In this document: piece by piece, positions 1 to 64,000 of the stretch
Numbering within the stretch: the first letter of the stretch is position 1
Layout of the letters: each line of letters opens with the position of its first letter
Translations under genes and position numbers: made by a program
The notes under the pieces: generated by a model
The model's database searches: none
The model's input: the letters and a program-made list of their open reading frames with translations, nothing else
Told to the model about the DNA's origin: nothing
Assembly: GCA_009695095.1 (NCBI GenBank)
Contig: SIBQ01000001.1
Span: forward strand, 64,501-128,500
Origin: Lacunisphaera sp.
Lineage (GTDB): Bacteria; Verrucomicrobiota; Verrucomicrobiia; Opitutales; Opitutaceae
Direction: 5' to 3'
Length of the DNA stretch: 64,000 bases

Positions 1-960
1 TCGGCCCTGGACTACTACGGATTGATGCCCCACGCCGATAAGGTCACCTCGACCGAAGGTAACCGCAATGTGCTGGTGACCCTGTATTATGCGCCGAAAG
101 ATCCCCGCCGCTATACCTACATGCGCATCAAGGTGGCGGGACTCAACGCGCCCGACCAGGCCCGCCTCGTGGTCGGCGTCGAATATGAAGACCGCACGAC
201 CGAAACCCTGGCGACTTTCACGGCCGCGGGCGAAGCCCCCGCCTCGGTCACCAGGCCATTCCGCCGCTTCACCGTCAGGGTCGAGGACCCGGCCAGCAGG
301 CGGGAAATCGGGGCCATCGATATTCCCTACCTGTTCCGGGACCAACCGCCTGACTTTGAGGCGCCGGCCAATCCCGCTTCACTTTTTGCGGATGAGCTGA
401 TCGGCACGGAGCCGCCCAACACCCTCGTTGCCACCGAGGGGTTGGCGCCCGCGGAAGGGCCCTATGCCCAGTGGGACTTGCCCGTCATTCGCTGGGCAAA
501 AAGCCCGGTGCTGCTGCTGGAAATACCTGTGACGAAAGATCTGGGGCGACTGGAATTGTCCTTCGCTCTCCGCCTCCAGGCGCGGGAGGCCGCCGCCATC
601 GACGTCGTGTTTAACGGCGGATTGGTGAAGAATTACAAATGGGAGGGCCTCACGTCCTGGCTTATTCAGACTCTCCAGCTGGCCCCGCAGGCGGGCAAGA
701 ACGTGCTGGAGTTCAGGAACGTATCCGTCAGCGCCGAGCCCGACTGGCTGGATTACCTGGAGCGCTATCCCGACGTGAAGGCCTATTTGGTCGCGCAGAG
801 CATTCCCTTCGAGAAGGGAGCCCAGGAACACTACGAAACCTTTGGCCGGAACGAGCATCGCATCCTCAATCTCAAGCGGCGCATCGAAACGCTCGACGGG
901 CAGGCGCAACTCTACTACGTCTTCCGCAGCCTTCGCCTGGAGGGCTTTCGCACCCCATGA
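1..960 (+). CDS. C-terminal part of a beta-sandwich surface/glycan protein (5' end outside window)
   Basis: The frame is open from base 1, so this is the last 319 or so residues of a longer protein. I do not recognise the family as a whole. The visible part is non-membrane and rich in beta-strand patterns (for example DVVFNGG and FRNVSVS), which suggests carbohydrate-binding-like sandwich domains. Near the end it carries a copy of a short repeat known from many bacterial surface and glycan proteins, with the spaced elements YPDV, HYETFG and R (about 45 residues), inserted between two strands of the sandwich. The stop overlaps the next start as ATGA, so the two are probably co-translated. It could be the tail of a glycosyltransferase or of a sugar-binding exoprotein. 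Confidence 0.7.
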   Translation, partial: SALDYYGLMPHADKVTSTEGNRNVLVTLYYAPKDPRRYTYMRIKVAGLNAPDQARLVVGVEYEDRTTETLATFTAAGEAPASVTRPFRRFTVRVEDPASRREIGAIDIPYLFRDQPPDFEAPANPASLFADELIGTEPPNTLVATEGLAPAEGPYAQWDLPVIRWAKSPVLLLEIPVTKDLGRLELSFALRLQAREAAAIDVVFNGGLVKNYKWEGLTSWLIQTLQLAPQAGKNVLEFRNVSVSAEPDWLDYLERYPDVKAYLVAQSIPFEKGAQEHYETFGRNEHRILNLKRRIETLDGQAQLYYVFRSLRLEGFRTP

Positions 961-2120
961 GCGTCGCGACTCAACCGGCCCAGACTGAGTTGCCCCCCGC
1001 GGCAGGCCGCAACGCCTACATCGATGCGCTCCGTGGCTGGAGTATTTTCGGGGTCGTCTGCGTGCACTTTGCCGGCAGCTTTGTGACGACTGACAGTCAC
1101 GTCTGGAGCCCATCCTTCTACCTCGGGCTTACCCTGAACCAGGTCTTCGGCTTCGCTGTCCCGCTTTTCATTTTTCTTTCCGGGTTGCTGGCCGGATCCT
1201 CCAGCAAAACCGTTACGCTCGGGGACTACTATCGCGGCCGCCTCTGGCGAATCGGTTTCCCCTACCTGCTCGCAAGCATCGCCTCGTTCTTCCTGCTCAG
1301 CCACTATGCGGCCTGGCAGGCCCTGCCCGATTATGGGGCGCGCTTCTCCTGGCTGGCCCAGCGCCTGTTTTTTTATGGCGTCGAGCCCACGCTCTATTTC
1401 ATCCCCCTCATCCTCCAGCTGTATTTCCTGCAACCGGCGCTGAAGGCGCTGCCCCGCTGGCTCAACCGCGTCATCCCCGTCCTCAGCCCCGAGCGTTTCA
1501 CCCTCATTCTCACCGGCCTGCTGCTGGTCCTCCATGTCACGCTCGGCCTGATGTGCTCCCGGGGCACCTTGAACTATTACGTGTGGGGCCGGCCGAATTC
1601 ACTGTTCTGGATATTCTATTTTTTCAGCGGGTTGCACTTCCGGAGCCTGGCGGGCTTGGTGTCGCGGCGCGGACTGGTGGCCGGCTGTTGGCTCACATTG
1701 ACTGTCGCTGCCGGGGCCATGGCTTGGAACGGGCTGCATCTGCTCGACCGCGCAGTGGTGGGGACGAACTTTGAGTTGAACCGGCTCGACCATGCCTATG
1801 TCCGGCCGGAAATGCTCGTCTATGATCTGGCGATGGTGGTCGGCCTGGCTGCCGGCATCGCCTTGGGTTGGGTCCCTCGGGCTGGCATCATTTCCTATCT
1901 CGGCCGCTACACGCTGGAAATTTATATCTGGCACATCCTGGTCCTCTATTATGCTGTCTGGCGATACCCCGCGGCGCTGGCGTCGTGCCGGCAGCTGCCC
2001 GAATTGATCGTCATCATCTGCGTCGCCGCCGCCGTGATTATCGCCGGCGCCACTGATGGATTGTCCCGTCTGAAGGATTTCCTCCGGCACCACAGGCTGG
2101 CGCTCGTCAAGGTGTCCTGA
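957..2120 (+). CDS. Acyltransferase 3 family membrane O-acyltransferase
   Basis: A 387-aa polytopic membrane protein. The first membrane segment carries the family signature DALRGWSIFGVVCVHF, which matches the D-x-LRG...H pattern of acyltransferase 3 (OafA/NodX-like) enzymes; the His is the expected catalytic residue. These proteins move acetyl or other acyl groups onto sugars of O-antigens and exopolysaccharides at the inner membrane. Length is normal for the family. I chose the ATG that overlaps the upstream stop (ATGA), because the longer upstream reading is out of phase with any membrane pattern and lies inside the previous gene. The setting inside a glycan locus supports sugar O-acylation; the acceptor sugar is unknown. 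Confidence 0.9.
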   Translation: MSVATQPAQTELPPAAGRNAYIDALRGWSIFGVVCVHFAGSFVTTDSHVWSPSFYLGLTLNQVFGFAVPLFIFLSGLLAGSSSKTVTLGDYYRGRLWRIGFPYLLASIASFFLLSHYAAWQALPDYGARFSWLAQRLFFYGVEPTLYFIPLILQLYFLQPALKALPRWLNRVIPVLSPERFTLILTGLLLVLHVTLGLMCSRGTLNYYVWGRPNSLFWIFYFFSGLHFRSLAGLVSRRGLVAGCWLTLTVAAGAMAWNGLHLLDRAVVGTNFELNRLDHAYVRPEMLVYDLAMVVGLAAGIALGWVPRAGIISYLGRYTLEIYIWHILVLYYAVWRYPAALASCRQLPELIVIICVAAAVIIAGATDGLSRLKDFLRHHRLALVKVS

Positions 2121-2214
2121 CGCGACCCGGGGCGGAGCTCCGGCCGGCGCCTTAAATCGCTGTCGACATGCCGGGCCAAACCGGGCTTCTTGAACACCCG
2201 CCCTCCGCTTTCAA

Positions 2215-3165
2215 ATGGCCAATCCTAACCCCATTACTTCCCCCAGCATTGCGATCGCGATCCCCTGCTATCAGGAGGAAAAGACGATCGCGCAGGTCGT
2301 CGCCGATTTCAAACGCGAGCTCCCCGCGGCGGCGGTCTATGTCTTCGACAACAACTGCACGGACCGTACTGCCGAGTTTGCGCGTGCGGCCGGGGCCACG
2401 GTCATCCGCGAGAAGAGACAGGGCAAGGGCTACGTCGTCGCCGCCATGTTTGAAGTCATCAATGAAGACATCCTCATCATGGTGGACGGGGACGGCACCT
2501 ACGACGCCACGGCGGTCCACCGCCTGCTCGGGCCTGTCCTGGCCGGAGATGCCGACATGACGGTCGCCGCCCGACTGCAGGAACACAGCGACAAGTCGTT
2601 CCGGAAATTCCACGTGGCCGGCAATCAGCTGGTGTGCTGGATCATCAACCGGATCTTCAATGCCAGCATTTCCGACATCTTTTCCGGCTACCGCGCCTTC
2701 ACCCGCGATTGCGCCCTGACCATCCCGATCACCTCGCGCGGGTTCGATGTCGAGACTGAGCTGATCGTGCAAAGCCTCTACCGCGGCATGGTCGTCCGGG
2801 AGATCGAAGCTCCCTATGGCGAGCGTCCGTCCGGCAGTTTCTCCAAACTCCGGACCGTGCCGGACGGCATCCGGGTGCTGCTCCGCCTGTTTCTGCTGCT
2901 CCGGGCCTACAAACCGTTGACCATGTTCGGTTCGCTCTTCATCGCCCTGCTACTGGTTTCACTCGCCGCCGCCGCGCTTCCACTGAGTGAACTGATCCAG
3001 TATCACCGGGTCATCAGCCGGGCGAGTGCGATCGTCGCCATTTCCGTCTTTATGCTGGCCTGCCTGAGCCTCTCCCTCGGTCTGGTGCTCAGTTCCCTCA
3101 ATCAACGCCTGCTCGAACTTGAGCGCGTCGTCATCAAGCGGATGAAGCATTCCACCTCGGTCTGA
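2215..3165 (+). CDS. GT2 polyprenyl-phosphate sugar transferase with two C-terminal membrane helices
   Basis: A 316-aa GT-A glycosyltransferase of family 2. The N-terminus has the nucleotide-binding start IAIAIPCYQEEKTI, followed by an acidic metal site DGDGTYDA near residue 95. The last 80 residues hold two hydrophobic helices. This layout is that of enzymes that load a sugar onto a polyprenyl phosphate on the cytoplasmic face, providing lipid-linked donors to periplasmic GT-C transferases, several of which are encoded nearby. The sugar cannot be read from the sequence. A methyltransferase follows after 18 bases. Confidence 0.88.
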   Translation: MANPNPITSPSIAIAIPCYQEEKTIAQVVADFKRELPAAAVYVFDNNCTDRTAEFARAAGATVIREKRQGKGYVVAAMFEVINEDILIMVDGDGTYDATAVHRLLGPVLAGDADMTVAARLQEHSDKSFRKFHVAGNQLVCWIINRIFNASISDIFSGYRAFTRDCALTIPITSRGFDVETELIVQSLYRGMVVREIEAPYGERPSGSFSKLRTVPDGIRVLLRLFLLLRAYKPLTMFGSLFIALLLVSLAAAALPLSELIQYHRVISRASAIVAISVFMLACLSLSLGLVLSSLNQRLLELERVVIKRMKHSTSV

Positions 3166-3183
3166 GCCGCATTCGCCGCGCGC

Positions 3184-3792
3184 ATGGGCACGAAAGATTT
3201 CAATGCCTTGGATCTGTTCATCTGCCGCTGGCGCTCGGGCATAATCCGGCGGCAGCTCCAGCCGGGCGCCACGGTGCTGGATTTCGGCTGCGGCCACCAG
3301 GCCCTGTTCCTGCGCTCGGTCCAGCAGGATATCAAACAAGGCATCGGCCTCGATTACGACGCGGTCCCCGGCCGGCCGGCGGCCAACCTCGAGATCCAGA
3401 ACTTCCATTTCAAGGATCGCTTCGAGTTCCCGGACCGCACCTTTGACAACATCACCATTTTGGCGGTGCTGGAGCACATCCCACCGGATCAGGTCGGCGT
3501 CCTCTTCCGCGAATTCCGCCGCATCCTGAAGGATGACGGCCGCGTGCTGCTGACCACCCCGACCCCCGCGTCTAAACCCCTGCTGGAATTCCTCGCCTTC
3601 AAACTCAAAATCATTTCCGGCCCGGAAATCGCCGACCACAAGCACTACTACAGCCAGGCCGACATTCACGCTCTCGCCGCCAGCCAGGGCTTCGCGTGCA
3701 GCGTCTATCACACTTTTCAGTTCGGCCTGAACTGTTTCGCGGCCTTCACCCATGGGCCCTCACCTGCAAGCCAGTCGGACACACGGCCGTAA
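3184..3792 (+). CDS. Class I SAM-dependent methyltransferase
   Basis: A 202-aa protein with the SAM-binding motif VLDFGCGHQALFL near residue 34, an acidic residue after beta-strand 2 (GLDYD) and a post-motif AVLEHIPPDQ typical of small-molecule methyltransferases of the UbiE/COQ5-like fold. It is short, with no extra domains or membrane segments. Sandwiched between a lipid-linked sugar transferase and a GT-C remnant, it most likely methylates a sugar or a lipid-linked intermediate, but the substrate is not visible. The start has no strong Shine-Dalgarno, like many genes here. Confidence 0.85.
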   Translation: MGTKDFNALDLFICRWRSGIIRRQLQPGATVLDFGCGHQALFLRSVQQDIKQGIGLDYDAVPGRPAANLEIQNFHFKDRFEFPDRTFDNITILAVLEHIPPDQVGVLFREFRRILKDDGRVLLTTPTPASKPLLEFLAFKLKIISGPEIADHKHYYSQADIHALAASQGFACSVYHTFQFGLNCFAAFTHGPSPASQSDTRP

Positions 3793-3819
3793 ACTCCAAT
3801 CCGATCATGCCTAGCAGTC

Positions 3820-4755
3820 ATGGACGTCTTCCTCCTCCATTGCCTTTTGCTGATCTGGACGTCCATCGGTGCCGCGCGGCAACTGACTGGGCAAACGGCG
3901 GACCGGCTTCTGGCGGCCGCCTTGCTCGCCTGGGGCAACATCGTGGCCACCAGCCTGCTGCTCGCCTCGCTGCACCGGCTCGGCGACCCGGCGTGGTTCT
4001 TTGGCACCTCGGGGCTGCTCGCCGGGCTGACCTGCCTGCTGATGCTGAAAGTGCGGCCGGAATCTTCCCCTGTGACCGAGACACCCGCGGCGAAGCCCAA
4101 TCCCTGGCTCGCTGGCGCCTTTATCCTGACACTCGCTCCACTGGCCTTGGTCTGCCTGGGGATTGTCTACACCTACCAGCCCAACGATGAGGATTCCTTC
4201 ACCTATCATCTGCCCCGGGCGATGTATTACCTCGGCCAGAATTCCCTGGCGCACTTTGACGCCAGCGATCTGCGCCAAATCTATCCCCCCTTCAATTATA
4301 ACCTGCTGCAGGCTTTCGCCCTGATCTACAGCCCGCCGCTTCAATGCCTCAATCTCTTCAACCCCCTGGCTTGGGCCGTCAGCGGGATCGCGATCTTTCG
4401 CCTGTGCCGCTTGTGCGGATTGGGGCCCAACGCCTCGTTGGTCGCCACTTGGCTGGCCATCACCTCGACTCCTGTCCTCGCGCAAGCCACCGGTACCAGC
4501 AACGACCTGCCCGCCGGCGCCGCGCTGTTATGCGCGCTGGTCTTTGCGCTGGCCTGGCGGCAAACCCGCCGGACTCGCGATGCCCTGTTGGCCGGGCTCG
4601 CCACAGGCCTGGCCGTGGGGAGTAACCTGACCATCCTCTATTTCATACCCGTGAGTGCCCATCCGCTACAAGGAGCGCACCTACGGCTCCACCAACATCC
4701 AGCGCTGGAGCCACGGCTGGCTGCTGCTACGCATGGTGCTCTTCGCCGCCCGTAA
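3820..4755 (+). pseudogene. Truncated GT-C (PMT/ArnT-like) membrane glycosyltransferase, 3' end replaced
   Basis: The first about 277 residues look like the N-terminal half of a polytopic GT-C transferase: alternating hydrophobic helices and a periplasmic loop with NDEDSFTYHLPRAMYY, a typical acidic loop of this fold. The membrane pattern stops abruptly after NLTILYFIP at about base 4650. From there the same frame encodes a low-complexity His/Arg/Pro tail that has no family look, because the DNA has switched to the end of a different gene read in another frame. Family members are usually 450 aa or longer, so catalytic and C-terminal parts are missing. I call it a chimeric pseudogene. The ATG at 3820 follows the preceding methyltransferase by 27 bases. 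Confidence 0.8.
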
Positions 4756-4771
4756 ACTGAAGTTCGTCTAA
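4655..4771 (+). pseudogene. 3' fragment of a second methyltransferase-GT2 fusion gene
   Basis: Read in the frame starting at 4655 this DNA encodes 38 residues ending in a stop. 35 of the 38 match the extreme C-terminus of the gene at 22143-23561 (shared pieces VPIRYKERTYG, NIQRWSHGW and FAARKLKFV). The two DNA copies differ at many third positions, so this is an old paralogue rather than a recent copy. Only the tail is present, and it is out of frame with the truncated GT-C gene that runs into it. This marks a recombination or deletion endpoint at about 4650. Confidence 0.88.
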
Positions 4772-4783
4772 GCCTTCAGCCGT

Positions 4784-6484
4784 TCACAGTCGCTCCTTGG
4801 CCAAGAGCTCGCGCCATTCCGCATCGTTGAGCGGATACGGTATGCGACGATATTCCTCCAACCGCATGGGCACATAAGGCAGAGGATTGGGCAGCGGCGT
4901 GGCCCGCTCCAAGGTGAATTGGGCTCGAAAAACCCACCAAACGGGATGCACCTCGCTCGTGATCAGTTTTGTCGGATCCGCCGGATACTCGTTCTTGAAT
5001 GGCTCAATGGTGCCCAGCCAGCCCGGATACTTCGTTCGAACATCGATGCTATAGAGGAGATAGTTCCAGAAATGAGCGATCTTGGGATCCTGCCGGCCTT
5101 CATGGGCCATGAAGTAGGGCTGGAGGTGCCAGGCAATGTAACCGAAAGACGCCCCATAGAATTGATGCGGGGTCACTTTACCCTCCCGGTAGGCGTGTTC
5201 GATCATCGAGTTTGTCGCATGGGCTCGGTCAATCCGCAGCTTGAACTGCAGGGCGCCCCAGAAATTGCATGCGGCGCAGAATATTATCAGCAGGCTGGCG
5301 GCTACCCGGAAAAGCTGGCGCCGGTGTCCGCTCGCCACCGGTGCCGGCGGAACCTCGACCGGCGCGCTTAAACCCAGAAACCCAAAGATCAGGATGTCAC
5401 CCAAGTAGTAATCCCAAAGATCCGCGCGCAGGCTCACCAAGGCCAGGCTGCCGAGGGCATACACCAGCATCTTGAATCGGAGGTGATAACCACCGCCGAC
5501 CCATCCCGTGATCGCCGCGGCGCAGAGGCCCAGGATGAAAAACCAGCCGGCTCGGCCTTCAAAGGAGGCGTGCTCGAATTTCACCAGCTGGCGGACGTCA
5601 TACATCCAGAGCACCCCCGCTGCCAAGATGATCAATCCCGCCCCGAGGGCGATTTGCCCTGCCGTGCCTTGCCGCGGTCTCCCTTCCAGCCACAGCATGA
5701 ATGCCCCGCAGCCGGCCGCGACGACAAACGCCAACAGGCCGACCAGGGCAAATGTCGCCATGCGCACTGGATTGAGCTGCTCGAAGACGTGACTGGTAAC
5801 GACCGTTTGCGCGTGCGATTTGTTCATGAACGCCGCCATAAGTCCAAAAAAAGCCGCGCCACCAAGCACAGTGAGTGCGGGACTTTTCCAGTCACTCCGG
5901 CGTTTTTCCCCGGCGAAAAGGCCCAGAACAATCTCCCAGCCGGGAATGATCAGCCAGGCCAGCGCACTTTGCCGGGTAGCGACCGCCAAGCCCCAGATGA
6001 CGAGAAACCACCCCCATCTTCGTTTTTCCGCCGCCAGAAGCGCACCCAGGAGGCACGGCCAGTAAAGCACGACCCCGGTGAATTCCAAAAATTTCCACAG
6101 GATGGTGGGAAAGGTGAAAAAGAGCATCGCCGTGACGATCGCCCCGGGGAGGGCATGGCCGCGTTCCCGAAGAAGCAGGCAAGCCATCCCCACCCCCGCT
6201 GCCGCCAGCACTGCCTGCAATCCATAGGTCGCCGCGTGAAAGCTTCCGGTCGTCAGGAAGACGAGGGCGGAAAGGGAGCTTAAGGCTGCAGCCCAAGGCT
6301 CCAGCCAGGCATCAGTCCACGGTCGGCGATGCTGGATCGTCTCCACGATTGATTTATAGTATCCGAAGTCGTCACCCAAAGTAGTGACCTCCACCGGGAG
6401 CATCAGGTAGATGAAAGCACCGTAGGCCACCGCCGCCGTCACCATTAAGGAAGAAACTCTCCGGAAGACTGCTGCGTTGATCAT
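4784..6484 (-). CDS. Polytopic GT-C-like membrane protein, only long minus-strand gene in the first 55 kb
   Basis: A 566-aa protein with a long run of hydrophobic helices and an early periplasmic loop containing LGDDFGYYKSIVET; an acidic pair in the first loop is typical of GT-C glycosyltransferases. The soluble C-terminal 150 residues are rich in aromatic residues. I recognise the fold style, not a named family. I took the ATG at 6484 (MINAAVFRR, then a hydrophobic helix) rather than the longer reading from 6616, whose extra 44 residues look non-coding and would run into the promoter space of the divergent gene. It ends 12 bases from the recombination remnant at 4771, converging with it. By eye it is somewhat less GC-rich than its neighbours, which fits separate acquisition; this was not computed. 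Confidence 0.75.
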   Translation of the reverse strand: MINAAVFRRVSSLMVTAAVAYGAFIYLMLPVEVTTLGDDFGYYKSIVETIQHRRPWTDAWLEPWAAALSSLSALVFLTTGSFHAATYGLQAVLAAAGVGMACLLLRERGHALPGAIVTAMLFFTFPTILWKFLEFTGVVLYWPCLLGALLAAEKRRWGWFLVIWGLAVATRQSALAWLIIPGWEIVLGLFAGEKRRSDWKSPALTVLGGAAFFGLMAAFMNKSHAQTVVTSHVFEQLNPVRMATFALVGLLAFVVAAGCGAFMLWLEGRPRQGTAGQIALGAGLIILAAGVLWMYDVRQLVKFEHASFEGRAGWFFILGLCAAAITGWVGGGYHLRFKMLVYALGSLALVSLRADLWDYYLGDILIFGFLGLSAPVEVPPAPVASGHRRQLFRVAASLLIIFCAACNFWGALQFKLRIDRAHATNSMIEHAYREGKVTPHQFYGASFGYIAWHLQPYFMAHEGRQDPKIAHFWNYLLYSIDVRTKYPGWLGTIEPFKNEYPADPTKLITSEVHPVWWVFRAQFTLERATPLPNPLPYVPMRLEEYRRIPYPLNDAEWRELLAKERL

Positions 6485-6523
6485 GTTCGCGATAGCTAGC
6501 GCGCAAGCTTGGTGCTCCGTGCC

Positions 6524-7897
6524 ATGCAAGCAACCAGCGAAATCCGCCCCCGCGCGTTCGGTCAGACCGGCCCAGTTGCAATCCCAGAGGCGAGCCTCGG
6601 ATTGTGCTTCCCGCACCCGGTCGTTTGGTTTCCCTTATTGGGCATCAACACCTCCCGCCTCACCGCCTACATCGACCAACCCGCCGATTGGTCCAACCCG
6701 TCGCGCTGTGTGATCATTCGCGGCTGGTGTTTCGACCCCGGTGCTGCCGTGACGGGCATCCGCCTCCGCACCCGGGACCGCACGCTGGATGGTGTCGTGG
6801 GGATGCCGCGCCCCGACGTAAAGGCCGCGCGGCCGGCCGCCCCGGACGATAACACGGGCTTCGAGATCCGCGGCACGCTGCCGGCCGGCCGCCAGGAACT
6901 GCACATCGAAGCGCACCTAGCAGACGGGTCATGGACGCCGATCCTGGAGCGCACCGTGCACATCAGACGCTCGCTTCTGCCGCTCTGGCTCGGCGGCGGG
7001 GACTGGACGGAGCTGATGTTCTTCCAGATGCCGGCGCACATGGCCTATCCGCCGCGCCCGGTGCGACCGGAAAAATTCCCCGCACCGGTAACCGCACCCG
7101 CCGCCCGGCCGAAGATTTCCATCGTCACGCCTTCCTTTCAGCAGGCCCGCTATCTCGACGAAACCATGCGCAGTGTGCTGGAACAGGACGCCACGGTCGA
7201 ATACGTTGTGCAGGACGGCGGTTCGACCGACGGCAGCGCGGAAATGATCAAGCAGCAAGCCGGCCGGCTGCATGCCTGGACCAGCGCACCCGATCAGGGC
7301 CAGGCGGATGCCATCGCGCAGGGCTTCGCCCAGACCACGGGCAGGCCCGACGATGTGATGGCTTGGATCAATTCCGATGACTACTATCAGCCCGGGGTGC
7401 TGAGCTTCGTGGCGGATTATTTCGCCGCCCACCCAGACGTCGATGTGCTTTACGGTCACCGCATCGTAGTCGACGAGGAATCGCGGGAAATCGCCCGCTG
7501 GTTCCTGCCGAAGCATGACGACGCGGTCCTACGGTTGAACGATTTCGTTCCGCAGGAAACCCTCTTCTGGCGCCGGCGGATCTGGGACAAGGTCGGCGGC
7601 CTCGACATCTCGTTTCAATTTGCCGTCGACTGGGATCTGCTCCTCCGCTTCCAGTCCGCCGGGGCCCGCATTGTGCGCGTGCCTCATTTCCTGGCCTGCT
7701 TCCGCGCCCACGCCGCCCAGAAGACCGCCGCTTTCATGCATAGCACCGGTCAGAACGAGATCACCCGACTGCGCGAACGCACCCATGGCCGCAGCTTCCC
7801 CGCCCGGGAGATCGAGAACCATCCGCTACTGATGGCTTACTTGCGGAAAAGCGCGTTCATCGGATTCGCATGGGGGCTTGGTTTTCGGGTGGGCTGA
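6524..7897 (+). CDS. GT2 glycosyltransferase with N-terminal GW/RPDV accessory domain
   Basis: The C-terminal 260 residues (from about 195) form a GT2 domain: KISIVTPSFQQARYLDETM, QDGGSTDGS for nucleotide binding and INSDDYY as the metal-binding acidic motif, then a W-rich acceptor region. Residues about 45-155 form a beta-sandwich accessory domain with the marks IIRGWCFDPG, GMPRPDV, a GF and ADGSW; the same domain family recurs in six later proteins of this window. The start is uncertain. ATG 6524 gives 457 aa, but the first 38 residues look non-coding and an in-frame TTG at 6638 would leave a more normal divergent promoter space to the minus-strand gene at 6484. Role: cytoplasmic transfer of a sugar to a growing glycan; donor unknown. 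Confidence 0.85.
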   Translation: MQATSEIRPRAFGQTGPVAIPEASLGLCFPHPVVWFPLLGINTSRLTAYIDQPADWSNPSRCVIIRGWCFDPGAAVTGIRLRTRDRTLDGVVGMPRPDVKAARPAAPDDNTGFEIRGTLPAGRQELHIEAHLADGSWTPILERTVHIRRSLLPLWLGGGDWTELMFFQMPAHMAYPPRPVRPEKFPAPVTAPAARPKISIVTPSFQQARYLDETMRSVLEQDATVEYVVQDGGSTDGSAEMIKQQAGRLHAWTSAPDQGQADAIAQGFAQTTGRPDDVMAWINSDDYYQPGVLSFVADYFAAHPDVDVLYGHRIVVDEESREIARWFLPKHDDAVLRLNDFVPQETLFWRRRIWDKVGGLDISFQFAVDWDLLLRFQSAGARIVRVPHFLACFRAHAAQKTAAFMHSTGQNEITRLRERTHGRSFPAREIENHPLLMAYLRKSAFIGFAWGLGFRVG

Positions 7898-7960
7898 AAG
7901 CAGCCCAGCCCTCGTGCCAAGGGTTGATTTTATCGGCCCGCTCCGCGATGAATAGGGGTG

Positions 7961-8899
7961 ATGCTGCTTTCGATCATCGTCCCCGTCTACAAGGAGGAGA
8001 AAAACATCCCCGAGTTCCTCCGCCGCGTGCAGGCCATATTGGCCCCGATCACCGCGGACTATGAGGTCATTTTCTCGATGGACCCGTCCCCGGACCGCAC
8101 CGAGGCGGTCATCCTGGAGCACCGGGCGGGCGATGAGCGCATCAAGCTCCTGAAGTTCTCCCGTCGCGTGGGCCAGCCCATGGCCACGCTGGCTGGTCTC
8201 GAATACTCCCGTGGCGACGCCGTCATCGTCATGGACGTGGACCTGCAGGATCCGCCCGAGCTTGTTCAAGAAATGGTGGCCAAGTGGCGCGAAGGCTATG
8301 ACATCGTGCTGCCGCAACGCCGGCATCGCACGGGTGAACCCTGGATCAAAAAACTTGTGTCCGCCGTCGGCTACAAGGTCATCAACAAGATAGCCGACGT
8401 CTCGATCCCACCCAACACGGGGGATTTCCGCCTGATGTCGCGCCGGGTGGTGAATGAGTTGGTTAAGCTCAAGGAATCCCACGGCTTCCTCCGCGGCATG
8501 GTGGCGGTGGTTGGCTTCCGGCAGATCCTGCTTCCCTTCGACCGGCCGCCCCGCCACGCGGGCGAGACCAACTACAACCGCTTCTTCGGTTCACTGCGCA
8601 TCGGCTTCAACGGCATCTTTTGCTTTTCCACCTACGCGTTGCAGCTCTCCACGATCCTAGGGTTCATCATCGCCGGCGGCTCGTTCCTGCTCACGGCCAT
8701 CTACCTTTTCTACAAGCTTATGGGGTGGACGATCCTCTGGGGCAATCCCACCCTAGTGATCCTGATCTCCTTTCTCGGCGGCATCCAGTTGATCAGCGTG
8801 GGCATCCTCGGTGAATACATCGGCCGGATCTACGAGGAGGTGCGCGCCCGGCCAAAATATATTGTCGCGCGCTCCGCCGGATTCGAGCAACGCCGTTGA
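7961..8899 (+). CDS. GT2 undecaprenyl-phosphate sugar transferase (GtrB/ArnC-like)
   Basis: A 312-aa GT2 enzyme. It shows LSIIVPVYKEEKNI at the start, a DVDLQDPPE metal/acceptor motif near residue 92 and two strong membrane helices in the last 90 residues ending with GEYIGRIYEEVRARP, a tail characteristic of the GtrB/ArnC/DPM group. These enzymes transfer glucose, aminoarabinose or similar from a nucleotide donor to undecaprenyl phosphate. I used ATG 7961; a GTG directly before it (7958) is possible. The product would serve periplasmic GT-C transferases encoded here. Confidence 0.9.
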   Translation: MLLSIIVPVYKEEKNIPEFLRRVQAILAPITADYEVIFSMDPSPDRTEAVILEHRAGDERIKLLKFSRRVGQPMATLAGLEYSRGDAVIVMDVDLQDPPELVQEMVAKWREGYDIVLPQRRHRTGEPWIKKLVSAVGYKVINKIADVSIPPNTGDFRLMSRRVVNELVKLKESHGFLRGMVAVVGFRQILLPFDRPPRHAGETNYNRFFGSLRIGFNGIFCFSTYALQLSTILGFIIAGGSFLLTAIYLFYKLMGWTILWGNPTLVILISFLGGIQLISVGILGEYIGRIYEEVRARPKYIVARSAGFEQRR

Positions 8900-8907
8900 T
8901 CCACGCC

Positions 8908-9645
8908 ATGCCGACCGCCAAGTGGCCCAAGACCCTGCCGCCCCTCAGCACCGAACAGCAGGTGCGCAGCGACCAGTTCATGCAGCTCTGGCACGAGGAG
9001 CTCGCCCGGCGCTCCCGCTACGGGCTCGTCGAGCGCTTCAACCACACTTTTCCCGTCCGGCACTCCCCCGCCAATTTCCGCACCACGCTTGAGATCGGCG
9101 CCGGCCTCGGCGAACACCTCGATTACGAGCAGCTTACCCCGGAACAGGCGCGCGGTTACTACTGCAACGAGTATCGCGAGAACATGGCGGCCGATATCCG
9201 CCGTCGCCACCCGCAGGTGCAGACCATCGTCGGCGACTGCCAGCAGCGCATGGATTTCGCCGACGGCTATTTCAACCGCATCCTCGCCATCCACGTGCTC
9301 GAGCACCTGCCGGACCTCCCGGCCTGCCTGTATGAGTTGCACCGGCTCGTCAACAAGGAGACCGGTCGGCTCCTCATCGTCATCCCCACGGAGGGCAGCT
9401 CCGCCTACAGTCTCGCCCGCAAGCTCTCCGCCGAACGCGTCTGGTATCGACATTTCACCGCACCTTACTTCGAGTTCTACGGCCGTGAGCATATCAACCT
9501 CGTGCCGGAGATCCTGGCGGAGTTGCACCCCTACTTCACCATCGAACATCGCACCTGCTTTCCCCTGCCCTTCCTGCCGTTTGTATTCTGCAACCTCTGC
9601 CTCGGCTACGCCCTGAAACCCCGCGATCGGCCGCTCCCTGGTTGA
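8908..9645 (+). CDS. Class I SAM-dependent methyltransferase
   Basis: A 245-aa methyltransferase with the SAM motif TLEIGAGLGEHLDYE (about residue 57), an acidic D at the end of strand 4 in GDCQQRMDFADG and an AIHVLEHLPDLP motif. The C-terminus has a hydrophobic patch (FPLPFLPFVF). The reading frame extends to a TTG at 8896 that overlaps the previous stop; ATG 8908 gives the usual N-terminus. It lies between a lipid-linked sugar transferase and a sugar epimerase, so a sugar or lipid-linked sugar is the likely substrate. Confidence 0.85.
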   Translation: MPTAKWPKTLPPLSTEQQVRSDQFMQLWHEELARRSRYGLVERFNHTFPVRHSPANFRTTLEIGAGLGEHLDYEQLTPEQARGYYCNEYRENMAADIRRRHPQVQTIVGDCQQRMDFADGYFNRILAIHVLEHLPDLPACLYELHRLVNKETGRLLIVIPTEGSSAYSLARKLSAERVWYRHFTAPYFEFYGREHINLVPEILAELHPYFTIEHRTCFPLPFLPFVFCNLCLGYALKPRDRPLPG

Positions 9646-9653
9646 TTTGCCCT

Positions 9654-10640
9654 ATGCAACACGCTTTTGTCACTGGCGCCGCCGGCTTCATCGGTTCCAA
9701 CCTCGTCGACCGCCTGCTCGCGGACGGCGTCACTGTCACGGGCTGGGATAATCTCTCCACTGGCCAGGAGCGCTTCCTGACGGACGCGCTGAAAAACCCG
9801 CGCTTTCGGCTCGTCCGCGGCGACAACCTCGACCTGCCCGCGCTGACTACCGCGATGCCGGGCGCTGACTTCGTGTTCCATCTCGCCGCCAACGCCGACA
9901 TCAAGGACGGCTGGTCGCACCCGAGAAAGGACCTCGAACAGAACACGGTTGCCACCTTCAACGTGCTCGAGGCCATGCGCGCCAACGGCGTGAAGCGCAT
10001 CGCGTTCTCCTCCACCGGCTCCACCTACGGCGAGGCCACCCTGGTCCCCACCCCCGAGGACGCGCCTTTCCCGGTGCAGACCTCGCTCTATGCCGCCAGC
10101 AAAGTCGCCGGCGAAACCCTCCTTTCCGCCTATGCCGAGGGCGGCCAGCTTGATGAGGCCTACATCTTCCGCTTCGTCTCCATCCTCGGTGAGCGCTACA
10201 CCCACGGACATGTGTTCGACTTCTACCAGCAGCTGGTCGCGCACCCCGACCGGCTCCGCATCCTCGGCGACGGGAAGCAGCGCAAAAGCTACCTCTACGT
10301 GCAGGACTGCGTCGATGCCCTGTTGCACGTCACCCGCGCCCGCACCGCGCGCGCCGCGCCGCACCGCACCCAGGTCTACAATCTCGGCACCGCGGAATTC
10401 GTGCAGGTCAACGACAGCGTGGGTTTCATCTGCGCCGCGCTCGGCCTGAAGCCCAAGCTCGAATACACCGGCGGTAACCGCGGCTGGATCGGGGACAATC
10501 CCTTCATCTTCCTCGACACGAAAAAAATCCTGGCAACCGGCTGGAAACCGAAACTCACCATCGAGCAGGGCCTCGGGCGGACGCTGTGCTGGCTCGAAGC
10601 CAACCGCTGGGTTTACGAGGCCCGCCCGCCCGCGGCATGA
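9654..10640 (+). CDS. NAD-dependent nucleotide-sugar epimerase/dehydratase (extended SDR)
   Basis: A 328-aa extended short-chain dehydrogenase. The N-terminus is the Rossmann motif HAFVTGAAGFIGSNLV, the active-site serine region reads FSSTGSTYGEA and the catalytic pair is YAASK (Tyr and Lys intact). Substrate-binding features such as VSILGERYTHGHVFDF fit a UDP-glucose 4-epimerase or related UDP-sugar epimerase. I took ATG 9654, directly before the Rossmann strand. The stop overlaps the next start (ATGA at 10637). The exact sugar cannot be assigned from sequence alone. Confidence 0.85.
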   Translation: MQHAFVTGAAGFIGSNLVDRLLADGVTVTGWDNLSTGQERFLTDALKNPRFRLVRGDNLDLPALTTAMPGADFVFHLAANADIKDGWSHPRKDLEQNTVATFNVLEAMRANGVKRIAFSSTGSTYGEATLVPTPEDAPFPVQTSLYAASKVAGETLLSAYAEGGQLDEAYIFRFVSILGERYTHGHVFDFYQQLVAHPDRLRILGDGKQRKSYLYVQDCVDALLHVTRARTARAAPHRTQVYNLGTAEFVQVNDSVGFICAALGLKPKLEYTGGNRGWIGDNPFIFLDTKKILATGWKPKLTIEQGLGRTLCWLEANRWVYEARPPAA

Positions 10641-12283
10641 CCTCCGCCCCCAAGACCACGCTGGGTTCCTGGATGTGGCTGGCCGCCGTGCTGCTCATGC
10701 TCGGCGAATTCCTGCTGTTTGACCGGATGACCTCCCGGCATCACGCCTCGATCTACCCCCGCTGGAACGACCAGATCCAGTATCTCACCGAATCCTACTA
10801 CGCCTACGACCACATGCAGGAGCACGGCCTGGCGGCCGGCCTGAAATTCGCCTTGGACACCTTCGCCGTGCAGGGGAAGCTGCACAATACCTGCGCGCTG
10901 CTGGTCTTCTGGGTCGTGGGCTCGGCCTCCCGCAGCGCCGCGCTCAGCCTGAACATGCTCGCCTTCCTCGCGTGGCAGGCGGCGCTGCTGTTCACGCTAC
11001 CGCGGGTGAGTGGATCGCGCGTGCTCGGCTGGATGGGATTTGGCCTCGTGCTGTGCGCGGCGGGGCCGTGGGCGGACAGCGCCGGCTCGGCGGTGGACTT
11101 CCGGCTCGACCATGCCGCCATGTGCCTGTTCGGCGTGACCGCCTGCGCGGCGCTGCTGACTGATGGCTTCCGTTCGACCGGCTGGTCGCTCGTCTTTGGC
11201 GCCGTCGCGAGCGTGACCTTGCTGGAGCGATTTCTCTCCGGGGCCTATTTCGCGCCGATTTTCGTCGCCACGGCGGCCTGGGTGTTCGGTGACCAGCGCT
11301 GGCGCCGGCTCCGCAATCTGGTTCTCGCCGGCGGGGTCGTGGCCGCGCTGGCCCTGCCCTTCTTCTGGATCAACCGCGAGGGCATCTACGGCTATTACTG
11401 GTCCGGCCATGTCACCAATGCCGAGAGTGCCGCCCGCCTGCGGGGCTACGGCTTCTGGCAGTCGGTGCAATTTGTCATCGGCAACCTGGGCCGGCTGCAC
11501 CTGGGCGCCTGGTTTGGCGGGACGGCGGCGGCCCTCACCGGCCTGCTGTTCCTGCTCCGCCGCACGCAGCCGGTGAAACCGGCGGCCGGCTTCGCCCACG
11601 ACTGGCTTTTTTTCGCCGGCGCCTTCCTGCTCCTGCCCGCGATCATTCTTATCATTCACCCGCAGAAATCAGAGGTGGTCCTGAGTGTCATGGTGCCTGG
11701 AGTCATGCTACTCGTGCTGTGGCTCTGGTGGATGTTGTGGCGGCGGATCGAGTTTCGCGCTGACGGGGGCTGGCAACGCCTCTTGCCCCACCTGCCTGCG
11801 CTGGTGGCGCTGGGGGCCGGCCTCGGCTATTTCACTTACCGCGAAATCCAGCCGCCGCTCAGCCCGGATTTCCTCGCGAGCGCCCACAAGATCAACCAGG
11901 TCTCCGACTACATTTTCCACAAGGTCCGCGCGCAGAACCTCGCCCACCCCGATGTCGGCATCGACCGGATCGTCGACTTCATAGACGGACGCATCCTGCG
12001 GGTGGTCTGCTATGAACGGCACCGGGTGTGGATTGATTTCGGGGTGCACCTGCCGGACAGCATCCTGGCCGGCGATGACGAGACGATCATGTTCAAGCTG
12101 CGGCACTGCGATTTCATGTTCCTCACCGACCAGTTCGGCCAGGGCAGCTGGCCCTACGAGAAGCAAATGGAGCGCCTCTATCCGGAGCTGAAGGATTGGT
12201 GCAACGAGCACATGGTGTTCGTTGACAGTTTTTCCGCCTTCGGACGGGACATGTCGCTTTACCGGCGCCCGGATCCTCCCTGA
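10637..12283 (+). CDS. Polytopic membrane protein, GT-C-like
   Basis: A 548-aa protein that begins at the ATGA overlap with the epimerase. It has an N-terminal helix followed by a loop with YPRWNDQIQYLTESYY, then about ten hydrophobic helices and a 140-residue soluble C-terminus. The acidic residue in the first loop and the overall plan match GT-C type transferases, but no diagnostic motif for a named family is visible. It probably transfers a sugar from a lipid-linked donor on the periplasmic side. An alternative is a membrane polymerase or ligase of the glycan, though the loop plan fits GT-C better. Confidence 0.75.
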   Translation: MTSAPKTTLGSWMWLAAVLLMLGEFLLFDRMTSRHHASIYPRWNDQIQYLTESYYAYDHMQEHGLAAGLKFALDTFAVQGKLHNTCALLVFWVVGSASRSAALSLNMLAFLAWQAALLFTLPRVSGSRVLGWMGFGLVLCAAGPWADSAGSAVDFRLDHAAMCLFGVTACAALLTDGFRSTGWSLVFGAVASVTLLERFLSGAYFAPIFVATAAWVFGDQRWRRLRNLVLAGGVVAALALPFFWINREGIYGYYWSGHVTNAESAARLRGYGFWQSVQFVIGNLGRLHLGAWFGGTAAALTGLLFLLRRTQPVKPAAGFAHDWLFFAGAFLLLPAIILIIHPQKSEVVLSVMVPGVMLLVLWLWWMLWRRIEFRADGGWQRLLPHLPALVALGAGLGYFTYREIQPPLSPDFLASAHKINQVSDYIFHKVRAQNLAHPDVGIDRIVDFIDGRILRVVCYERHRVWIDFGVHLPDSILAGDDETIMFKLRHCDFMFLTDQFGQGSWPYEKQMERLYPELKDWCNEHMVFVDSFSAFGRDMSLYRRPDPP

Positions 12284-12304
12284 CGCTCTTTTATCCTGCA
12301 GCCC

Positions 12305-13573
12305 ATGTTGAAAATCACCATTCTCGGACTCTGGCATCTCGGCTCGGTCACCGCTGCCTGCCTGGCGCGGCATCATCACGTCACCGGCCTCGACTTTGAC
12401 GAACCCGTGCTGGCCGGCCTGCGCGCCGGGCGGGCGCCATTGCACGAGCCGGGTCTGGACGAGCTCATCGCCGCCGGTCTCGCCCGTGGCCAACTGGCTT
12501 TCTCCGGCGATGCCGCAGTCGCCGCGCAAGCGGATGTGCTCTGGGTTTGTTACGACACGCCCGTCGATGCGGACGATCACTCTGACGTGGACTGGGTTTT
12601 GTCCCGCCTTGGCCGCGTGCTGCCGGCGCTGCGGCCGGGCACCGTGGTGCTGCTCTCGTCCCAGCTGCCCGTCGGCACCTGTGCGCAACTCGCGACCTGC
12701 CATCCGACGCTGCATTTTGCCTGCTCACCCGAAAACCTCCGGCTCGGCCAGGCCATCGAGGCCTTCGAAAAACCCGCCCGCATCATTGTCGGCATCTCGT
12801 CCGCCCCGGCCCGCCCGGCACTGGAAAAGATGCTGGCCCCCCTCGGCGCCCCGCTCGTTTGGATGCGGCCTGAGTCAGCCGAGATGGTGAAGCACGCATT
12901 GAATTCCTTTCTCGCGCTGTCCGTAGCCTACATCAACGAGATCGCGACCCTCTGCGAGATTGTCGGGGCCGATGCGCAGGAAGTCGCCGCCGGATTGAAA
13001 AGCGATCCGCGCATCGGCCCGCGCGCTTATCTCGGACCGGGCGGACCGTTCGCCGGCGGCACGCTCGCCCGTGATGTGGTGACCCTGACCAAACTGGGCT
13101 CGGCGCAAAAACTGCCGCTCGCCCTTATCCCGGCCATCAAGGAAAGCAACGACCGCCACCGCGGCTGGGCTTTCCACAAACTTCAATCCGCCCTCGCCGG
13201 CATCAAGCAGCCGGTCGTCGCCGTGCTCGGCCTTGCCTACACGCCCAACACCAGCGCGCTACGGCGCAGCGCCGCGGTCGAACTTTGCCGGCAGCTCATG
13301 CAAGCCGGCATCCAGGTGCAGGCGCATGATCCGTTGATCCGCACTGCGGATGCCGAGCATCGCGATCTTCCGCTGGCGGCCTCGGCCACCGCCGCGCTGC
13401 GGGACGCGCACGCCGTGGTGATCTGCACCGAATGGCCGGAGTTCCTCGCCTACCCCTGGCCCGCACTGCTGGCCAGCATGACCCGGCCGGTCGTCGTCGA
13501 CGCCAATCGTTTTGTCGAGAAAGCGGTGGCCCCCGCGCCCGGCCTCGTCTATCTCACGGTCGGACGCCCATGA
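12305..13573 (+). CDS. Nucleotide-sugar dehydrogenase family protein lacking the catalytic Cys
   Basis: A 422-aa protein with the three-part plan of UDP-glucose/GDP-mannose dehydrogenases: N-terminal NAD domain (ITILGLWHLGSVTA), central helix with EMVKHALNSFLALSVAYINE, C-terminal domain with LGLAYTPNTSALRRS. Two signature residues differ. The second Gly of the usual GxGYVG is Trp (GLWHLG), and the region that normally reads GGSCFPKD is AGGTLARD, with Thr in place of the nucleophilic Cys. Family members use that Cys for the second oxidation, so this enzyme may stop at an aldehyde, act as an epimerase-like redox enzyme, or use another residue. It opens the sugar-nucleotide operon and overlaps the SDR gene that follows. 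Confidence 0.85.
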   Translation: MLKITILGLWHLGSVTAACLARHHHVTGLDFDEPVLAGLRAGRAPLHEPGLDELIAAGLARGQLAFSGDAAVAAQADVLWVCYDTPVDADDHSDVDWVLSRLGRVLPALRPGTVVLLSSQLPVGTCAQLATCHPTLHFACSPENLRLGQAIEAFEKPARIIVGISSAPARPALEKMLAPLGAPLVWMRPESAEMVKHALNSFLALSVAYINEIATLCEIVGADAQEVAAGLKSDPRIGPRAYLGPGGPFAGGTLARDVVTLTKLGSAQKLPLALIPAIKESNDRHRGWAFHKLQSALAGIKQPVVAVLGLAYTPNTSALRRSAAVELCRQLMQAGIQVQAHDPLIRTADAEHRDLPLAASATAALRDAHAVVICTEWPEFLAYPWPALLASMTRPVVVDANRFVEKAVAPAPGLVYLTVGRP

Positions 13574-14424
13574 AACTTTCCGGACTCAACACCCTCGTCA
13601 CCGGCGGCAGCCAGGGCTTTGGCCGCCACCTCGTCGAGGCCTTCCTCGCCGAAGGGGCCAATGTGATCTTCTGCGCCCGCACCGCCAGCGATGTCACCAA
13701 AACCTCGGCTGCGCTCGCGAAACAGTTGAAACCCGGCCAGCAACTGGTCGGCGTCGCCTGTGACATCGCTGAACCCGCGAGTGTCGCAGCCCTTTTTGCC
13801 CGCGCCGCCCAGCTCGGCCCGCTGCATGCTGTCGTCAACAATGCCGGCATCTACGGCCCCATCGGCCCGACCGATGAAGTCACCCTCGCCGACTGGACGC
13901 AGGCCTGGCAGGTCAACGTCACCGGCACGCTGCTCGTCTGCCAGCAGGCCATCCGCGTGATGAAGCCGCACCGCGCCGGCAAGATCATCAACATCTCGGG
14001 CGGCGGCGCCACCAACCCGATGCCACGCTTCGCCGCCTACGCCGCCACCAAGGCCGCTGTTGTTCGCCTGACGGAGACGCTGGCCGAGGAATATCGCACC
14101 GATAACATTGACGTGAACGCCATCGCCCCCGGCGCGCTGCACACGCGTCTCACCGACCAGGTGCTGGCCGCCGGCCCGGAAAAAGCCGGCGCGGAATTTT
14201 TCGCCAAGAACAAGAAATGGGCCGAGGGGGGCGCCGCCGATCCCAAGCTCGGCGCCACCCTCTGCGTCTGGCTGGCCAGCGCAGACAGCAACGGCATCAC
14301 CGGCAAGCTCATCAGCGCGCAATGGGATCCATGGAAGGAGCCGGCGAAATTCCGCGCCGCCGCCACCGGTGACATCTACACCCTGCGCCGGATCGTGCCC
14401 AAGGACCGCGGCCGGAAGTCCTGA
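13570..14424 (+). CDS. Classical short-chain dehydrogenase/reductase
   Basis: A 284-aa SDR with all family marks: TGGSQGFGRHL cofactor motif, VNNAGIYG, an active-site Ser in ISGGGATNP and YAATK (Tyr/Lys). The N-terminal Arg-containing stretch CARTASD suggests NADP could be used. The C-terminal tail (about 40 residues after the Rossmann core) is longer than usual. The start overlaps the previous stop (ATGA), and its own stop overlaps the following ATG, so it is embedded in the heptose operon. It may reduce or oxidise a keto-sugar made by the neighbouring dehydrogenases; the substrate is not known. Confidence 0.88.
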   Translation: MKLSGLNTLVTGGSQGFGRHLVEAFLAEGANVIFCARTASDVTKTSAALAKQLKPGQQLVGVACDIAEPASVAALFARAAQLGPLHAVVNNAGIYGPIGPTDEVTLADWTQAWQVNVTGTLLVCQQAIRVMKPHRAGKIINISGGGATNPMPRFAAYAATKAAVVRLTETLAEEYRTDNIDVNAIAPGALHTRLTDQVLAAGPEKAGAEFFAKNKKWAEGGAADPKLGATLCVWLASADSNGITGKLISAQWDPWKEPAKFRAAATGDIYTLRRIVPKDRGRKS

Positions 14425-15440
14425 TGGCCGCTCCGCTCCAGTTCGCCCTCGTCGGCTGCGGCCTGATCGGCCGCAAGCGCGCAGCGAGCATGGCCCCCGG
14501 CCAGTTGCGCTATGCGTGCGACCTCGATGCGGCGCGCGCTGCCAAACTCGCCAAGTCTCATCCCGGCTGCACCGCGCTCTCGGACTATAAGTCCGCTCTC
14601 GCCGATTCCACGGTGCCGGCCGTCATCGTCTCCACACAGAATGGCTCGCTGGCCCCCATCGCGCTCGACGCCGTGCGCGCCGGCAAGCACGTGCTGGTGG
14701 AAAAACCCGGTGCGCTCAACGCCGCGCAGCTGCGCGCGGTGCAGGCGGCCGCCGCGAAAACCGGCGGCAAGGTCCGGTTGGGTTACAACCACCGTTTTCA
14801 TCCGGCGCTGCAGAAGGCCCGCAAACTCGCCGACTCCGGTGGGCTCGGCCCCCTGATGTTCCTGCGCGGCCGTTACGGCCACGGCGGTCGCAAGGGCTAC
14901 GACCGCGAGTGGCGTGCCGACCCGAAACTCTCCGGCGGCGGCGAACTCATCGACCAAGGGGTGCACCTGATCGACCTGGCCGGCTGGTTTCTCGGCGACT
15001 TCACCAAGCGGGAGGGTCACGCGGCAACTTACTTCTGGGACATGAAGGTGGATGACAACGCCTTCCTCTCGCTGCGCACCGCCGGCGGCCAGACCGCCTG
15101 GCTGCACGTCAGCTGCACCGAGTGGAAAAACCTGTTCTCGCTCGAGCTCTACGGCCGCGAAGGAAAAGTAGCCATCGAAGGCCTCGGCGGCAGCTACGGT
15201 CCGGAACGCTGCACCTACTACAAGATGCTCCCGCAATTGGGTCCGCCCGAGACGACCGTGTGGGATTTCCCGGCGGGCGACGGCTCATGGGCGCTCGAGC
15301 TGGCCGCCTTCACGGAAGACATCCGCACCGACCGCGCGCCGAGTCCCGGCTTGCGCGAGGGCATCCGCACCCTTGAAATCGTGGAGCACATCTACCGGTC
15401 GAGCGGCTACCCGGTCGTCGACGTCCCCCTTCCCCCATGA
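14424..15440 (+). CDS. Gfo/Idh/MocA family oxidoreductase
   Basis: A 338-aa NAD(P)-dependent oxidoreductase. The N-terminal Rossmann domain starts FALVGCGLIGRKRA, and the conserved EKP motif appears as VLVEKPGALN near residue 93; the C-terminal alpha/beta domain includes GGGELIDQGVHLIDL, with the His expected in the active site. Such enzymes oxidise or reduce sugars, often 3-OH groups of nucleotide sugars in O-antigen pathways. Start and stop both overlap neighbours, tying it to the SDR before it and the heptose kinase after it. A joint role with the SDR in modifying GDP-heptose or another sugar nucleotide is plausible but unproven. Confidence 0.88.
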   Translation: MAAPLQFALVGCGLIGRKRAASMAPGQLRYACDLDAARAAKLAKSHPGCTALSDYKSALADSTVPAVIVSTQNGSLAPIALDAVRAGKHVLVEKPGALNAAQLRAVQAAAAKTGGKVRLGYNHRFHPALQKARKLADSGGLGPLMFLRGRYGHGGRKGYDREWRADPKLSGGGELIDQGVHLIDLAGWFLGDFTKREGHAATYFWDMKVDDNAFLSLRTAGGQTAWLHVSCTEWKNLFSLELYGREGKVAIEGLGGSYGPERCTYYKMLPQLGPPETTVWDFPAGDGSWALELAAFTEDIRTDRAPSPGLREGIRTLEIVEHIYRSSGYPVVDVPLPP

Positions 15441-16420
15441 TCATCACCCGTTCCCCCCTGCGCATCTCCCTTGGCGGCGGCGGCACCGACCTGCCGTCCT
15501 ACTACCGCGAGCACGGCGGGTTCCTCGTCGCCGGCGCGCTGGACAAATACGTCTACCTGACGCTGCACCGCACCTTCGTGCCGGACCTGATCGTCAAATA
15601 CTCCAAGCTCGAGCGCGTGGCGGACGCCGCCCTGTTGGAGCATCCCATCATCCGCGAGGCCTTTGCCCTGCTCGGCATGAACGGTCATTCCCTCGAGCTC
15701 AGCTCGATGGCGGACATCCCGAGCGGGACGGGCCTCGGGTCCTCCGGCAGTTTTACGACCGCGCTACTGAAGGTCCTCCACGCCGCCAACAAGAACCTCA
15801 TTTCCCCTAAAGAACTGGCTGAGCAGGCCTGCCACATCGAGATCGACCGGCTCGGCGAGCCCGTCGGCAAGCAGGACCAGTATATCGCCGCGGTCGGCGG
15901 GATCACCGCGTTCACGTTCCACCAGGATGGACGAGTCGATTTCCGGCCGTGCAAGATATCGGAAGAGACACTCTTCAACCTCGAGGACAACCTGCTGCTC
16001 TTCTTCACCGGCTACTCGCGCTCCGCTTCGGCGATCCTCAAGGATCAGAACGACAAGTCGAAGCAGCACAACCCGGCGATGCTCGACAACCTGCACTTCA
16101 CGAAGGAACTCGGCCACAAGTCGCTCGACGCGCTGGAGTCGGCCAATCTCCCGGAGTTCGCCCGGCTCATGGACATCCACTGGCAGCGCAAGAAGTCGCG
16201 CAGCTCCGGCATGAGCAACGACCGCATCAACGCGTGGTATGACCACGCAAGGGCGCATGGCGCGCTCGGCGGCAAGCTCATCGGTGCCGGCGGCGGTGGT
16301 TTCCTGATGTTCTACGCGGGCGACAAGATCAAACTCCGTCACGCCATGCGGGAGCAGGGCCTGCAGGAGGTCCGCTTCCGCTTTGATTTCGAAGGCACGA
16401 AGGTTGTGACCCAGAATTAG
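15437..16420 (+). CDS. hddA: D-glycero-alpha-D-manno-heptose 7-phosphate kinase (GHMP family)
   Basis: A 327-aa GHMP kinase. It begins ITRSPLRISLGGGGTDLPSY, the hallmark start of HddA-type heptose kinases, has the ATP loop PSGTGLGSSGSFTTA and a C-terminal glycine motif LIGAGGGGFLMFY. HddA phosphorylates the 1-position of D-glycero-alpha-D-manno-heptose 7-phosphate in the GDP-heptose branch. The other three enzymes of that branch (isomerase, phosphatase, guanylyltransferase) are encoded within the next 6 kb, which strongly supports the call. Its ATG overlaps the previous stop (ATGA). Some relatives act on other sugars (for example fucose), but the context makes heptose by far the best fit. Confidence 0.92.
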   Translation: MIITRSPLRISLGGGGTDLPSYYREHGGFLVAGALDKYVYLTLHRTFVPDLIVKYSKLERVADAALLEHPIIREAFALLGMNGHSLELSSMADIPSGTGLGSSGSFTTALLKVLHAANKNLISPKELAEQACHIEIDRLGEPVGKQDQYIAAVGGITAFTFHQDGRVDFRPCKISEETLFNLEDNLLLFFTGYSRSASAILKDQNDKSKQHNPAMLDNLHFTKELGHKSLDALESANLPEFARLMDIHWQRKKSRSSGMSNDRINAWYDHARAHGALGGKLIGAGGGGFLMFYAGDKIKLRHAMREQGLQEVRFRFDFEGTKVVTQN

Positions 16421-16443
16421 CGCCTGTCGACCGGGCCGGCCGC

Positions 16444-17649
16444 ATGATCTTCAACACCTATTGGTTCATCTGTTTCAGCGCGGTTTTTTTTCCGGTCTAC
16501 TGGCTCCTGTTTCGCCCCGTTTGGAGGAAGCCCTGGTTGCTCGCCGGCTGCGCCGTTTTTCACTATCACTTCGCCGGCCCCGCGGGGGTCATCCCGATTA
16601 TCGTCATCGGCGTGGCCACCTATCTGGTGGCACTGACCCGCCGGCGCTTCCTGTGCGCCGCGGGCATCGTGCTCTGCGTGGCGGCGCTGTGCTTCTACAA
16701 ATACGCCCTGTTCTTCTGCGCGGATTTGCTGGGGGCCTTTAACCCGGGGGCCGCGGCGGCGCTGGAAAAACAGGTGCGCACCGTCCTGCCCGGCGCCGCG
16801 CCCCTCGGCATCAGTTTTTTTGCCTTCGAGTTTGTCCACTACCTGGTCGAGGTCTGGCGGGGGCAGGAACCTATCCGCCGGCCCGGCGACTTTGTGCTCT
16901 TCGCCATCCATTTTCCCTCCCTAGTGGCCGGACCCATCAAGCGTTATCCGGTTTACGTGCCGGGCCTGCAGGCCGGCCTGGCCGGCGTCACGGTGGATGA
17001 TGTGGCGGCCGGCGCCCAGCGCATTGCCCTGGGCCTCGTGAAAAAGATCGTGCTGGCCGACAATCTCACGCTAGCGATCAGTTTCTACGGTGATGGCTTT
17101 GCCGGGCTCTCGACCGGCCAGGCCTGGCTCTTTCTGGCCGCCCTCTCCGCGCGCATCCTGCTCGATTTCAGCGGCTACACGGACATGGCCCTCGGCCTGT
17201 CGCGCCTGCTGGGCGTGCGCCTGCCCGAAAATTTCAACTATCCCTACGCGGCCACCAGCCTGCAGGATTTCTGGCAGCGCTGGCATATGTCGCTGACCTC
17301 CTGGATCCGGGACTACGTCTACATTCCGCTGGGCGGCAATCGTCACGGCCGGCTCCGCCAGCTCGTGAACGGCCTGATTGTCTTCGCACTTTGCGGACTG
17401 TGGCACGGGCCGGCCTGGCATTTCGTCCTGTGGGGTTTATGGCACGGGGTCGGCTTGATGATCAACTTCTCCTACGCCACCATCCTAGGATCGGTCGGTC
17501 GTGGCCTGGCCGGCGTTTTTGCGCGCCTGCCCGCGCTGGGCTGGGTCGTCACGCTGCTGTATGTCGCATTCGGCTGGCTGCTGTTTTTTTATGAACCGTT
17601 GCGGGCCTGGACCATGGCCGCCAAACTGTTTGCCCTGCATTGGCCATGA
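16444..17649 (+). CDS. MBOAT family membrane O-acyltransferase
   Basis: A 401-aa polytopic protein of the membrane-bound O-acyltransferase (AlgI/DltB-like) family. It shows ISFFAFEFVHYLVEVWRG, the signature YPYAATSLQDFWQRWHMSL, the YIPLGGNRHG loop and the catalytic His in LWHGPAWHFVLWGLWHG. Such proteins carry an acyl group across the membrane to acylate exported glycans. An SGNH-type partner overlaps its stop codon (ATGA), the arrangement seen in alginate- and cellulose-acetylation systems. The length is slightly below AlgI but all core segments are there. The pair sits within the heptose operon, so the heptose-containing glycan may be the target. Confidence 0.93.
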   Translation: MIFNTYWFICFSAVFFPVYWLLFRPVWRKPWLLAGCAVFHYHFAGPAGVIPIIVIGVATYLVALTRRRFLCAAGIVLCVAALCFYKYALFFCADLLGAFNPGAAAALEKQVRTVLPGAAPLGISFFAFEFVHYLVEVWRGQEPIRRPGDFVLFAIHFPSLVAGPIKRYPVYVPGLQAGLAGVTVDDVAAGAQRIALGLVKKIVLADNLTLAISFYGDGFAGLSTGQAWLFLAALSARILLDFSGYTDMALGLSRLLGVRLPENFNYPYAATSLQDFWQRWHMSLTSWIRDYVYIPLGGNRHGRLRQLVNGLIVFALCGLWHGPAWHFVLWGLWHGVGLMINFSYATILGSVGRGLAGVFARLPALGWVVTLLYVAFGWLLFFYEPLRAWTMAAKLFALHWP

Positions 17650-18806
17650 CCACCACCCGTCTTTCCAGCTGGCTTTTGCTCGGGGGAATCCTAACCGGAT
17701 TCCTCGGCTCTGCCTGGCAGGGGCGCCTGGCCAGCGCTTATAGCAAGCCGGGCGGTTTCAGGCGTTTTCACCAAAGGATCAGCCCGGACACCATCTACTA
17801 TCCGCCCTACGCGATGCTGGAAGCCCTCGCCCTCGCCCGCTGGCAGCCCGGCAAGACCCTCGTCATCATCGGTGGCAACTCGATTCTCAACGGCGTGGGC
17901 CAGCCGGCGGACGAATTATGGAGCCTTCGCCTGCAGGAACTGCTCGGGGATTCCTACGTCGTGGTCAACCTGGCGTTCCGGGGCGCTTATCCCATGCAGG
18001 GCGCCGCCCTCGTCGCCGAATCCCTGCTGCGCCGCGACATTGCCGTCCTCTTCGTCGCGAACACCAATCCCCCAGCGGCGACCGGACGGGCCCCCGGCGG
18101 AGCTTCCGGATATTTATACTGGCAGGCCCAGTATCAAAACCAGCTCGTCCCCTTTGCGGCGCGGGCCGAAAGCATCCGCCGCTGGCTGGATTCACTGCCC
18201 CCCCTCGAGCGACAGCAACAGGCGGAGGAACGCCTCGGCGCCCACCTGGAAGCCTGGTTCCGGCAGCAATCACTGTGGCATCATGTCGGTTACCGTCACA
18301 TTTTCACGGTCTGGAATTTCGTTCTGGCCCGAGACTTTTGGATGCCGCGGGCCAGTTTGCCGGACAACGAACCCAGCGCCCAGCCCCTGCACGACAGATT
18401 TCAAAATTTCTTGCCGCAGGAAATGGCCATCGTCCGCAGCTTTTCGGAAAGCCTGGCGGTGCCCGGTGCGGCCGACCAGTGGCAGCTGGAGGCCGGGAGC
18501 CGGCAAAGGCTGAGCGCGGACATTGAAACCTCGATTGTTCCCTTGTTGCGACCGCGCACCCTTATTCTGCTCTGCGAAAACGCCCCCTATTATCTCGACC
18601 AGCTAAGTCCCGCGGAAAAAGCGCGTGATGCCTTCGTCTATTCCGCCTGCGCGCAAATCTGGCGGGATCACGGCATCGCCTGCGAGGTCGCCGGGGCGGG
18701 GTTCGCGCCCGTTGACTATATTGATCGCGCCCACCTCTCCGGTGACGGCGGGCAAAAACTCGCCCAGCTCGTGGCCCGGAAAATCACGCAACTCAACCAC
18801 CCCTGA
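17646..18806 (+). CDS. Membrane-anchored SGNH/GDSL-like partner of the MBOAT protein
   Basis: A 386-aa protein with an N-terminal hydrophobic anchor (LSSWLLLGGILTGFLGSAW) and a periplasmic body. The body starts a Rossmann-like SGNH pattern, VIIGGNSILNG, where the Ser would be the nucleophile, and ends with DYIDRAHLSGDGG, which supplies the Asp and His of a catalytic D-x-x-H. This plan is that of AlgJ/AlgX-like acyl carriers that finish the transfer begun by the MBOAT protein. Sequence similarity to named members is weak, so I rest the call on the triad and the ATGA overlap with the MBOAT gene. Confidence 0.75.
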   Translation: MTTTRLSSWLLLGGILTGFLGSAWQGRLASAYSKPGGFRRFHQRISPDTIYYPPYAMLEALALARWQPGKTLVIIGGNSILNGVGQPADELWSLRLQELLGDSYVVVNLAFRGAYPMQGAALVAESLLRRDIAVLFVANTNPPAATGRAPGGASGYLYWQAQYQNQLVPFAARAESIRRWLDSLPPLERQQQAEERLGAHLEAWFRQQSLWHHVGYRHIFTVWNFVLARDFWMPRASLPDNEPSAQPLHDRFQNFLPQEMAIVRSFSESLAVPGAADQWQLEAGSRQRLSADIETSIVPLLRPRTLILLCENAPYYLDQLSPAEKARDAFVYSACAQIWRDHGIACEVAGAGFAPVDYIDRAHLSGDGGQKLAQLVARKITQLNHP

Positions 18807-18811
18807 ACCCC

Positions 18812-18964
18812 ATGTCTCTCCGCTTCCTGCCCAAGCTCACCCTCCCCGCTCCCGTCCGGTTGCTCGGTCGTTTCCTTCTGGGGCTCGCCATCGGCGCGCT
18901 GTTCCATTACATGCTCTACCGGTTTTCCCTTCCCGTGCAGCCCTTCATCTACGTCGCGTTTTGA
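18812..18964 (+). CDS. 50-residue single-span membrane peptide, DUF5989-like
   Basis: A short gene between the SGNH gene and hddC. It starts ATG 18812 and encodes a basic N-terminus, one strong hydrophobic helix (LLGRFLLGLAIGALFHYML) and the C-terminal tail PFIYVAF. Its TGA overlaps the TTG start of hddC (TTGA), a coupling that argues it is translated. Size, single helix and a PFIY-x-x-F end resemble, from memory, the DUF5989 peptides found next to MBOAT and SGNH genes; no search could be run. It may stabilise or regulate the MBOAT complex. Confidence 0.65.
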   Translation: MSLRFLPKLTLPAPVRLLGRFLLGLAIGALFHYMLYRFSLPVQPFIYVAF

Positions 18965-19674
18965 AAACTTCCGCCCCAGACCTGCCCGTCGCCATCCTCG
19001 CCGGCGGCCTGGCCACCCGCCTGCGGCCCATCACGGAAAAAATCCCCAAGCTGCTCGTCGAGGTCGCGGGCGAACCGTTCTTTTCCCACCAGCTCCGTCT
19101 GCTGAAAAAAGCCGGCCTCACCCGCGTCGTGCTGTGCGTGGGTTATCTCGGGGAAAAAATCGTCGAGCAATACGGCGACGGCGGCAAGTGGGGCGTGCAC
19201 CTCGACTATTCCTTTGACGGAGAAATACTGCTCGGCACCGGCGGCGGGCTCATCCGCGCCCTGCCCAAGCTCGGCGACGCCTTCTATGTGCTGTATGGTG
19301 ACAGCTACCTGCCCGTCGACTATCTGGCGGTCGGCCGCGCATTTCTCGCTTCGGGCCAGCCCGGGCTCATGACCGTGTTCGAAAACCATGAGCGTTACGA
19401 CACCAGCAATGTCTGGTTCGAGGATCGACGCATCCGCGTCTACGACAAGAAAAACAAGGTGCCGCAGATGCGCCACATCGACTACGGGCTGGGCCTGCTG
19501 CGCGCCTCCGCCCTCGACGGTTGGCCGCGCAACGCGGTCGTCGATCTGGCCGAGATCTACCGGCAGCTGGTCGCGCAGGGCCGGCTCGCCGGCTACGAGC
19601 TCAAGCAACGCTTCTACGAGATCGGCTCGCCCGCCGGACTTCAAGAGCTCGATGAGCTCTTGAAGAAGGCGTGA
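18961..19674 (+). CDS. hddC: D-glycero-D-manno-heptose 1-phosphate guanylyltransferase
   Basis: A 237-aa nucleotidyltransferase. The pyrophosphorylase signature VAILAGGLATRLRPITEKIPK is at the N-terminus, with VLYGDSYLP for the metal and nucleotide. It would form GDP-D-glycero-alpha-D-manno-heptose from the HddA/GmhB product. Length matches HddC. The start appears to be TTG 18961, which overlaps the stop of the 50-aa membrane peptide; no ATG lies before the first motif in this frame without running through the upstream gene. Its stop codon falls inside an AGGCGTGAGG repeat (19667-19676), so the last two residues may have been shaped by that repeat. Confidence 0.88.
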   Translation: MKTSAPDLPVAILAGGLATRLRPITEKIPKLLVEVAGEPFFSHQLRLLKKAGLTRVVLCVGYLGEKIVEQYGDGGKWGVHLDYSFDGEILLGTGGGLIRALPKLGDAFYVLYGDSYLPVDYLAVGRAFLASGQPGLMTVFENHERYDTSNVWFEDRRIRVYDKKNKVPQMRHIDYGLGLLRASALDGWPRNAVVDLAEIYRQLVAQGRLAGYELKQRFYEIGSPAGLQELDELLKKA

Positions 19675-19788
19675 GGGCTGAGGCCAGAGGCGTGAGGAAA
19701 CTGCGCCTAGCCCGACCAGCGGCTTCTGGCTCGCCTCACCTCTTCGCTCCGCTCATACCTCAGGCCTCACACCTCAGGCCTCAATCCC
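19667..19788 (+). repeat. Two oppositely oriented CCTCA-type repeat clusters between hddC and gmhA
   Basis: Left cluster: AGGCGTGAGG at 19667-19676 and again at 19688-19697. Right cluster: CCTCAGGCCTCA at 19758-19769 and again at 19772-19783. The two clusters are in opposite orientation with about 60 bases of unremarkable DNA between. No gene lies inside. The pattern matches the ends flanking the four-helix-bundle gene 600 bases downstream and may be an empty or decayed copy. Confidence 0.75.
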
Positions 19789-20403
19789 ATGTCCTACGCC
19801 ACCCAGCACCTGAAAGAAACCGCCGAAATCGTCGCGAAACTCAATCCCGCCGACTGCGAGAAATGCGTCCGGGAACTCGTCGGCGTCCGCATGCGCGGCG
19901 GCCGGCTCTTTATCCTAGGGGTCGGTGGCAGCGCCGCCAACGCCTCGCACGCCGTGAACGATTTCCGCAAAATCGCCGGGCTTGAGTGCTACGCCCCGAC
20001 TGACAATGTTTCCGAGCTCACCGCCCGCACCAACGATGAGGGCTGGGCCAGTGTGTTCGTCGAGTGGCTGCGCGGCAGCCGGCTCACGGCCAAGGATTGC
20101 GTCATGGTTCTCTCCGTCGGTGGCGGCAACCTGGAGAAGAACGTCTCACCCAATCTCGTCACTGCGCTTCAGCTTGCCAAGCAAGTCGGCGCCCGCGTCA
20201 TCGGCATCGTCGGCAAGGACGGCGGCTACACCGCCAAGGTCGCCGACGCCTGCGTGATCGTGCCGACCGTGAACTCGCACAACGTCACGCCGCACTCCGA
20301 GGCGTTCCAAGCGGTCGTATGGCACCTGTTCGTCTCCCACCCCGACCTCAAGGTCAACCAGACCAAATGGGAAAGCGTCACACCGCAAAATCGTGAGGTC
20401 TAA
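19789..20403 (+). CDS. gmhA: SIS-domain sedoheptulose 7-phosphate isomerase
   Basis: A 204-aa SIS-domain protein with the phosphosugar-binding loop GVGGSAANASHAVND and, later, the Ser-rich loop VLSVGGGNLEKN and TPHSEAFQAVVWH near the C-terminus. GmhA converts sedoheptulose 7-phosphate to D-glycero-D-manno-heptose 7-phosphate, the first heptose step. The length is right. The motif departs from E. coli GmhA (Asn where a Glu is expected after the SIS loop), as I recall for isomerases next to hddA/hddC; the assignment rests chiefly on the operon. Repeat clusters lie on both sides of it. Confidence 0.78.
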   Translation: MSYATQHLKETAEIVAKLNPADCEKCVRELVGVRMRGGRLFILGVGGSAANASHAVNDFRKIAGLECYAPTDNVSELTARTNDEGWASVFVEWLRGSRLTAKDCVMVLSVGGGNLEKNVSPNLVTALQLAKQVGARVIGIVGKDGGYTAKVADACVIVPTVNSHNVTPHSEAFQAVVWHLFVSHPDLKVNQTKWESVTPQNREV

Positions 20404-20406
20404 GGG

Positions 20407-20850
20407 TTGAGGTGTGAGTCATGAGCCAGGGATTTCGCAACCTTCAGGCTTGGCAGCGTAGCAAGGCGCTCGCAGTGGCCGTTTATCGCCTGACCGACTC
20501 CCCGCCGTTTGCCCGCGATTTTGCCCTGCGTGACCAGATGCGCCGGGCCGTGATCAGTGCTTGCAGTAATCTCGCCGAGGGGGACGCCCGGCAGACCGAC
20601 AGGGAATCAATCCAATTTTTCTTCATCGCCAAAGGGTCTCTCGCTGAGTTGTCCGCCCAGCTCGACGTCGCCCAGGAGGTCCACACCTTGGACCAGGATG
20701 TGATAAGAAATTTAACTGCGGAAAGCGAAGAAATCGCCGCGATGATCCGCGGCATCATCAAACACCGCCAAGCGTAAGCTTTTCCCGCCCTCCCGCCTCA
20801 GACCTCACACCTTCTATTGCCCTCACCCCTCACACCTCAAGCCTCACGCC
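20407..20850 (+). repeat. Repeat-bounded unit around the four-helix-bundle gene (12-bp perfect inverted ends)
   Basis: TTGAGGTGTGAG at 20407-20418 is the exact inverse of CTCACACCTCAA at 20829-20840. More copies of the CCTCAC theme fill 20796-20850. The unit contains one gene (20421-20777) and separates gmhA from gmhB, two genes of one pathway. This looks like an inserted cassette. No transposase is present and I could not identify a target-site duplication. Confidence 0.7.
20421..20777 (+). CDS. Four-helix-bundle protein (23S rRNA intervening-sequence protein family)
   Basis: A 118-aa all-helical protein with the family marks LQAWQRSKALAVAVYRLT at the N-terminus, FALRDQMRRAVISACSNLAEG in the second helix and a C-terminal helix ending IIRG-like. 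It belongs to the four-helix-bundle family first seen in intervening sequences of 23S rRNA genes and related to the Avd accessory protein of diversity-generating retroelements. The molecular role is not established. It has no link to heptose synthesis and is bounded by inverted CCTCA-type repeats, so I take it as a passenger or carried gene inserted in the operon. No reverse transcriptase is nearby. Confidence 0.88.
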   Translation: MSQGFRNLQAWQRSKALAVAVYRLTDSPPFARDFALRDQMRRAVISACSNLAEGDARQTDRESIQFFFIAKGSLAELSAQLDVAQEVHTLDQDVIRNLTAESEEIAAMIRGIIKHRQA

Positions 20851-21386
20851 TTCGGGCCGCCGTGTTTCTCGACCGCGACGGCACCTTGAACGCGCCGCTC
20901 GTGCGTGAAAGCAAACCCTACCCGCCCGCGACCATCGATGAATTCCAGCTGTTGCCCGGCGTCGCGGAGGGTTGCCGCGCGCTGCACGCCGCGGGTTATG
21001 TGCTCGTGGTTGCCACCAACCAGCCCGATGTCGGGCGCGGGACGCAGGCTCAGGCCACGGTCGAGGCCCTGCACGTGCACTTGCAGAAACTCATCCCGGA
21101 AATTGCCCGCATCGAAGTTTGCTACGACGCCGGGGTGACCAGCCCGCCCTCAGATTTCCGCAAGCCCGCACCCGGCATGCTGCGCCGGGCGGCGACCGAA
21201 CTGGGCCTCGATCTCGGCCAGAGTTGGATGATCGGTGACCGGTGGCGCGACGTGGATTGCGGGGCACGCGCGGGCTGCCGGACCATTTTCGTCGACGGCG
21301 GCTATGACGAGGCGTTGCGGCAAAAACCGGATTTCACCGTCCGCACCTTTGCCGAAGCGGTCGGTATTATTCTTGCGCGCCTCTGA
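20817..21386 (+). CDS. gmhB: D-glycero-alpha-D-manno-heptose 1,7-bisphosphate 7-phosphatase (HAD family)
   Basis: A HAD phosphatase of the GmhB/histidinol-phosphatase type. FLDRDGTLNAP holds the two catalytic Asp residues, VVATNQPDVGRG is motif II, KPAPGML gives the motif III Lys and MIGDRWRDVDCG is motif IV. It removes the 7-phosphate after HddA. The start is in doubt: the frame opens at TTG 20817 inside the flanking repeat, which would add a repeat-derived leader of 15 residues, while an in-frame GTG at 20862 starts right at the first catalytic strand. The insertion upstream may have replaced the original start region. Size (about 175-189 aa) is normal. Confidence 0.85.
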   Translation: MPSPLTPQASRLRAAVFLDRDGTLNAPLVRESKPYPPATIDEFQLLPGVAEGCRALHAAGYVLVVATNQPDVGRGTQAQATVEALHVHLQKLIPEIARIEVCYDAGVTSPPSDFRKPAPGMLRRAATELGLDLGQSWMIGDRWRDVDCGARAGCRTIFVDGGYDEALRQKPDFTVRTFAEAVGIILARL

Positions 21387-21406
21387 GCGTTTAGCTGACT
21401 GGCGCC

Positions 21407-22126
21407 ATGCTGACTCTTAACACCCTCAAGATCCACATCTATGCCGACGGCGCGGACAAGGCCGGGATCCTGGAACTCTACGCTAAACCCTATATCAAGG
21501 GCCTGACCACCAATCCCACCTTGATGAAGAAGGCCGGCATCAAGGACTACGAGGCGTTCGCCCGCGACATCCTCCAGACCGTCACGGCCAAGCCCATTTC
21601 ACTGGAAGTTTTCTCGGATGATTTTTCCGAGATGAAGCGCCAGGCGCTCAAGATCGACGGCTGGGGCAAAAACGTCTACGTCAAGATTCCGATCACCAAC
21701 TCCCGTAGCGAGACCTCGATCCCGCTCATCCGCGAGCTTTCGGCCCAGGGCGTGCAGCTGAACATCACGGCCATCCTCACGCTTGGGCAGGTCCGTGCCG
21801 TCGCCGCCGCCCTCGACCCCAAGGTGCCGTCCGTCGTTTCCATTTTTGCCGGCCGCATCGCCGACACGGGTGTCGACCCGATGCCCATCATGCGCGAGAG
21901 CCGGAAAATTCTCGCCGGCCAGCCCAAGGCCCAGCTGCTGTGGGCCAGTGTGCGCGAGGTGCTGAACATTGTGCAGGCCGAGCTAAGCGGCTGCCATATC
22001 GTCACCGTGCAACACGACATCCTGGCCAAGGCCGCCAAGCTGCTCGGCATGGACCTCGGCGAGCTTTCCCTCGACACGGTGAAAATGTTCGCGAACGACG
22101 CCGCCTCGGCCGGCTACCAGCTCTGA
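21407..22126 (+). CDS. Transaldolase / fructose-6-phosphate aldolase family protein
   Basis: A 239-aa class I aldolase. TTNPTLMKKAG is the conserved substrate loop, and YVKIPIT holds the Schiff-base Lys expected on strand 4; LNITAILT and FAGRIADTG are further family motifs. Transaldolases make or use sedoheptulose 7-phosphate, the starting point of the heptose pathway encoded just upstream, so this gene probably feeds gmhA. It follows gmhB by 20 bases. Its small size groups it with the TalC/FSA-like type rather than the classical TalB. Confidence 0.88.
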   Translation: MLTLNTLKIHIYADGADKAGILELYAKPYIKGLTTNPTLMKKAGIKDYEAFARDILQTVTAKPISLEVFSDDFSEMKRQALKIDGWGKNVYVKIPITNSRSETSIPLIRELSAQGVQLNITAILTLGQVRAVAAALDPKVPSVVSIFAGRIADTGVDPMPIMRESRKILAGQPKAQLLWASVREVLNIVQAELSGCHIVTVQHDILAKAAKLLGMDLGELSLDTVKMFANDAASAGYQL

Positions 22127-22142
22127 GCCATCGCCCGTGCAG

Positions 22143-23561
22143 ATGACCGCCCTGCCCGAGATCGCCCGCCAGCATATCGACAAGATCCGCGACTTTTACG
22201 ACGCGGCGCCGGTCAATCCCCGGCGGGCGGCCCGCAGTTACCGGGGCTTGCTCGCTCATTACTACAACCTGTTCATCCCCGCGGAGGCCTCCGTGCTGGA
22301 GATCGGCTGCGGGTCAGGCGAACTGCTCGCCCGCATCCGGGCCGCCCGCAGAGTGGGGATTGATATCTCCGCCACACAGATCGCCGCCGCCCGTACCCGC
22401 GCACCCGAGGCGGAATTCCACGTGCAGGCCGGTGAGGAGCTCGCCCTGGCCGGATCGTTCGACTACATCATCATTTCCGACACCCTGAATCTTGCCGCCG
22501 ACGTACAACGGCTGCTCGAGCGGCTGCAGGCCTGCGCCCACCCGGACACCCGCCTGATCGTTAATTTCCAGAATTCGCTCTGGCGCCCACTGCTCTTGCT
22601 GGGCGAAATGACCGGCCTCAAGGCTGCGCATCCGCAGAACAGCTGGCTCGCCTCCTCGGACGTGCTCAACCTGCTCCGGCTCGCCCGGTGGGATCCCATC
22701 TGCCACCAGGGCCGCCTCCTGCTCCCAATCCGCGTCCCGGTGCTGGACACCATCTTCAATCGCTGGCTCGCGCCGCTGGCCCAATGGTTCTGCCTCACGG
22801 TCTTCATCGTCGCCCGGCCCGCCCGGCCCGCAGCCCCGGTTGCGCCCACCGTGTCGGTCATCATCCCGGCCCGGAACGAGGCCGGCAATATCGAGGCGGC
22901 CGTGCGCCGCACCCCCGAGATGGGCGGCGGCACGGAGCTCATCTTCGTCGAGGGCCATTCACGGGACGACACTTGGGCGCAGATCGAGCGCGTGACCCGG
23001 GAAAATCCGTCGCGCAAAATCAAAATCATGCAGCAGACCGGCCGGGGCAAGGGTGACGCCGTCCGGCTGGGCTTTGCTGCCGCCACCGGCGACATCCTCA
23101 TGATCCTCGACGCCGACCTGACCATGCCGCCCGAGGAACTGCCGAAGTTTTATGAAGTGACGGCGGGCGGGCAGGCGGAATTCGCGAACGGTGTCCGGCT
23201 CGTCTATCCCATGGACGAAAAGGCCATGCAGTTCCTGAACCTGTGCGCGAACAAGGCCTTCGGCCTCATCTTTACCTGGCTGCTCGGCCAGCCGGTGAAA
23301 GACACCCTCTGCGGCACCAAAGTGCTTTCCCGGGCCCATTATGAAAAGATTGCGACCAATCGCGCCTACTTCGGCAACTTCGACCCATTCGGAGACTACG
23401 ACTTGCTGTTCGGCGCGGCCAAACTGAACCTGAAGATCGCCGACGTGCCGATCCGCTACAAAGAGCGGACTTACGGCACCACGAACATCCAGCGCTGGAG
23501 CCATGGCTGGCTGTTGCTGCGGATGATGTTTTTTGCCGCCCGTAAACTGAAGTTTGTGTGA
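22143..23561 (+). CDS. Fused SAM methyltransferase - GT2 glycosyltransferase
   Basis: A 472-aa two-domain protein. Residues about 1-210 form a class I methyltransferase (VLEIGCGSGELLARI near residue 49, and a DTLNLAADVQ segment). From about 235 a DPM-like GT2 domain follows: VSVIIPARNEAGNIEAA, FVEGHSRDDTW, and the metal motif LDADLTMPPEE. It ends with a conserved tail KERTYGTTNIQRWSHGW. The C-terminus lacks the two membrane helices of polyprenyl-phosphate transferases but keeps a hydrophobic patch. A second copy of the last 38 residues survives as a remnant at 4655-4771. I used ATG 22143; GTG 22137 is also possible. Likely role: build and methylate a sugar linkage, target unknown. Confidence 0.88.
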   Translation: MTALPEIARQHIDKIRDFYDAAPVNPRRAARSYRGLLAHYYNLFIPAEASVLEIGCGSGELLARIRAARRVGIDISATQIAAARTRAPEAEFHVQAGEELALAGSFDYIIISDTLNLAADVQRLLERLQACAHPDTRLIVNFQNSLWRPLLLLGEMTGLKAAHPQNSWLASSDVLNLLRLARWDPICHQGRLLLPIRVPVLDTIFNRWLAPLAQWFCLTVFIVARPARPAAPVAPTVSVIIPARNEAGNIEAAVRRTPEMGGGTELIFVEGHSRDDTWAQIERVTRENPSRKIKIMQQTGRGKGDAVRLGFAAATGDILMILDADLTMPPEELPKFYEVTAGGQAEFANGVRLVYPMDEKAMQFLNLCANKAFGLIFTWLLGQPVKDTLCGTKVLSRAHYEKIATNRAYFGNFDPFGDYDLLFGAAKLNLKIADVPIRYKERTYGTTNIQRWSHGWLLLRMMFFAARKLKFV

Positions 23562-23643
23562 GCGCCGTCCCCGCGACCGGAGGGACCGGGGTCGACAATA
23601 GGCTTCACTCCGGCCGGGCCCCGTCTTCAACTTGCAGCCACCC

Positions 23644-24087
23644 ATGAAGTCCGTGCCTTCGGAGCCGTCCGACGTCCTTGTGCCCCGCCTCCGCCAGCAA
23701 CTCATCCTGGCCCAGGTGAGGATCATGGAATTGGAGGACACCCGCGAAAGTCTGACTCCCCGGCTGGCGGAATTGGAGCAACTGCTGCAAGCGGCCCAAG
23801 CCCTCGCGGATCTGAAAATCGACGAGGCGGCTCATCTGGGAAAAGTGCTGGCCGACCTCCAGATGCATTGCGACCACCTGCAGCAGGCCAGCCAGGAACT
23901 CACCTCCACCCGCGCTGCGCTGGCGGATTCCGCAGCCCGCTTGGCTCAACGCGACGCAGCGGTCCTCCGGCTCGAGACCACTCTCCGGCAGCTGGAAGCA
24001 GAGCTCCGCGCCATGACCTCATCGCGCAGCTGGCGGTGGACTGGCTGGTTGCGGACGCTCGGGGAAAAATCCGGCGGGAAGCCATGA
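23644..24087 (+). CDS. Coiled-coil protein with a C-terminal SRSWRWTGWLR motif
   Basis: A 147-aa protein without a catalytic motif. Residues about 15-125 are an amphipathic helix rich in Leu, Gln, Glu and Ala (LEQLLQAAQALADLKI and similar heptads), predicted coiled coil. The end reads SRSWRWTGWLR. From family knowledge, an S-x-SWR-x-T-x-PLR motif after a coiled coil commonly occurs as a linker inside large bacterial glycosyltransferases. Here it stands alone, and its stop overlaps the start of the GT4-epimerase gene (ATGA), so it may act as a separately made tether or scaffold for that protein. Confidence 0.75.
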   Translation: MKSVPSEPSDVLVPRLRQQLILAQVRIMELEDTRESLTPRLAELEQLLQAAQALADLKIDEAAHLGKVLADLQMHCDHLQQASQELTSTRAALADSAARLAQRDAAVLRLETTLRQLEAELRAMTSSRSWRWTGWLRTLGEKSGGKP

Positions 24088-26906
24088 ACGCGACTCAATT
24101 GCACGGCGAGATTGAAACGCCGCGCCCGCTGCGCGCGTCCGGCGGCAAGATTTCCCTCACCGGTTGGTGCCTGGCGGAAAGCGTCACGGTCGCCCCGCCG
24201 GTGCGGCTGGTCACGGATGCCTTCACGCTGCCAATGTCGTCCCGCACCGACCGGTCCGATGTGACGCGCCTGCTGCCCGCGGAGCCGGCGGCGGCCCGTT
24301 GCGGTTTCACGCTTGAGGGCCGCCTGCCCGCCGGCGTTCACCTCGCGCGCTTCGAGGCCCAGGTGCCCGGCGGCGCCTGGCAGGTTTTCAAGCAACTCAC
24401 GATCGTCGCCGAATCCCCGCCCCTCACCGCGGTATTGGATGAACCCATCAGCGAGGGCACGCTGCGCGACCGCGTCAAGGTGGGCGGCTGGGCGCTGGAT
24501 CCGGCCCAGCCGGTCAGCGCGTTGCGCCTGCGCTACGGTCATCGCGAAATCACCTGCCGCCTCAACCAAACGCGCCAGGACGTCGCCGGGGCGTTTCCGG
24601 CGGTGAGCCACGCCGGGCGCTCGGGTTTCACCAGCGAGGATTTTCTCGTGGCCGGCCATGGCCCGGTCCGGGTGCGGGCGCAACTGGCCGATGGCCGCAC
24701 GGTGATCGCCGCGACCAAGGTCACCTTCAGTGTGGCCACGGATGAAAACCATGAGCCCGAGCTGGACCTGACGGCGGCGCGGATCGGCCTGGAGAGCGAC
24801 CGCGAGTCCCGCCCGGCCGGCCCGGTCGCGCCCACGGAACGCCCGCTCAACATCCTGTTCATCCTGCCCGGCAGCTTCGCTTCCAACAACGCACTCCATG
24901 TCGCCGCCCTGGCCAATGAACTCGCGGCCGCCGGCCATGCCTGCGCCGTGGCGGTGGCCCACGACCGCGAAACCCTGCGCCATCTCGACCGGCCGGCCTT
25001 CCGCGGCCTGACTCATGCCGAGGCAAAAAATGACCCGGACTTCGCCAACCTGCGCGGGCCCGATGTGATCCATGCCTGGACCACCCGGGAAAACGTGCGC
25101 CTGCTGGCCGAGCAACTTCGCTCGCGGCATGGGTCCCGGGTTATCGTGCACTTGGAGGACAACGAGCAGCAGATTCTTGCCCTGTCATTGGGTCGCTCCC
25201 TGGCAGACCTCGCACAACTGCCCGACGCCGAACTCGACCGCTTGGTGCCCGCCGACCTGTCCCACCCCCGGCTCAGCCGCGGCTTTCTCGCCCGCTGCGA
25301 CGGGGTCACGGTCATCATGGACCGGCTGCGCGAGTTCGTGCCGAACGGAAAACCCTGCACCACCCTCATGCCAGCGGCGGACGCACGCCACTATTACCTG
25401 CGGCCGGTGCCGGCCGCTTTCCGTCGCGCCCTCCAGCTGTCCCCGGACACAACGGTGCTTTTTTATCATGGCAACGTCCACGCGTCCAACGCCGCGGAGG
25501 TGCGCGAGCTGTATGCCGCCGTGCTGGAACTCAACCGCAGCGGCACGCCCGTCACCCTCCTCCGCACCGGGCTGGACCGCGTGGATTTCCTCGGCGAACT
25601 CGCCGGTGACATCGCCCCCTTCGTCCTCGCCCTCGGCCAGATCCTGCACCACCGCCATTTGCCGCCCCTCATGGCGCTGGCCGACATCTTCGTGCAGCCC
25701 GGCGCACCGGATGCGTTCAACGACTACCGCTTCCCCTCCAAGCTGCCGGAATTTTTCGCGCTCGGCCGGCCCGTTGTGCTGCCACGCACCAATCTCGGCG
25801 CCAAGCTCCGGCACGGCGTCGACGCCTATGTGCTCGACCGCGCCGATGCGGCGGGCATCGCCACCGCGGTGCGCGCGCTACGGACCGATCCGGCGCTCGC
25901 GGAGCGGCTCAGCCGGGGCGCGGCCGCCTACGCCGCACAGCATTTCAGCTGGCGGCGCAGCGCGGAGGTGCTGGCCAGATTCTACCACACTCTACCAGGC
26001 ATGCCCCAGGCCGTCCCATCGCCCATGCGCATTGCCGTGACCGGCGGACGCGGCCGGCTGGCTTCGCTTCTCGCCGGGCACTTTGGTTCTTCGGCCCACG
26101 AGCTGTCGTTGTTCTCGCGCGGCGGCGGGAATGATTTTCACGATCTGACCGGGCTCGAGGCCGCCCTGCCCGGCCATCAGGCCCTGCTGCATCTCGCCTG
26201 GAGCACATTGCCCGCCACCTCGGAACAAGGCGACATCACGGAGTGGCAAACCGACCTGCCGGCGCTGGAAAAAATCCTGCAGGCCATCGCCGCGCTGCCG
26301 GGGAAGCAGCGGCCCCATTTCGTTTTCTTTTCCTCGGGCGGCGCGGTCTATGGCAACGCGCCCGGCCGCCCCAGCCGCGAGACCGACAAATGCCAGCCCA
26401 TCGGCAGCTATGGCCGGGCGAAGCGCGCCGCCGAGGAACTGGTCGAGCGTCACGCCGCGCAACACGGCCTGGCTTGCACCATTCTCCGCATCTCCAATCC
26501 CTACGGTTACCCTGTGCCGAAGAGCCGCGTGCAGGGCATCATCCCCCACGCCATGCGCTGTGCCGTCGAGGGCCAGCCGCTGACCCTCTGGGGCGACGGC
26601 CACGCGCAAAAGGACTTTCTCTACTACACTGATTTCCTCACGGCCGTGGAAGCGGTCGTCGCACGACGGCTGACCGGCACCTTCAATCTTTGCGCGGGTG
26701 AATCGCACACGGTCCGCGAGGTGATCGCGCTGGTGGAAAAGCACACCGGGAAAAAAATCGCGCTGTCCTTCCAGCCCGCCCCCGCGTGGGATGTGGAGGA
26801 CAGCCGGCTCGATAACCAGCGCCTCGCAGCCGCGGCCGGCTGGCGACCGCAGGTTTCGCTCGACGAGGGCATCCGCCGCTCCGCCGCCGGCTACGCCAAG
26901 CCCTGA
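24084..26906 (+). CDS. Two accessory domains + GT4-like glycosyltransferase + NAD-epimerase fusion
   Basis: A 940-aa three-part protein. Residues about 1-110 and 115-235 are two beta-sandwich accessory domains of the GW/RPDV family (ISLTGWCLAES with RSDVTRLLP; VKVGGWALDPAQ with RQDVAGAFP). Residues about 252-640 are a GT-B glycosyltransferase of the GT4 type (NILFILPGSFASNNA, LEDNEQQI, QPGAPDAFNDYRFPSKLPE). Residues 648-940 are a complete extended SDR (MRIAVTGGRGRLASLL, FFSSGGAVYG, intact YGRAK). An enzyme that makes a sugar nucleotide is thus fused to a transferase that could use it. The ATG overlaps the coiled-coil gene. The longer upstream reading is inside that gene. Confidence 0.9.
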   Translation: MNATQLHGEIETPRPLRASGGKISLTGWCLAESVTVAPPVRLVTDAFTLPMSSRTDRSDVTRLLPAEPAAARCGFTLEGRLPAGVHLARFEAQVPGGAWQVFKQLTIVAESPPLTAVLDEPISEGTLRDRVKVGGWALDPAQPVSALRLRYGHREITCRLNQTRQDVAGAFPAVSHAGRSGFTSEDFLVAGHGPVRVRAQLADGRTVIAATKVTFSVATDENHEPELDLTAARIGLESDRESRPAGPVAPTERPLNILFILPGSFASNNALHVAALANELAAAGHACAVAVAHDRETLRHLDRPAFRGLTHAEAKNDPDFANLRGPDVIHAWTTRENVRLLAEQLRSRHGSRVIVHLEDNEQQILALSLGRSLADLAQLPDAELDRLVPADLSHPRLSRGFLARCDGVTVIMDRLREFVPNGKPCTTLMPAADARHYYLRPVPAAFRRALQLSPDTTVLFYHGNVHASNAAEVRELYAAVLELNRSGTPVTLLRTGLDRVDFLGELAGDIAPFVLALGQILHHRHLPPLMALADIFVQPGAPDAFNDYRFPSKLPEFFALGRPVVLPRTNLGAKLRHGVDAYVLDRADAAGIATAVRALRTDPALAERLSRGAAAYAAQHFSWRRSAEVLARFYHTLPGMPQAVPSPMRIAVTGGRGRLASLLAGHFGSSAHELSLFSRGGGNDFHDLTGLEAALPGHQALLHLAWSTLPATSEQGDITEWQTDLPALEKILQAIAALPGKQRPHFVFFSSGGAVYGNAPGRPSRETDKCQPIGSYGRAKRAAEELVERHAAQHGLACTILRISNPYGYPVPKSRVQGIIPHAMRCAVEGQPLTLWGDGHAQKDFLYYTDFLTAVEAVVARRLTGTFNLCAGESHTVREVIALVEKHTGKKIALSFQPAPAWDVEDSRLDNQRLAAAAGWRPQVSLDEGIRRSAAGYAKP

Positions 26907-26908
26907 CC

Positions 26909-28999
26909 ATGTCGGCTCCGGCCACTCCTTCGCCCGCGCCCGCCCGGCCTCTCGTGATTTTATTTCTCGGGCTGCTCGGGCTCACGCTCTGGTTCACCAC
27001 CCGCGCGTGGCATGCCTCGATACTGGACCGGCACGAGTTCCGCCAGCTCCAGACCGCCGTGTCGGCCTATTGGATGAAGGAGGCGGGCTACCAGCTCGAC
27101 TACGAGACGCCGGTGTTCGGCCCGCCCTGGTCGATCCCGATGGAGTTTCCGGTCTACCAATGGATCGTCGCCACCACCAGCCGCCTGCTGGGCACACCGC
27201 TGGAAGGCACGGCGCGCGGCGTGAGCCTGGGCTTTTTCCTCGCGGCCCTGCCCGCCGTTTACGGGCTGGCCGGGTTCCTCGCGTTGGTCCCGTCGCGCCG
27301 GCTGCTGGTTGTAAGCACCGTGCTCGCCTCGCCCACCTACCTGTTCTACGCCCGCACTTTCATGATCGAGACCACCGCGTTGTGTTTCTCGGTGTGGTTC
27401 CTCTACGCGCTGGCCCACGCGGTGCGCGACCCCAGCGTGCGTTGGGCCGTCGGCGCGACGGCTCTCGCCACGCTCGCTGCCCTGGCCAAGGCGACGACCT
27501 TTATCATCTTTCTCGTGCCGGGCGCGGCAATTTTCCTGTGGCTCTGGCTGCCCTCGTGGCGCCGGCGCGATGAATCCGGCGCTCGGGCCTGGTTGCGCGC
27601 CGTGCTGGCCGCCTGCCCCGCGCTGGTCGCTGTGACCGTGGCCGCCTGGTGGGTGAAACATGCGGACCACGTGAAGGACTCCAATCCTTTCTCCGGCTTC
27701 CTGACCTCGCGCGAACTCGTCAAATGGAACTGGGGCACGCTGGAGCAGCGTCTGTCCGGGGAATTCTGGTCGGCCAGCTGGAGTAACATCAGCAGCTTCG
27801 TGCTCGGCGAGGTCCCGCTGGCTGTGTTACTGCTTTGCGCCGCGCTGGTCGGGTCGCCCTTCCGCCGCGTCGCGGCGTGGTGCGCGGCCTTCTTCCTCGG
27901 TGGCGTGCTGCTGTTCTCCAATCTTTTCTACCACCACGACTATTATTACTGCGCCAACGCCCTGCTGCTGCTTTTCGGCGCCGGGGCGCTGCTCGCCGGG
28001 GTGTGGGACAACCTGCGGCTGCCCTTCGCCGCGCGGATGCTCGCGCTGGGGCTGTTCTTCGGCGGGCAGGTGCTGCTTTATTACCGCGGCTACGCTGAAC
28101 ACACCCGCCATCCGCCCGCGCCACCCCCCGGGATCGCCACGGTCATCCGCGATAGTGTGCCCCCGGACGGAGTGGTGCTGATCTACGGATGGGACTGGAG
28201 TTCGCAGCTGCCCTATTTTTCTCAGCGCCGCGCCATCACCGTGCCCGAGGGGCGCGAGGATGAATTCAAGGTGCTGGGCGATATCCTGAACAAGCTGCCG
28301 CCCCGCCGCCTCGCGGCGATGGTCGTGCGCCATGATCCGCGGCGCCTCGACCGGCTGGGCTTTGTCCGCGAGCGGACCAACCGCTTCAAGTTCTCACCCG
28401 CGCCCTTTGCCACGAGCGCCGAGGGCGAACTTTATCTGCCCGAGGACGCCATCCCGGCCGCCGCCGCCAAGCTGCAGGGCCGCAGCTTCAGCGACGTGAC
28501 CCTCAACACCCGGCCCGCCGCTGACCCGAACGAGGCCAAACTGCAGGTGAACGATCTGGGGGCGCTCGATTTTCCGATGACCACCCCTCGGCCAATCGGA
28601 GCCCGCAGCATGTTTGGCATCAATGTCGGCGAGGCCGGCCTCGGGCGCAAAGTCATCCTCGCGCATCCGGATTCCGAGTTGAGCTTTGCCCCTCCGCCCG
28701 GGACCACGCGCATCACCGCCGAGGTCGGCATCTCCGCCGCCGCCTACGCGCCGGACGCCACTGCCGTCACCGACGGCGTCAGGGTCGAGATTTTCGAGCT
28801 CAGGACGGAAGGCCTGCGGCGCGTGCTTTACCAGCGCGACCTGAACCCGGTCAAGGAGCCGGGTGATCGCGGCCCGCAGCCCATCTCCCTGAATGCGGCC
28901 GGCCCGTTCAACGGCATCCTGGTCTTCAAGATCACCCCCGGCCCGAAGAACAATATCGTGAACGACTGGGCCTATTGGGGTTCGATCCGAATCCAATGA
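26909..28999 (+). CDS. GT-C (ArnT/PMT-like) membrane glycosyltransferase with C-terminal beta-sandwich
   Basis: A 696-aa protein. The first 410 residues have many hydrophobic helices and a first periplasmic loop with LDRHEFRQLQTAVSAYW, whose acidic residue fits the GT39-like active site. A soluble region follows (YGWDWSSQLPYFSQRRA), and the last about 150 residues form a beta-sandwich with the marks AAYAPDATAVTDGVRVEIF, GDRGPQPI and NDWAYWGSIRI. That last module recurs at the ends of the GT-C genes at 45-54 kb. Probable role: transfer of a sugar from a lipid-linked donor in the periplasm. It begins two bases after the preceding stop. Confidence 0.87.
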   Translation: MSAPATPSPAPARPLVILFLGLLGLTLWFTTRAWHASILDRHEFRQLQTAVSAYWMKEAGYQLDYETPVFGPPWSIPMEFPVYQWIVATTSRLLGTPLEGTARGVSLGFFLAALPAVYGLAGFLALVPSRRLLVVSTVLASPTYLFYARTFMIETTALCFSVWFLYALAHAVRDPSVRWAVGATALATLAALAKATTFIIFLVPGAAIFLWLWLPSWRRRDESGARAWLRAVLAACPALVAVTVAAWWVKHADHVKDSNPFSGFLTSRELVKWNWGTLEQRLSGEFWSASWSNISSFVLGEVPLAVLLLCAALVGSPFRRVAAWCAAFFLGGVLLFSNLFYHHDYYYCANALLLLFGAGALLAGVWDNLRLPFAARMLALGLFFGGQVLLYYRGYAEHTRHPPAPPPGIATVIRDSVPPDGVVLIYGWDWSSQLPYFSQRRAITVPEGREDEFKVLGDILNKLPPRRLAAMVVRHDPRRLDRLGFVRERTNRFKFSPAPFATSAEGELYLPEDAIPAAAAKLQGRSFSDVTLNTRPAADPNEAKLQVNDLGALDFPMTTPRPIGARSMFGINVGEAGLGRKVILAHPDSELSFAPPPGTTRITAEVGISAAAYAPDATAVTDGVRVEIFELRTEGLRRVLYQRDLNPVKEPGDRGPQPISLNAAGPFNGILVFKITPGPKNNIVNDWAYWGSIRIQ

Positions 29000-29077
29000 C
29001 CACGAGTGGTTGATCCGCGGCGGGATTAGTGAGCGTTCGGTGCGCAGACGCCTGGACGGTCGGGTCAGGAACAAGCT

Positions 29078-29106
29078 TTACTGACACCGCGGGCAGCCGC
29101 TTAATT
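29078..29106 (+). promoter_or_regulatory. Possible sigma-70-type promoter before the modular GT array
   Basis: TTACTG at 29078-29083, 17-base spacer, TTAATT at 29101-29106. The -10-like box ends 12 bases before the ATG at 29119, so transcription would begin within a few bases of the start codon and the message would be almost leaderless. It lies in the first true gap (119 bases) after a long run of overlapping genes. Confidence 0.4.
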
Positions 29107-29118
29107 CCGGCCCTTTGC

Positions 29119-32100
29119 ATGAGTGCCGTGTCCGCGCCCAAATTTCACCTCGACAGTCCCGCCAGCTGGCGGCCGGAGGGGGCTGGAATCGAGGTGGTGG
29201 GCTGGCTCTATCCGGGTGAAACGGGCGTCTGTGTCGACATCCGCGCGCGCGTCGACCAGCGCGCCTACCTCGGCATCTACGGCCTCGACCGGCGCGACAC
29301 GCAAAAAGCCTGCGGTGGTTCCCTCGCCGCCCTCCGCACGGGTTTCATGGCGCGCGTCCAGATCTGGCGCGGGGCGAAGGAACTGGCCCTGGACTATCAC
29401 GATGGAACGCAATGGCGTGAATTCTTCCGCACCGTGCTCGATACTTCCGGCCTGCCCGCCGACGCCAAGAAACCCCCGCGTATCCTTCGGGCCGCCCTCG
29501 TCTACCAGACTCTTCAACATCTTTATCGTCACTTTCATCGCGCGTCCTGGTCCGAGCTCTGCCGTGAAACCGACGCCGTGCTGCGGGACGTGCTCACGCC
29601 AACCAGCGACGTCGTCATCGGCGATCGTTTCCTCGGTCATATCGAGAACCCCGGCTTCTGGATCAACGCCGGCTACGACAAGTTCCGCCTCACGGGCTGG
29701 ATCTTCGGCGCCGGTCGCCACATTGCGCAGCTCAGCGCCACCACGGGCGTGCTCACCGAGAACCGCCTCGTCTACCCGAAGGACCGCCCCGACGTCGCGT
29801 CGCACCGCACCGACCACGCCAACGCCCTCAAGTCCGGTTACTACGGCCTCGTCGATATCCGCCGCGACACCCCCAGTCCGGCCAACCTGAAGATTTTTGC
29901 GGAGACCGGCGATGGCACCCGTCCCCTCGCCTTCGCCCGTCGCATGTATCTCGACCGGCGCGACGAGCACTCCGGTCCCATCACCGTCTACCGCCCGCTC
30001 TATTTCTGGAAAGTCACCGCGGCGCTCCTGCGCGGCACAATTCTGGGCCGCTTCGTATTTGATAGCTGGCAGGAATCGCGGGCCGAGATCGTCCGGCTGC
30101 AAGCTCACCTTGCCGCCACGCTCAGCCGGGGCGAACAGAAAAAAATCCCCGCGGCCATCGTTCGCCGCCGCGACCAAGACCCCTACACCCGCTGGGTCTG
30201 GCACAACCGTCTCACCCCGCGTCTCGCCGCTGTGCTCCGGCAGGACGCCGCCGCCCTCGCGCCGACCGGTCCGCTCATCAGCGTCATCGTCCCGGCCTAC
30301 AACACCCCGGAAAAATACCTGCGTGAGCTGCTCGCGTGCCTGGAAAACCAGTTCTATCCGCGTTGGGAGCTCTGCATCGCCGACGATGCCTCACCCCAGC
30401 CGCACGTCCGCCGTATCCTCGAGGAGGCCGCCCGCGGCGACCCGCGCATCAAACCCGTTTTCCGCGCCACCAACGGACACATTGCCCACGCGACCAATTC
30501 CGCGCTGGAAGTCGCTTCGGGCGAATTCGTCGCGTTGCTCGACCACGATGACCTGCTACCACCCGACGCGATGCTCCATGTCGCGGAAGCCATCACGCGC
30601 CACCCCACCGCCGGCTATCTCTACACCGACGAGGACAAGATCGACGACACCGGCCGGCGCTTCGACCCACAGCTCAAGGGCGGCTGGAGCCCGGAGATGG
30701 CGATCACGCACAATTACACCCACCATCTCAGCGTCATCCGCCGCGCCATTGTGGAAAAGGCCGGCCGGCTTCGCCCCGAGTTCAACGGCGCGCAGGACAT
30801 TGATCTCTTTCTCCGCTGCTGGGAGCTGATCGACGCGAAGGATGTCGTGCATGTGCCATTCATCGGCTACCATTGGCGCGCGCACGCCGAGAGCACGGCC
30901 ACGCGCGGCGACCAGAAGGGTTATCTCTTCGACGCCGCGCGCCGCAGCATCGCCGAGGCCGGGCGGCGCCGCTCGCTCCGCGCTGAGCCGGTGCTGCCGG
31001 AGTTCGCGAAAAATTACGCACTCTGCCTCCACCAGTTGAAATGGGATGCCGCCCTCCTCCGCGAGCACCCGGTCACGATTGTCATCCCGACAAAAAACCG
31101 CGCCGACCTCCTTCGGCCCTGCCTCGATTCCCTCGCCCGCACCACGCCGCGTGAATCCGTGAAGATCGTCATCGTGGATGACAATTCCACCGATCCGGAG
31201 ACCCTCGCCTACCTCAAGGAGCTGCCCGCGCGGGCCGATCTGCGCGTCGAGGTCGTGCGGGCCCCTTTGCCTCGGACTGAGCCGAAGGACTCAGAACCGG
31301 GAACAAACGCCGGACCAGCAGCGGCCGGCAACGGTGTCCCGTCCGAAGGCTTTAACTACTCGCGGCTGGTCAATCTCGGCACCGCGCATGCCGACACCCC
31401 GCTGGTGCTCCACCTCAATAATGATATTGAGGCGCTCGCGCCCGGCTGGCTCGAGGATCTGGCCGGCTGGCTCACGGTGCCCGGAGTCGGTGTCGTCGGC
31501 GCCAAACTCCTTTATCCCGATGGCACGTTGAATCACGCGGGTATTTCCATCGGCCGCGAGGACGGTCTTCCGCATGTGCTTTTTGAAAAGGAACCCGCCG
31601 AGGACCTCGGTTATCTCTTCCTGCCGCACACCGCACGCAACGTCATCGCGGTCACCGGCGCGTGCCTGCTCACCCGCACCGAACTCTACCGCCGGCTGGA
31701 CGGTTTCGACGAGGCGAAGCTCCAGGTCGCTTACAACGATGTCGATTACTGCCTGCGCGCCGCGGCGGCCGGCTATCGGACGGTTTATTCCCCGCAAGCC
31801 GTCCTGCGCCACGTTGGCAGTGCGTCGCGCGGCCACACCTATGCTGAACGCGAACACGTCGAATATCTCGCCCGCCACGGCAGCCACCGCGACCCCTACC
31901 ACAGCGAGACGCTCGACTTCCCGCCGCGCAACCTTCCGCTCAATCCCCACCACCAGCGCTACGCGCAGAGCCCGCGCGCGTTCCAGGCCCTCGTGCTCAC
32001 GCACAACCTCAACTTCGAAGGTGCGCCGATCTTCATCTTTGAGCTCGCGCGCTTCCTCGCCGAGCAGCCGGGTATGAAGGTCACCATTGCCTCGCCGCAG

Positions 32101-33147
32101 GACGGTCCGCTGCGGCAGCGCTTCGAGGAGCTCGGCCTGGCGGTTGAAATCTGGGACGCGTCCGCTCTCATGGACGCGAAGACCCCGGTCGGATTTGCTG
32201 CCGCGCTGAAAAATTTTGCCACGGTCCATCCATGCCCCGAGGTTGAGGTCATTGTCTGCAACACCATGCTGACCTTCTGGGGCGTGCACCTCGCCGCGCA
32301 GCTCGGCAAGTCCGCTGCGCTCTACATTCACGAAAGCAACACTGTGAAGCGCTTCTTCCAGCCGCTGCTGCCGCCGATGATGCATGCGACCGTGGAGGAA
32401 GTGTTCCGGCTCGCCACCCGCGTCGTGTTCACCGCCCGGGCCACCCGCGCCATCTTCGAGGAGCTGAACATCAAGGACAACTTCCGCACGCTCGCCAGCT
32501 GGGTCGACTTTACCCGCATCGAAAAATTCGCCACGACCCACGATCGCGCGGCGTTGCGCCGCAAGCACGGGCTCGACCCCGCCGCCTTGCTCGCCGTCAA
32601 CATCGGTTCGGTCTGCGAGCGCAAGGGCCAGCACATCTACATCCGGGCCATCGACCTGCTCGCAAAGGAGCTGCCCACCCTCCATTCCGGCAGGAAAATC
32701 CAGTGGGTCATGGTCGGGGCGCGCGAGGGCCTCTACATGGAGACGCTCCGCGAGGACATCCAGCTCATGGGCCTGCACGATGTGAAAATCTTCCCGGAAA
32801 CCGCCGACATCTACGATTTCTACCGGCTGGCCGACATCCTGGTGTGCACGAGCTTCGAGGAATCCTTCCCCCGCGTGCTGCTGGAGGCGATGGTGTTCGG
32901 CACGCGCATCGTCAGCACCGACGTCAACGGCATCCCCGAGATGGTGACCAACACCGACGAGGCGTACCTGGTGCCCGCCGGCGACCCCTTCAAGCTCGCC
33001 GCCGCCCTCAAAAAGGCGCTCGCCGATCACTTCGCCGGCAATCATAAGATGCTCTCGATGGCCCACGCCCGCGCCGCCCGCAACTACCACCACACCCGCT
33101 CGCTGCCCCGGCACCTGCAGGTGGTCCGCGAGGCGTGGCTCGGCTGA
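29119..33147 (+). CDS. Giant modular glycosyltransferase: two accessory domains, GT2, GT2, GT4
   Basis: A 1342-aa protein. Residues about 7-117 (VVGWLYPGE) and 165-285 (RLTGWIFGAG, KDRPDVA) are tandem GW/RPDV accessory domains. The first GT2 (about 385-620) has SVIVPAYNTPEKYL, DDASPQPHVRR and an intact DHDD metal motif. The second GT2 (about 651-900) has TIVIPTKNRADLL, VDDNSTDPETL and LNNDIEA. The GT4 domain (about 957-1340) has LTHNLNFEGAPIFIFELARF, YIHESN, CERKGQH and the donor motif FEESFPRVLLEAM. A single protein could add three sugars in order. An in-frame insert (31268-31349) is absent from its paralogue at 39923. ATG 29119 starts just before the first domain; the upstream extension is non-coding in look. 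Confidence 0.92.
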   Translation: MSAVSAPKFHLDSPASWRPEGAGIEVVGWLYPGETGVCVDIRARVDQRAYLGIYGLDRRDTQKACGGSLAALRTGFMARVQIWRGAKELALDYHDGTQWREFFRTVLDTSGLPADAKKPPRILRAALVYQTLQHLYRHFHRASWSELCRETDAVLRDVLTPTSDVVIGDRFLGHIENPGFWINAGYDKFRLTGWIFGAGRHIAQLSATTGVLTENRLVYPKDRPDVASHRTDHANALKSGYYGLVDIRRDTPSPANLKIFAETGDGTRPLAFARRMYLDRRDEHSGPITVYRPLYFWKVTAALLRGTILGRFVFDSWQESRAEIVRLQAHLAATLSRGEQKKIPAAIVRRRDQDPYTRWVWHNRLTPRLAAVLRQDAAALAPTGPLISVIVPAYNTPEKYLRELLACLENQFYPRWELCIADDASPQPHVRRILEEAARGDPRIKPVFRATNGHIAHATNSALEVASGEFVALLDHDDLLPPDAMLHVAEAITRHPTAGYLYTDEDKIDDTGRRFDPQLKGGWSPEMAITHNYTHHLSVIRRAIVEKAGRLRPEFNGAQDIDLFLRCWELIDAKDVVHVPFIGYHWRAHAESTATRGDQKGYLFDAARRSIAEAGRRRSLRAEPVLPEFAKNYALCLHQLKWDAALLREHPVTIVIPTKNRADLLRPCLDSLARTTPRESVKIVIVDDNSTDPETLAYLKELPARADLRVEVVRAPLPRTEPKDSEPGTNAGPAAAGNGVPSEGFNYSRLVNLGTAHADTPLVLHLNNDIEALAPGWLEDLAGWLTVPGVGVVGAKLLYPDGTLNHAGISIGREDGLPHVLFEKEPAEDLGYLFLPHTARNVIAVTGACLLTRTELYRRLDGFDEAKLQVAYNDVDYCLRAAAAGYRTVYSPQAVLRHVGSASRGHTYAEREHVEYLARHGSHRDPYHSETLDFPPRNLPLNPHHQRYAQSPRAFQALVLTHNLNFEGAPIFIFELARFLAEQPGMKVTIASPQDGPLRQRFEELGLAVEIWDASALMDAKTPVGFAAALKNFATVHPCPEVEVIVCNTMLTFWGVHLAAQLGKSAALYIHESNTVKRFFQPLLPPMMHATVEEVFRLATRVVFTARATRAIFEELNIKDNFRTLASWVDFTRIEKFATTHDRAALRRKHGLDPAALLAVNIGSVCERKGQHIYIRAIDLLAKELPTLHSGRKIQWVMVGAREGLYMETLREDIQLMGLHDVKIFPETADIYDFYRLADILVCTSFEESFPRVLLEAMVFGTRIVSTDVNGIPEMVTNTDEAYLVPAGDPFKLAAALKKALADHFAGNHKMLSMAHARAARNYHHTRSLPRHLQVVREAWLG

Positions 33148-33156
33148 GTGTCACCG

Positions 33157-33213
33157 ATGCACGAGACGCCGTTAAGCTTCAACCATCGGGAAAGCCCGGC
33201 TGGATCAACCTGA
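33157..33213 (+). pseudogene. 5' stub of a paralogue of the modular GT gene at 35392
   Basis: The first 19 codons (MHETPLSFNHRESPAG, then a stop) match the start of the gene at 35392 (HETPFSFSHLESPA) at both protein and DNA level. Beyond that, similarity stops and a short non-coding stretch leads to the methyltransferase-type gene at 33304. I read this as the leftover start of a lost or displaced modular gene. It has its own ATG while the intact gene uses GTG. Confidence 0.75.
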
Positions 33214-33303
33214 GGGTTCCCCTACCCCAGCCGGTTCGCCCTTGCTCCCAACGCCAGCCGCCATGCGCCCCCCTGCCCGCCGCCGCCGCGCTGCTCCCGC
33301 CCC

Positions 33304-35145
33304 ATGATCGAAATCCCGGGCTGGCAATTCGCCGTGGAGGTCCACCCCCCCGACTGGTGCTTTCCCGCCGGCAAATCCTGGATCGCCGGCTGGATCCGGC
33401 CGGAGGCCGGCCGGGTGATCACGGATGTTCGCGCCCGAATCCACCATCGCGTCATTCTCGGCCTTTCCGGACTGCTCCATCCGGCGTTCGTTGAAAAATC
33501 CCGGGAGCACGAGCACCCCGATCCATTCGGCCCGGGATTTTCCTTTCTCCTCACCCCGCAGCCCGGCGCAACATTGCTGCGGCTGGAACTCCGCGATCGG
33601 TCGGGCCGGTGGACGGAGTTTTTTCGCACAAAAATTTTCCCTGCGCCGGACGGGCCCGCTTCCCCCCCGGCACCCAGCCTGATTGAGTCACTTCGCCGGC
33701 TGGTCACGGTTTTGTTGAAACAACGGTTGCGCAACCCCCTGCGCTCCTGGTCCGATCTGGCCGACAATCTCGTGGCGGCCTTGGTGGCCGAGCCACTGAA
33801 CGCCCACCCCAGCCCACCTTTCATCGGCGCACTGGAGGAACCACGCGACATCGGCCGGCGGCGAAACGGTTGCATCCCGGTGACTGGGTGGCTGGCTCAC
33901 CGCACGGCCAAAATCACCCGGCTCCTGGCGGTCATCGATTCGCTTCCCGTTATATCCCTTCCGCATGGCCTGGCGCGTCAGGATATCCCCGGCGTTTTCC
34001 CCGCACTCCGTGACCAGGCCGACCTGGCCTTTGTCGGAGAGATTGCCCTGCCGGTCGATTTCGCTGCGCCGGTTTTGCTCAAGCTTTTTGCCGAGCTCGA
34101 CAACGGCGAGAGGCACCTGGCTTTTACCCGGCGCTTCACGCCGCAGCCCCACGGCGATACCGGACAGATGCCGTCCTTGGTCCCGGGATTCACCTTCGCC
34201 TGCGCCGTCTGGGCCCTGCACCGGGCAGCCGGCCGATACGCGCTGTCCCGCCGGGGCCTGATCCGGGCGGCGCGCTCCTTCTGGTCCAGTTATCAGGCCA
34301 TGCCGGCCTACCGCCCCGCCCGGGCCTGGCGGGAAAATGCGTGGCTCCGCTTTCCCGCCGGCGCGACTCGCCCCGCGGATGTCAGCAAGACCGTGGCCAC
34401 GGACGGAGTGCCCGCCACCACCGTCATCGCCCCAGCCGACGACATGCTGGTGCGCGACGCCGTGCAGTATTTCCAGATTGGACGGGAGGCGCTGGCGCTG
34501 GTGCAAGCGGCGTGCGCCCTGGCCGGCTGCGAACGAGTTGAGGCGATTCTGGATCTGCCCAGTGGCCACGGCCGCGTGGCCCGCTGGTTGCGCACCGCGT
34601 ATCCGGCGGCAAAGCTGGTTGTGAGTGATACCCAGGGATCAGGAGTGAACTTTTGCATCGAGCATCTCGGTGCGACCGGCGTGCAGGCCACCGTTGACGG
34701 CAGCCACTGGGGAGCCTTGACCGGACCCTATGATATCATCTGGTGCGGCTCGCTGCTGACACACTTCGGCCGGGATCAGTGGCTGGCCCACCTCCGGCGA
34801 TTCGCCGAACGGCTCACGCCGCACGGCGTGCTGGTGTTCACCACGCACGGCCTGCTCGCCCTGGATAAACTGCAAACCGGTGAAAAAGATTATGGCCTGC
34901 CGGAGGCCGAGGTCACGCGCCTGTGCGCCTACGCGTTGGCCGAGGGCTTCGGTTATGCCGATTATCCCGCTACACCCGGCTATGGCATTTCCGTCTCCCA
35001 CCCGGCCTGGATCCGGGCGCTGATCTCCCGGGAAACCGAACTGCAGGTCCTAGCCATTAACGAGTCAGCTTGGGACCAGCACCAGGATGTGGTGGTGTGC
35101 GCCCGCCACGGATCAAGCACCCAGCCGAGGGTTGACCTGCCATGA
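33304..35145 (+). CDS. Two accessory domains + SAM methyltransferase
   Basis: A 613-aa protein whose first half is a close paralogue of the gene at 37630: domain one (GWQFAVEVHPPDW, SWIAGWIRPE) and domain two (IPVTGWLAHRT, LARQDIPGVFP, FAELDNGERHLAF). Where the paralogue continues into a GT4, this one has a linker and then a class I methyltransferase (about 378-600) with ILDLPSGHGRVARWL as the SAM loop and WCGSLLTHFGRDQW after strand 4. So the same targeting half carries a different enzyme. Likely job: methylate the same glycan that the neighbouring GTs extend, perhaps as a chain cap; that is inference. Confidence 0.9.
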   Translation: MIEIPGWQFAVEVHPPDWCFPAGKSWIAGWIRPEAGRVITDVRARIHHRVILGLSGLLHPAFVEKSREHEHPDPFGPGFSFLLTPQPGATLLRLELRDRSGRWTEFFRTKIFPAPDGPASPPAPSLIESLRRLVTVLLKQRLRNPLRSWSDLADNLVAALVAEPLNAHPSPPFIGALEEPRDIGRRRNGCIPVTGWLAHRTAKITRLLAVIDSLPVISLPHGLARQDIPGVFPALRDQADLAFVGEIALPVDFAAPVLLKLFAELDNGERHLAFTRRFTPQPHGDTGQMPSLVPGFTFACAVWALHRAAGRYALSRRGLIRAARSFWSSYQAMPAYRPARAWRENAWLRFPAGATRPADVSKTVATDGVPATTVIAPADDMLVRDAVQYFQIGREALALVQAACALAGCERVEAILDLPSGHGRVARWLRTAYPAAKLVVSDTQGSGVNFCIEHLGATGVQATVDGSHWGALTGPYDIIWCGSLLTHFGRDQWLAHLRRFAERLTPHGVLVFTTHGLLALDKLQTGEKDYGLPEAEVTRLCAYALAEGFGYADYPATPGYGISVSHPAWIRALISRETELQVLAINESAWDQHQDVVVCARHGSSTQPRVDLP

Positions 35146-35391
35146 CGGCCGCCCCATTTGCTCGGGATGTCCCTGTCAACTCCGGCGCGCCCTGCTCGGC
35201 CCCTGCCGGTGGTCCGCGGGGCGTGACTGGGGTGAAGCTCATGCTTTCGAAAATGGATTGTCACTCTGCGGGCCGCAAATCCATGTCCTCTTGTGGGCGG
35301 GCTGCCCCCACCCCGCGAGGCATGGGCCGCGCGAGCTGAAATCAGCAGGGTGAGGGCCCCCGCCCGCAACAAACCTATCTGAATAACACCA
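35146..35391 (+). other. Intergenic leader before the modular GT4 gene, with an inverted repeat
   Basis: This 246-base gap holds ATGGATT (35253-35259) and its inverse AATCCAT (35278-35284), a GC-rich hairpin-like stretch around 35295-35330 with no T tract, and TATCTG at 35376-35381, eleven bases before the GTG start at 35392, which could be a -10 box. No protein of convincing composition is encoded. Confidence 0.45.
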
Positions 35392-37626
35392 GTGCACGAG
35401 ACGCCCTTCAGCTTCAGCCACCTTGAGTCCCCCGCGCCCCGCGCGGCGCGGCCGCCGGGTCCGCATGTGATCCGCGGCTGGGTGTGGCCCAAGCCGGGCG
35501 GACATTTCGTCAACGTCCGCGCGTGCGTGGAGGGCCGCGTGTTTCCCGGCGTCCACGGCCATCCGCGCGCCGATCTCGCCGCGCATTTTCAGACGGGCCG
35601 GCGCTACGCCCTCGCTGAATTCTCCATCGCGGTGGAACTGCCCCCCGGTCCGATCGAGGTCACCCTGGAAGTGCTGGAAATCGAGGGCCACTGGTCGCCG
35701 TTTCAAACCTTCAGCTATCACGTCGCGGCCCGCACCGCGCCGGCCGCGATCCCGCCGCACCCGCGTCCACTGCGCTGGCACGATTTCGGCCGTGGCCTGG
35801 ACTTCCTGCTGCGGGAACGCCGCACCCGGCCCGACGCCGCGTGGGTAAAGCTGGCGGCGGAACTGGCGGCCGACCTGCCCGTTGCCCAGGACCAGCTTTA
35901 TCCGCCCGACCCCTTCATCGGACACGCCGACGAGCCGGCGGTCGTGAACCGTAGCCGCTTCGGCCTGCTGCCGGTCGTGGGCTATATTTTCCACAAGACC
36001 GGCCGCATTCAGAGGCTTTGGGTAACGGCGGACCTGCAGGCGTTGCAACCGCTCACCCTCGGCCGGGCCACCGCCAACATCGTCCCGCACTTCCCGCTAT
36101 ACCCCGCGGCCGGCACCTCCGGCTACGAGGGTTATGTGGACGTTCCCCCGCAGCTGCCCAACCCGGTGACCCTGCGGCTTTATACGGAAATGCCCGACGG
36201 TTCGCTGCACCTTGTGCAGGTCCGCACGACCCGCCGGCACGACGCCGAGGAGGAAAAATATCCCTACCCGGCGCTGTCGGCCGACGATTTCACCGCCGCC
36301 CTGACGGCCTGGCAGAGCGCGCTGTGCGTGCGCGGTTTCAGCGTGACGCAGGACGCCGATCTACACACCGAGATCGAGCGCCTGCGCGCCGTCGCCACCC
36401 GCCCGACGGCCACGCCGCGGACTCCGCCGCCCGCGCTTGTCCCGGCCCGCACGGTTCGCCCGCTGAGCCGCGTCATCCTCGCCAGCCACAACTTCAACCT
36501 CGAGGGCGCCCCGCTCTTCCTGCTCGACCTCGCGCGTCATCTCGCCGCCTCCGGCGTGGCGCTGACCGTGGTGAGCGCCAGCGACGGCCCGCTGCGCGAA
36601 CGCTTCGCCGCGTGCGGCGCCAAGATCGTGATCGTTGATGCCGCGCCGGTGTTTCGCGCCGGCAGCGTGGCCGACGCCGAGGCCGCCGTTGCCGCGCTCC
36701 GCCGTTCGTTTGATTTCACCGCGGCCGATCTGGTCATCACGAATACCTTCACCACGTTCTGGGCCGTGCAGGCCGCGAAGGCCGCCGGCCAGCGCGTCCT
36801 CTCCTACGTCCACGAAAGCACCAGCCCCGCCGCCTTCTACGGCGGCAGCGTGCATCCCGTCGTCGTGGCCCTTGCGGATGAGGCCCTCACGCTGGCCGAC
36901 GCCGTGTCCTTCACCAGCGACGCCACGCGCCGTTACCACGCCGGCCCGGACCGGCCGGTGCAGGCCGTGCTCACCCCCGGCTGGGTGGATGTGCGCGCGA
37001 TTGACGCGTGGCGCGCCGCTCATCCGCGCGAGACGCTGCGGGCGCAATTCGGAATGAAACCCGGCGAACTGCTCGTCACCAACATCGGCACCGTCTGCGA
37101 CCGCAAGGCCCAGGTGAGCTTCGCCCGGGCCGTGGACTTGTTCCGGCGCCGTTATCCCGCCCTCGCCGCGCGCACCAGGTTCATTTTGCTCGGCGGCCGC
37201 GCTTCGCCCTTCGATAATTTGCTGCGCGAAGTTCTCGCCGATCTCGCCATTCCGAATCTGACGGTGCACCCCGAGACCCCGGATTTCCTCGGCTACTACG
37301 TCGCCGCCGACCTGACCGTCTGCTCCAGCTACGAGGAATCCTCCCCACGCGTCGTCCTCGAGGCGATGGCCTGCGGCACGCCGCTGCTGGCGTCCAACAT
37401 CCCCGGCATCAGCGAACTCGCCCGCGACGGCCTCGAGGCCACGCTCATCCCCGCCGGCCACACCACGGCGTGGACGGAAGCGCTCGCGCGACTGCTCAAC
37501 TCTCCGGACATCGGGCAACAACTGGCCGCGCAAGCCCGCGTCCGCATTGAAACGCTTTTCGCCGCCGACCTCGTCCTCCCCCAGCACACCGCACTCGCCA
37601 GCGCCGTGGCGGCCGGCCAACTTTAA
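35392..37626 (+). CDS. Two accessory domains + GT4 glycosyltransferase
   Basis: A 744-aa protein starting at GTG. Domain one is at about 5-115 (VIRGWVWPKPG, HPRADLAAHFQTG), domain two at about 165-285 (LPVVGYIFHKT, GRATANIVPHFP, YTEMPDGSLHL). The GT4 domain (about 360-740) shows ILASHNFNLEGAPLFLLDLA, YVHEST, TVCDRKAQVSF, and the donor-site motif YEESSPRVVLEAMACGTPLL. The accessory half is more divergent than those of its neighbours. Intact throughout; likely transfers one sugar from a nucleotide donor in the cytoplasm. A stub of a sister gene lies 2.2 kb upstream. Confidence 0.91.
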   Translation: MHETPFSFSHLESPAPRAARPPGPHVIRGWVWPKPGGHFVNVRACVEGRVFPGVHGHPRADLAAHFQTGRRYALAEFSIAVELPPGPIEVTLEVLEIEGHWSPFQTFSYHVAARTAPAAIPPHPRPLRWHDFGRGLDFLLRERRTRPDAAWVKLAAELAADLPVAQDQLYPPDPFIGHADEPAVVNRSRFGLLPVVGYIFHKTGRIQRLWVTADLQALQPLTLGRATANIVPHFPLYPAAGTSGYEGYVDVPPQLPNPVTLRLYTEMPDGSLHLVQVRTTRRHDAEEEKYPYPALSADDFTAALTAWQSALCVRGFSVTQDADLHTEIERLRAVATRPTATPRTPPPALVPARTVRPLSRVILASHNFNLEGAPLFLLDLARHLAASGVALTVVSASDGPLRERFAACGAKIVIVDAAPVFRAGSVADAEAAVAALRRSFDFTAADLVITNTFTTFWAVQAAKAAGQRVLSYVHESTSPAAFYGGSVHPVVVALADEALTLADAVSFTSDATRRYHAGPDRPVQAVLTPGWVDVRAIDAWRAAHPRETLRAQFGMKPGELLVTNIGTVCDRKAQVSFARAVDLFRRRYPALAARTRFILLGGRASPFDNLLREVLADLAIPNLTVHPETPDFLGYYVAADLTVCSSYEESSPRVVLEAMACGTPLLASNIPGISELARDGLEATLIPAGHTTAWTEALARLLNSPDIGQQLAAQARVRIETLFAADLVLPQHTALASAVAAGQL

Positions 37627-37629
37627 GCC

Positions 37630-39864
37630 ATGCTTGAGAATGCCGGCTGGCAGTTCGACGTGGAAGTCCACCCCGCCGACTGGCGCTTTCCGGCCGGCCC
37701 GTCGTGGCTGGCCGGCTGGATCTTCGCCGGGGAGAACCGCTTGGTCACCGACCTGCGCGCCTGGATCGACGGCCGGCCGTTCCTCGGTCTGCCCGGCCTG
37801 CCGAAGCCGGGCCTCGACGAGAAGTTTCTCCACCGGCCCGGCCCGCCGTATGCCGGCTGGGTGATCCAAGTCACACCGCACCGCGGCGCGGCGTTGCTCC
37901 GGCTCGAGGCCCGCGACCCGCGCGGCGTCTGGACGGAATTCTTCCGCACCCCCATCATCGTCGCGGCCGACGCGCCCGAGTGCCCGCCGCCGGCCCCGTT
38001 CAGCGCCCGGCTGACGGAACTCGTGCCGCCGTTGCTGCGGCTGCACACGCAGCGCCCGCGCACGCCTTTTGCCACACTGGCCGACGAGGTCGTGTCGGCC
38101 GCGCTCGCGGTGCCGCTGAACTCGCTGCCCAACCCGCCGTTCCACGGCGCGCTTGAGGAGCCGCGGGACACCGGCTGGTTGCGTTACGGCCGGCTGTCTG
38201 TCTCCGGCTGGCTCGCGCACCGCACCGGAATAATCAAGCGGATCACCGCCCTCGCCGACGCCGTGCAGGAATCCCCGCTGCTGCACGGCATCGCTCGCCC
38301 CGACATTGGGACGATTTTCGCCGACCTGCCCGGACGCGAGCATTCCCAGTTCGTCGGCCACGTGGACCTGCCGGCCAACCAGAGCGCGCCGGCCTTGCTG
38401 AAAGTCTTTGCCGAGCTGGAGAACGGGGAAAAACACCTCGCCTTCGCACAGCGTTTCACGCCGCGCGTCATCGCCGGCGCCGACACGCCGCTGCCGCCGC
38501 TCTCGAAGCTGACATTCGCGAAGGCGCTGTGGGCGCTGCGCGGTTCGGCCCAACGCCACGGCCTGCCGATGGGCGCGCGCGACGCACTCGTCGTCGCCGC
38601 GAAAAGCGCCTGGTCCGCCTACCGCACCGAGGCTCCCGCCAAAGTGCGACACCGTCGCCCGCCTCCGGTTTCAGCGGACACCGGCAATGACAACTCGCTC
38701 CTGCGCGTGCTGGTCGTGACGCACAACCTGAATTTCGAGGGCGCCCCGTGGTTCATCTTCGAGCTCGCCCGGCATCTCCACACCCAGCCCGGCATCAGCG
38801 TGCGCGTACTCTCGCCGCAGAATGGCCCGATGCGCCGGGTGTTCGAAGGCGCTGGCATGCCGGTTGAGGTCGTCGACCTGTCCGCGGCATTCGCGGCGGC
38901 CTCGCCCAAGGAGTTCCACGCCGCGCTGCGCGCCACGGTGAAAACCGACTGGAGCCAGGTCGACCTGCTCGTCGCCAACACGATGGTTTCATTCTGGGCC
39001 GTGCATCTCGCCCGGGCTGCGCAGAAGCCCGCCCTGCTCTATGTGCACGAGAGTTCGGCGGTCCGCCGTTTCTTCGAGCCGGTGCTGAAGCCCGCGCTGT
39101 TTCCGCTCGTGGAGGAGGCGTTTCGCGGCGCGGCGCGCGTCGTGTTCACCGCCGATTCGTCGCGGATGGTGTTCGATTACCTCGGCGATGGCGGAAATTT
39201 CCACCTGCTGCCGAGCTGGGTGGACGTCGCGCGCATCGACGCCTTCGCGGCCGCGCACGACCGCGCCGCGCTGCGCCACAAGCACGGGCTCGATCCCGCC
39301 GCCACGCTGCTCGTCAACATCGGCTCCATTTGCGAACGCAAGGGCCAGCACATCTACCTGCGTGCCGCCGAGCTGCTGCGACCGGAGCTGCACTACACTT
39401 ATCCCGAAAAGAAAATCCAGTTCGTCATGGTCGGCGCGCGGCCGGGCCTCTACCTCGATTCGCTCAAGCAGGAGGCCGAACTGCACGGGCTCGACAACGT
39501 CGTCTTCCTGCCCGAGACCGGCGAGATTTATGACTTCTACCGGCTGGCCGACATTTTTGTCTGCACCAGTTTCGAGGAATCCTTCCCGCGGGTGCTCCTG
39601 GAGTCGGCGGCGTTCCGCCTGCCGATCGTCAGCACCAACGTCAACGGCATCGCCGAGATGCTCGCCCCCGACGAGGCCTGGCTGACCGCGCCCGGCGACC
39701 GCTACCAGCTGGCCGAGGCGGTGAAGGCGGCGCTGGCCGCGCATTTCACCGGCGACACCGGCCGCGCCGAGCGGGCACGCGCCGCGATCGTGCGCCGGTA
39801 CCACGCAGGCAATTCCCTGCCGCGGCACCTCGCGCTGGCCCGTGAGGCGGCCCGGCGCACCTGA
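37630..39864 (+). CDS. Two accessory domains + GT4 glycosyltransferase
   Basis: A 744-aa protein three bases after the preceding stop. Domain one (GWQFDVEVHPADW, SWLAGWIFAGE) and domain two (LSVSGWLAHRT, IARPDIGTIF, FAELENGEKHLAF) closely match the methyltransferase gene at 33304. The GT4 domain (about 357-740) has VVTHNLNFEGAPWFIFELA, YVHESSAVRRFFEP, SICERKGQHIYLRA and FEESFPRVLLESAAF. Its GT4 half resembles the C-terminal domain of the 29119 protein more than that of its neighbour at 35392, so accessory and catalytic halves have different histories. Confidence 0.92.
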   Translation: MLENAGWQFDVEVHPADWRFPAGPSWLAGWIFAGENRLVTDLRAWIDGRPFLGLPGLPKPGLDEKFLHRPGPPYAGWVIQVTPHRGAALLRLEARDPRGVWTEFFRTPIIVAADAPECPPPAPFSARLTELVPPLLRLHTQRPRTPFATLADEVVSAALAVPLNSLPNPPFHGALEEPRDTGWLRYGRLSVSGWLAHRTGIIKRITALADAVQESPLLHGIARPDIGTIFADLPGREHSQFVGHVDLPANQSAPALLKVFAELENGEKHLAFAQRFTPRVIAGADTPLPPLSKLTFAKALWALRGSAQRHGLPMGARDALVVAAKSAWSAYRTEAPAKVRHRRPPPVSADTGNDNSLLRVLVVTHNLNFEGAPWFIFELARHLHTQPGISVRVLSPQNGPMRRVFEGAGMPVEVVDLSAAFAAASPKEFHAALRATVKTDWSQVDLLVANTMVSFWAVHLARAAQKPALLYVHESSAVRRFFEPVLKPALFPLVEEAFRGAARVVFTADSSRMVFDYLGDGGNFHLLPSWVDVARIDAFAAAHDRAALRHKHGLDPAATLLVNIGSICERKGQHIYLRAAELLRPELHYTYPEKKIQFVMVGARPGLYLDSLKQEAELHGLDNVVFLPETGEIYDFYRLADIFVCTSFEESFPRVLLESAAFRLPIVSTNVNGIAEMLAPDEAWLTAPGDRYQLAEAVKAALAAHFTGDTGRAERARAAIVRRYHAGNSLPRHLALAREAARRT

Positions 39865-39879
39865 CCGGCTTCGCCGGGC

Positions 39880-39909
39880 TTGCGCCCCACCCCGCCCTTC
39901 GCCTTAGTT
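39880..39909 (+). promoter_or_regulatory. Possible promoter before the second giant modular GT gene
   Basis: TTGCGC at 39880-39885, 18-base spacer, TTAGTT at 39904-39909, then 13 bases to the GTG start at 39923. As at 29078, the -10-like box sits so close to the start that the message would have almost no leader. Confidence 0.35.
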
Positions 39910-39922
39910 CAGCGTTCCAGCC

Positions 39923-42900
39923 GTGAACGAAAACGACGCCTACATTTTCGATGTCGAGGAGCCCCGCGAGTGGGTGTTTGCCGGCGAGCCCGTCTGGATC
40001 AGCGGCTGGTTTTTGTCGAAGGCCGGGGCGGTGTTTTCCGACGTACGCGCCGTCATCGATGGCCTCCCGCACCTGGGCATCCTGGGGATGCCTCGCCCGG
40101 AGATTGAGCAGCGCCACCGCGGGCACACCGGGCTGCCCCACGCCGGTTTTCTGCTCCGGGTCAATCCGCCCCGCTCCGCCCGTGAGCTCCGCCTCGAGCT
40201 GCTCGACGCCGGTCACCACTGGGTCGAGATCTGGCGCACGGCGATCAAGGTACGCCAAGGCGGCAAGCGCGGTGGCCGCTATAACCTCAAGCTTCTTCCT
40301 GACCACCTGCACCGTCTGCTGCAAGCCCGCCGTACCGATCCGGCCGCTGAATTGGCCCCGCTCGCCGATGTCCTCGCCCTCGAAGGTGCGGCCGTACCGC
40401 TCGACACGCTGCCCAACCCGCCGTTCTTCGGCGCGCTGGAAAAGCCCGAACTCGTCGGCGGCACGCAATATGGCAAGGTGCGCGTCGAGGGCTGGATCAT
40501 CCACCAGAAGCAGCGCCTTGTCCGCCTGACCGGCAGCACCCACCCGCTGGTCGAGAACGATTTCGTATACGGCAACCTGGAACGCCCCGAGGCCGCGCAG
40601 CTTTTCCCCGGCCATCCCTACGCGGCCCGCTCACAATATTTCGGCCTGCTCGACATCGATGAGAACGCGCCCGGCCCGGCCGTCATCAAGATGTTTGCCG
40701 AGTTGGAAGACGGCACGAGGCACCTCGTTTTTGCCCGGCGCTTCCATGCCCGCGCCTGCCACATCTGGGAGCGACCGCTGCCCGCGTTCAACTGGGGCGA
40801 GTTTCTCCAGTGCGTCCTGGCCCTGCTGGGCGCCGCCCGCCGGCATCGGCAGCAGCTCGGTTCCGTCACCGCACAATGGCAGGCACTCCAGGCCGCCTCC
40901 GCCCTCTACCGACGCGAAGCACCGGCTGTCGTCGCGCCCGACGATTCGCGGCAGGATCAGTATTTGGCGTGGTTGCGCACCAACCGGCTGACTCCGCGTC
41001 TGCGGCAGGCGCTGGCCGGTTCGGCGAAGAACATTGCCCACGGCCCGCGCTTCACCCTGCTGATCGACCCGGCCGGCTGCACCGACACTCACCTGCGCGA
41101 ACTGGCGCTGTCCCTGCAGGCGCAGATCTATCCGCACTGGGAGGCATGGTTTATCGGCGAAAAGCCACCCGCGGGCGCCGATGCCCGTTGCAAATCCGAG
41201 CGCTGTGCCGGCCTGAAGGACTTTGCCCGCGCCCTGAACTCGGCGGCCGACCAGGCCCGGGGCACACACCTTACGCTGCTGCCCGGCCATTCGCGACTGT
41301 CCCCGGACGCGCTGCTGGAGATTGCCGAGCGAATCGTGGCGCGGCCGGAACTCGAACTCGTCTACACCGACGAGGACCTGATGGACGACAGCGGCGCGCA
41401 GTCGGCGCCGAAGTTCAAGCCGGCCTGGAGTCCCGCGCTGGCGCTCTCCGGGCTTTCCCCCGGCCAGCTCAGTTTTGTGCGGAACGACCGATTCGCCGCA
41501 GTCGGCTCGTTCCGCGACGAATACCGCCTGGTGCCGTGGGCCGACGTGCTCTGGCGCGTCGGCGACAAACTCGCGCCGGACAACGTTGCGCAGGTGCCGC
41601 TCGTCTGCCATCATGCCCGCGCTGAAGTCTCCCGCCACGTCGAGCCGAGCGATCCCTCGGTCGAGCAAGCGCGGAAGGCGCTGACCGAGACCATGACCCG
41701 ACGCGACTGGGCCGCCGCCCCGTTTTTGCCGGAGACCGCGCACCACCGCCGGCTGAGCTACCACCAGTTGCGCTGGGACCAGAATATCCTCGCCCGCCTG
41801 CCGGTCACCATTGTCATTCCCACGCGCGACAAGCTCCACCTGCTGCAGGAATGCGTGGAGTTGCTCGAGGAGACGGTGGACTGGCGCCACGCGAAGCTCG
41901 TCATCGTCGACGACCATTCGCGCGATGCCGACGCCGTGCGCTACCTCGAGCAGATTCAAAAGCGCGACGACCTCCGGTGCAAGGTCGTCCGCCCGGCGGA
42001 CCGCGGCGCGCCGTTCAATTACTCCCACCTCGTCAACCTCGCCCTGCCGCACGTGGACACGCCGCTGGTGCTGCACCTGAACAATGACGTCAACGCGCTC
42101 GAGCGCGGCTGGCTCGAGGAGATGGCCGGTTGGTTCACGCAACCCGACGTCGGCGTGGTCGGCGCGAAGCTGGTCTATCCCGACCGGACGCTCAACCACA
42201 CCGGCATCATCATCGGGCCGCACGGCGGCCTGGCCGACACACCCTACGCGAAGGTCGCGGAACGCGACGTGCCCGGGGTCGAGTGGCACGCGGCGGCCCG
42301 CGAGGTCTCCGCGGTGACCGGCGCCTGCCTGATGGCGCGCACGTCGGTCTACCGGGAGCTCGGCGAGTTCGACGAGAAGGATTTCGGCGTGGCCTACAAT
42401 GATGTGGACTTCTGCCTGCGCGTGCGCGCCGCGGGCCACCGCATCATCTACACCCCGCAGGCGCAGCTCATGCACTGGGGCAGCGCGACGCGCGGCGTGA
42501 CGTTCGACGAGGCCGAGCACATTGCGTTCGTGCGGCGCTATCCCGCGTATCGCGACCCCTACCTCAGCCCGAACTTGGAACTGGCCGGCGGCGGCCTGCG
42601 CTGTCGCGGGGCTGGGACCGTCCGCCCAAATCGCGCCGGGAAGCTGCGGCTGCTCCTGCTGACGCACAATCTCAACCTGGAGGGCGCGCCGCTTTTCCTG
42701 CTCGAGTATGCGACCTACATGGCGCACGAGGCGGGCTTCAGCCTCGAGGTCCTCTCCTCACAGGACGGCCCGCTGCGCGCCGCCTATGAGGCGCTCGGCG
42801 CGCACATCACGTTCATCGACGCCGCGCCGGTTTACCTGGCCGGGGACGAGGAGATTTTCCACGGCCGCGTGGCCGATATCGCCCACCAGGTTGACTGGGA

Positions 42901-43804
42901 ACACATCGACCTCGTGGTCTGCAACACGCTGGCGAGCTTCTGGGGCGTACACCTCGCCCGGCGCGCCGGCAAACCGTCGCTGTTCTATATCCACGAGAGC
43001 ACGTCGATTTTCCGGTTCTTCGAGTTGAAGCTGAAACTGGAATTGCATCACCTCGTCGGCGAGGCCTTCGCCCGGGCGACCCGGGCGCTCTTCCTCTGCG
43101 AGGCCACGCAGACCTACTACGAGGATCACAACCTGCACGGCAATTTCCGCCTGGTGTCGAGCTGGATCCAGCTCGACGTGATGGAGGAATTCCGCCGCGC
43201 GCACACCCGCACCGGGTTGCGCCGCAAACATGGATTCAAGGACGACGAGGTCGTGATCGCCAACATCGGCACGGTCTGCGAGCGGAAGGGCCAGCATATC
43301 TTCCTCCGGGCCATCGAGCACTTCAACCGGCAGCAAGGCGGCGGGCCTCCGGTGCGCTTCGTGATGGTGGGCGCGCGGCCGGGCATCTACCTCGACCTGC
43401 TGCAGCGTGACATCGCCCGGCTCGGCCTGGCCAGCGTCACGTTCGTGCCGGAGACCCGCGAGGTGTTTGATTTCTTCCTGCTGGCCGATCTGTTCGTGTG
43501 CACGAGCTTCGAAGAGTCCTTCCCCCGCGTGGTGATGGAAGCGATGGTCTTCCGCACCCCGATGGTCACCACCGACGTGCACGGCATCGCGGAGATGATC
43601 GGTCAACGGCAGGAGGGCTATCTGGTGAAACCTGGCGACGTCGAGGGTCTCTCGCGGATGATGCGCACCTGCCTCGCCAAGGAGCGCAGCGGCAAATCGC
43701 TCACGCCAGCCGCCTATTCGAAGGCGCTGCGCCATTACGATTCCACCAAGGTGCTGCCCCACCACGCCGCACTGGCCCGCGAAGCGGTGCTCGGGCACGA
43801 GTAA
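39923..43804 (+). CDS. Giant modular glycosyltransferase: two accessory domains, degenerate GT2, GT2, GT4
   Basis: A 1293-aa paralogue of the 29119 protein with the same order. Accessory domains: about 8-115 (VWISGWFLSK, GMPRPEIEQ) and 150-275 (RVEGWIIHQK, LERPEAAQLFPG, FAELEDGTRHLVF). First GT2 (about 376-590): the nucleotide-binding strand reads FTLLIDPAGCT instead of VIVPAYN, and the DHDD metal site is replaced by LPGHSRLS, so it has probably lost catalysis, though the later YTDEDLMDD is kept. Second GT2 (about 627-850) is intact (TIVIPTRDKLHLL, LNNDVNA). GT4 (about 910-1290) is intact (LTHNLNLEGAPLFLLEYA, YIHEST, CERKGQH, FEESFPRVVMEAM). Start is GTG. Confidence 0.92.
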   Translation: MNENDAYIFDVEEPREWVFAGEPVWISGWFLSKAGAVFSDVRAVIDGLPHLGILGMPRPEIEQRHRGHTGLPHAGFLLRVNPPRSARELRLELLDAGHHWVEIWRTAIKVRQGGKRGGRYNLKLLPDHLHRLLQARRTDPAAELAPLADVLALEGAAVPLDTLPNPPFFGALEKPELVGGTQYGKVRVEGWIIHQKQRLVRLTGSTHPLVENDFVYGNLERPEAAQLFPGHPYAARSQYFGLLDIDENAPGPAVIKMFAELEDGTRHLVFARRFHARACHIWERPLPAFNWGEFLQCVLALLGAARRHRQQLGSVTAQWQALQAASALYRREAPAVVAPDDSRQDQYLAWLRTNRLTPRLRQALAGSAKNIAHGPRFTLLIDPAGCTDTHLRELALSLQAQIYPHWEAWFIGEKPPAGADARCKSERCAGLKDFARALNSAADQARGTHLTLLPGHSRLSPDALLEIAERIVARPELELVYTDEDLMDDSGAQSAPKFKPAWSPALALSGLSPGQLSFVRNDRFAAVGSFRDEYRLVPWADVLWRVGDKLAPDNVAQVPLVCHHARAEVSRHVEPSDPSVEQARKALTETMTRRDWAAAPFLPETAHHRRLSYHQLRWDQNILARLPVTIVIPTRDKLHLLQECVELLEETVDWRHAKLVIVDDHSRDADAVRYLEQIQKRDDLRCKVVRPADRGAPFNYSHLVNLALPHVDTPLVLHLNNDVNALERGWLEEMAGWFTQPDVGVVGAKLVYPDRTLNHTGIIIGPHGGLADTPYAKVAERDVPGVEWHAAAREVSAVTGACLMARTSVYRELGEFDEKDFGVAYNDVDFCLRVRAAGHRIIYTPQAQLMHWGSATRGVTFDEAEHIAFVRRYPAYRDPYLSPNLELAGGGLRCRGAGTVRPNRAGKLRLLLLTHNLNLEGAPLFLLEYATYMAHEAGFSLEVLSSQDGPLRAAYEALGAHITFIDAAPVYLAGDEEIFHGRVADIAHQVDWEHIDLVVCNTLASFWGVHLARRAGKPSLFYIHESTSIFRFFELKLKLELHHLVGEAFARATRALFLCEATQTYYEDHNLHGNFRLVSSWIQLDVMEEFRRAHTRTGLRRKHGFKDDEVVIANIGTVCERKGQHIFLRAIEHFNRQQGGGPPVRFVMVGARPGIYLDLLQRDIARLGLASVTFVPETREVFDFFLLADLFVCTSFEESFPRVVMEAMVFRTPMVTTDVHGIAEMIGQRQEGYLVKPGDVEGLSRMMRTCLAKERSGKSLTPAAYSKALRHYDSTKVLPHHAALAREAVLGHE

Positions 43805-43812
43805 GTCCGCCC

Positions 43813-45158
43813 ATGCTGAAGCATCGGCGCATCCTTTTCTTTGCGGCGCTGCTCCTCGCCCCTTTGCTGCTCCGCTGGCCGGGGCTGGAGAAAAAAATCT
43901 GGAACGTCGGGCAGTGACCTTCACCGTGGCCCAGCAGATCCTGGCCGGCGCAATCCCCTACCGCGATGCGGTGGACCAGCGCAATCCGCTCGTCCCTTAC
44001 CTGCAGGCCGCGGTGTTTGCGGTCGCGGGTGACTGGAACTTGCGCGCCCAGCACACCGCGCTGGCCCTGATGACCGGCCTCACGGCCGTCCTGCTCTGGC
44101 TGACCGCCCGCCGGCTGGGTGAGGAAGCCACCGGGGTGGCCGGAGCGCTGTGGTTCACGCTGCTCTGCATTGTGCTGCCCTCGGTGCGCGACACCATGCC
44201 GGCGCATACAGCCTGGTATCTGATCTTTTTTTCCAGCGCGGGTTTCTGGTGCCTGGCCCAGGCGTGGCACTCCGGCAGGATGACGTGGGCCACCGCCGCG
44301 GGCGCGGCCTTCGGCCTGTCTTTTCTCGCCAAGCAACCCGGCGTGCTTGATTTCGGCGTTGCCCTGGTGCTGGGCCTGCTCGGTGCCTGGGCTTGCCCCG
44401 ACCGCCGGCAAAAACTGGCCGCTCAATTGGCCGCACTCCTGGCCGGATTTGCCGCGCCGTTGCTGGTCACGGGAATATATTTCGCGGCCAAGGGCGCCTG
44501 GTCCGACCTGGTCTATTATACATGGACCTACAACAACACCCTTTACGTCCCGGAAATTCCCCTGCTGGAACGCTGGCAGACGATCAGGGTGCCATTCGTC
44601 ATTGCCTGGGAGTATCATCCCACCGTGGTGGTCACGGGTGTGCTGGCTGCCGTCATCCTGCTCGGGCGCGCTCCCGCGCGGCTCCTGCGGCAACCAAGGA
44701 ATATTGATCTGCCGGGCTGGTTGATTCTCGGTTGGTGCGCTTCCGGCTTGATCTCCACCACCCTGAGCGGCCGCGGTTTCACCCATTACTCCATTCAGTT
44801 GATCCCAGGGCTGAGTCTGGCCTGCGGCTGGATAACCGCGCGGTTGTGGGCAGCCGGCCAGAGCTGGTCGGAACCAAACCGATTCCACCGCTGGCTGGTG
44901 CGGGCCGCCGCCGCCCTCGCTCTAGGCTGGCTGCTCTGCCCCCTGCCCGGGCGCATCCGCGCGTTCGACCTGCCCGAGCCGAGCGCGGATGCGGTGGCGG
45001 CCCTCGTGCGCCGGCACACCGGACCCCAGGACCGGATTTTTGTCTGGGGCTATAACCCGGAAATCTACGCGCTCAGCCAGCGGTTGCCGGCGACACCCTT
45101 TCTCTACAGCACGTTTCTGACCGGCCTCATCCCCTGGACCAATCTCGATCCCTTGTAG
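43813..45158 (+). pseudogene. Membrane half of a broken GT-C glycosyltransferase gene
   Basis: ATG 43813 opens a frame with one membrane helix and KKIWNVG, ending at TGA 43915. The rest of the protein continues in another frame from 43914: VAQQILAGAIPYRDAVDQRNP and a GT-C membrane domain of about 410 residues, closely matching the intact gene at 49504 (WNVDEAIH...YRDAIDQRTP). Comparison of spacing shows four bases missing at about 43909. The frame then ends at TAG 45156-45158 in the middle of a conserved stretch (IPWTNLDPL, stop, NTDYAVVPG). Two independent lesions argue for a decaying gene, though sequencing error at one of them is possible. Confidence 0.82.
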
Positions 45159-45176
45159 AACACGGATTACGCCGTC

Positions 45177-47027
45177 GTGCCCGGGGCCTGGGACAAATTT
45201 CTCCGGAACTGGCAACTCCATCCCCCCGCCCTCGTCGCCGACGGCCGAACCCAGCGAGGTTTCCTCAAATACCCGCTGGAAAAGCAACCGTTGCTCTGGC
45301 CGCTGATCGAGTCGGACTATGCCGAGATCGAGATCAACCTTGCCGACCAACACGGCTTCTGGCTTTTCCAGCGCCTTGAATCCGTCACGCCCCAATCCCG
45401 GCCCGATGGCCTGCTGGCCAGCGACGACGTGCAACTCCGCGTGGCCGCATCCCTGACCGGCCAGACCGCGCGCGTGACCGTGCAGGCCCCGGCGGAGACC
45501 AGCGCGCTCGAACTTTACCTCGATGGCACGCTCCACCGCCGGCTGACCTGCTCCCCCGGATCGCCCGTGCAGGCGGTTTTTTTCATCCCACCGGGCGACT
45601 GGTCGGGGCGGGTTTGCCGCGTGCAGGCTGTCGCGGTCAGCCCGCACGCCAGTCTCGCGAGTCCGGAGCAAGAGCTCAGTGTCAGCCGACCAGCCACGGT
45701 CGTGGGTGGCCCGCCGCTGGAATTCGACGGACGCAGTATTGTTGCGCTCGAATCGAGCACCATCACCGGTGGAGCCATCCTGTTGAAAAAAGGGGTGCCG
45801 CACTGGGACGGGCATGCCCCCTCGCGCCTAGTCTATCCCTGGGTGCCCGGCATGAACTCGCCAGCTTTTTCTTTCGGTCTCGAGGACCTGGCCCTCGAGA
45901 CCATCCCGCCGAACACGACCGATGGCATCGAGGTGATCGTGCAGGTGGAGGACCAAGCTGGCCGCCTGACCCAGATCTATCACCGCTACCTCGACCGGGA
46001 GCTGGCCCGTCGCGCCCGCGGCCGGGTGGTTGATTACGTCCCCCTGCCCAAGGGCGCCCCCGGCCGGATCATTCTGCTGATGACCCCTGGTCCGCTCAAC
46101 GATCCGGCCTACGACTGGAGCTACTGGCTGTGGATCCGGGCCGACCGCTCGCTGGTCGCCCTGGTGGCTGGCGACAACGCGCGCTACCCGATCCGGATCG
46201 AAGCACCGGTCGATTTGCGCCAGGCGGAATTCAACGGCCACTTCATCACCGTGACGGAGGCGCCCGCCTTCATTGAATTCACCGCCACCCCCGACCTGAG
46301 CCAAGTGTCGGGTGATTTTGGCCTGCTCGACACTGCCTGGCTCGGGGACGAAAAAACCGGACCGGTGGACTTTGTCGTCTCCCTCCACAAACCGGATGGC
46401 AGCGAAACCCGGTTGTTTGAGCGGTCATTGGATCCGGCGAAAGTTCCGGATGACCGGGGGATCCGGGCTTTCAACTTCACCATGCCCCAACCGGTGGCCG
46501 GCACGCTCCGATTCGCCGCCCGGCCCAAGACCAGCCGGGGGAATGCCCATGCCTTCTGGGACGGACTGGCCGCCACGCTGTTGCACACGTCCCTGCAGTT
46601 CATCAATGAGACCCAGATCCCCGCCCTGGCGAACAGTGAAGGCCGCTTCGGTTTCCTGAACACCGAGGAGGATGGCCGGCCCTGCCTCGTGGCCCATGCC
46701 CCGGCCACCCTGGTTTATGCTTGGCGCGAGGGTCTGGTGCATCTCACCGGCGAATACGGCCTCATCAGCGGGGCCTACACCAGGGACAACCGGACCGAGG
46801 GCGTCGTCTTTGTGGTGGAAACGGAGGATGCGACCGGAGTGCGCCGGGAGATATTCCGGCGTCATCTCGCACCCATGAGCCAGAAGGCGGATCAGGGTGC
46901 GCAGCCACTGTCCGTGGAGATTCCCGCCGTGCCCGGCGGCCGGCTGATCCTGAGCACCCAGGCCCCGCCTTCCGGCAACCTGAATGCCGCCTGGAGTTAT
47001 TGGCGCGACCTGCGAGTGGCGCCGTGA
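45177..47027 (+). pseudogene. Soluble C-terminal part of the broken GT-C gene, with three beta-sandwich repeats
   Basis: This frame continues directly from the one ending at TAG 45156 and matches the end of the 49504 protein (YAVVPGAWDKF against YAVVPGAMENL), so it is the tail of the same gene. It is 616 aa if started at GTG 45177. After a linker come an Ig-like domain (about 80-170) and three copies of the module seen once in each GT-C neighbour: about 215-320 (TTDGIEVIVQVED, YDWSYWLWIR), 360-465 (DPAKVPDDRGI, HAFWDGLA) and 510-615 (NRTEGVVFVVETED, AAWSYWRDLRV). No signal peptide is present, so on its own it would stay in the cytoplasm. Confidence 0.75.
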
Positions 47028-47445
47028 GCGCCGGCAATGGCGGGTTTTGCCCACTGATTTGTCCTGCTTGGATACAGCCGCAAACTACGCCATGTCCGCC
47101 CAGCCCCGTGATCCGCTCAGGCAAGGATTCTTGCATCCGGTCCATACTTATGCAGACAACAGGACCATCACACAGTCGCAGCGACGCACATGACCACAGT
47201 ATTCGCCCGTCGGAAATAAATTCCCTCCGGGATGGCGGTTCGGGACCCGTCACTTGTCATGGTGGTCGAGCTTGAAATCTCTTGCCACCATCGGTCCACC
47301 TGCTTTCCGCACCCGCCCGGCCCGACGACCGCCGGCCGGGGGACGTTATTTCCCGGCGTTTTGCGGGTAGCGGAGCCGGTGCCGCCAGACGGAGCGTGCT
47401 TGCTGCCTGCTTCCAAGGTCGTCTAAGTTTCTCGACCGCCCAGAC
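47028..47445 (+). other. Longest intergenic gap, with a candidate promoter
   Basis: No convincing gene lies in these 418 bases. A short GC hairpin (CCCGGCC 47316-47322 with GGCCGGG 47334-47340) has no T tract and is not a clear terminator. TTGCTG at 47400-47405, an 18-base spacer and TAAGTT at 47424-47429 form a sigma-70-like promoter whose -10 box ends 16 bases before the ATG at 47446. This is a natural place for a new transcript after the broken GT-C gene. Confidence 0.45.
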
Positions 47446-49497
47446 ATGACTGCTCCCAAGCGCCTGACCGCCCCGCTGCTCGCCCTTTGCCTCACCGTCG
47501 TGTTAGCCCTGAGCTATGCCCTCTACACGCAGCACACTTGGGAGGATTACTATATCACTTACCGCTCAAGCAAGAACCTGGCGACAGGCCATGGCTTGGT
47601 TTACAACGTCGCCGACCGGCTGCACACGTTCACCTCCCCGCTCGGGGTGCTCCTGCCCGCCGTCTCCTGTCTGCTGACGGCCAACTCATCCGACGCGGCG
47701 GCGCTCTGGATTTTCCGGGTGATGTGCGCCGCGGCCCTCGGCGGAGCGGCCGCGCTGCTGGTGCACACGGCCCGGCGGCTGAATTACGCGGCGGTCGCGA
47801 TTTTCTTCCTCGTGGCGTGGCTGGCCACGGATGCCAAGACGGTGGACTACACCATCAACGGCATGGAGACGGCCTTCATGGTGCTGTTCCTCGCCTATGC
47901 GTTCTGGGTGCACGTCAGCGCCGGGCCGCGGCAGTGGCTGCACCTCGGCGTGGCCTGGGCCGGGCTGATGTGGACGCGGCCCGACAGCTTCATCTACATC
48001 GGGCTGATCGCCGCGGGCTTCTGGCTGTTCAACGACGCCCGGCAGAGCGGCACCACCCGGACCAAACTGCTCGGGCTCTTCCTCCGCGCCGGGGCGGTCA
48101 CCACCGCCCTCTACCTGCCGTGGCTGCTGTTCGCGCACTTCTACTATGGCACCATCGTGCCGCACACCATCACGGCCAAGAGCGGCATCGGCGACCCGCG
48201 CGCGATCGCCGGATTGCTCAAGACGGTCCTGCACCTGCCCTTTGATGGCTGGTCGGACTCCGCGTCGATCAAGGGCACCTTCCTGCCCGCCTACTACATG
48301 ATCGGGGGCTGGCCGGAAATGCTGGCTCAGTTCGGCGCGACCATCGCCGTCAGCTGCTCCCTGGTGTGGCTCCTGCCGTTCGTGCGGGTCGAGACGCGCG
48401 TCAGCTCCTTCGCGTTCTTCGGGGCGCACGCCTACCTCAGTTACTTCCCGTATTTCCCGTTCCCGTGGTATCTGCCGAGCACGGTCTTTCTCGCCATCTT
48501 CACGCTGGGCAGCCTGCTGGCGCAGGTCCTGCACGCCGCGGCGCAATGGCAGGCGGCGGACCCAGCCGGCGACCGGCCCCGGCGGCTCGCCACCTTCGCC
48601 CTCATGGCCGCCACGCTGCTGCTGGCCGGGGCGGGCTGGACGACCTGGCAGACGGCGCGCGAGTTTGCGGCCCAGCAGAAATACGTCGAGGACGGCAACC
48701 GCCGGAAAATCGGCGAGTGGCTGCACGAGCAGGCGAAGCCCGGCGACACCGTGTTCATGGAGCCGCTCGGTTACATTGGCTATTTCTCCGGCCTGAAGAC
48801 CTATGATTTCCCGGGCATGTCTTCCCGCGAGATGGTCCAGGCGCGCAAGCAAGTGGGCAATGAATGGGCCGCGCTCATCGAGCACCTCCAGCCCGACTGG
48901 CTGGTGCTGCGTCCGCTGGAGATCGAGCGGCTCAACCGCCTCGCCCCGAACCTGCTGGTCAGTTACTACATGTTCGCCAGGGAATTCTCGGTGGCGGACC
49001 AGATCAGCCAGCTCGATGTCCTGGGCCGGCGCTACCTCGAGATTGATGCGCGCTTCACGGTCTATCATCTCGCCCGAATCAGCCGCTACAAGACTGAGCT
49101 CGTCGAGATCACCAGCCAGTTTTATTCCTCCCGGCAGATCATCGAGGGCGTGGGCATGACCCTGGTGCACGCCCCCGGCCGCATGGTCGTGAAGGTGCCG
49201 CTCCAGGCCGCCACCGTCGAGGTCACCTACGGGTTTCCCCCGGGAGCTTACACCGGCGAGGGCGACAAGACCGACGGGGCCACTTTCCAGATCGAATGGG
49301 AAGGCGACGGCCGGAAGGTGATGCTGCTCGATGCCGTCATCAATCCCGTGGCCAATCCCGCGCACCGCCCGCTGCTGCATTTCAAAGGCGAGCTGCCCGC
49401 GACGACGGATGAAAAGGCCCGCCTGACCTTCCGCACCCTGCCCGGGGCCACGGTGACGAAGGACTGGACCTGCTTGAGCCTGCCGGAATTTCAATAA
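47446..49497 (+). CDS. GT-C membrane glycosyltransferase with C-terminal beta-sandwich
   Basis: A 683-aa protein. After a first helix the periplasmic loop reads HTWEDYYITYRSSKNLATGHG, a pattern typical of GT-C arabinosyl/mannosyl-type transferases (W-E-D with Asp as likely catalytic base). About ten further helices follow to residue 410. The soluble end has a middle domain with PGDTVFMEPLGYIGYFSGL, and a final module of about 105 residues (GDKTDGATFQIEWEGD, TKDWTCLSLPEF) related to that of neighbouring genes but lacking the DRG element. Probably uses a polyprenyl-phosphate sugar in the periplasm. Confidence 0.88.
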   Translation: MTAPKRLTAPLLALCLTVVLALSYALYTQHTWEDYYITYRSSKNLATGHGLVYNVADRLHTFTSPLGVLLPAVSCLLTANSSDAAALWIFRVMCAAALGGAAALLVHTARRLNYAAVAIFFLVAWLATDAKTVDYTINGMETAFMVLFLAYAFWVHVSAGPRQWLHLGVAWAGLMWTRPDSFIYIGLIAAGFWLFNDARQSGTTRTKLLGLFLRAGAVTTALYLPWLLFAHFYYGTIVPHTITAKSGIGDPRAIAGLLKTVLHLPFDGWSDSASIKGTFLPAYYMIGGWPEMLAQFGATIAVSCSLVWLLPFVRVETRVSSFAFFGAHAYLSYFPYFPFPWYLPSTVFLAIFTLGSLLAQVLHAAAQWQAADPAGDRPRRLATFALMAATLLLAGAGWTTWQTAREFAAQQKYVEDGNRRKIGEWLHEQAKPGDTVFMEPLGYIGYFSGLKTYDFPGMSSREMVQARKQVGNEWAALIEHLQPDWLVLRPLEIERLNRLAPNLLVSYYMFAREFSVADQISQLDVLGRRYLEIDARFTVYHLARISRYKTELVEITSQFYSSRQIIEGVGMTLVHAPGRMVVKVPLQAATVEVTYGFPPGAYTGEGDKTDGATFQIEWEGDGRKVMLLDAVINPVANPAHRPLLHFKGELPATTDEKARLTFRTLPGATVTKDWTCLSLPEFQ

Positions 49498-49503
49498 GTC
49501 GCG

Positions 49504-51588
49504 ATGAACGCCCCGACCCGCACCCAGCACTGGCTGCCTTGGATGGTGGCGGGAATTCTGGCCGTCGGGGTCTTTGCCCTGCGCTGGCCGACCTTTGATT
49601 TCAAGGTCTGGAACGTCGACGAGGCTATCCACGCGGCGGTCGCGCGCACGCTGCTCGACGGTGGTGTGCTATATCGCGACGCGATCGACCAGCGCACCCC
49701 GCTGACCTACTACGCGGTCGCGGCCCTTTTCCGGGTCAGCGGCGAAAACAACATCCGGGCGATGCACGTCTTGGCTTGCGCACTCATTGCGGCGACTGCC
49801 TTTGGGCTCTTCCTGCTCGGCCGCCGCTGGTGGGGCACTGTCGCCGGGCTGTGGGCCGCGCTGCTCTTCGCCGTCCTCTCCTCCGCCCTGTTTTATCCCG
49901 GGGACACGTATGCGCTGAACACGGAGTGGTTCGTCGCGTGTTTCACCACCTGGGCGGCGTGGGCTTTCTGGCGCGGGGCCCCGGCCGCGGCCGGCGGGCT
50001 GCTCGGCCTCGCCTTTCTCTCCAAGCAGCCCGCGCTGCTGGATCTCATCGCCCCGCTGGCCGTGCTGGCCTATGGCGCGTGGCGGGAACGCGAGCGGTGG
50101 TCGCGCCTCGCCGCGCGCATGGCCGTGGTGCTGGCCGGTTTCGCCACGCCGGTTTTGCTGGTCGTGGTTTATTTCGCCGCGCGCGGGGCGCTGGCCGATT
50201 TTTATTTCTGGGCCTGGCAATACAACCTGCAGTATTACGGGCCGGAAGCCGGCACTGCGGACCGCCTGCTCTCCGCGCTGCGGGCCGGCCAGCTGCTGGG
50301 CGCGCATTATCCCCTGGTGCTCGCCGCCGCCGCGGGCGCGGCCGGCTTCGCCCTCATTCGCGTGTTGCAGCTGCGCCCCGAGGCCGGCGAGCAGGCGGCC
50401 AATCCGCCGCGGCTCTATCTGCTGGCTTGGTCCGCCACCTCACTGGCGGGAGCCGCTGCGGGCGGACGCGACTATGATCACTATTACATCCAGTTCCTCC
50501 CGGCCTGCTGCCTGGCCGCCGCCCTGGGTCTGGCCGGCCTCGTCCGGTGGACGCGCGCGCAGCGCGCCGAGCGGATCCTGTTTCCCGCCGCCCTGCTGCT
50601 GTCGGCGCTGGTGCTCGCGCAACTCGGTTACGGCGTCGGGCAATTTCGCGGGCGGCCACCCCTGCCGGTCGATCCCTCGCTCCGGGCCGCCGAGTTCATC
50701 CAGGCCCACACGCGCGCGGACGAGCGCATCTTCGTCTGGGGCTACCATCCCGACATCTACCTCTTTGCGGACCGCCGGCCGGCGAGCCGCTACCTCTACG
50801 CCTCGTTTGTCACCGGGCTGATCCCGTGGACCAACACCGCCCCCGAGCGCGATACCGCCTACGCCGTTGTGCCCGGCGCGATGGAGAATCTGCTGCACGA
50901 TCTGGCGGCGCAGCCCCCGGCCTTCATCGTAGATTGCAGCGCGGGACCCAACCGCCACTGGCAGAAATATCCCCTGGATAAATTTCCCGTCCTACACGAT
51001 TTCATCCGCCAACACTACCGGGTGGTGGAAGCCGGTCAGTTCGTGCCCCAGGGTTTCCGTCTCTTCCAGTTGCGCGCCTCCGGGCAGCAAGCGGAGACGC
51101 CCCTGGGCCCGCCGGATCTTCCGGTCGCCATCGCCGCCACCCTGAAACTAGGCATGGTCGCGGCCGGCCTGGAGCCGGTCCGGGCCAGCGCACCGCACGG
51201 CGCCAATCTCTCGATGGTCGAGGGCCGGCTCAGATATTTTGCGCACGCCCCCTCGTCCATTGTCTATCGACTGCCGGTCGGCGGTGGCGCCCTGCGCGGC
51301 GGATTCGGCATCAGGCCGGCGGCGTATGCCCCGGAAAACAAGGCCCCCACCGACGGCGCGGAATTCGTCATTCGCTGGCGGCCAGCGAACGGAGGCGAGT
51401 TGGTGCTGCTGCGCCGGCTCCTGCGCCCGCACGAGGAACTGACCGACCGTGGCCTGCAATCCTTCCGGGTCGAGCTGCCGGCGGACCCCGGGGGCGAGCT
51501 CGAACTTGCCATCACCGCCGGCCCGGCGGACAGCGCGACAAGCGACTGGACATACTGGTCGGATTTGCTGTTAGAAACTGCTCGCTAA
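49504..51588 (+). CDS. GT-C (GT39-like) membrane glycosyltransferase with C-terminal beta-sandwich
   Basis: A 694-aa protein and the intact sister of the broken gene at 43813. The first loop has VWNVDEAIHAAVARTLLDGG and YRDAIDQRTPL, with acidic residues at the positions expected for GT39-like active sites. The SKQPALLDL segment and the FVWGYHPDIYLFADRRPASR periplasmic motif are shared with the sister. The last about 105 residues are the common module (APTDGAEFVIRW, LTDRGLQSFRVEL, SDWTYWSDLLL), here in one copy instead of three. Starts six bases after the upstream stop. Confidence 0.9.
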   Translation: MNAPTRTQHWLPWMVAGILAVGVFALRWPTFDFKVWNVDEAIHAAVARTLLDGGVLYRDAIDQRTPLTYYAVAALFRVSGENNIRAMHVLACALIAATAFGLFLLGRRWWGTVAGLWAALLFAVLSSALFYPGDTYALNTEWFVACFTTWAAWAFWRGAPAAAGGLLGLAFLSKQPALLDLIAPLAVLAYGAWRERERWSRLAARMAVVLAGFATPVLLVVVYFAARGALADFYFWAWQYNLQYYGPEAGTADRLLSALRAGQLLGAHYPLVLAAAAGAAGFALIRVLQLRPEAGEQAANPPRLYLLAWSATSLAGAAAGGRDYDHYYIQFLPACCLAAALGLAGLVRWTRAQRAERILFPAALLLSALVLAQLGYGVGQFRGRPPLPVDPSLRAAEFIQAHTRADERIFVWGYHPDIYLFADRRPASRYLYASFVTGLIPWTNTAPERDTAYAVVPGAMENLLHDLAAQPPAFIVDCSAGPNRHWQKYPLDKFPVLHDFIRQHYRVVEAGQFVPQGFRLFQLRASGQQAETPLGPPDLPVAIAATLKLGMVAAGLEPVRASAPHGANLSMVEGRLRYFAHAPSSIVYRLPVGGGALRGGFGIRPAAYAPENKAPTDGAEFVIRWRPANGGELVLLRRLLRPHEELTDRGLQSFRVELPADPGGELELAITAGPADSATSDWTYWSDLLLETAR

Positions 51589-51623
51589 TCCCCAGCCTCA
51601 CCCCGCTCATCCTGTTTACTTCC

Positions 51624-53984
51624 ATGTCTGCGCCGGTGTCCACCCAACCCACTCCCACTACCCGGCAAAGGCTGGAACGTGCGTTGCTGTTCCTGCTCCT
51701 GGTTGCGGTGCTGTTCACCTATCCCAACCGGCCCAGCTTCGATCTCGATGCCTCGTGGCGCATGGCGCTGGGCAAGTTCTTTCTCGACGACCTGCAATTC
51801 GGCCGCGATGTCGTCTTCACTTACGGCCCGCTGGGTTTTCTGATGGGCAAAACCTACACCGGATTGCTTTTCTGGAGCCTGCTGGCCTGGCAGCTTTTCG
51901 CGTCCTGCTCCATCGCCCTCCTTATCCAATACTGGGGTCAGCGCCTGGCGGCCGGCTGGCCCCGTTTGTTTTTCTACGCATTCTTTCTCCTGTATGGCGT
52001 CAACTACGAGGATGCCCTGCACATGCTGGCGATCGCCTTGATCGGGTTTGAACTGGTACGGCGCGTGGGCCAGCTCTGGCACTGGACCTCGGCCTTGATG
52101 CTCCTCCTGCTGGCCACGCTGGGCGTGGCCAAATTCACCAACCTGATGCTGGCCGCGATGGTAGTGGGGACCAGCGCCGCGCTCGCCTTGTGGCAGCGTC
52201 ACCCGGGCATGGCAGCCCGGCTGCCCGCGTGGTTTGGCGGCGGCTTTCTGGCCATCTGGGTGCTCTGCGGGCAGAATCCGCTGAACCTGCCCGCCTACTT
52301 CGCCAATTCCTGGATTCTCAGCCAAGGCTATCAGGAAGTCATGGGGATCGCCACCCCCGACGCGCCACTGTGGAAGGCGATCGTCGTGATCATCGTGCTG
52401 GCTGGTTACACCCTCCTCAATGTTTTCACCCAAAAAAACCGCCCCCGCAGCGTGGCTTGCGGCTTGGTACTTGGCGCTTTCATTTTCCTTAATTGGAAAC
52501 ACGGCTTCGTGCGCTCGGACGGACACATGTTGGGTTTTTTCTATTGTGCCCTGCTGCCCATCGTCGCCTATCCCGTGCTGCTGGAGGATGCCGACTCGTT
52601 CGGGCGGCTCAAACGCTGGGCCCTCGTGGCCGCCGGCGCGCTGTGCCTCCTCGGCATCCGGGATACGATTCCGATACTGGTGGATTCAGCGCTGGCCATT
52701 TTCCAAAATAGAATCTGGGGTAATGTAGAATTTACGTCACGCCTTTCGACCCTGCGCCAGGACTATGACGCTTCGCTGGACCAGGAATTGCAGCGCTATG
52801 GCATGCCCCGCACCTCGGCCGTCGTCGGCCACCGGTCCCTTGATGTATTCGGCTACGACCAGGCCGTCGCCATCTATAACAAGTTCAATTACCGGCCGCG
52901 GCCCGTGTTCCAGAGCTACTCCGCCTACACACCCGAGCTGGCCCGGCTGAACGTCGATTATTACAATTCCGACCGCGCTCCGGATTTCGTGCTGCTCAAG
53001 ATCAACTCTCTTGATCAGCGGCTGCCCGCAATGGACGACTCCGCCCTCCTCTACCTGCTCACGCAGCGCTACAAGTATGTGCTCTCGGAAAAATCCTTCC
53101 AACTCTGGGAAAAAACCTCAACGCCGATTGAACCTGCCGCGCGACCGCTCCAGCTGGAACGCAAGGACCTCCCCTTGGACGAGGCCTGGTCGCTCCGACA
53201 ATACGGCAGCCAGCCGCTCTGGGTGAAAATCGACTTGCGCCCCACTCTGCTCGGGCGTTTGCGCACCTTCTTCTACAAACCCCCCATGCTGCGCCTGGCG
53301 ATCCAGGATGCGGCGGACACCACCACCACCTACCGCATGCCTGCGCCGATCGGACGCGCGGGCTTTATCATCAACCCGATCGTCGATGATATGATGGCCT
53401 TCGCCCACTTCGCCAGCGGCACGCCCGAACGTCTGTCCAGCATGATCATGATAATGCTGGCGCCGGAAGACCGGAAATATTTCGCCGGCAAGGCCCACGT
53501 CGAGCTATCCAGCCTCAAGTCCTCCACCGCCGGCCAGAATTTCTTCACCAATCTCACGAAGGAGCGCTTCTACATGTTCAAGACCACTCCGGTCGCCTTC
53601 GAGGCCAGCAACAAGCCTTCCACCGAGAAAATCGGCGAGGAGGTGGTGATGGTCGTGCATACGCCCAGCGAGATCACCTTCGATGTCCCCAAGGGCACGA
53701 CCGAGGTGAGCGGCCGGCTTGGCTTTCTGATCGGAGCCTATACCTACGCTGGACGGACCAATGGGGCGGATTTTGTGATCGTGTGGGCGGACGGGAAGGA
53801 TACCGTGGAGATCTACCGCCGGTTCCTGGATCCCCGGAAGAACGCTGAAGACCGCGGCCTGATTTCATTCCACGTGGATCTGAAGAGATTCTCGGGTGGC
53901 CGGCTCTATCTCCGGACTACGCCCGGCCCTTACAATGACTCTGGCTGGGACTGGACCGCCTGGACGGACGTCGAGATCAAATAG
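51624..53984 (+). CDS. Polytopic membrane protein with C-terminal beta-sandwich, GT-C-like
   Basis: A 786-aa protein. An N-terminal helix is followed by DLDASWRMALGKFFLDDLQFG and FTYGPLGFLMG, a plan known from uncharacterised GT-C-like membrane proteins, then about ten helices to residue 370. A long soluble part includes YNKFNYRPRPVFQSYSAYTPE. The last about 105 residues are the shared module (RTNGADFVIVWADG, DPRKNAEDRGLISFHVDL, GWDWTAWTDVEI). The family is not one I can name. The terminal module suggests the same kind of target as the other GT-C proteins in this group. Confidence 0.83.
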   Translation: MSAPVSTQPTPTTRQRLERALLFLLLVAVLFTYPNRPSFDLDASWRMALGKFFLDDLQFGRDVVFTYGPLGFLMGKTYTGLLFWSLLAWQLFASCSIALLIQYWGQRLAAGWPRLFFYAFFLLYGVNYEDALHMLAIALIGFELVRRVGQLWHWTSALMLLLLATLGVAKFTNLMLAAMVVGTSAALALWQRHPGMAARLPAWFGGGFLAIWVLCGQNPLNLPAYFANSWILSQGYQEVMGIATPDAPLWKAIVVIIVLAGYTLLNVFTQKNRPRSVACGLVLGAFIFLNWKHGFVRSDGHMLGFFYCALLPIVAYPVLLEDADSFGRLKRWALVAAGALCLLGIRDTIPILVDSALAIFQNRIWGNVEFTSRLSTLRQDYDASLDQELQRYGMPRTSAVVGHRSLDVFGYDQAVAIYNKFNYRPRPVFQSYSAYTPELARLNVDYYNSDRAPDFVLLKINSLDQRLPAMDDSALLYLLTQRYKYVLSEKSFQLWEKTSTPIEPAARPLQLERKDLPLDEAWSLRQYGSQPLWVKIDLRPTLLGRLRTFFYKPPMLRLAIQDAADTTTTYRMPAPIGRAGFIINPIVDDMMAFAHFASGTPERLSSMIMIMLAPEDRKYFAGKAHVELSSLKSSTAGQNFFTNLTKERFYMFKTTPVAFEASNKPSTEKIGEEVVMVVHTPSEITFDVPKGTTEVSGRLGFLIGAYTYAGRTNGADFVIVWADGKDTVEIYRRFLDPRKNAEDRGLISFHVDLKRFSGGRLYLRTTPGPYNDSGWDWTAWTDVEIK

Positions 53985-54162
53985 GCGCCGCTGTGGCCAC
54001 GATCCTTGCCTCCCGATGGGCCTGAAGGTGGATTTTTGCCCATGGGCTCGCCTTCCGCAGCAGCATCACGACCTCGAATCACGTGCCACGCCTCGGAAGA
54101 GCCGGCCAGTACTCACGGGCGCTGACCGCCACGTTTTGAGACCAGTCTCCCGTAGGACCAGG

Positions 54163-54176
54163 CCAGAATTTTCTGG
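54163..54176 (+). promoter_or_regulatory. Palindrome, possible operator
   Basis: CCAGAA, two T, TTCTGG form a perfect 6-bp inverted repeat in the 238-base gap before the epimerase gene at 54223. It is the kind of short dyad bound by dimeric repressors, but no regulator is encoded nearby and no second copy was noticed. Confidence 0.3.
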
Positions 54177-54180
54177 AATT

Positions 54181-54216
54181 AGGGTTGCCCGCTTGTCCGG
54201 GTAACCCTTCCTTTTT
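54181..54216 (+). terminator. Rho-independent terminator-like hairpin directly before the 54223 start codon
   Basis: AGGGTTGCCCG (54181-54191) pairs with CGGGTAACCCT (54198-54208) over 11 bp, one of them a G-U pair, with a 6-base loop and then TCC and five T. Structure and T tract are those of an intrinsic terminator. It would end the long GT-C transcript. Oddly the next ATG comes only 6 bases after the T tract. Confidence 0.75.
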
Positions 54217-54222
54217 CAGCAT

Positions 54223-55284
54223 ATGGGCAAGACGCTCCTAGTCACCGGTTCCTCGGGCCTCATCGGCTCGGAAGTCTGCGTCTATTTCGCCGCGCAGGGC
54301 TACACCGTCCACGGCGTGGACAACAACCAGCGCGCCGTCTTCTTCGGCCCGTCGGGCGACACGCGCTGGAATCAGCATCGCCTCAGCAAGGAGCTCAAGG
54401 GCTTCGTCCACCACGAACTCGACATCCGCGACCGGGCCGCCGTGTTCGCGCTGGTCCGGCAGCTCAAGCCCTTCGTCATCGTCCACGCCGCCGCCCAGCC
54501 CTCGCACGACCGCGCCGCGGCGATCCCGTTCGACGACTTCGACACCAACGCCACCGGCACGCTGAATTTCCTCGAGGCCGCGCGGCAGGCCTGCCCCGAG
54601 TCGCCCTTCGTGCACATGAGCACGAACAAGGTCTACGGCGACGCCCCCAACTCCATCAAGCTGGTCGAGCAGACCACGCGATGGGACTATGCCGACCCCG
54701 CCTACGCGCACGGCATCCCGGAAACCTTCACCATCGACCAGTCGAAGCACTCGCTCTTCGGCGCGTCGAAGGTCGCCGCCGACGTGATGGTGCAGGAATA
54801 CGGGCGCTACTTCGGGCTGCCGACCTGCGCGCTGCGCGGCGGCTGCCTGACCGGCCCGAACCACAGTGGCGTCGAGCTGCACGGCTTTCTCTCCTACCTT
54901 GTGAAGTGCAACCTCGAGGGGAAAGAATACCGCGTGTTCGGCTACAAGGGCAAGCAGGTGCGCGACAACATCCACTCACTCGATGTCGCGCGCTTCATGG
55001 CGGCCTTCATCGAGAGTCCCCGAGCGGGCGAGGTCTACAACCTCGGCGGCGGCAAGGCCAACTCCTGCTCCATCCTCGAGGCGTTCAAGCTCACGGAAAA
55101 ATTCACGGGCCGGGCGCAGATTTCCACCTACGTCGACCAGCACCGCGCCGGCGACCACATCTGCTATTACTCCGATCTGCGCAAGATGCGCGCGCACTAT
55201 CCCAAGTGGGACCTCACCCGGTCGCTCGAGGAAACCATCCGGCAGATCGTGTCGGCCTGGCAGAACCGCCCGAAGTCCGCGTAA
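54223..55284 (+). CDS. Extended SDR similar to CDP-paratose 2-epimerase, Tyr of YxxxK replaced by Phe
   Basis: A 353-aa NAD-dependent epimerase/dehydratase. The Rossmann motif [14 protein letters not shown] starts at residue 5, which fixes the ATG. Family marks include [11 protein letters not shown], the serine site [13 protein letters not shown], and [19 protein letters not shown] with [13 protein letters not shown], typical of the CDP-tyvelose/paratose 2-epimerase-like group. The usual YxxxK reads FGASK: the Lys is present, the Tyr is Phe. Several relatives, as I recall, share this change, so it may be a subgroup property rather than damage. It ends within a hairpin shared with the convergent gene. 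Confidence 0.87.
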
Positions 55285-55302
55285 GCGCGCGGTCCGCGCT
55301 TA
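55282..55302. terminator. Hairpin shared by two convergent genes, containing both stop codons
   Basis: TAAGCGCG (55282-55289) and CGCGCTTA (55295-55302) form a perfect 8-bp stem with a 5-base loop. The left arm begins with the TAA of the epimerase gene; the right arm, read on the minus strand, begins with the TAA of the convergent gene. Symmetric and GC-rich, but without a T tract, so terminator function is likely rather than certain. Confidence 0.6.
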
Positions 55303-55809
55303 CGGCGTCACGACGGAGATGGTGGCGATTTTTGCCGGGGGCTCCCGCCAGTTCTCCCAGGCGATCGTCCAATCGATGGCGTTCCCCTTGAAGTCGACAT
55401 CCCCGGCCGTTCCGCCGCGAAAGGCGATGCGAACCCTCACCAGGATCTTTGAGCCGGTCTCCCCCGCCGTCAGGCTGACGAGGCGTGTCGCCGCGCGGCC
55501 CGCTTTCTCCTCGTGACAAAAGGCGGACCACGTTTTCCCACTGTCGGTGGAATATTCTGCATGGAAAAAGCCGATTTGCTCGCCGCCACCGGCATCAGTG
55601 CTGACCAGGACCGGGATGCTGAGTCTGCCCCCGGCCGCAATGGAACCCGGGGCGGTGATCTTGATCACCCGGTTGACCGCCAATCCCGGAACGGCAAACG
55701 CCATGACGGCAAGCAACTGCCAGAGGCTGAGCCAAGCCCGCGCGAGACTGCCGGAGGGTCGGTGGCCGGCGTTGCAAGAGGTCAAAATAGGGACCGGAAG
55801 GCAGCGCAT
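55300..55809 (-). CDS. Small secreted beta-rich protein of unknown function
   Basis: About 169 aa on the minus strand, convergent with the epimerase and divergent from the YfhO-like gene. It has a signal-peptide-like segment (LARAWLSLWQLLAVMAFAVPG) followed by a beta-sandwich-like body: ITAPGSIAAGGRLSIPVLVS, FFHAEYSTDSGKTWSAFCHE and FKGNAIDWTIAWENW. The strand pattern resembles Ig-like or fibronectin-like secreted domains. Start is uncertain: ATG at 55809, 55836 or 55851 are all in frame, and an AT-rich patch at about 55845-55865 could hold its promoter. I do not recognise the family. Confidence 0.65.
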   Translation of the reverse strand: MRCLPVPILTSCNAGHRPSGSLARAWLSLWQLLAVMAFAVPGLAVNRVIKITAPGSIAAGGRLSIPVLVSTDAGGGEQIGFFHAEYSTDSGKTWSAFCHEEKAGRAATRLVSLTAGETGSKILVRVRIAFRGGTAGDVDFKGNAIDWTIAWENWREPPAKIATISVVTP

Positions 55810-55978
55810 TATTTCGGGATTAAGCCCCGCTGGCATTGTTCGGGCAATCATTAATAAGAAGAGTTGGGGTTGGAGCATTTCTCGCTTCACCTGCCGGCAC
55901 CCCGCTGCTTGGCTCGCGGCCCATGCGAATCCTGTTTTCTGGTCCCGGCGACTTCGCCACCAAGCGTCCCGCCGGTCC

Positions 55979-58900
55979 ATGATGAAATCCTGGTTCGATT
56001 GGCGGGCGACCGCGCTGGCCCTGGTCCTCGCGGTGGCGGCCGCCCTGCCGTTCATGTCCACGAGCGGCGAGCGGCGTGATTACTACTTCTTTGACGTCAC
56101 GCTGACCTCCACCTCCCCCGGCACCACGCAGTTGTTCTGGGATCTGGGCCGCGGCTATAACGAGAATGATTCCTCGCGCCAGCCGCTGAAAATCGAACCC
56201 TCGCCGGTCGTCTACCGCTACATGATGCCCATGGGAGATTTCAAGGCCCTGCGCCTCGATCCCCTCGACGGGGTCGGCACCATGACGATATCGCACGCCC
56301 AGATCGTCGATGATCGCGGCAAGGTGGTGCACCGGTTCCGCCCGGCTGACTTCAAGAACTTCGCGCAGATCGCCCGCCTGGAAGTCCACGGCGACACCCT
56401 CCTCGTCCAGACGATCCCCGACGCGCACGACGCCATCCTTGAGTTGGAATTCCCCCGCCCGCTCCATCTGGCCAGCAACGCCCGCATCTGGCTCAAGCTC
56501 GGGCTGCCCGTGGCGGTGCCGGTGTTCATCCTCGGGCTGATCCTCGGCTGCCCGTTCATCGCCTCCCGGCTGCAACGTCTGGTGGCACCGCTGGGCGGCT
56601 GGCTGCAGCAGCGGCCGCGCACGGCCATCGCCCTGATGGCCACCGTCGCCATCGTCGTGCAATGTCACCCTGTGATCTTCCTTGGCCGGAGTTTCGCCTC
56701 ACCCAACAACGGCTCGCGCATGCTGTATGCAGGGCTGCCGACCCTGCCCGGTGCCACGGAATACATGGGTACGGATACCATGGGCTCAGACACCGGCGCG
56801 CTGCTCTTCAACCATCTCTATTATCCGATGCTGCAACGGGACGCCATGCTGCAGCATGGCGAATGGCCGCTGTGGAACCGCAACTCGCTTTGTGGCGAGC
56901 CGTTGCTGGGACAGGGGCAGTCCATGTTTGGCGATCCGTTTAATTTCCTCACCATCCTGGCCGACGGCGCGGCGTGGGCCTGGGATCTGCGATATTTATT
57001 CGCGCACTGGCTGTTCGCGGCCGGGCTGGGCTTTATCGTGTGGCGGCTCCAGCGCCACCTCGCCGCGTCCTTGCTGGTCACGCTGGGCAGCGCCTTCGTT
57101 GCCTTTTTCACCTATCGTCTGGCTCACCCGGCCAATTTCAGTGTCTGCTACTCGCCGTGGATACTCTGGGCTTGGACCGGCCTGGTGCAGGCGACCACCT
57201 CGCGCCGGCAGGCCGGCTGGCTCGTCGCACTGGTGGCGGCCAACTGGCTGGTGTTCACCAGCGGCACGGTGAAGGAGGCCTACATGTCGATCGCCTGCCT
57301 GAATCTGGCGGGGGTGTTCCTGCTGGCCTTGCTGCCCGCGGCGCGCGGCCACCGCTGGCGCCTGCTCGGCCTCGCGTCCGCCGCCGGCGTCATCTTTGTC
57401 CTGATTTCGGCGCCGGGTTGGATGTCATTTCTAGTTTCCTGGGGGCATTCCTTCACCGGCTACGACCAGCCCGTGGCCACCCCGCTGCCCCTCGAGCACC
57501 TCATCGGCTTCTTCGACGATATTTTCTACCGGCAAACAATGGTGGAAGAAAGCGTCGTCGCTCCCGCCCTGAATTTTTTCCTCCTGCTGGGAGTGCTGTG
57601 GTGGCTGGTCACTCCCGGGCTCTGGCGCGAGGATCGCGCCGGTCTCGCGCTCCTGCTCGGTGCCTTGCCACCCTTCGCGCTCGCCTTCGGCTTGGTGCCG
57701 GCCGCCCTCATCGTGAAGATTCCCTTCATCGGGAATATTCATCATGTGGGTGATACCTTTTCCTGTCCGCTGCTGATACTGGCCACCGTGCTGGCCGGGG
57801 GCGGCTTTCGCGATGCCCTGGAACGCTGGCGGGCCGACGTCTGGTGGCGAGGCCTTGGGCTCATATTTATTTTGGTAGCCGGCCTGCTGGTCGCTTTTTT
57901 TGTCAGCACCCGGGGACGGGCCACCAGTCCGTTTTTCGACGGCTATGCCCCCGCCCTGGCCGTGACCGTCGTCGCCCTGCCGATGGGTCTGCGTTGGGCG
58001 GTCCAACTCGCCCGGCCGGGTCTGCTCTGGGTGGCGCTCGGGCTGGGCTTGCCCCTGTTGCTCTGGCGGCACTGCCAGTTCAACGAGACCGTGTTCAATC
58101 ATTACGCCTTTGTCCCCGGCTTGCGCTGTGACCTCCATGCCCCGTCACCCGGGGTCGATTATATTGATCAGCTCCCGCGCGAGCCCGGCCGCGTGGTCGG
58201 TTGGGGCAACAGCCTTTTCCCTTCTTACAACTCCGCGTTGCGCTGGGAGAGCCTCTATGGCGTGGATGCGTTGCGCAGCCGGCACTATGATGAACTGGCC
58301 CGCGAGCTCGGAATGAAGCGCGTCTGGAACTGGGGCTGGTCCAACAAGGACGAGGACGCGCTCTGGCTCGTGCCGGCCCATGACCTGATGAACGTGACCC
58401 ACTATATCGCCGACCCTACGAAGCCGCCGCGCGAAATCACCGGGCTCAACCTGCTCCAGCAACTCGACCTCGACATCTATGCGAGCCCCACGGCGTGGCC
58501 CCGGGCCTTCTTTACCGACCGCCAGGCTACATATTCCACCGCCGGGGAGTTCGCCGAGTCAGTGAGGAAAGGCGACCGCCGCCCGTTCGCCGCCACGCAG
58601 CAGGGACAGACGGACGCCCCCGTCCTGCCGGCCGACCTTGCCACTCGCATGGTGCGGGCCGCGACCGACTACCGCCTGACCAGCAACGACACCAGCTTCG
58701 TCATTGATGCGCCCGGACCCGGGCTGGCCGTGCTGACCGAGACGTATTATGCGGAGGATTTCCAGGTCACCGTGGATGGAAAACCTGCGCCCTACTTCCG
58801 GGTCAACCACACCTTCAAGGGCGTGGCCATCGCGTCCGCCGGACGCCACGAGATCACCTTTGCCTACTGGCCGCAGTATTTCACCCTCGCACTCAGAATG

Positions 58901-58996
58901 AGCGCAGCGGGATTGCTGCTGCTGCTGGCTGGTTTCACCTGGCTGTGGCGGAGGGCACCGGCCCCGCTCGCCGCCACCGGCGGAGTTTCCGTATGA
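55979..58996 (+). CDS. YfhO-like large membrane protein
   Basis: A 1005-aa protein. One N-terminal anchor helix, then a periplasmic domain of about 150 residues (YYFFDVTLTSTSPGTTQLFW), then a polytopic core with LYYPMLQRDAMLQHGEWPLWN and LCGEPLLGQGQSMFGDPFNF, which are typical of the YfhO family (relatives of GT-C transferases that glycosylate teichoic or other surface polymers in Gram-positives), and a C-terminal beta domain ending VDGKPAPYFRVNHTFKGV and HEITFAYWP with a last helix. The extra N-terminal periplasmic domain is unusual. ATG 55979 or 55982 both work. It overlaps the next gene by ATGA. Confidence 0.85.
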   Translation: MMKSWFDWRATALALVLAVAAALPFMSTSGERRDYYFFDVTLTSTSPGTTQLFWDLGRGYNENDSSRQPLKIEPSPVVYRYMMPMGDFKALRLDPLDGVGTMTISHAQIVDDRGKVVHRFRPADFKNFAQIARLEVHGDTLLVQTIPDAHDAILELEFPRPLHLASNARIWLKLGLPVAVPVFILGLILGCPFIASRLQRLVAPLGGWLQQRPRTAIALMATVAIVVQCHPVIFLGRSFASPNNGSRMLYAGLPTLPGATEYMGTDTMGSDTGALLFNHLYYPMLQRDAMLQHGEWPLWNRNSLCGEPLLGQGQSMFGDPFNFLTILADGAAWAWDLRYLFAHWLFAAGLGFIVWRLQRHLAASLLVTLGSAFVAFFTYRLAHPANFSVCYSPWILWAWTGLVQATTSRRQAGWLVALVAANWLVFTSGTVKEAYMSIACLNLAGVFLLALLPAARGHRWRLLGLASAAGVIFVLISAPGWMSFLVSWGHSFTGYDQPVATPLPLEHLIGFFDDIFYRQTMVEESVVAPALNFFLLLGVLWWLVTPGLWREDRAGLALLLGALPPFALAFGLVPAALIVKIPFIGNIHHVGDTFSCPLLILATVLAGGGFRDALERWRADVWWRGLGLIFILVAGLLVAFFVSTRGRATSPFFDGYAPALAVTVVALPMGLRWAVQLARPGLLWVALGLGLPLLLWRHCQFNETVFNHYAFVPGLRCDLHAPSPGVDYIDQLPREPGRVVGWGNSLFPSYNSALRWESLYGVDALRSRHYDELARELGMKRVWNWGWSNKDEDALWLVPAHDLMNVTHYIADPTKPPREITGLNLLQQLDLDIYASPTAWPRAFFTDRQATYSTAGEFAESVRKGDRRPFAATQQGQTDAPVLPADLATRMVRAATDYRLTSNDTSFVIDAPGPGLAVLTETYYAEDFQVTVDGKPAPYFRVNHTFKGVAIASAGRHEITFAYWPQYFTLALRMSAAGLLLLLAGFTWLWRRAPAPLAATGGVSV

Positions 58997-59757
58997 AGCC
59001 CGGCCAACCCCTCCCTCCCCTGCCGGCGCGACCGACGCTCTCCGTCCTGGTTCCGGTCTTCAATGAACGCGGCACGGTGCAAGCCGCGCTCGACGCCCTC
59101 GTGGCCAAGCGGATTGAGGGCTGGGAACTGGAGATCATCATCATCGAGAGCAATTCCACCGACGGTTCGCGCGAGATCGTGCTCGGCTACCAGCACCATC
59201 CCGGCGTGAAAATCGTGCTGGAGGACAAGCCGCGCGGCAAAGGCCATGCGGTCCGCGCCGGCTTGAAGCAACTGACCGGCGACGTGGTGCTGATCCAGGA
59301 CGCCGACCTCGAATATGACCTCGCTGACTACGAGAAACTGCTCGCTCCACTCATCGCCGGCACCCACCACTTTGTCCTCGGCGCGCGCCACTCCCCGAAC
59401 CAGTGGTCCATCCGCCAGTTCAAAGGCCAGTTATTCCAGACGTTCGTGCTTAACTCCGCCCATTGGTTTTTCACCGCGATGATTGACGTGTCGCTCGGCC
59501 TCCGCCTGCGCGATCCCTTCACTATGTATAAGGTCTTTCGCCGGGAATGCCTGGCTGGGCTCGCTTTTCGGTGCAACCGGTTCGACTTTGACTGGGAGCT
59601 GCTCATCAAACTCGTCCGGCAGGGCTACCGCCCCCTCGAGATTCCCGTGCGCTACCACTCGCGCTCCTTTGCGGAGGGCAAAAAGATCCGCATGTTCTAC
59701 GACCCGCTCACCTGGTTCGTCGCCTGGGCCCGGGCCCGGTTCGGTCCGCTGGATTAA
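58993..59757 (+). CDS. GT2 glycosyltransferase (DPM1-like, no membrane tail)
   Basis: A 254-aa GT2 domain: LSVLVPVFNERGTVQAAL, IIIESNSTDGSREI, and the metal/acceptor site QDADLEYDLADYEKL, which resembles dolichol-phosphate-mannose synthase. The end contains IPVRYHSRSFAEGKKIRMF and no membrane helices. Starts within the stop of the YfhO-like gene (ATGA), so it may supply the lipid-linked sugar that protein needs. That pairing of a DPM-like GT2 with a YfhO protein is known elsewhere; here it is inference. Confidence 0.9.
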   Translation: MKPGQPLPPLPARPTLSVLVPVFNERGTVQAALDALVAKRIEGWELEIIIIESNSTDGSREIVLGYQHHPGVKIVLEDKPRGKGHAVRAGLKQLTGDVVLIQDADLEYDLADYEKLLAPLIAGTHHFVLGARHSPNQWSIRQFKGQLFQTFVLNSAHWFFTAMIDVSLGLRLRDPFTMYKVFRRECLAGLAFRCNRFDFDWELLIKLVRQGYRPLEIPVRYHSRSFAEGKKIRMFYDPLTWFVAWARARFGPLD

Positions 59758-59765
59758 GGCCCGCC

Positions 59766-60695
59766 GTGTCATCCGTGCCCTCCACCGTCCCGCCCGCTTT
59801 GCCCGACCGTGTGCCGGTGGCGGCCTGCCCCTTGTGCGGCGGCCGTGAATTCACGCCGGTGTGTCGCGCGGCGGCCCATGCGGTGGTGCGTTGCGCGGGC
59901 TGCCAGCTGCATTTGCTCAACCCGCAGCCGAGTGACGCCGAACTGGTGGAAATCTACCACCCCCACTACAGTTTTTTTGGTGCGGAGCCGGGGGCCGAGG
60001 CGTGCGTCAGCCGGGTGAAACAGGCGACGGCGGCTCATTACCTCAACCTGCTGGCCGCCGCGGGCGTGTCCGGCGGCAGCCTGTTGGAAATCGGCTGCGG
60101 TGACGGCGACTTCCTGCTGCAGGCTTCGCGCCGGAATTTTCCCGCCACGGGGATTGATTACTCCCCCCACTCTTGCGCGAAGGCGCAGGCCAAACTCGGC
60201 GCCGCGGCGCGGATTATATGCGGCGAGATCAGCGCCGTCGCGGACCGGCGCGAATCCTATGATCTTTGCGTGGCCTGTGACGTCATTGAACACGTGCGTC
60301 AGCCGGCGGATTTCTTGCAAACCCTCCACGGACTGCTGCGGCCCAACGGCCGGCTGTTTATTGTCACGCCCGATCTCGATTCGCTGGCCGCGAAGCTCCT
60401 GCGCTCGCGGTGGCCGGAATTCAAGGCGGAGCACATGTATTACTACACGCCCCGGACGCTCCGGCGGCAATTGGCCCAGGCCGGCTTCACGGACATCCGG
60501 CTGCTGGGCGGGACCAAAATGCTGAGCGTGGATTACGTGACCCGCCATTTCATCACCTACCCGGTGAGCGGGCTCACGCCGGTTTTGCGTTTGCTGCGGG
60601 CCCTGCTGCCCGCTTCGTGGGGGCAGTATCCTTGGCTGATCCCCGCCGGGGGAATGATTGCGCTCGCCCGCAAGCCGGGCCCAGTGGGCCATTGA
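59766..60695 (+). CDS. SAM methyltransferase with N-terminal zinc-finger-like cysteines
   Basis: A 309-aa protein starting at GTG. The first 50 residues contain two Cys pairs (CPLCGG and VRCAGC), a zinc-ribbon seen in sugar C- and O-methyltransferases of surface glycan clusters. The methyltransferase core has LLEIGCGDGDFLLQA, CDVIEHVRQPADF and a C-terminal hydrophobic end. Eight bases after the GT2 gene. A sugar or a sugar nucleotide is the likely substrate. Confidence 0.88.
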   Translation: MSSVPSTVPPALPDRVPVAACPLCGGREFTPVCRAAAHAVVRCAGCQLHLLNPQPSDAELVEIYHPHYSFFGAEPGAEACVSRVKQATAAHYLNLLAAAGVSGGSLLEIGCGDGDFLLQASRRNFPATGIDYSPHSCAKAQAKLGAAARIICGEISAVADRRESYDLCVACDVIEHVRQPADFLQTLHGLLRPNGRLFIVTPDLDSLAAKLLRSRWPEFKAEHMYYYTPRTLRRQLAQAGFTDIRLLGGTKMLSVDYVTRHFITYPVSGLTPVLRLLRALLPASWGQYPWLIPAGGMIALARKPGPVGH

Positions 60696-60766
60696 TCGGA
60701 CAGCGGCGCGGTTCTGCATCTTCTGCCTCGTCTTCCCGGTCGCGACCCTGTTATTTCCGGGACAAA

Positions 60767-61837
60767 ATGCGCATCTTGATTTCCGGTATCTGTGGCTTTG
60801 TCGGCAGCACCGTAGCCCGCGGGCTCCTCGCCGCCGGCCACCAGGTAGCTGGGTTCGACAGCTACATCCGCCCCGGGAGCGAGACCAACCGCGAGCCGCT
60901 TGAGCGCCTCGGCGCCAGGGTCATTACGGCCGACCTCCGCTTCGCGGCCCAGATGGACGCACTGCCGGCCGCTGACTTTGTGATCGACGCCGCGGCCAAC
61001 CCCAGCGTGCTCGCAGGAGTGGATGGCAAAACCAGCTCGCGGGAGCTGGTGGATCACAACCTCACGGGCACGGTGAACCTGCTGGAATACTGCAAGGCGC
61101 ACAAGGCGGGCTTCATCCTGCTCTCGACCAGCCGCGTCTATTCCATCGCGCCGCTCGCCGCCCTGCCGGTCGAGGCCGTCAATGGAGCTTTCCGCCTCAC
61201 CCCCCACGCCTCACCCCTCACGTCTGGCGTCAGCCCCGCCGGACTCGATGAAGCCTTCGCGACCACTGCGCCCATCTCGCTCTACGGCGCCACCAAGCTC
61301 GCCTCCGAGGCCCTCGCGCTGGAATACGGCGAGACGTTTGGTTTTCCGGTTTTCATCAACCGGTGCGGGGTGCTCGCCGGCGCCGGCCAGTTCGGCCGCG
61401 CCGACCAGGGCATCTTCACTTACTGGATCAATGCCTGGCGGCGGAAACGCCCGCTGAAATACCTCGGCTTCGGCGGCCACGGCCACCAGGTCCGCGACTG
61501 CCTGCACCCGCGCGACCTAGAGCCCGTCCTCAAAGAGCAACTGGCCGCGCCGAAGATCGCCGCCGCCGACCGGGTCGTGAACTTCTCGGGTGGTGCCGCC
61601 TCCGCGATGTCGCTCAAGCAGCTGAGTGACTGGTGCGCCAGGCGTTTTGGGCCGCACCCGGTCGTGCCGGACGGGACCCCGCGCCCGTTCGACATTCCCT
61701 GGATCGTGCTCGATTCTGCCAAGGCCACACGCGTCTGGGGCTGGCGGCCGGCCACGCCGACTGCGGCGGTGCTCGAGGAGATCGCGGTGCATGCGGATGC
61801 GCATCCCGGATGGCTTGAGCTTTCCAATCCATCCTGA
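60767..61837 (+). CDS. NAD-dependent sugar epimerase/dehydratase (extended SDR)
   Basis: A 356-aa extended SDR with MRILISGICGFVGSTVARGL, the active-site region LLSTSRVYSIAPL and intact YGATK. NRCGVLAGAGQFGRADQGIF and GGHGHQVRDCLHP point to the CDP-tyvelose/paratose 2-epimerase-like group. Between the Ser site and the Tyr site it contains a Pro/Ser/Thr-rich segment (RLTPHASPLTSG) encoded by CCTCAC-type repeats like those found between the heptose genes. I took ATG 60767, which starts the Rossmann strand. TTATTT lies 10 bases upstream and may be a -10 box. Confidence 0.87.
   Translation: MRILISGICGFVGSTVARGLLAAGHQVAGFDSYIRPGSETNREPLERLGARVITADLRFAAQMDALPAADFVIDAAANPSVLAGVDGKTSSRELVDHNLTGTVNLLEYCKAHKAGFILLSTSRVYSIAPLAALPVEAVNGAFRLTPHASPLTSGVSPAGLDEAFATTAPISLYGATKLASEALALEYGETFGFPVFINRCGVLAGAGQFGRADQGIFTYWINAWRRKRPLKYLGFGGHGHQVRDCLHPRDLEPVLKEQLAAPKIAAADRVVNFSGGAASAMSLKQLSDWCARRFGPHPVVPDGTPRPFDIPWIVLDSAKATRVWGWRPATPTAAVLEEIAVHADAHPGWLELSNPS
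61193..61224 (+). repeat. CCTCAC-type repeat cluster inside an epimerase gene
   Basis: GCCTCAC occurs at 61194-61200 and 61208-61214, followed by CCCTCAC, matching the theme seen at 19667-19788 and 20796-20850. Here it is read through in frame and adds roughly a dozen residues to a loop of the encoded enzyme. Confidence 0.6.
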
Positions 61838-61850
61838 TTTCCCCATCCGC

Positions 61851-62600
61851 ATGCCCTCCGCCCCTCTCACCCTGTTTTCCATCGTCATTCCCGCCCGGGA
61901 CGAACAGGACTCGCTGCCCTCCACCCTCGCGGACATCCACGGAACGCTCCAGCGCGAGGGCGTACCGCATGAAATCGTGGTGGTGGACGATGGCAGCCGC
62001 GACAAAACCTGGGCGGTGCTGCAGGAGCTGAAGCAGAAAATCCCGACCCTCGCGCCCGTCAAGAATCCCGGCCAGAATGGCTTCGGCCGCGCCGTCCTTT
62101 ACGGCCTCAGCCACATGAAGGGCGACGCCTGCGCCATCATGATGGCCGACGCCTCCGACTCGCCCGCCGACGCCGTGCGTTACTGGCGCCTGCTGAACGA
62201 GGGCTGGGACTGCGTCTTCGGCAGCCGGTTCGTCAAGGGCAGCCGGGTCGTCGACTATCCGCGGATGAAACTCATGGTCAACCGCCTGGCCAACCTGCTC
62301 GTTCGCGTCGGCTTCAACATCCCGCTCAACGACACCACCAACGCCTTCAAGGCCTACCGCCGGACGGTCATCGAGGGCTGCCGGCCGTTCCTCGCTCCGC
62401 ACTTCAATCTCACGGTCGAGCTCTCGCTCAAAGCCATCGTGCGCGGCTACACCTGGACGGTCATCCCCATCACCTGGCGGAACCGCAAATACGGCGAGGC
62501 CAAGCTCAAGATCAAGGAGATGGGCAGTCGCTATTTTTTCATCTGCGCCTACGTCTGGCTGGAGAAGTATTTCAGCCGCGGTGATTACCGGAAAAAATAG
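61851..62600 (+). CDS. GT2 glycosyltransferase (DPM1-like)
   Basis: A 249-aa GT2 domain: FSIVIPARDEQDSLPSTL, VVDDGSRDKTW, and MMADASDSPADAVRY in place of the common DADLQ, where the two Asp could still bind metal. SRFVKGSRVVDYPRMK and LNDTTNAFKAYRR are typical of the dolichyl-phosphate-type group. No membrane tail. The ATG begins 13 bases after the upstream stop. It probably transfers a sugar to a polyprenyl phosphate. Confidence 0.9.
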   Translation: MPSAPLTLFSIVIPARDEQDSLPSTLADIHGTLQREGVPHEIVVVDDGSRDKTWAVLQELKQKIPTLAPVKNPGQNGFGRAVLYGLSHMKGDACAIMMADASDSPADAVRYWRLLNEGWDCVFGSRFVKGSRVVDYPRMKLMVNRLANLLVRVGFNIPLNDTTNAFKAYRRTVIEGCRPFLAPHFNLTVELSLKAIVRGYTWTVIPITWRNRKYGEAKLKIKEMGSRYFFICAYVWLEKYFSRGDYRKK

Positions 62601-62624
62601 CCGCCGGCCCCGGCGAAAAACAGC

Positions 62625-62653
62625 TTGTTGCCGGCGCCCCCCGCGCCTTATCT
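62625..62653 (+). promoter_or_regulatory. Possible promoter before the rhamnose genes
   Basis: TTGTTG at 62625-62630, a 17-base spacer and TTATCT at 62648-62653; the ATG is at 62666, 12 bases further. Same arrangement as at 29078 and 39880. Confidence 0.45.
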
Positions 62654-62665
62654 GACCAGTTTCCC

Positions 62666-63541
62666 ATGATCTACCTGCTCGGCGGCTCCGGTTTTGTTGG
62701 CTCGGCCTACCAGGCCCTGCTCGCGCGCAAGCAGATCCCCTTCCGCAACCTGCGGCGGTCCGACGTTGACTACGCCAACCAAGCCGCGCTCACCGATCTG
62801 CTCCGCCGCGAGAAGCCGGCATTCCTTATCAACGCCGCCGGCTATACCGGCAAGCCCAACGTCGACGCCTGCGAACTGCACAAATCCGAGTGCCTGATGG
62901 GCAATGCCGTGCTGCCGGACACCGTCGCCACGGCCTGCGCCGACGCCGGCGTGCCCTGGGGCCACGTCTCCTCCGGCTGCATTTTCTCCGGCGCGCGCCC
63001 CGACGGCTCCGGTTTCACGGAGTCCGACCCGCCGAACTTCACCTTCCGCACGAACCACTGCAGCTTCTACTCCGGCACCAAGGCCCTGGGCGAGGAAGTG
63101 CTGGCACGTTTCCCCCATGTCTACCTCTGGCGCCTGCGCATCCCCTTCAACCAGGTGGACAGCCCGCGCAACTATCTCAGCAAGCTCATGCGTTACCCAC
63201 GCCTGCTCGAGGCCGCCAATTCCATTTCTCAGCTCGACGAATTCGCCGCCGCCAGCCTCGCGTGCTGGGAGCAGCGCGTGCCCTTCGGCACCTACAACGT
63301 CACCAATCCCGGCCACATCACCACGCGCGAGGTCGTCGGCCTGATCCAGAAAACCGGCGTCTCGACCAAAAAGTTCGAGTTCTTCCGCGACGAGGCCGAG
63401 TTCATGCGCACCGCGGCGAAGACCCCGCGCTCCAACTGCGTCATGGATTCCAACAAGCTAGCCGCCACCGGGATCAAGCTCACCGAGGTCCACGAAGCCG
63501 TCGAACGCGACCTCCGCCGCTGGCAGAAAACCGCCTCTTAA
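62666..63541 (+). CDS. dTDP-rhamnose synthesis 3,5-epimerase/4-reductase-like SDR (plant NRS/ER type)
   Basis: A 291-aa extended SDR: IYLLGGSGFVGSAYQ, INAAGYTGKPNVDACELHK, VSSGCIFSG, intact YSGTK, and RNYLSKLMRYPRL with NVTNPGHITTREV. These pieces match, from memory, the plant NRS/ER (UER1) and giant-virus enzymes that carry out both 3,5-epimerisation and 4-reduction in rhamnose synthesis, more closely than bacterial RmlD. The gene directly before rmlB makes a two-gene pathway plausible. No separate rmlC is visible, but the window ends shortly after. Confidence 0.85.
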   Translation: MIYLLGGSGFVGSAYQALLARKQIPFRNLRRSDVDYANQAALTDLLRREKPAFLINAAGYTGKPNVDACELHKSECLMGNAVLPDTVATACADAGVPWGHVSSGCIFSGARPDGSGFTESDPPNFTFRTNHCSFYSGTKALGEEVLARFPHVYLWRLRIPFNQVDSPRNYLSKLMRYPRLLEAANSISQLDEFAAASLACWEQRVPFGTYNVTNPGHITTREVVGLIQKTGVSTKKFEFFRDEAEFMRTAAKTPRSNCVMDSNKLAATGIKLTEVHEAVERDLRRWQKTAS

Positions 63542-63547
63542 ATTTTC

Positions 63548-64000
63548 ATGAACTTACTTGTCACAGGAGGCTGCGGTTTCATCGGGAGCAATTTCATCCG
63601 GCAGCGGCTGACCGAAAAAGGCTCGGCGCTCACCAAGCTCGTCAACCTCGACGCGCTCACCTACGCAGGCAACCCGGCGAACCTCGCCGACCTGGCGGGC
63701 GACAGGCGTTATGTCTTTGTGCATGGCGACATCGGCGACACCGCGCTCGTCGCCCGGCTGCTCGCCGAGCACGCGATTGGCGCCGTCGTCAACTTTGCCG
63801 CCGAGTCACACGTGGACCGCTCGATCGATTCGCCCGAGCCTTTCATCCAGACCAATGTCACCGGCACGCTCCGCCTGCTCAATTGCGCCAAGCAACACTG
63901 GAGCAAGCTCGCTGAGCCGAAAAAGTCCGCCTTCCGCTTCCTGCATGTCTCGACCGACGAGGTCTACGGCTCGCTGGCTCCCGGCGCCCCGGCCTTCACC
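63548..64000 (+). CDS. rmlB: dTDP-glucose 4,6-dehydratase, 3' end cut by window
   Basis: The first 151 residues are visible and the frame is still open at base 64000. NLLVTGGCGFIGSNFIRQ, LDALTYAGNPANL, FAAESHVDRSIDSPEPFIQTN and STDEVYGSL are diagnostic for RmlB. It makes dTDP-4-keto-6-deoxyglucose, the substrate of the preceding gene product. ATG 63548 follows the previous stop by six bases, so both are likely one operon. Function call is firm; completeness cannot be judged. Confidence 0.93.
   Translation, partial: MNLLVTGGCGFIGSNFIRQRLTEKGSALTKLVNLDALTYAGNPANLADLAGDRRYVFVHGDIGDTALVARLLAEHAIGAVVNFAAESHVDRSIDSPEPFIQTNVTGTLRLLNCAKQHWSKLAEPKKSAFRFLHVSTDEVYGSLAPGAPAFT

Follow-up and report, generated by a model that had tools for sequence, protein, structure and literature searches.

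The question raised by this locus is why five consecutive Lacunisphaera genes open with the same doubled domain and end in different catalytic parts. The genes lie in a stretch of 64,000 nucleotides (the window). A sequence-only reading had assigned two beta-sandwich copies to each gene, followed by GT2-GT2-GT4, methyltransferase, GT4, GT4 and degenerate GT2-GT2-GT4 ends, and had counted 13 copies in the window. The doublets were recovered at these positions by profile matching, and the catalytic ends by Pfam. First and second copies of a doublet are designated D1 and D2.

29119..33147, plus strand: HEAD, doublet with GT2a, GT2b and GT4 (Pfam, doublet, gene order, catalytic motifs)
29140..29445, plus strand: D1 copy of HEAD (profile match)
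29629..29955, plus strand: D2 copy of HEAD (profile match)
33304..35145, plus strand: M, doublet with methyltransferase domain (Pfam, doublet tree)
33322..33642, plus strand: D1 copy of M (profile match)
33817..34143, plus strand: D2 copy of M (profile match)
35392..37626, plus strand: alpha, doublet with GT4 (Pfam, trees)
35410..35727, plus strand: D1 copy of alpha (profile match)
35911..36240, plus strand: D2 copy of alpha (profile match)
37630..39864, plus strand: beta, doublet with GT4 (Pfam, AlphaFold)
37648..37965, plus strand: D1 copy of beta (profile match)
38137..38463, plus strand: D2 copy of beta (profile match)
39923..43804, plus strand: TAIL, doublet with GT2a without catalytic motifs, GT2b and GT4 (Pfam, motif loss)
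39941..40258, plus strand: D1 copy of TAIL (profile match)
40421..40753, plus strand: D2 copy of TAIL (profile match)
6509..7897, plus strand: related gene outside the run, single copy (6659-6967) with GT2 (Pfam, profile match)
24084..26906, plus strand: GT4 and NAD-dependent epimerase with two diverged copies (Pfam, profile match)
24099-24404 and 24423-24725, plus strand: copies of gene 24084, without helical spacer (profile match)

The HEAD reading frame is also open from a GTG at 29029. The catalytic end of M scored 30.8 bits with Methyltransf_25 (Pfam cut-off 27); a PDB relative of this methyltransferase part was sought and none was found.

The kinship claimed for the 13 copies held under profile comparison. 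Each copy scored 35.4-82.4 bits with a profile of the other 12, and the best of 1300 letter-shuffled control copies reached <=21.3 bits. The 13-copy profile found 13 places genome-wide (E <= 0.001), every one inside the window, with 20 of 73 first-look candidates scored and a genome 91.5% complete. The GW/R-x-D motif by which the copies had been recognized does not occur in all of them: R-x-D is missing from the D1 copies of genes 33304 and 37630. By hhalign, D1 and D2 are related to each other (81%, E 1.2e-5 with the window copies alone; 95.9%, E 6e-9 when 157 and 158 copies of relatives are used), and both are related to the copies outside the run, one in gene 6509 and two in gene 24084 (98.0% and 95.9%). 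In pairwise scores the five D1 are closest to one another and the five D2 likewise, and the doublet was therefore probably duplicated as a unit.

In the seven proteins, Pfam (E <= 1) left all 13 copies without a match, and no NCBIfam model covered them among the matches listed for these proteins (up to 25 for five of the seven); the doublet adds a domain family for which these searches gave no model. PDB chain profile searches returned no CBM or other relative, the best hits (E 0.039 and 0.085) being unrelated proteins. A known-domain identity is thus unsupported by the Pfam, NCBIfam and PDB sequence searches. Kinship with Wzt_C was rejected after comparison of D1, D2 and the single copies with 20 Wzt-like C-termini (hhalign probability <=1.5%). 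Plasmids contained no relative of the single copy (6656-6982) or the beta doublet (E <= 0.01), and none was found in viral contigs scanned with the single copy. A first scan of genome contigs for domain relatives found none; a second gave 37 loci, all with verrucomicrobial titles, from one pattern at the D2 end that is uninformative on other phyla.

Both AlphaFold structure models represent the beta protein (37630..39864). Its doublet was predicted with confidence to be a single rigid unit (pLDDT 91.8, pTM 0.88) in which each sandwich is followed by a helix pair. The predicted fold is a generic Ig-like beta-sandwich, not specific to CBMs: Foldseek with the doublet matched Ig-like pairs, and structure searches gave generic sandwich matches only. 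No sugar-binding site was identified in the doublet. The whole beta protein retrieved ordinary GT4s (HepE, PglA, BshA).

The run of five is this strain's version of a larger Opitutaceae locus that is conserved across genera, with members gained or lost. In all 19 clusters that are whole on one stretch, the doublet genes lie on one strand with HEAD at one end and TAIL at the other. Between them stand 0-3 doublet enzymes (5 in split clusters), nearly always in one order; four of the 19 consist of HEAD and TAIL alone. Of the 13 genomes with a cluster contig >100 kb, 11 have the best relative of the Wzt-like ATPase on the same strand, 15-70 kb upstream; a nearby exporter was absent in the other two (G017, G030). 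The exporter ~40 kb upstream of HEAD matched ABC2_membrane (80.5 bits) and ABC_tran (84.8 bits), with Wzt_C at 28.2 bits, below the cut-off of 30.4. With this Wzm/Wzt-type exporter, the locus is a candidate for the ABC-transporter-dependent polysaccharide type.

Subunits without catalytic motifs recur in these clusters. TAIL GT2a has none of three catalytic motifs in 19/19 downstream proteins, which were labelled by position alone and include one with 81 residues in view; the 30/30 motif counts for HEAD and TAIL are partly circular, with labels partly set by the DHDD motif. On the window TAIL, Pfam matched a GT2 family over the second GT2 only. The degeneracy ascribed to the whole last protein is thus confined to its first GT2. 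X lacks E-x7-E and RKGQ in 13/13 uncut copies, and from this motif loss it is predicted to be a second such subunit, with a pseudo-GT4; X of L042 is still above two Pfam GT cut-offs. With a looser expression, E-x7-E was found in 3/3 gamma rows and 17/25 alpha rows, the other eight alpha rows having given no text (6) or an unrelated stretch (2); one beta row was scored as lacking the motif by the stricter expression. Among the rows scored for motifs, one delta gene appears twice, through an overlap of L054 and L055. By the motif criterion TAIL GT2a and X are apparently dead.

The run had also been interpreted as a combinatorial glycan-assembly set. Doublet and GT4 trees contain mostly the same orthologue groups. 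Methyltransferase doublets fall among the GT4-bearing beta/beta2 doublets (support 97/99 for the grouping with two beta2 rows and 97/95 for the group as a whole). The beta2 doublets do not share the history of the beta2 GT4s, and in G019, G059 and L071 beta2 enzymes bear a beta-lineage doublet beside beta itself. Judged from these sequences, module exchange is real but rare and of two kinds: a methyltransferase carries a doublet from a GT4 lineage, and doublets have passed between two GT4 paralogues. What stands of the combinatorial set is a strain-variable one with genuine exchange in the methyltransferase doublets and beta2 histories; free swapping beyond these two kinds is not supported, given mostly congruent trees and nearly fixed gene order.

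Among paralogues within one locus, median identity was 26-35% for doublets versus 39.5-43% for GT4s, which weakens the earlier suggestion that the shared domain serves one common acceptor or partner. Orthologue identities of doublet versus GT4, computed by gene label, were 78 v 74% for HEAD, 65 v 68% for alpha, 68 v 70% for beta and 68 v 70% for TAIL. Doublet dN/dS was 0.07-0.22 in ten window comparisons and lower than that of the GT4 in 9/10 (D2) and 8/10 (D1). By these ratios the doublets are under purifying selection. They are gene-specific and constrained about as much as their own GT4s, which speaks against a single generic tag that recognizes one shared ligand.

The explanation preferred here, tentatively and at slightly less than even confidence, is that the rigid Ig-like pair acts as an enzyme-specific docking module on a growing lipid-linked chain in an ordered Opitutaceae glycan series. 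The series would build and modify a surface polysaccharide within the cell, with ABC export to follow. As an acceptor-docking module of the CBM type, each doublet would dock its own enzyme at a stage or an epitope of the chain specific to that enzyme, and the catalytic end would determine the reaction at the docked site. The three transferases of HEAD would build the backbone, alpha and beta would add one residue each, M would methylate, and TAIL, with two intact transferases, would finish or bridge; its motif-less GT2a may be retained as a binding or spacing part. We infer sugar binding by the doublets and each sugar step, as well as an O-antigen-like product and the role of methylation. This explanation is favoured by purifying selection on enzyme-specific doublets, by one doublet lineage on both GT4 and methyltransferase, by the precedent of the tandem Ig-like CBMs of TarS and by the exporter ATPase upstream in 11/13 genomes. 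Against it count the generic fold match without CBM or Wzt_C relation, the lack of a nearby exporter in G017 and G030, and the divergence of beta from beta2 doublets in the same locus, where they are only 51-65% identical even within one lineage. If doublets dock, they would amount to a natural scaffold on which glycan synthesis can be rewired, evolution having replaced a glycosyltransferase by a methyltransferase while keeping the docking part, and having also shifted a docking part between transferases; they would offer a handle on acceptor choice and addition order in multi-enzyme sugar polymerases.

A close rival, possible but held with less confidence, takes the doublets as subunit-docking modules by which HEAD, the middle enzymes, X and TAIL form one multienzyme complex, each in its own seat, with the motif-less GT2 and GT4 as structural subunits. 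Gene-specific doublet conservation and near-fixed gene order on one strand are consistent with it, as are the polymerase complexes described for Klebsiella O-antigen systems (PMC11231755). Motif-less subunits were long kept (TAIL in 19/19 clusters, X in 13/13 uncut copies) together with their doublets, as would be no less expected of a complex. Members come and go, however, down to HEAD and TAIL alone in 4/19 whole clusters, and two enzymes of one cluster can carry the same doublet lineage; a beta-lineage doublet on beta2 beside beta is more readily explained by two enzymes that recognize similar acceptors than by two subunits that need a single seat. A position-coded assembly line is rather unlikely; here the undescribed paired Ig-like family would be a docking code ordering live enzymes and dedicated pseudo-enzymes along a single growing chain, with strains altering their surface glycan through the insertion, loss and re-tipping of modules between a fixed HEAD and TAIL, by analogy with the docking domains that order modular synthases. 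A role of the doublet in homo-oligomerisation or membrane orientation within each enzyme, without acceptor or partner choice, is improbable. In its favour, the tandem Ig-like domains of TarS are a trimer interface without which the enzyme stays active and becomes less processive (PMC5156392), and helix pairs are predicted after each sandwich here; against it, a generic oligomer part need not differ so much between paralogues. Ordinary tandem duplication, with the doublet as inherited baggage in a run without common logic, is very improbable, since the genes do descend from one ancestor by duplication but their doublets are under purifying selection, retained on the methyltransferase and on X, and conserved across genera.

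The run was compared with known systems. TarS, a GT2 acting on wall teichoic acid whose tandem Ig-like CBMs affect processivity (PMC5156392), is likewise a glycosyltransferase that modifies a glycopolymer and has two Ig-like domains in a row (predicted in the run), and HEAD GT2a matches TarS PDB chains in its catalytic part (5tz8, E 5.9e-9). In TarS the domains are C-terminal and belong to one gene only, whereas the run has an N-terminal pair with helical spacers on a series of different enzymes; the PDB search gave no sequence relation between the TarS Ig-like domains and the doublet domain. WsaE/WsaF of Geobacillus S-layer glycan assembly share multi-module glycosyltransferase/methyltransferase enzymes, a GT4 partner and Wzm/Wzt export in the locus (PMC2943079). 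Their methyltransferase is part of a fusion with GT domains and is reported to act as a cap, whereas that of the run stands alone on a doublet; the available text of PMC2943079 does not mention the doublet domain. The ABC-transporter-dependent O-polysaccharide polymerases WbdA/WbdD, O4 and O7 of Klebsiella/E. coli likewise spread catalytic modules over several proteins, with methyl terminators in some and a carbohydrate-binding Wzt. In those systems a coiled-coil ruler protein sets chain length, and the doublet is not reported in the accessible portion of this source (PMC11231755).

Single-domain relatives occur in other Opitutaceae (L032-L038, L103, L106-L109). As in the run, the same kind of domain stands directly before GT2a-GT2b, in frames of ~1300-1450 aa; unlike the doublet genes, they have one copy, and they are known from ~3.3 kb per locus. 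L105, from another family of the class, has three copies.

The window occupies positions 64501-128500 of contig C30 in a 2.14 Mb host genome (41 contigs, 91.5% complete), and its five doublet genes (29119-43804) lie on one common strand, with intergenic gaps of 156, 246, 3 and 58 bases. Pfam gave the same catalytic ends that the sequence-only reading had claimed and returned no match for the five N-termini. That the 13 domain copies are related, as also claimed, was borne out by leave-one-out profile scores (35.4-82.4 bits versus at most 21.3 for 1300 shuffles), and homology of the two halves, D1 and D2, was supported by profile comparison. A genome scan with the 13-copy profile (20 of 73 candidates scored) gave 13 places, every one within the window.

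The doublet was modelled with AlphaFold2 (343 residues, 108 sequences; pLDDT 91.8, pTM 0.88) as a sandwich (~2-108), a helix pair (128-159), a second sandwich (171-282) and a second helix pair (293-334). The full-length beta protein (doublet plus GT4) was likewise confidently predicted (pLDDT 89.9, pTM 0.85). The 50 PDB matches listed by Foldseek were generic Ig-like pairs with TM-scores by query of ≤0.24, the first being a Pyrococcus amylase and many others antibodies; viral matches were also generic Ig-like pairs.

The doublet profile matched in 49 of 95 searched genomes (the window's own counted), spanning most of the doublet in 23. Loci were sampled as 20 stretches out of 16 of these 23 genomes (six with small contigs omitted) and as 37 loci from named records, 8 of which were dropped as repeats of contigs in the first sample; several of the remainder are separate contigs of one genome. 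All stretches were scanned with domain profiles, and two single-domain genes were relabelled before counting. The tally was 30 HEAD (doublet-GT2a-GT2b-GT4), 31 TAIL (same architecture, GT2a without catalytic motifs), the doublet-GT4 types alpha (25), beta (31, plus 2 cut), beta2 (5) and gamma (3), 5 M (doublet-methyltransferase), 14 X (doublet-pseudo-GT4), 9 delta (a further middle gene, one counted twice) and 6 cut pieces. In all 19 clusters whose HEAD and TAIL share a stretch, the doublet genes were co-stranded.

Gene order in the 19 whole clusters
HEAD-alpha-beta-TAIL: 8
HEAD-TAIL: 4
HEAD-alpha-beta2-beta-TAIL: 3
HEAD-alpha-beta-X-TAIL: 2
HEAD-alpha-M-beta-TAIL: 1
HEAD-M-alpha-beta-TAIL: 1 (the window)

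Where a cluster is broken across stretches, gamma and delta also occur, with as many as five middle genes (in G047 and G003). Beta directly precedes X in all 13 cases where the gene before X is visible, and TAIL comes directly after X in 10 of 14; the remaining four run into a contig end or cut piece. The order is not absolute, since M follows HEAD in the window, is placed differently in L039 and precedes beta2 in L082. Two genomes (G012, G017) carry two cluster halves far apart, some members are separated by gaps of 0.8-4.9 kb with other genes inside, and one TAIL (L087) consists of two overlapping frames.

Doublets and GT4 domains were compared between window genes and orthologues.

Median identity of window genes to orthologues
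HEAD: doublet 78.2%, GT4 74.4% (23 rows)
alpha: doublet 64.7%, GT4 68.4% (22 rows)
beta: doublet 68.4%, GT4 69.5% (29 rows)
TAIL: doublet 68.0%, GT4 70.1% (23 rows)

Same-locus paralogues had medians of 26.1-35.1% for the doublet versus 39.5-43.1% for GT4 (four pair classes; 14, 41, 46 and 37 pairs); in single S-S pairs the doublet/GT4 difference reaches -1.4 points. By a simple Nei-Gojobori count, doublet-domain dN/dS was 0.07-0.22 in ten window comparisons, lower than GT4 for D2 in nine and for D1 in eight. The single X pair gave 0.35 (D1), 0.21 (D2) and 0.20 (pseudo-GT4). The doublet is under constraint and specific to the enzyme that carries it.

At loci with two doublet-GT2 proteins, labelled by position only, ADD(A/N)S, DHDD and QD(I/L)D were retained in the upstream protein in 19/19, and all three were absent from the downstream one in 19/19 (one with only 81 residues in view). 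The 58 aligned GT2a domains divided 29 versus 29. The TAIL GT2a frame is open and constrained (dN/dS 0.31-0.41, three comparisons) and more variable, with a median identity of 53% among 24 TAILs versus 83% among 23 HEADs. By hhalign the C-terminus of X is a homologue of the cluster's GT4 domains (99.7%, E 4e-27); E-x7-E and RKGQ are absent in 13/13 uncut copies of X, which was singled out by low GT4 score. Seven X rows form a single doublet clade (100/99). The lost motifs suggest that TAIL GT2a and X may be inactive; the X of L042, which still passes two Pfam GT cut-offs, counts against a dead domain.

Orthologue groups were mostly the same in the doublet and GT4 trees. The five M doublets form one clade (100/100), joined with two beta2 doublets (97/99) and nested in a beta/beta2/M group (97/95) whose remaining members bear GT4; this tree carries a long-branch warning for HEAD versus alpha. 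Placement of M just outside all beta/beta2 rows was not rejected by the AU test (p 0.216), and the five beta2 doublets forced together were (p 0.0003), p values that serve only as guides, since the groups were named once the first trees were known. Under either placement of M a methyltransferase took the place of a GT4 if GT4 is ancestral, as its occurrence in gamma, alpha, HEAD and TAIL suggests. The beta2 GT4s (n=5) form one clade (100/100), and beta2 of G019, G059 and L071 has a beta-lineage doublet.

Each doublet may dock its own enzyme on the growing lipid-linked chain by putative sugar binding. Such enzyme-specific docking is put forward tentatively, at slightly less than even chance, and is preferred over docking of subunits to one another mainly because one doublet lineage occurs on both GT4 and methyltransferase, and because beta2 can take a beta-lineage doublet while beta persists. 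Subunit docking is the rival, at about one chance in three; the motif-less subunits keep it close. The literature drawn on covers TarS (PMC5156392), Klebsiella O4/O7 (PMC11231755) and a review of S-layer glycans (PMC2943079). A search of titles and abstract openings, with most subscription journals outside coverage, found no description of domain or locus.

The strand that bears HEAD also encodes, ~40 kb upstream of it, an ABC2-type permease and an ABC ATPase (Wzt_C match sub-threshold). The best relative of this ATPase lies 15-70 kb upstream, same strand, in 11 of the 13 genomes with a cluster contig >100 kb, a count leaving out ten genomes with shorter contigs; it is ~350 kb off in G017 and on a different contig in G030. 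A nucleotide-sugar dehydrogenase and a transaldolase exceeded NCBIfam cut-offs in the window; HddA-, GmhA- and GmhB-like enzymes, a DltB-like acyltransferase and a sugar-1-phosphate nucleotidyltransferase (best MurU, others including HddC) fell below.

L116:4583-9537 (upstream of the window), ABC permease, Wzt-like ATPase, sulfotransferase-family protein
12305-22126, sugar-nucleotide set (HddA-, GmhA-, GmhB-like, transaldolase, DltB-like acyltransferase)
26909-28999; 45177-47027 (three copies); 47446-49497; 49504-51588; 51624-53984, second accessory domain

The NCBIfam matches in the window hint at a heptose-type sugar; the 12305-22126 set possibly serves GDP-heptose supply and O-acylation.

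The second accessory domain (~130-150 aa, unrelated-looking, no Pfam match) has seven copies, located in or next to large membrane proteins, of which three match PMT_2. Frames 43914-45158 and 45177-47027, 18 bases apart, jointly resemble the single intact gene 49504-51588; the split is a genomic frame break or an assembly error. Stop codons crowd the + strand beyond a short PMT-like frame (3820-4755), so this frame may be a remnant; by eye its N-terminus resembles that of a longer frame, L116:18078-20000, immediately upstream of the window.

The protein at 24084-26906 combines a GT4 and an epimerase with two diverged copies of the domain. By profile, L094:672-3539 and L095:683-3550 share this architecture; at L093:1038-4073 the epimerase is encoded separately, by the following gene, which suggests gene fusion or fission. 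In another family of the class, L105:1-2361 has three tandem domain copies ahead of GT2a-GT2b.
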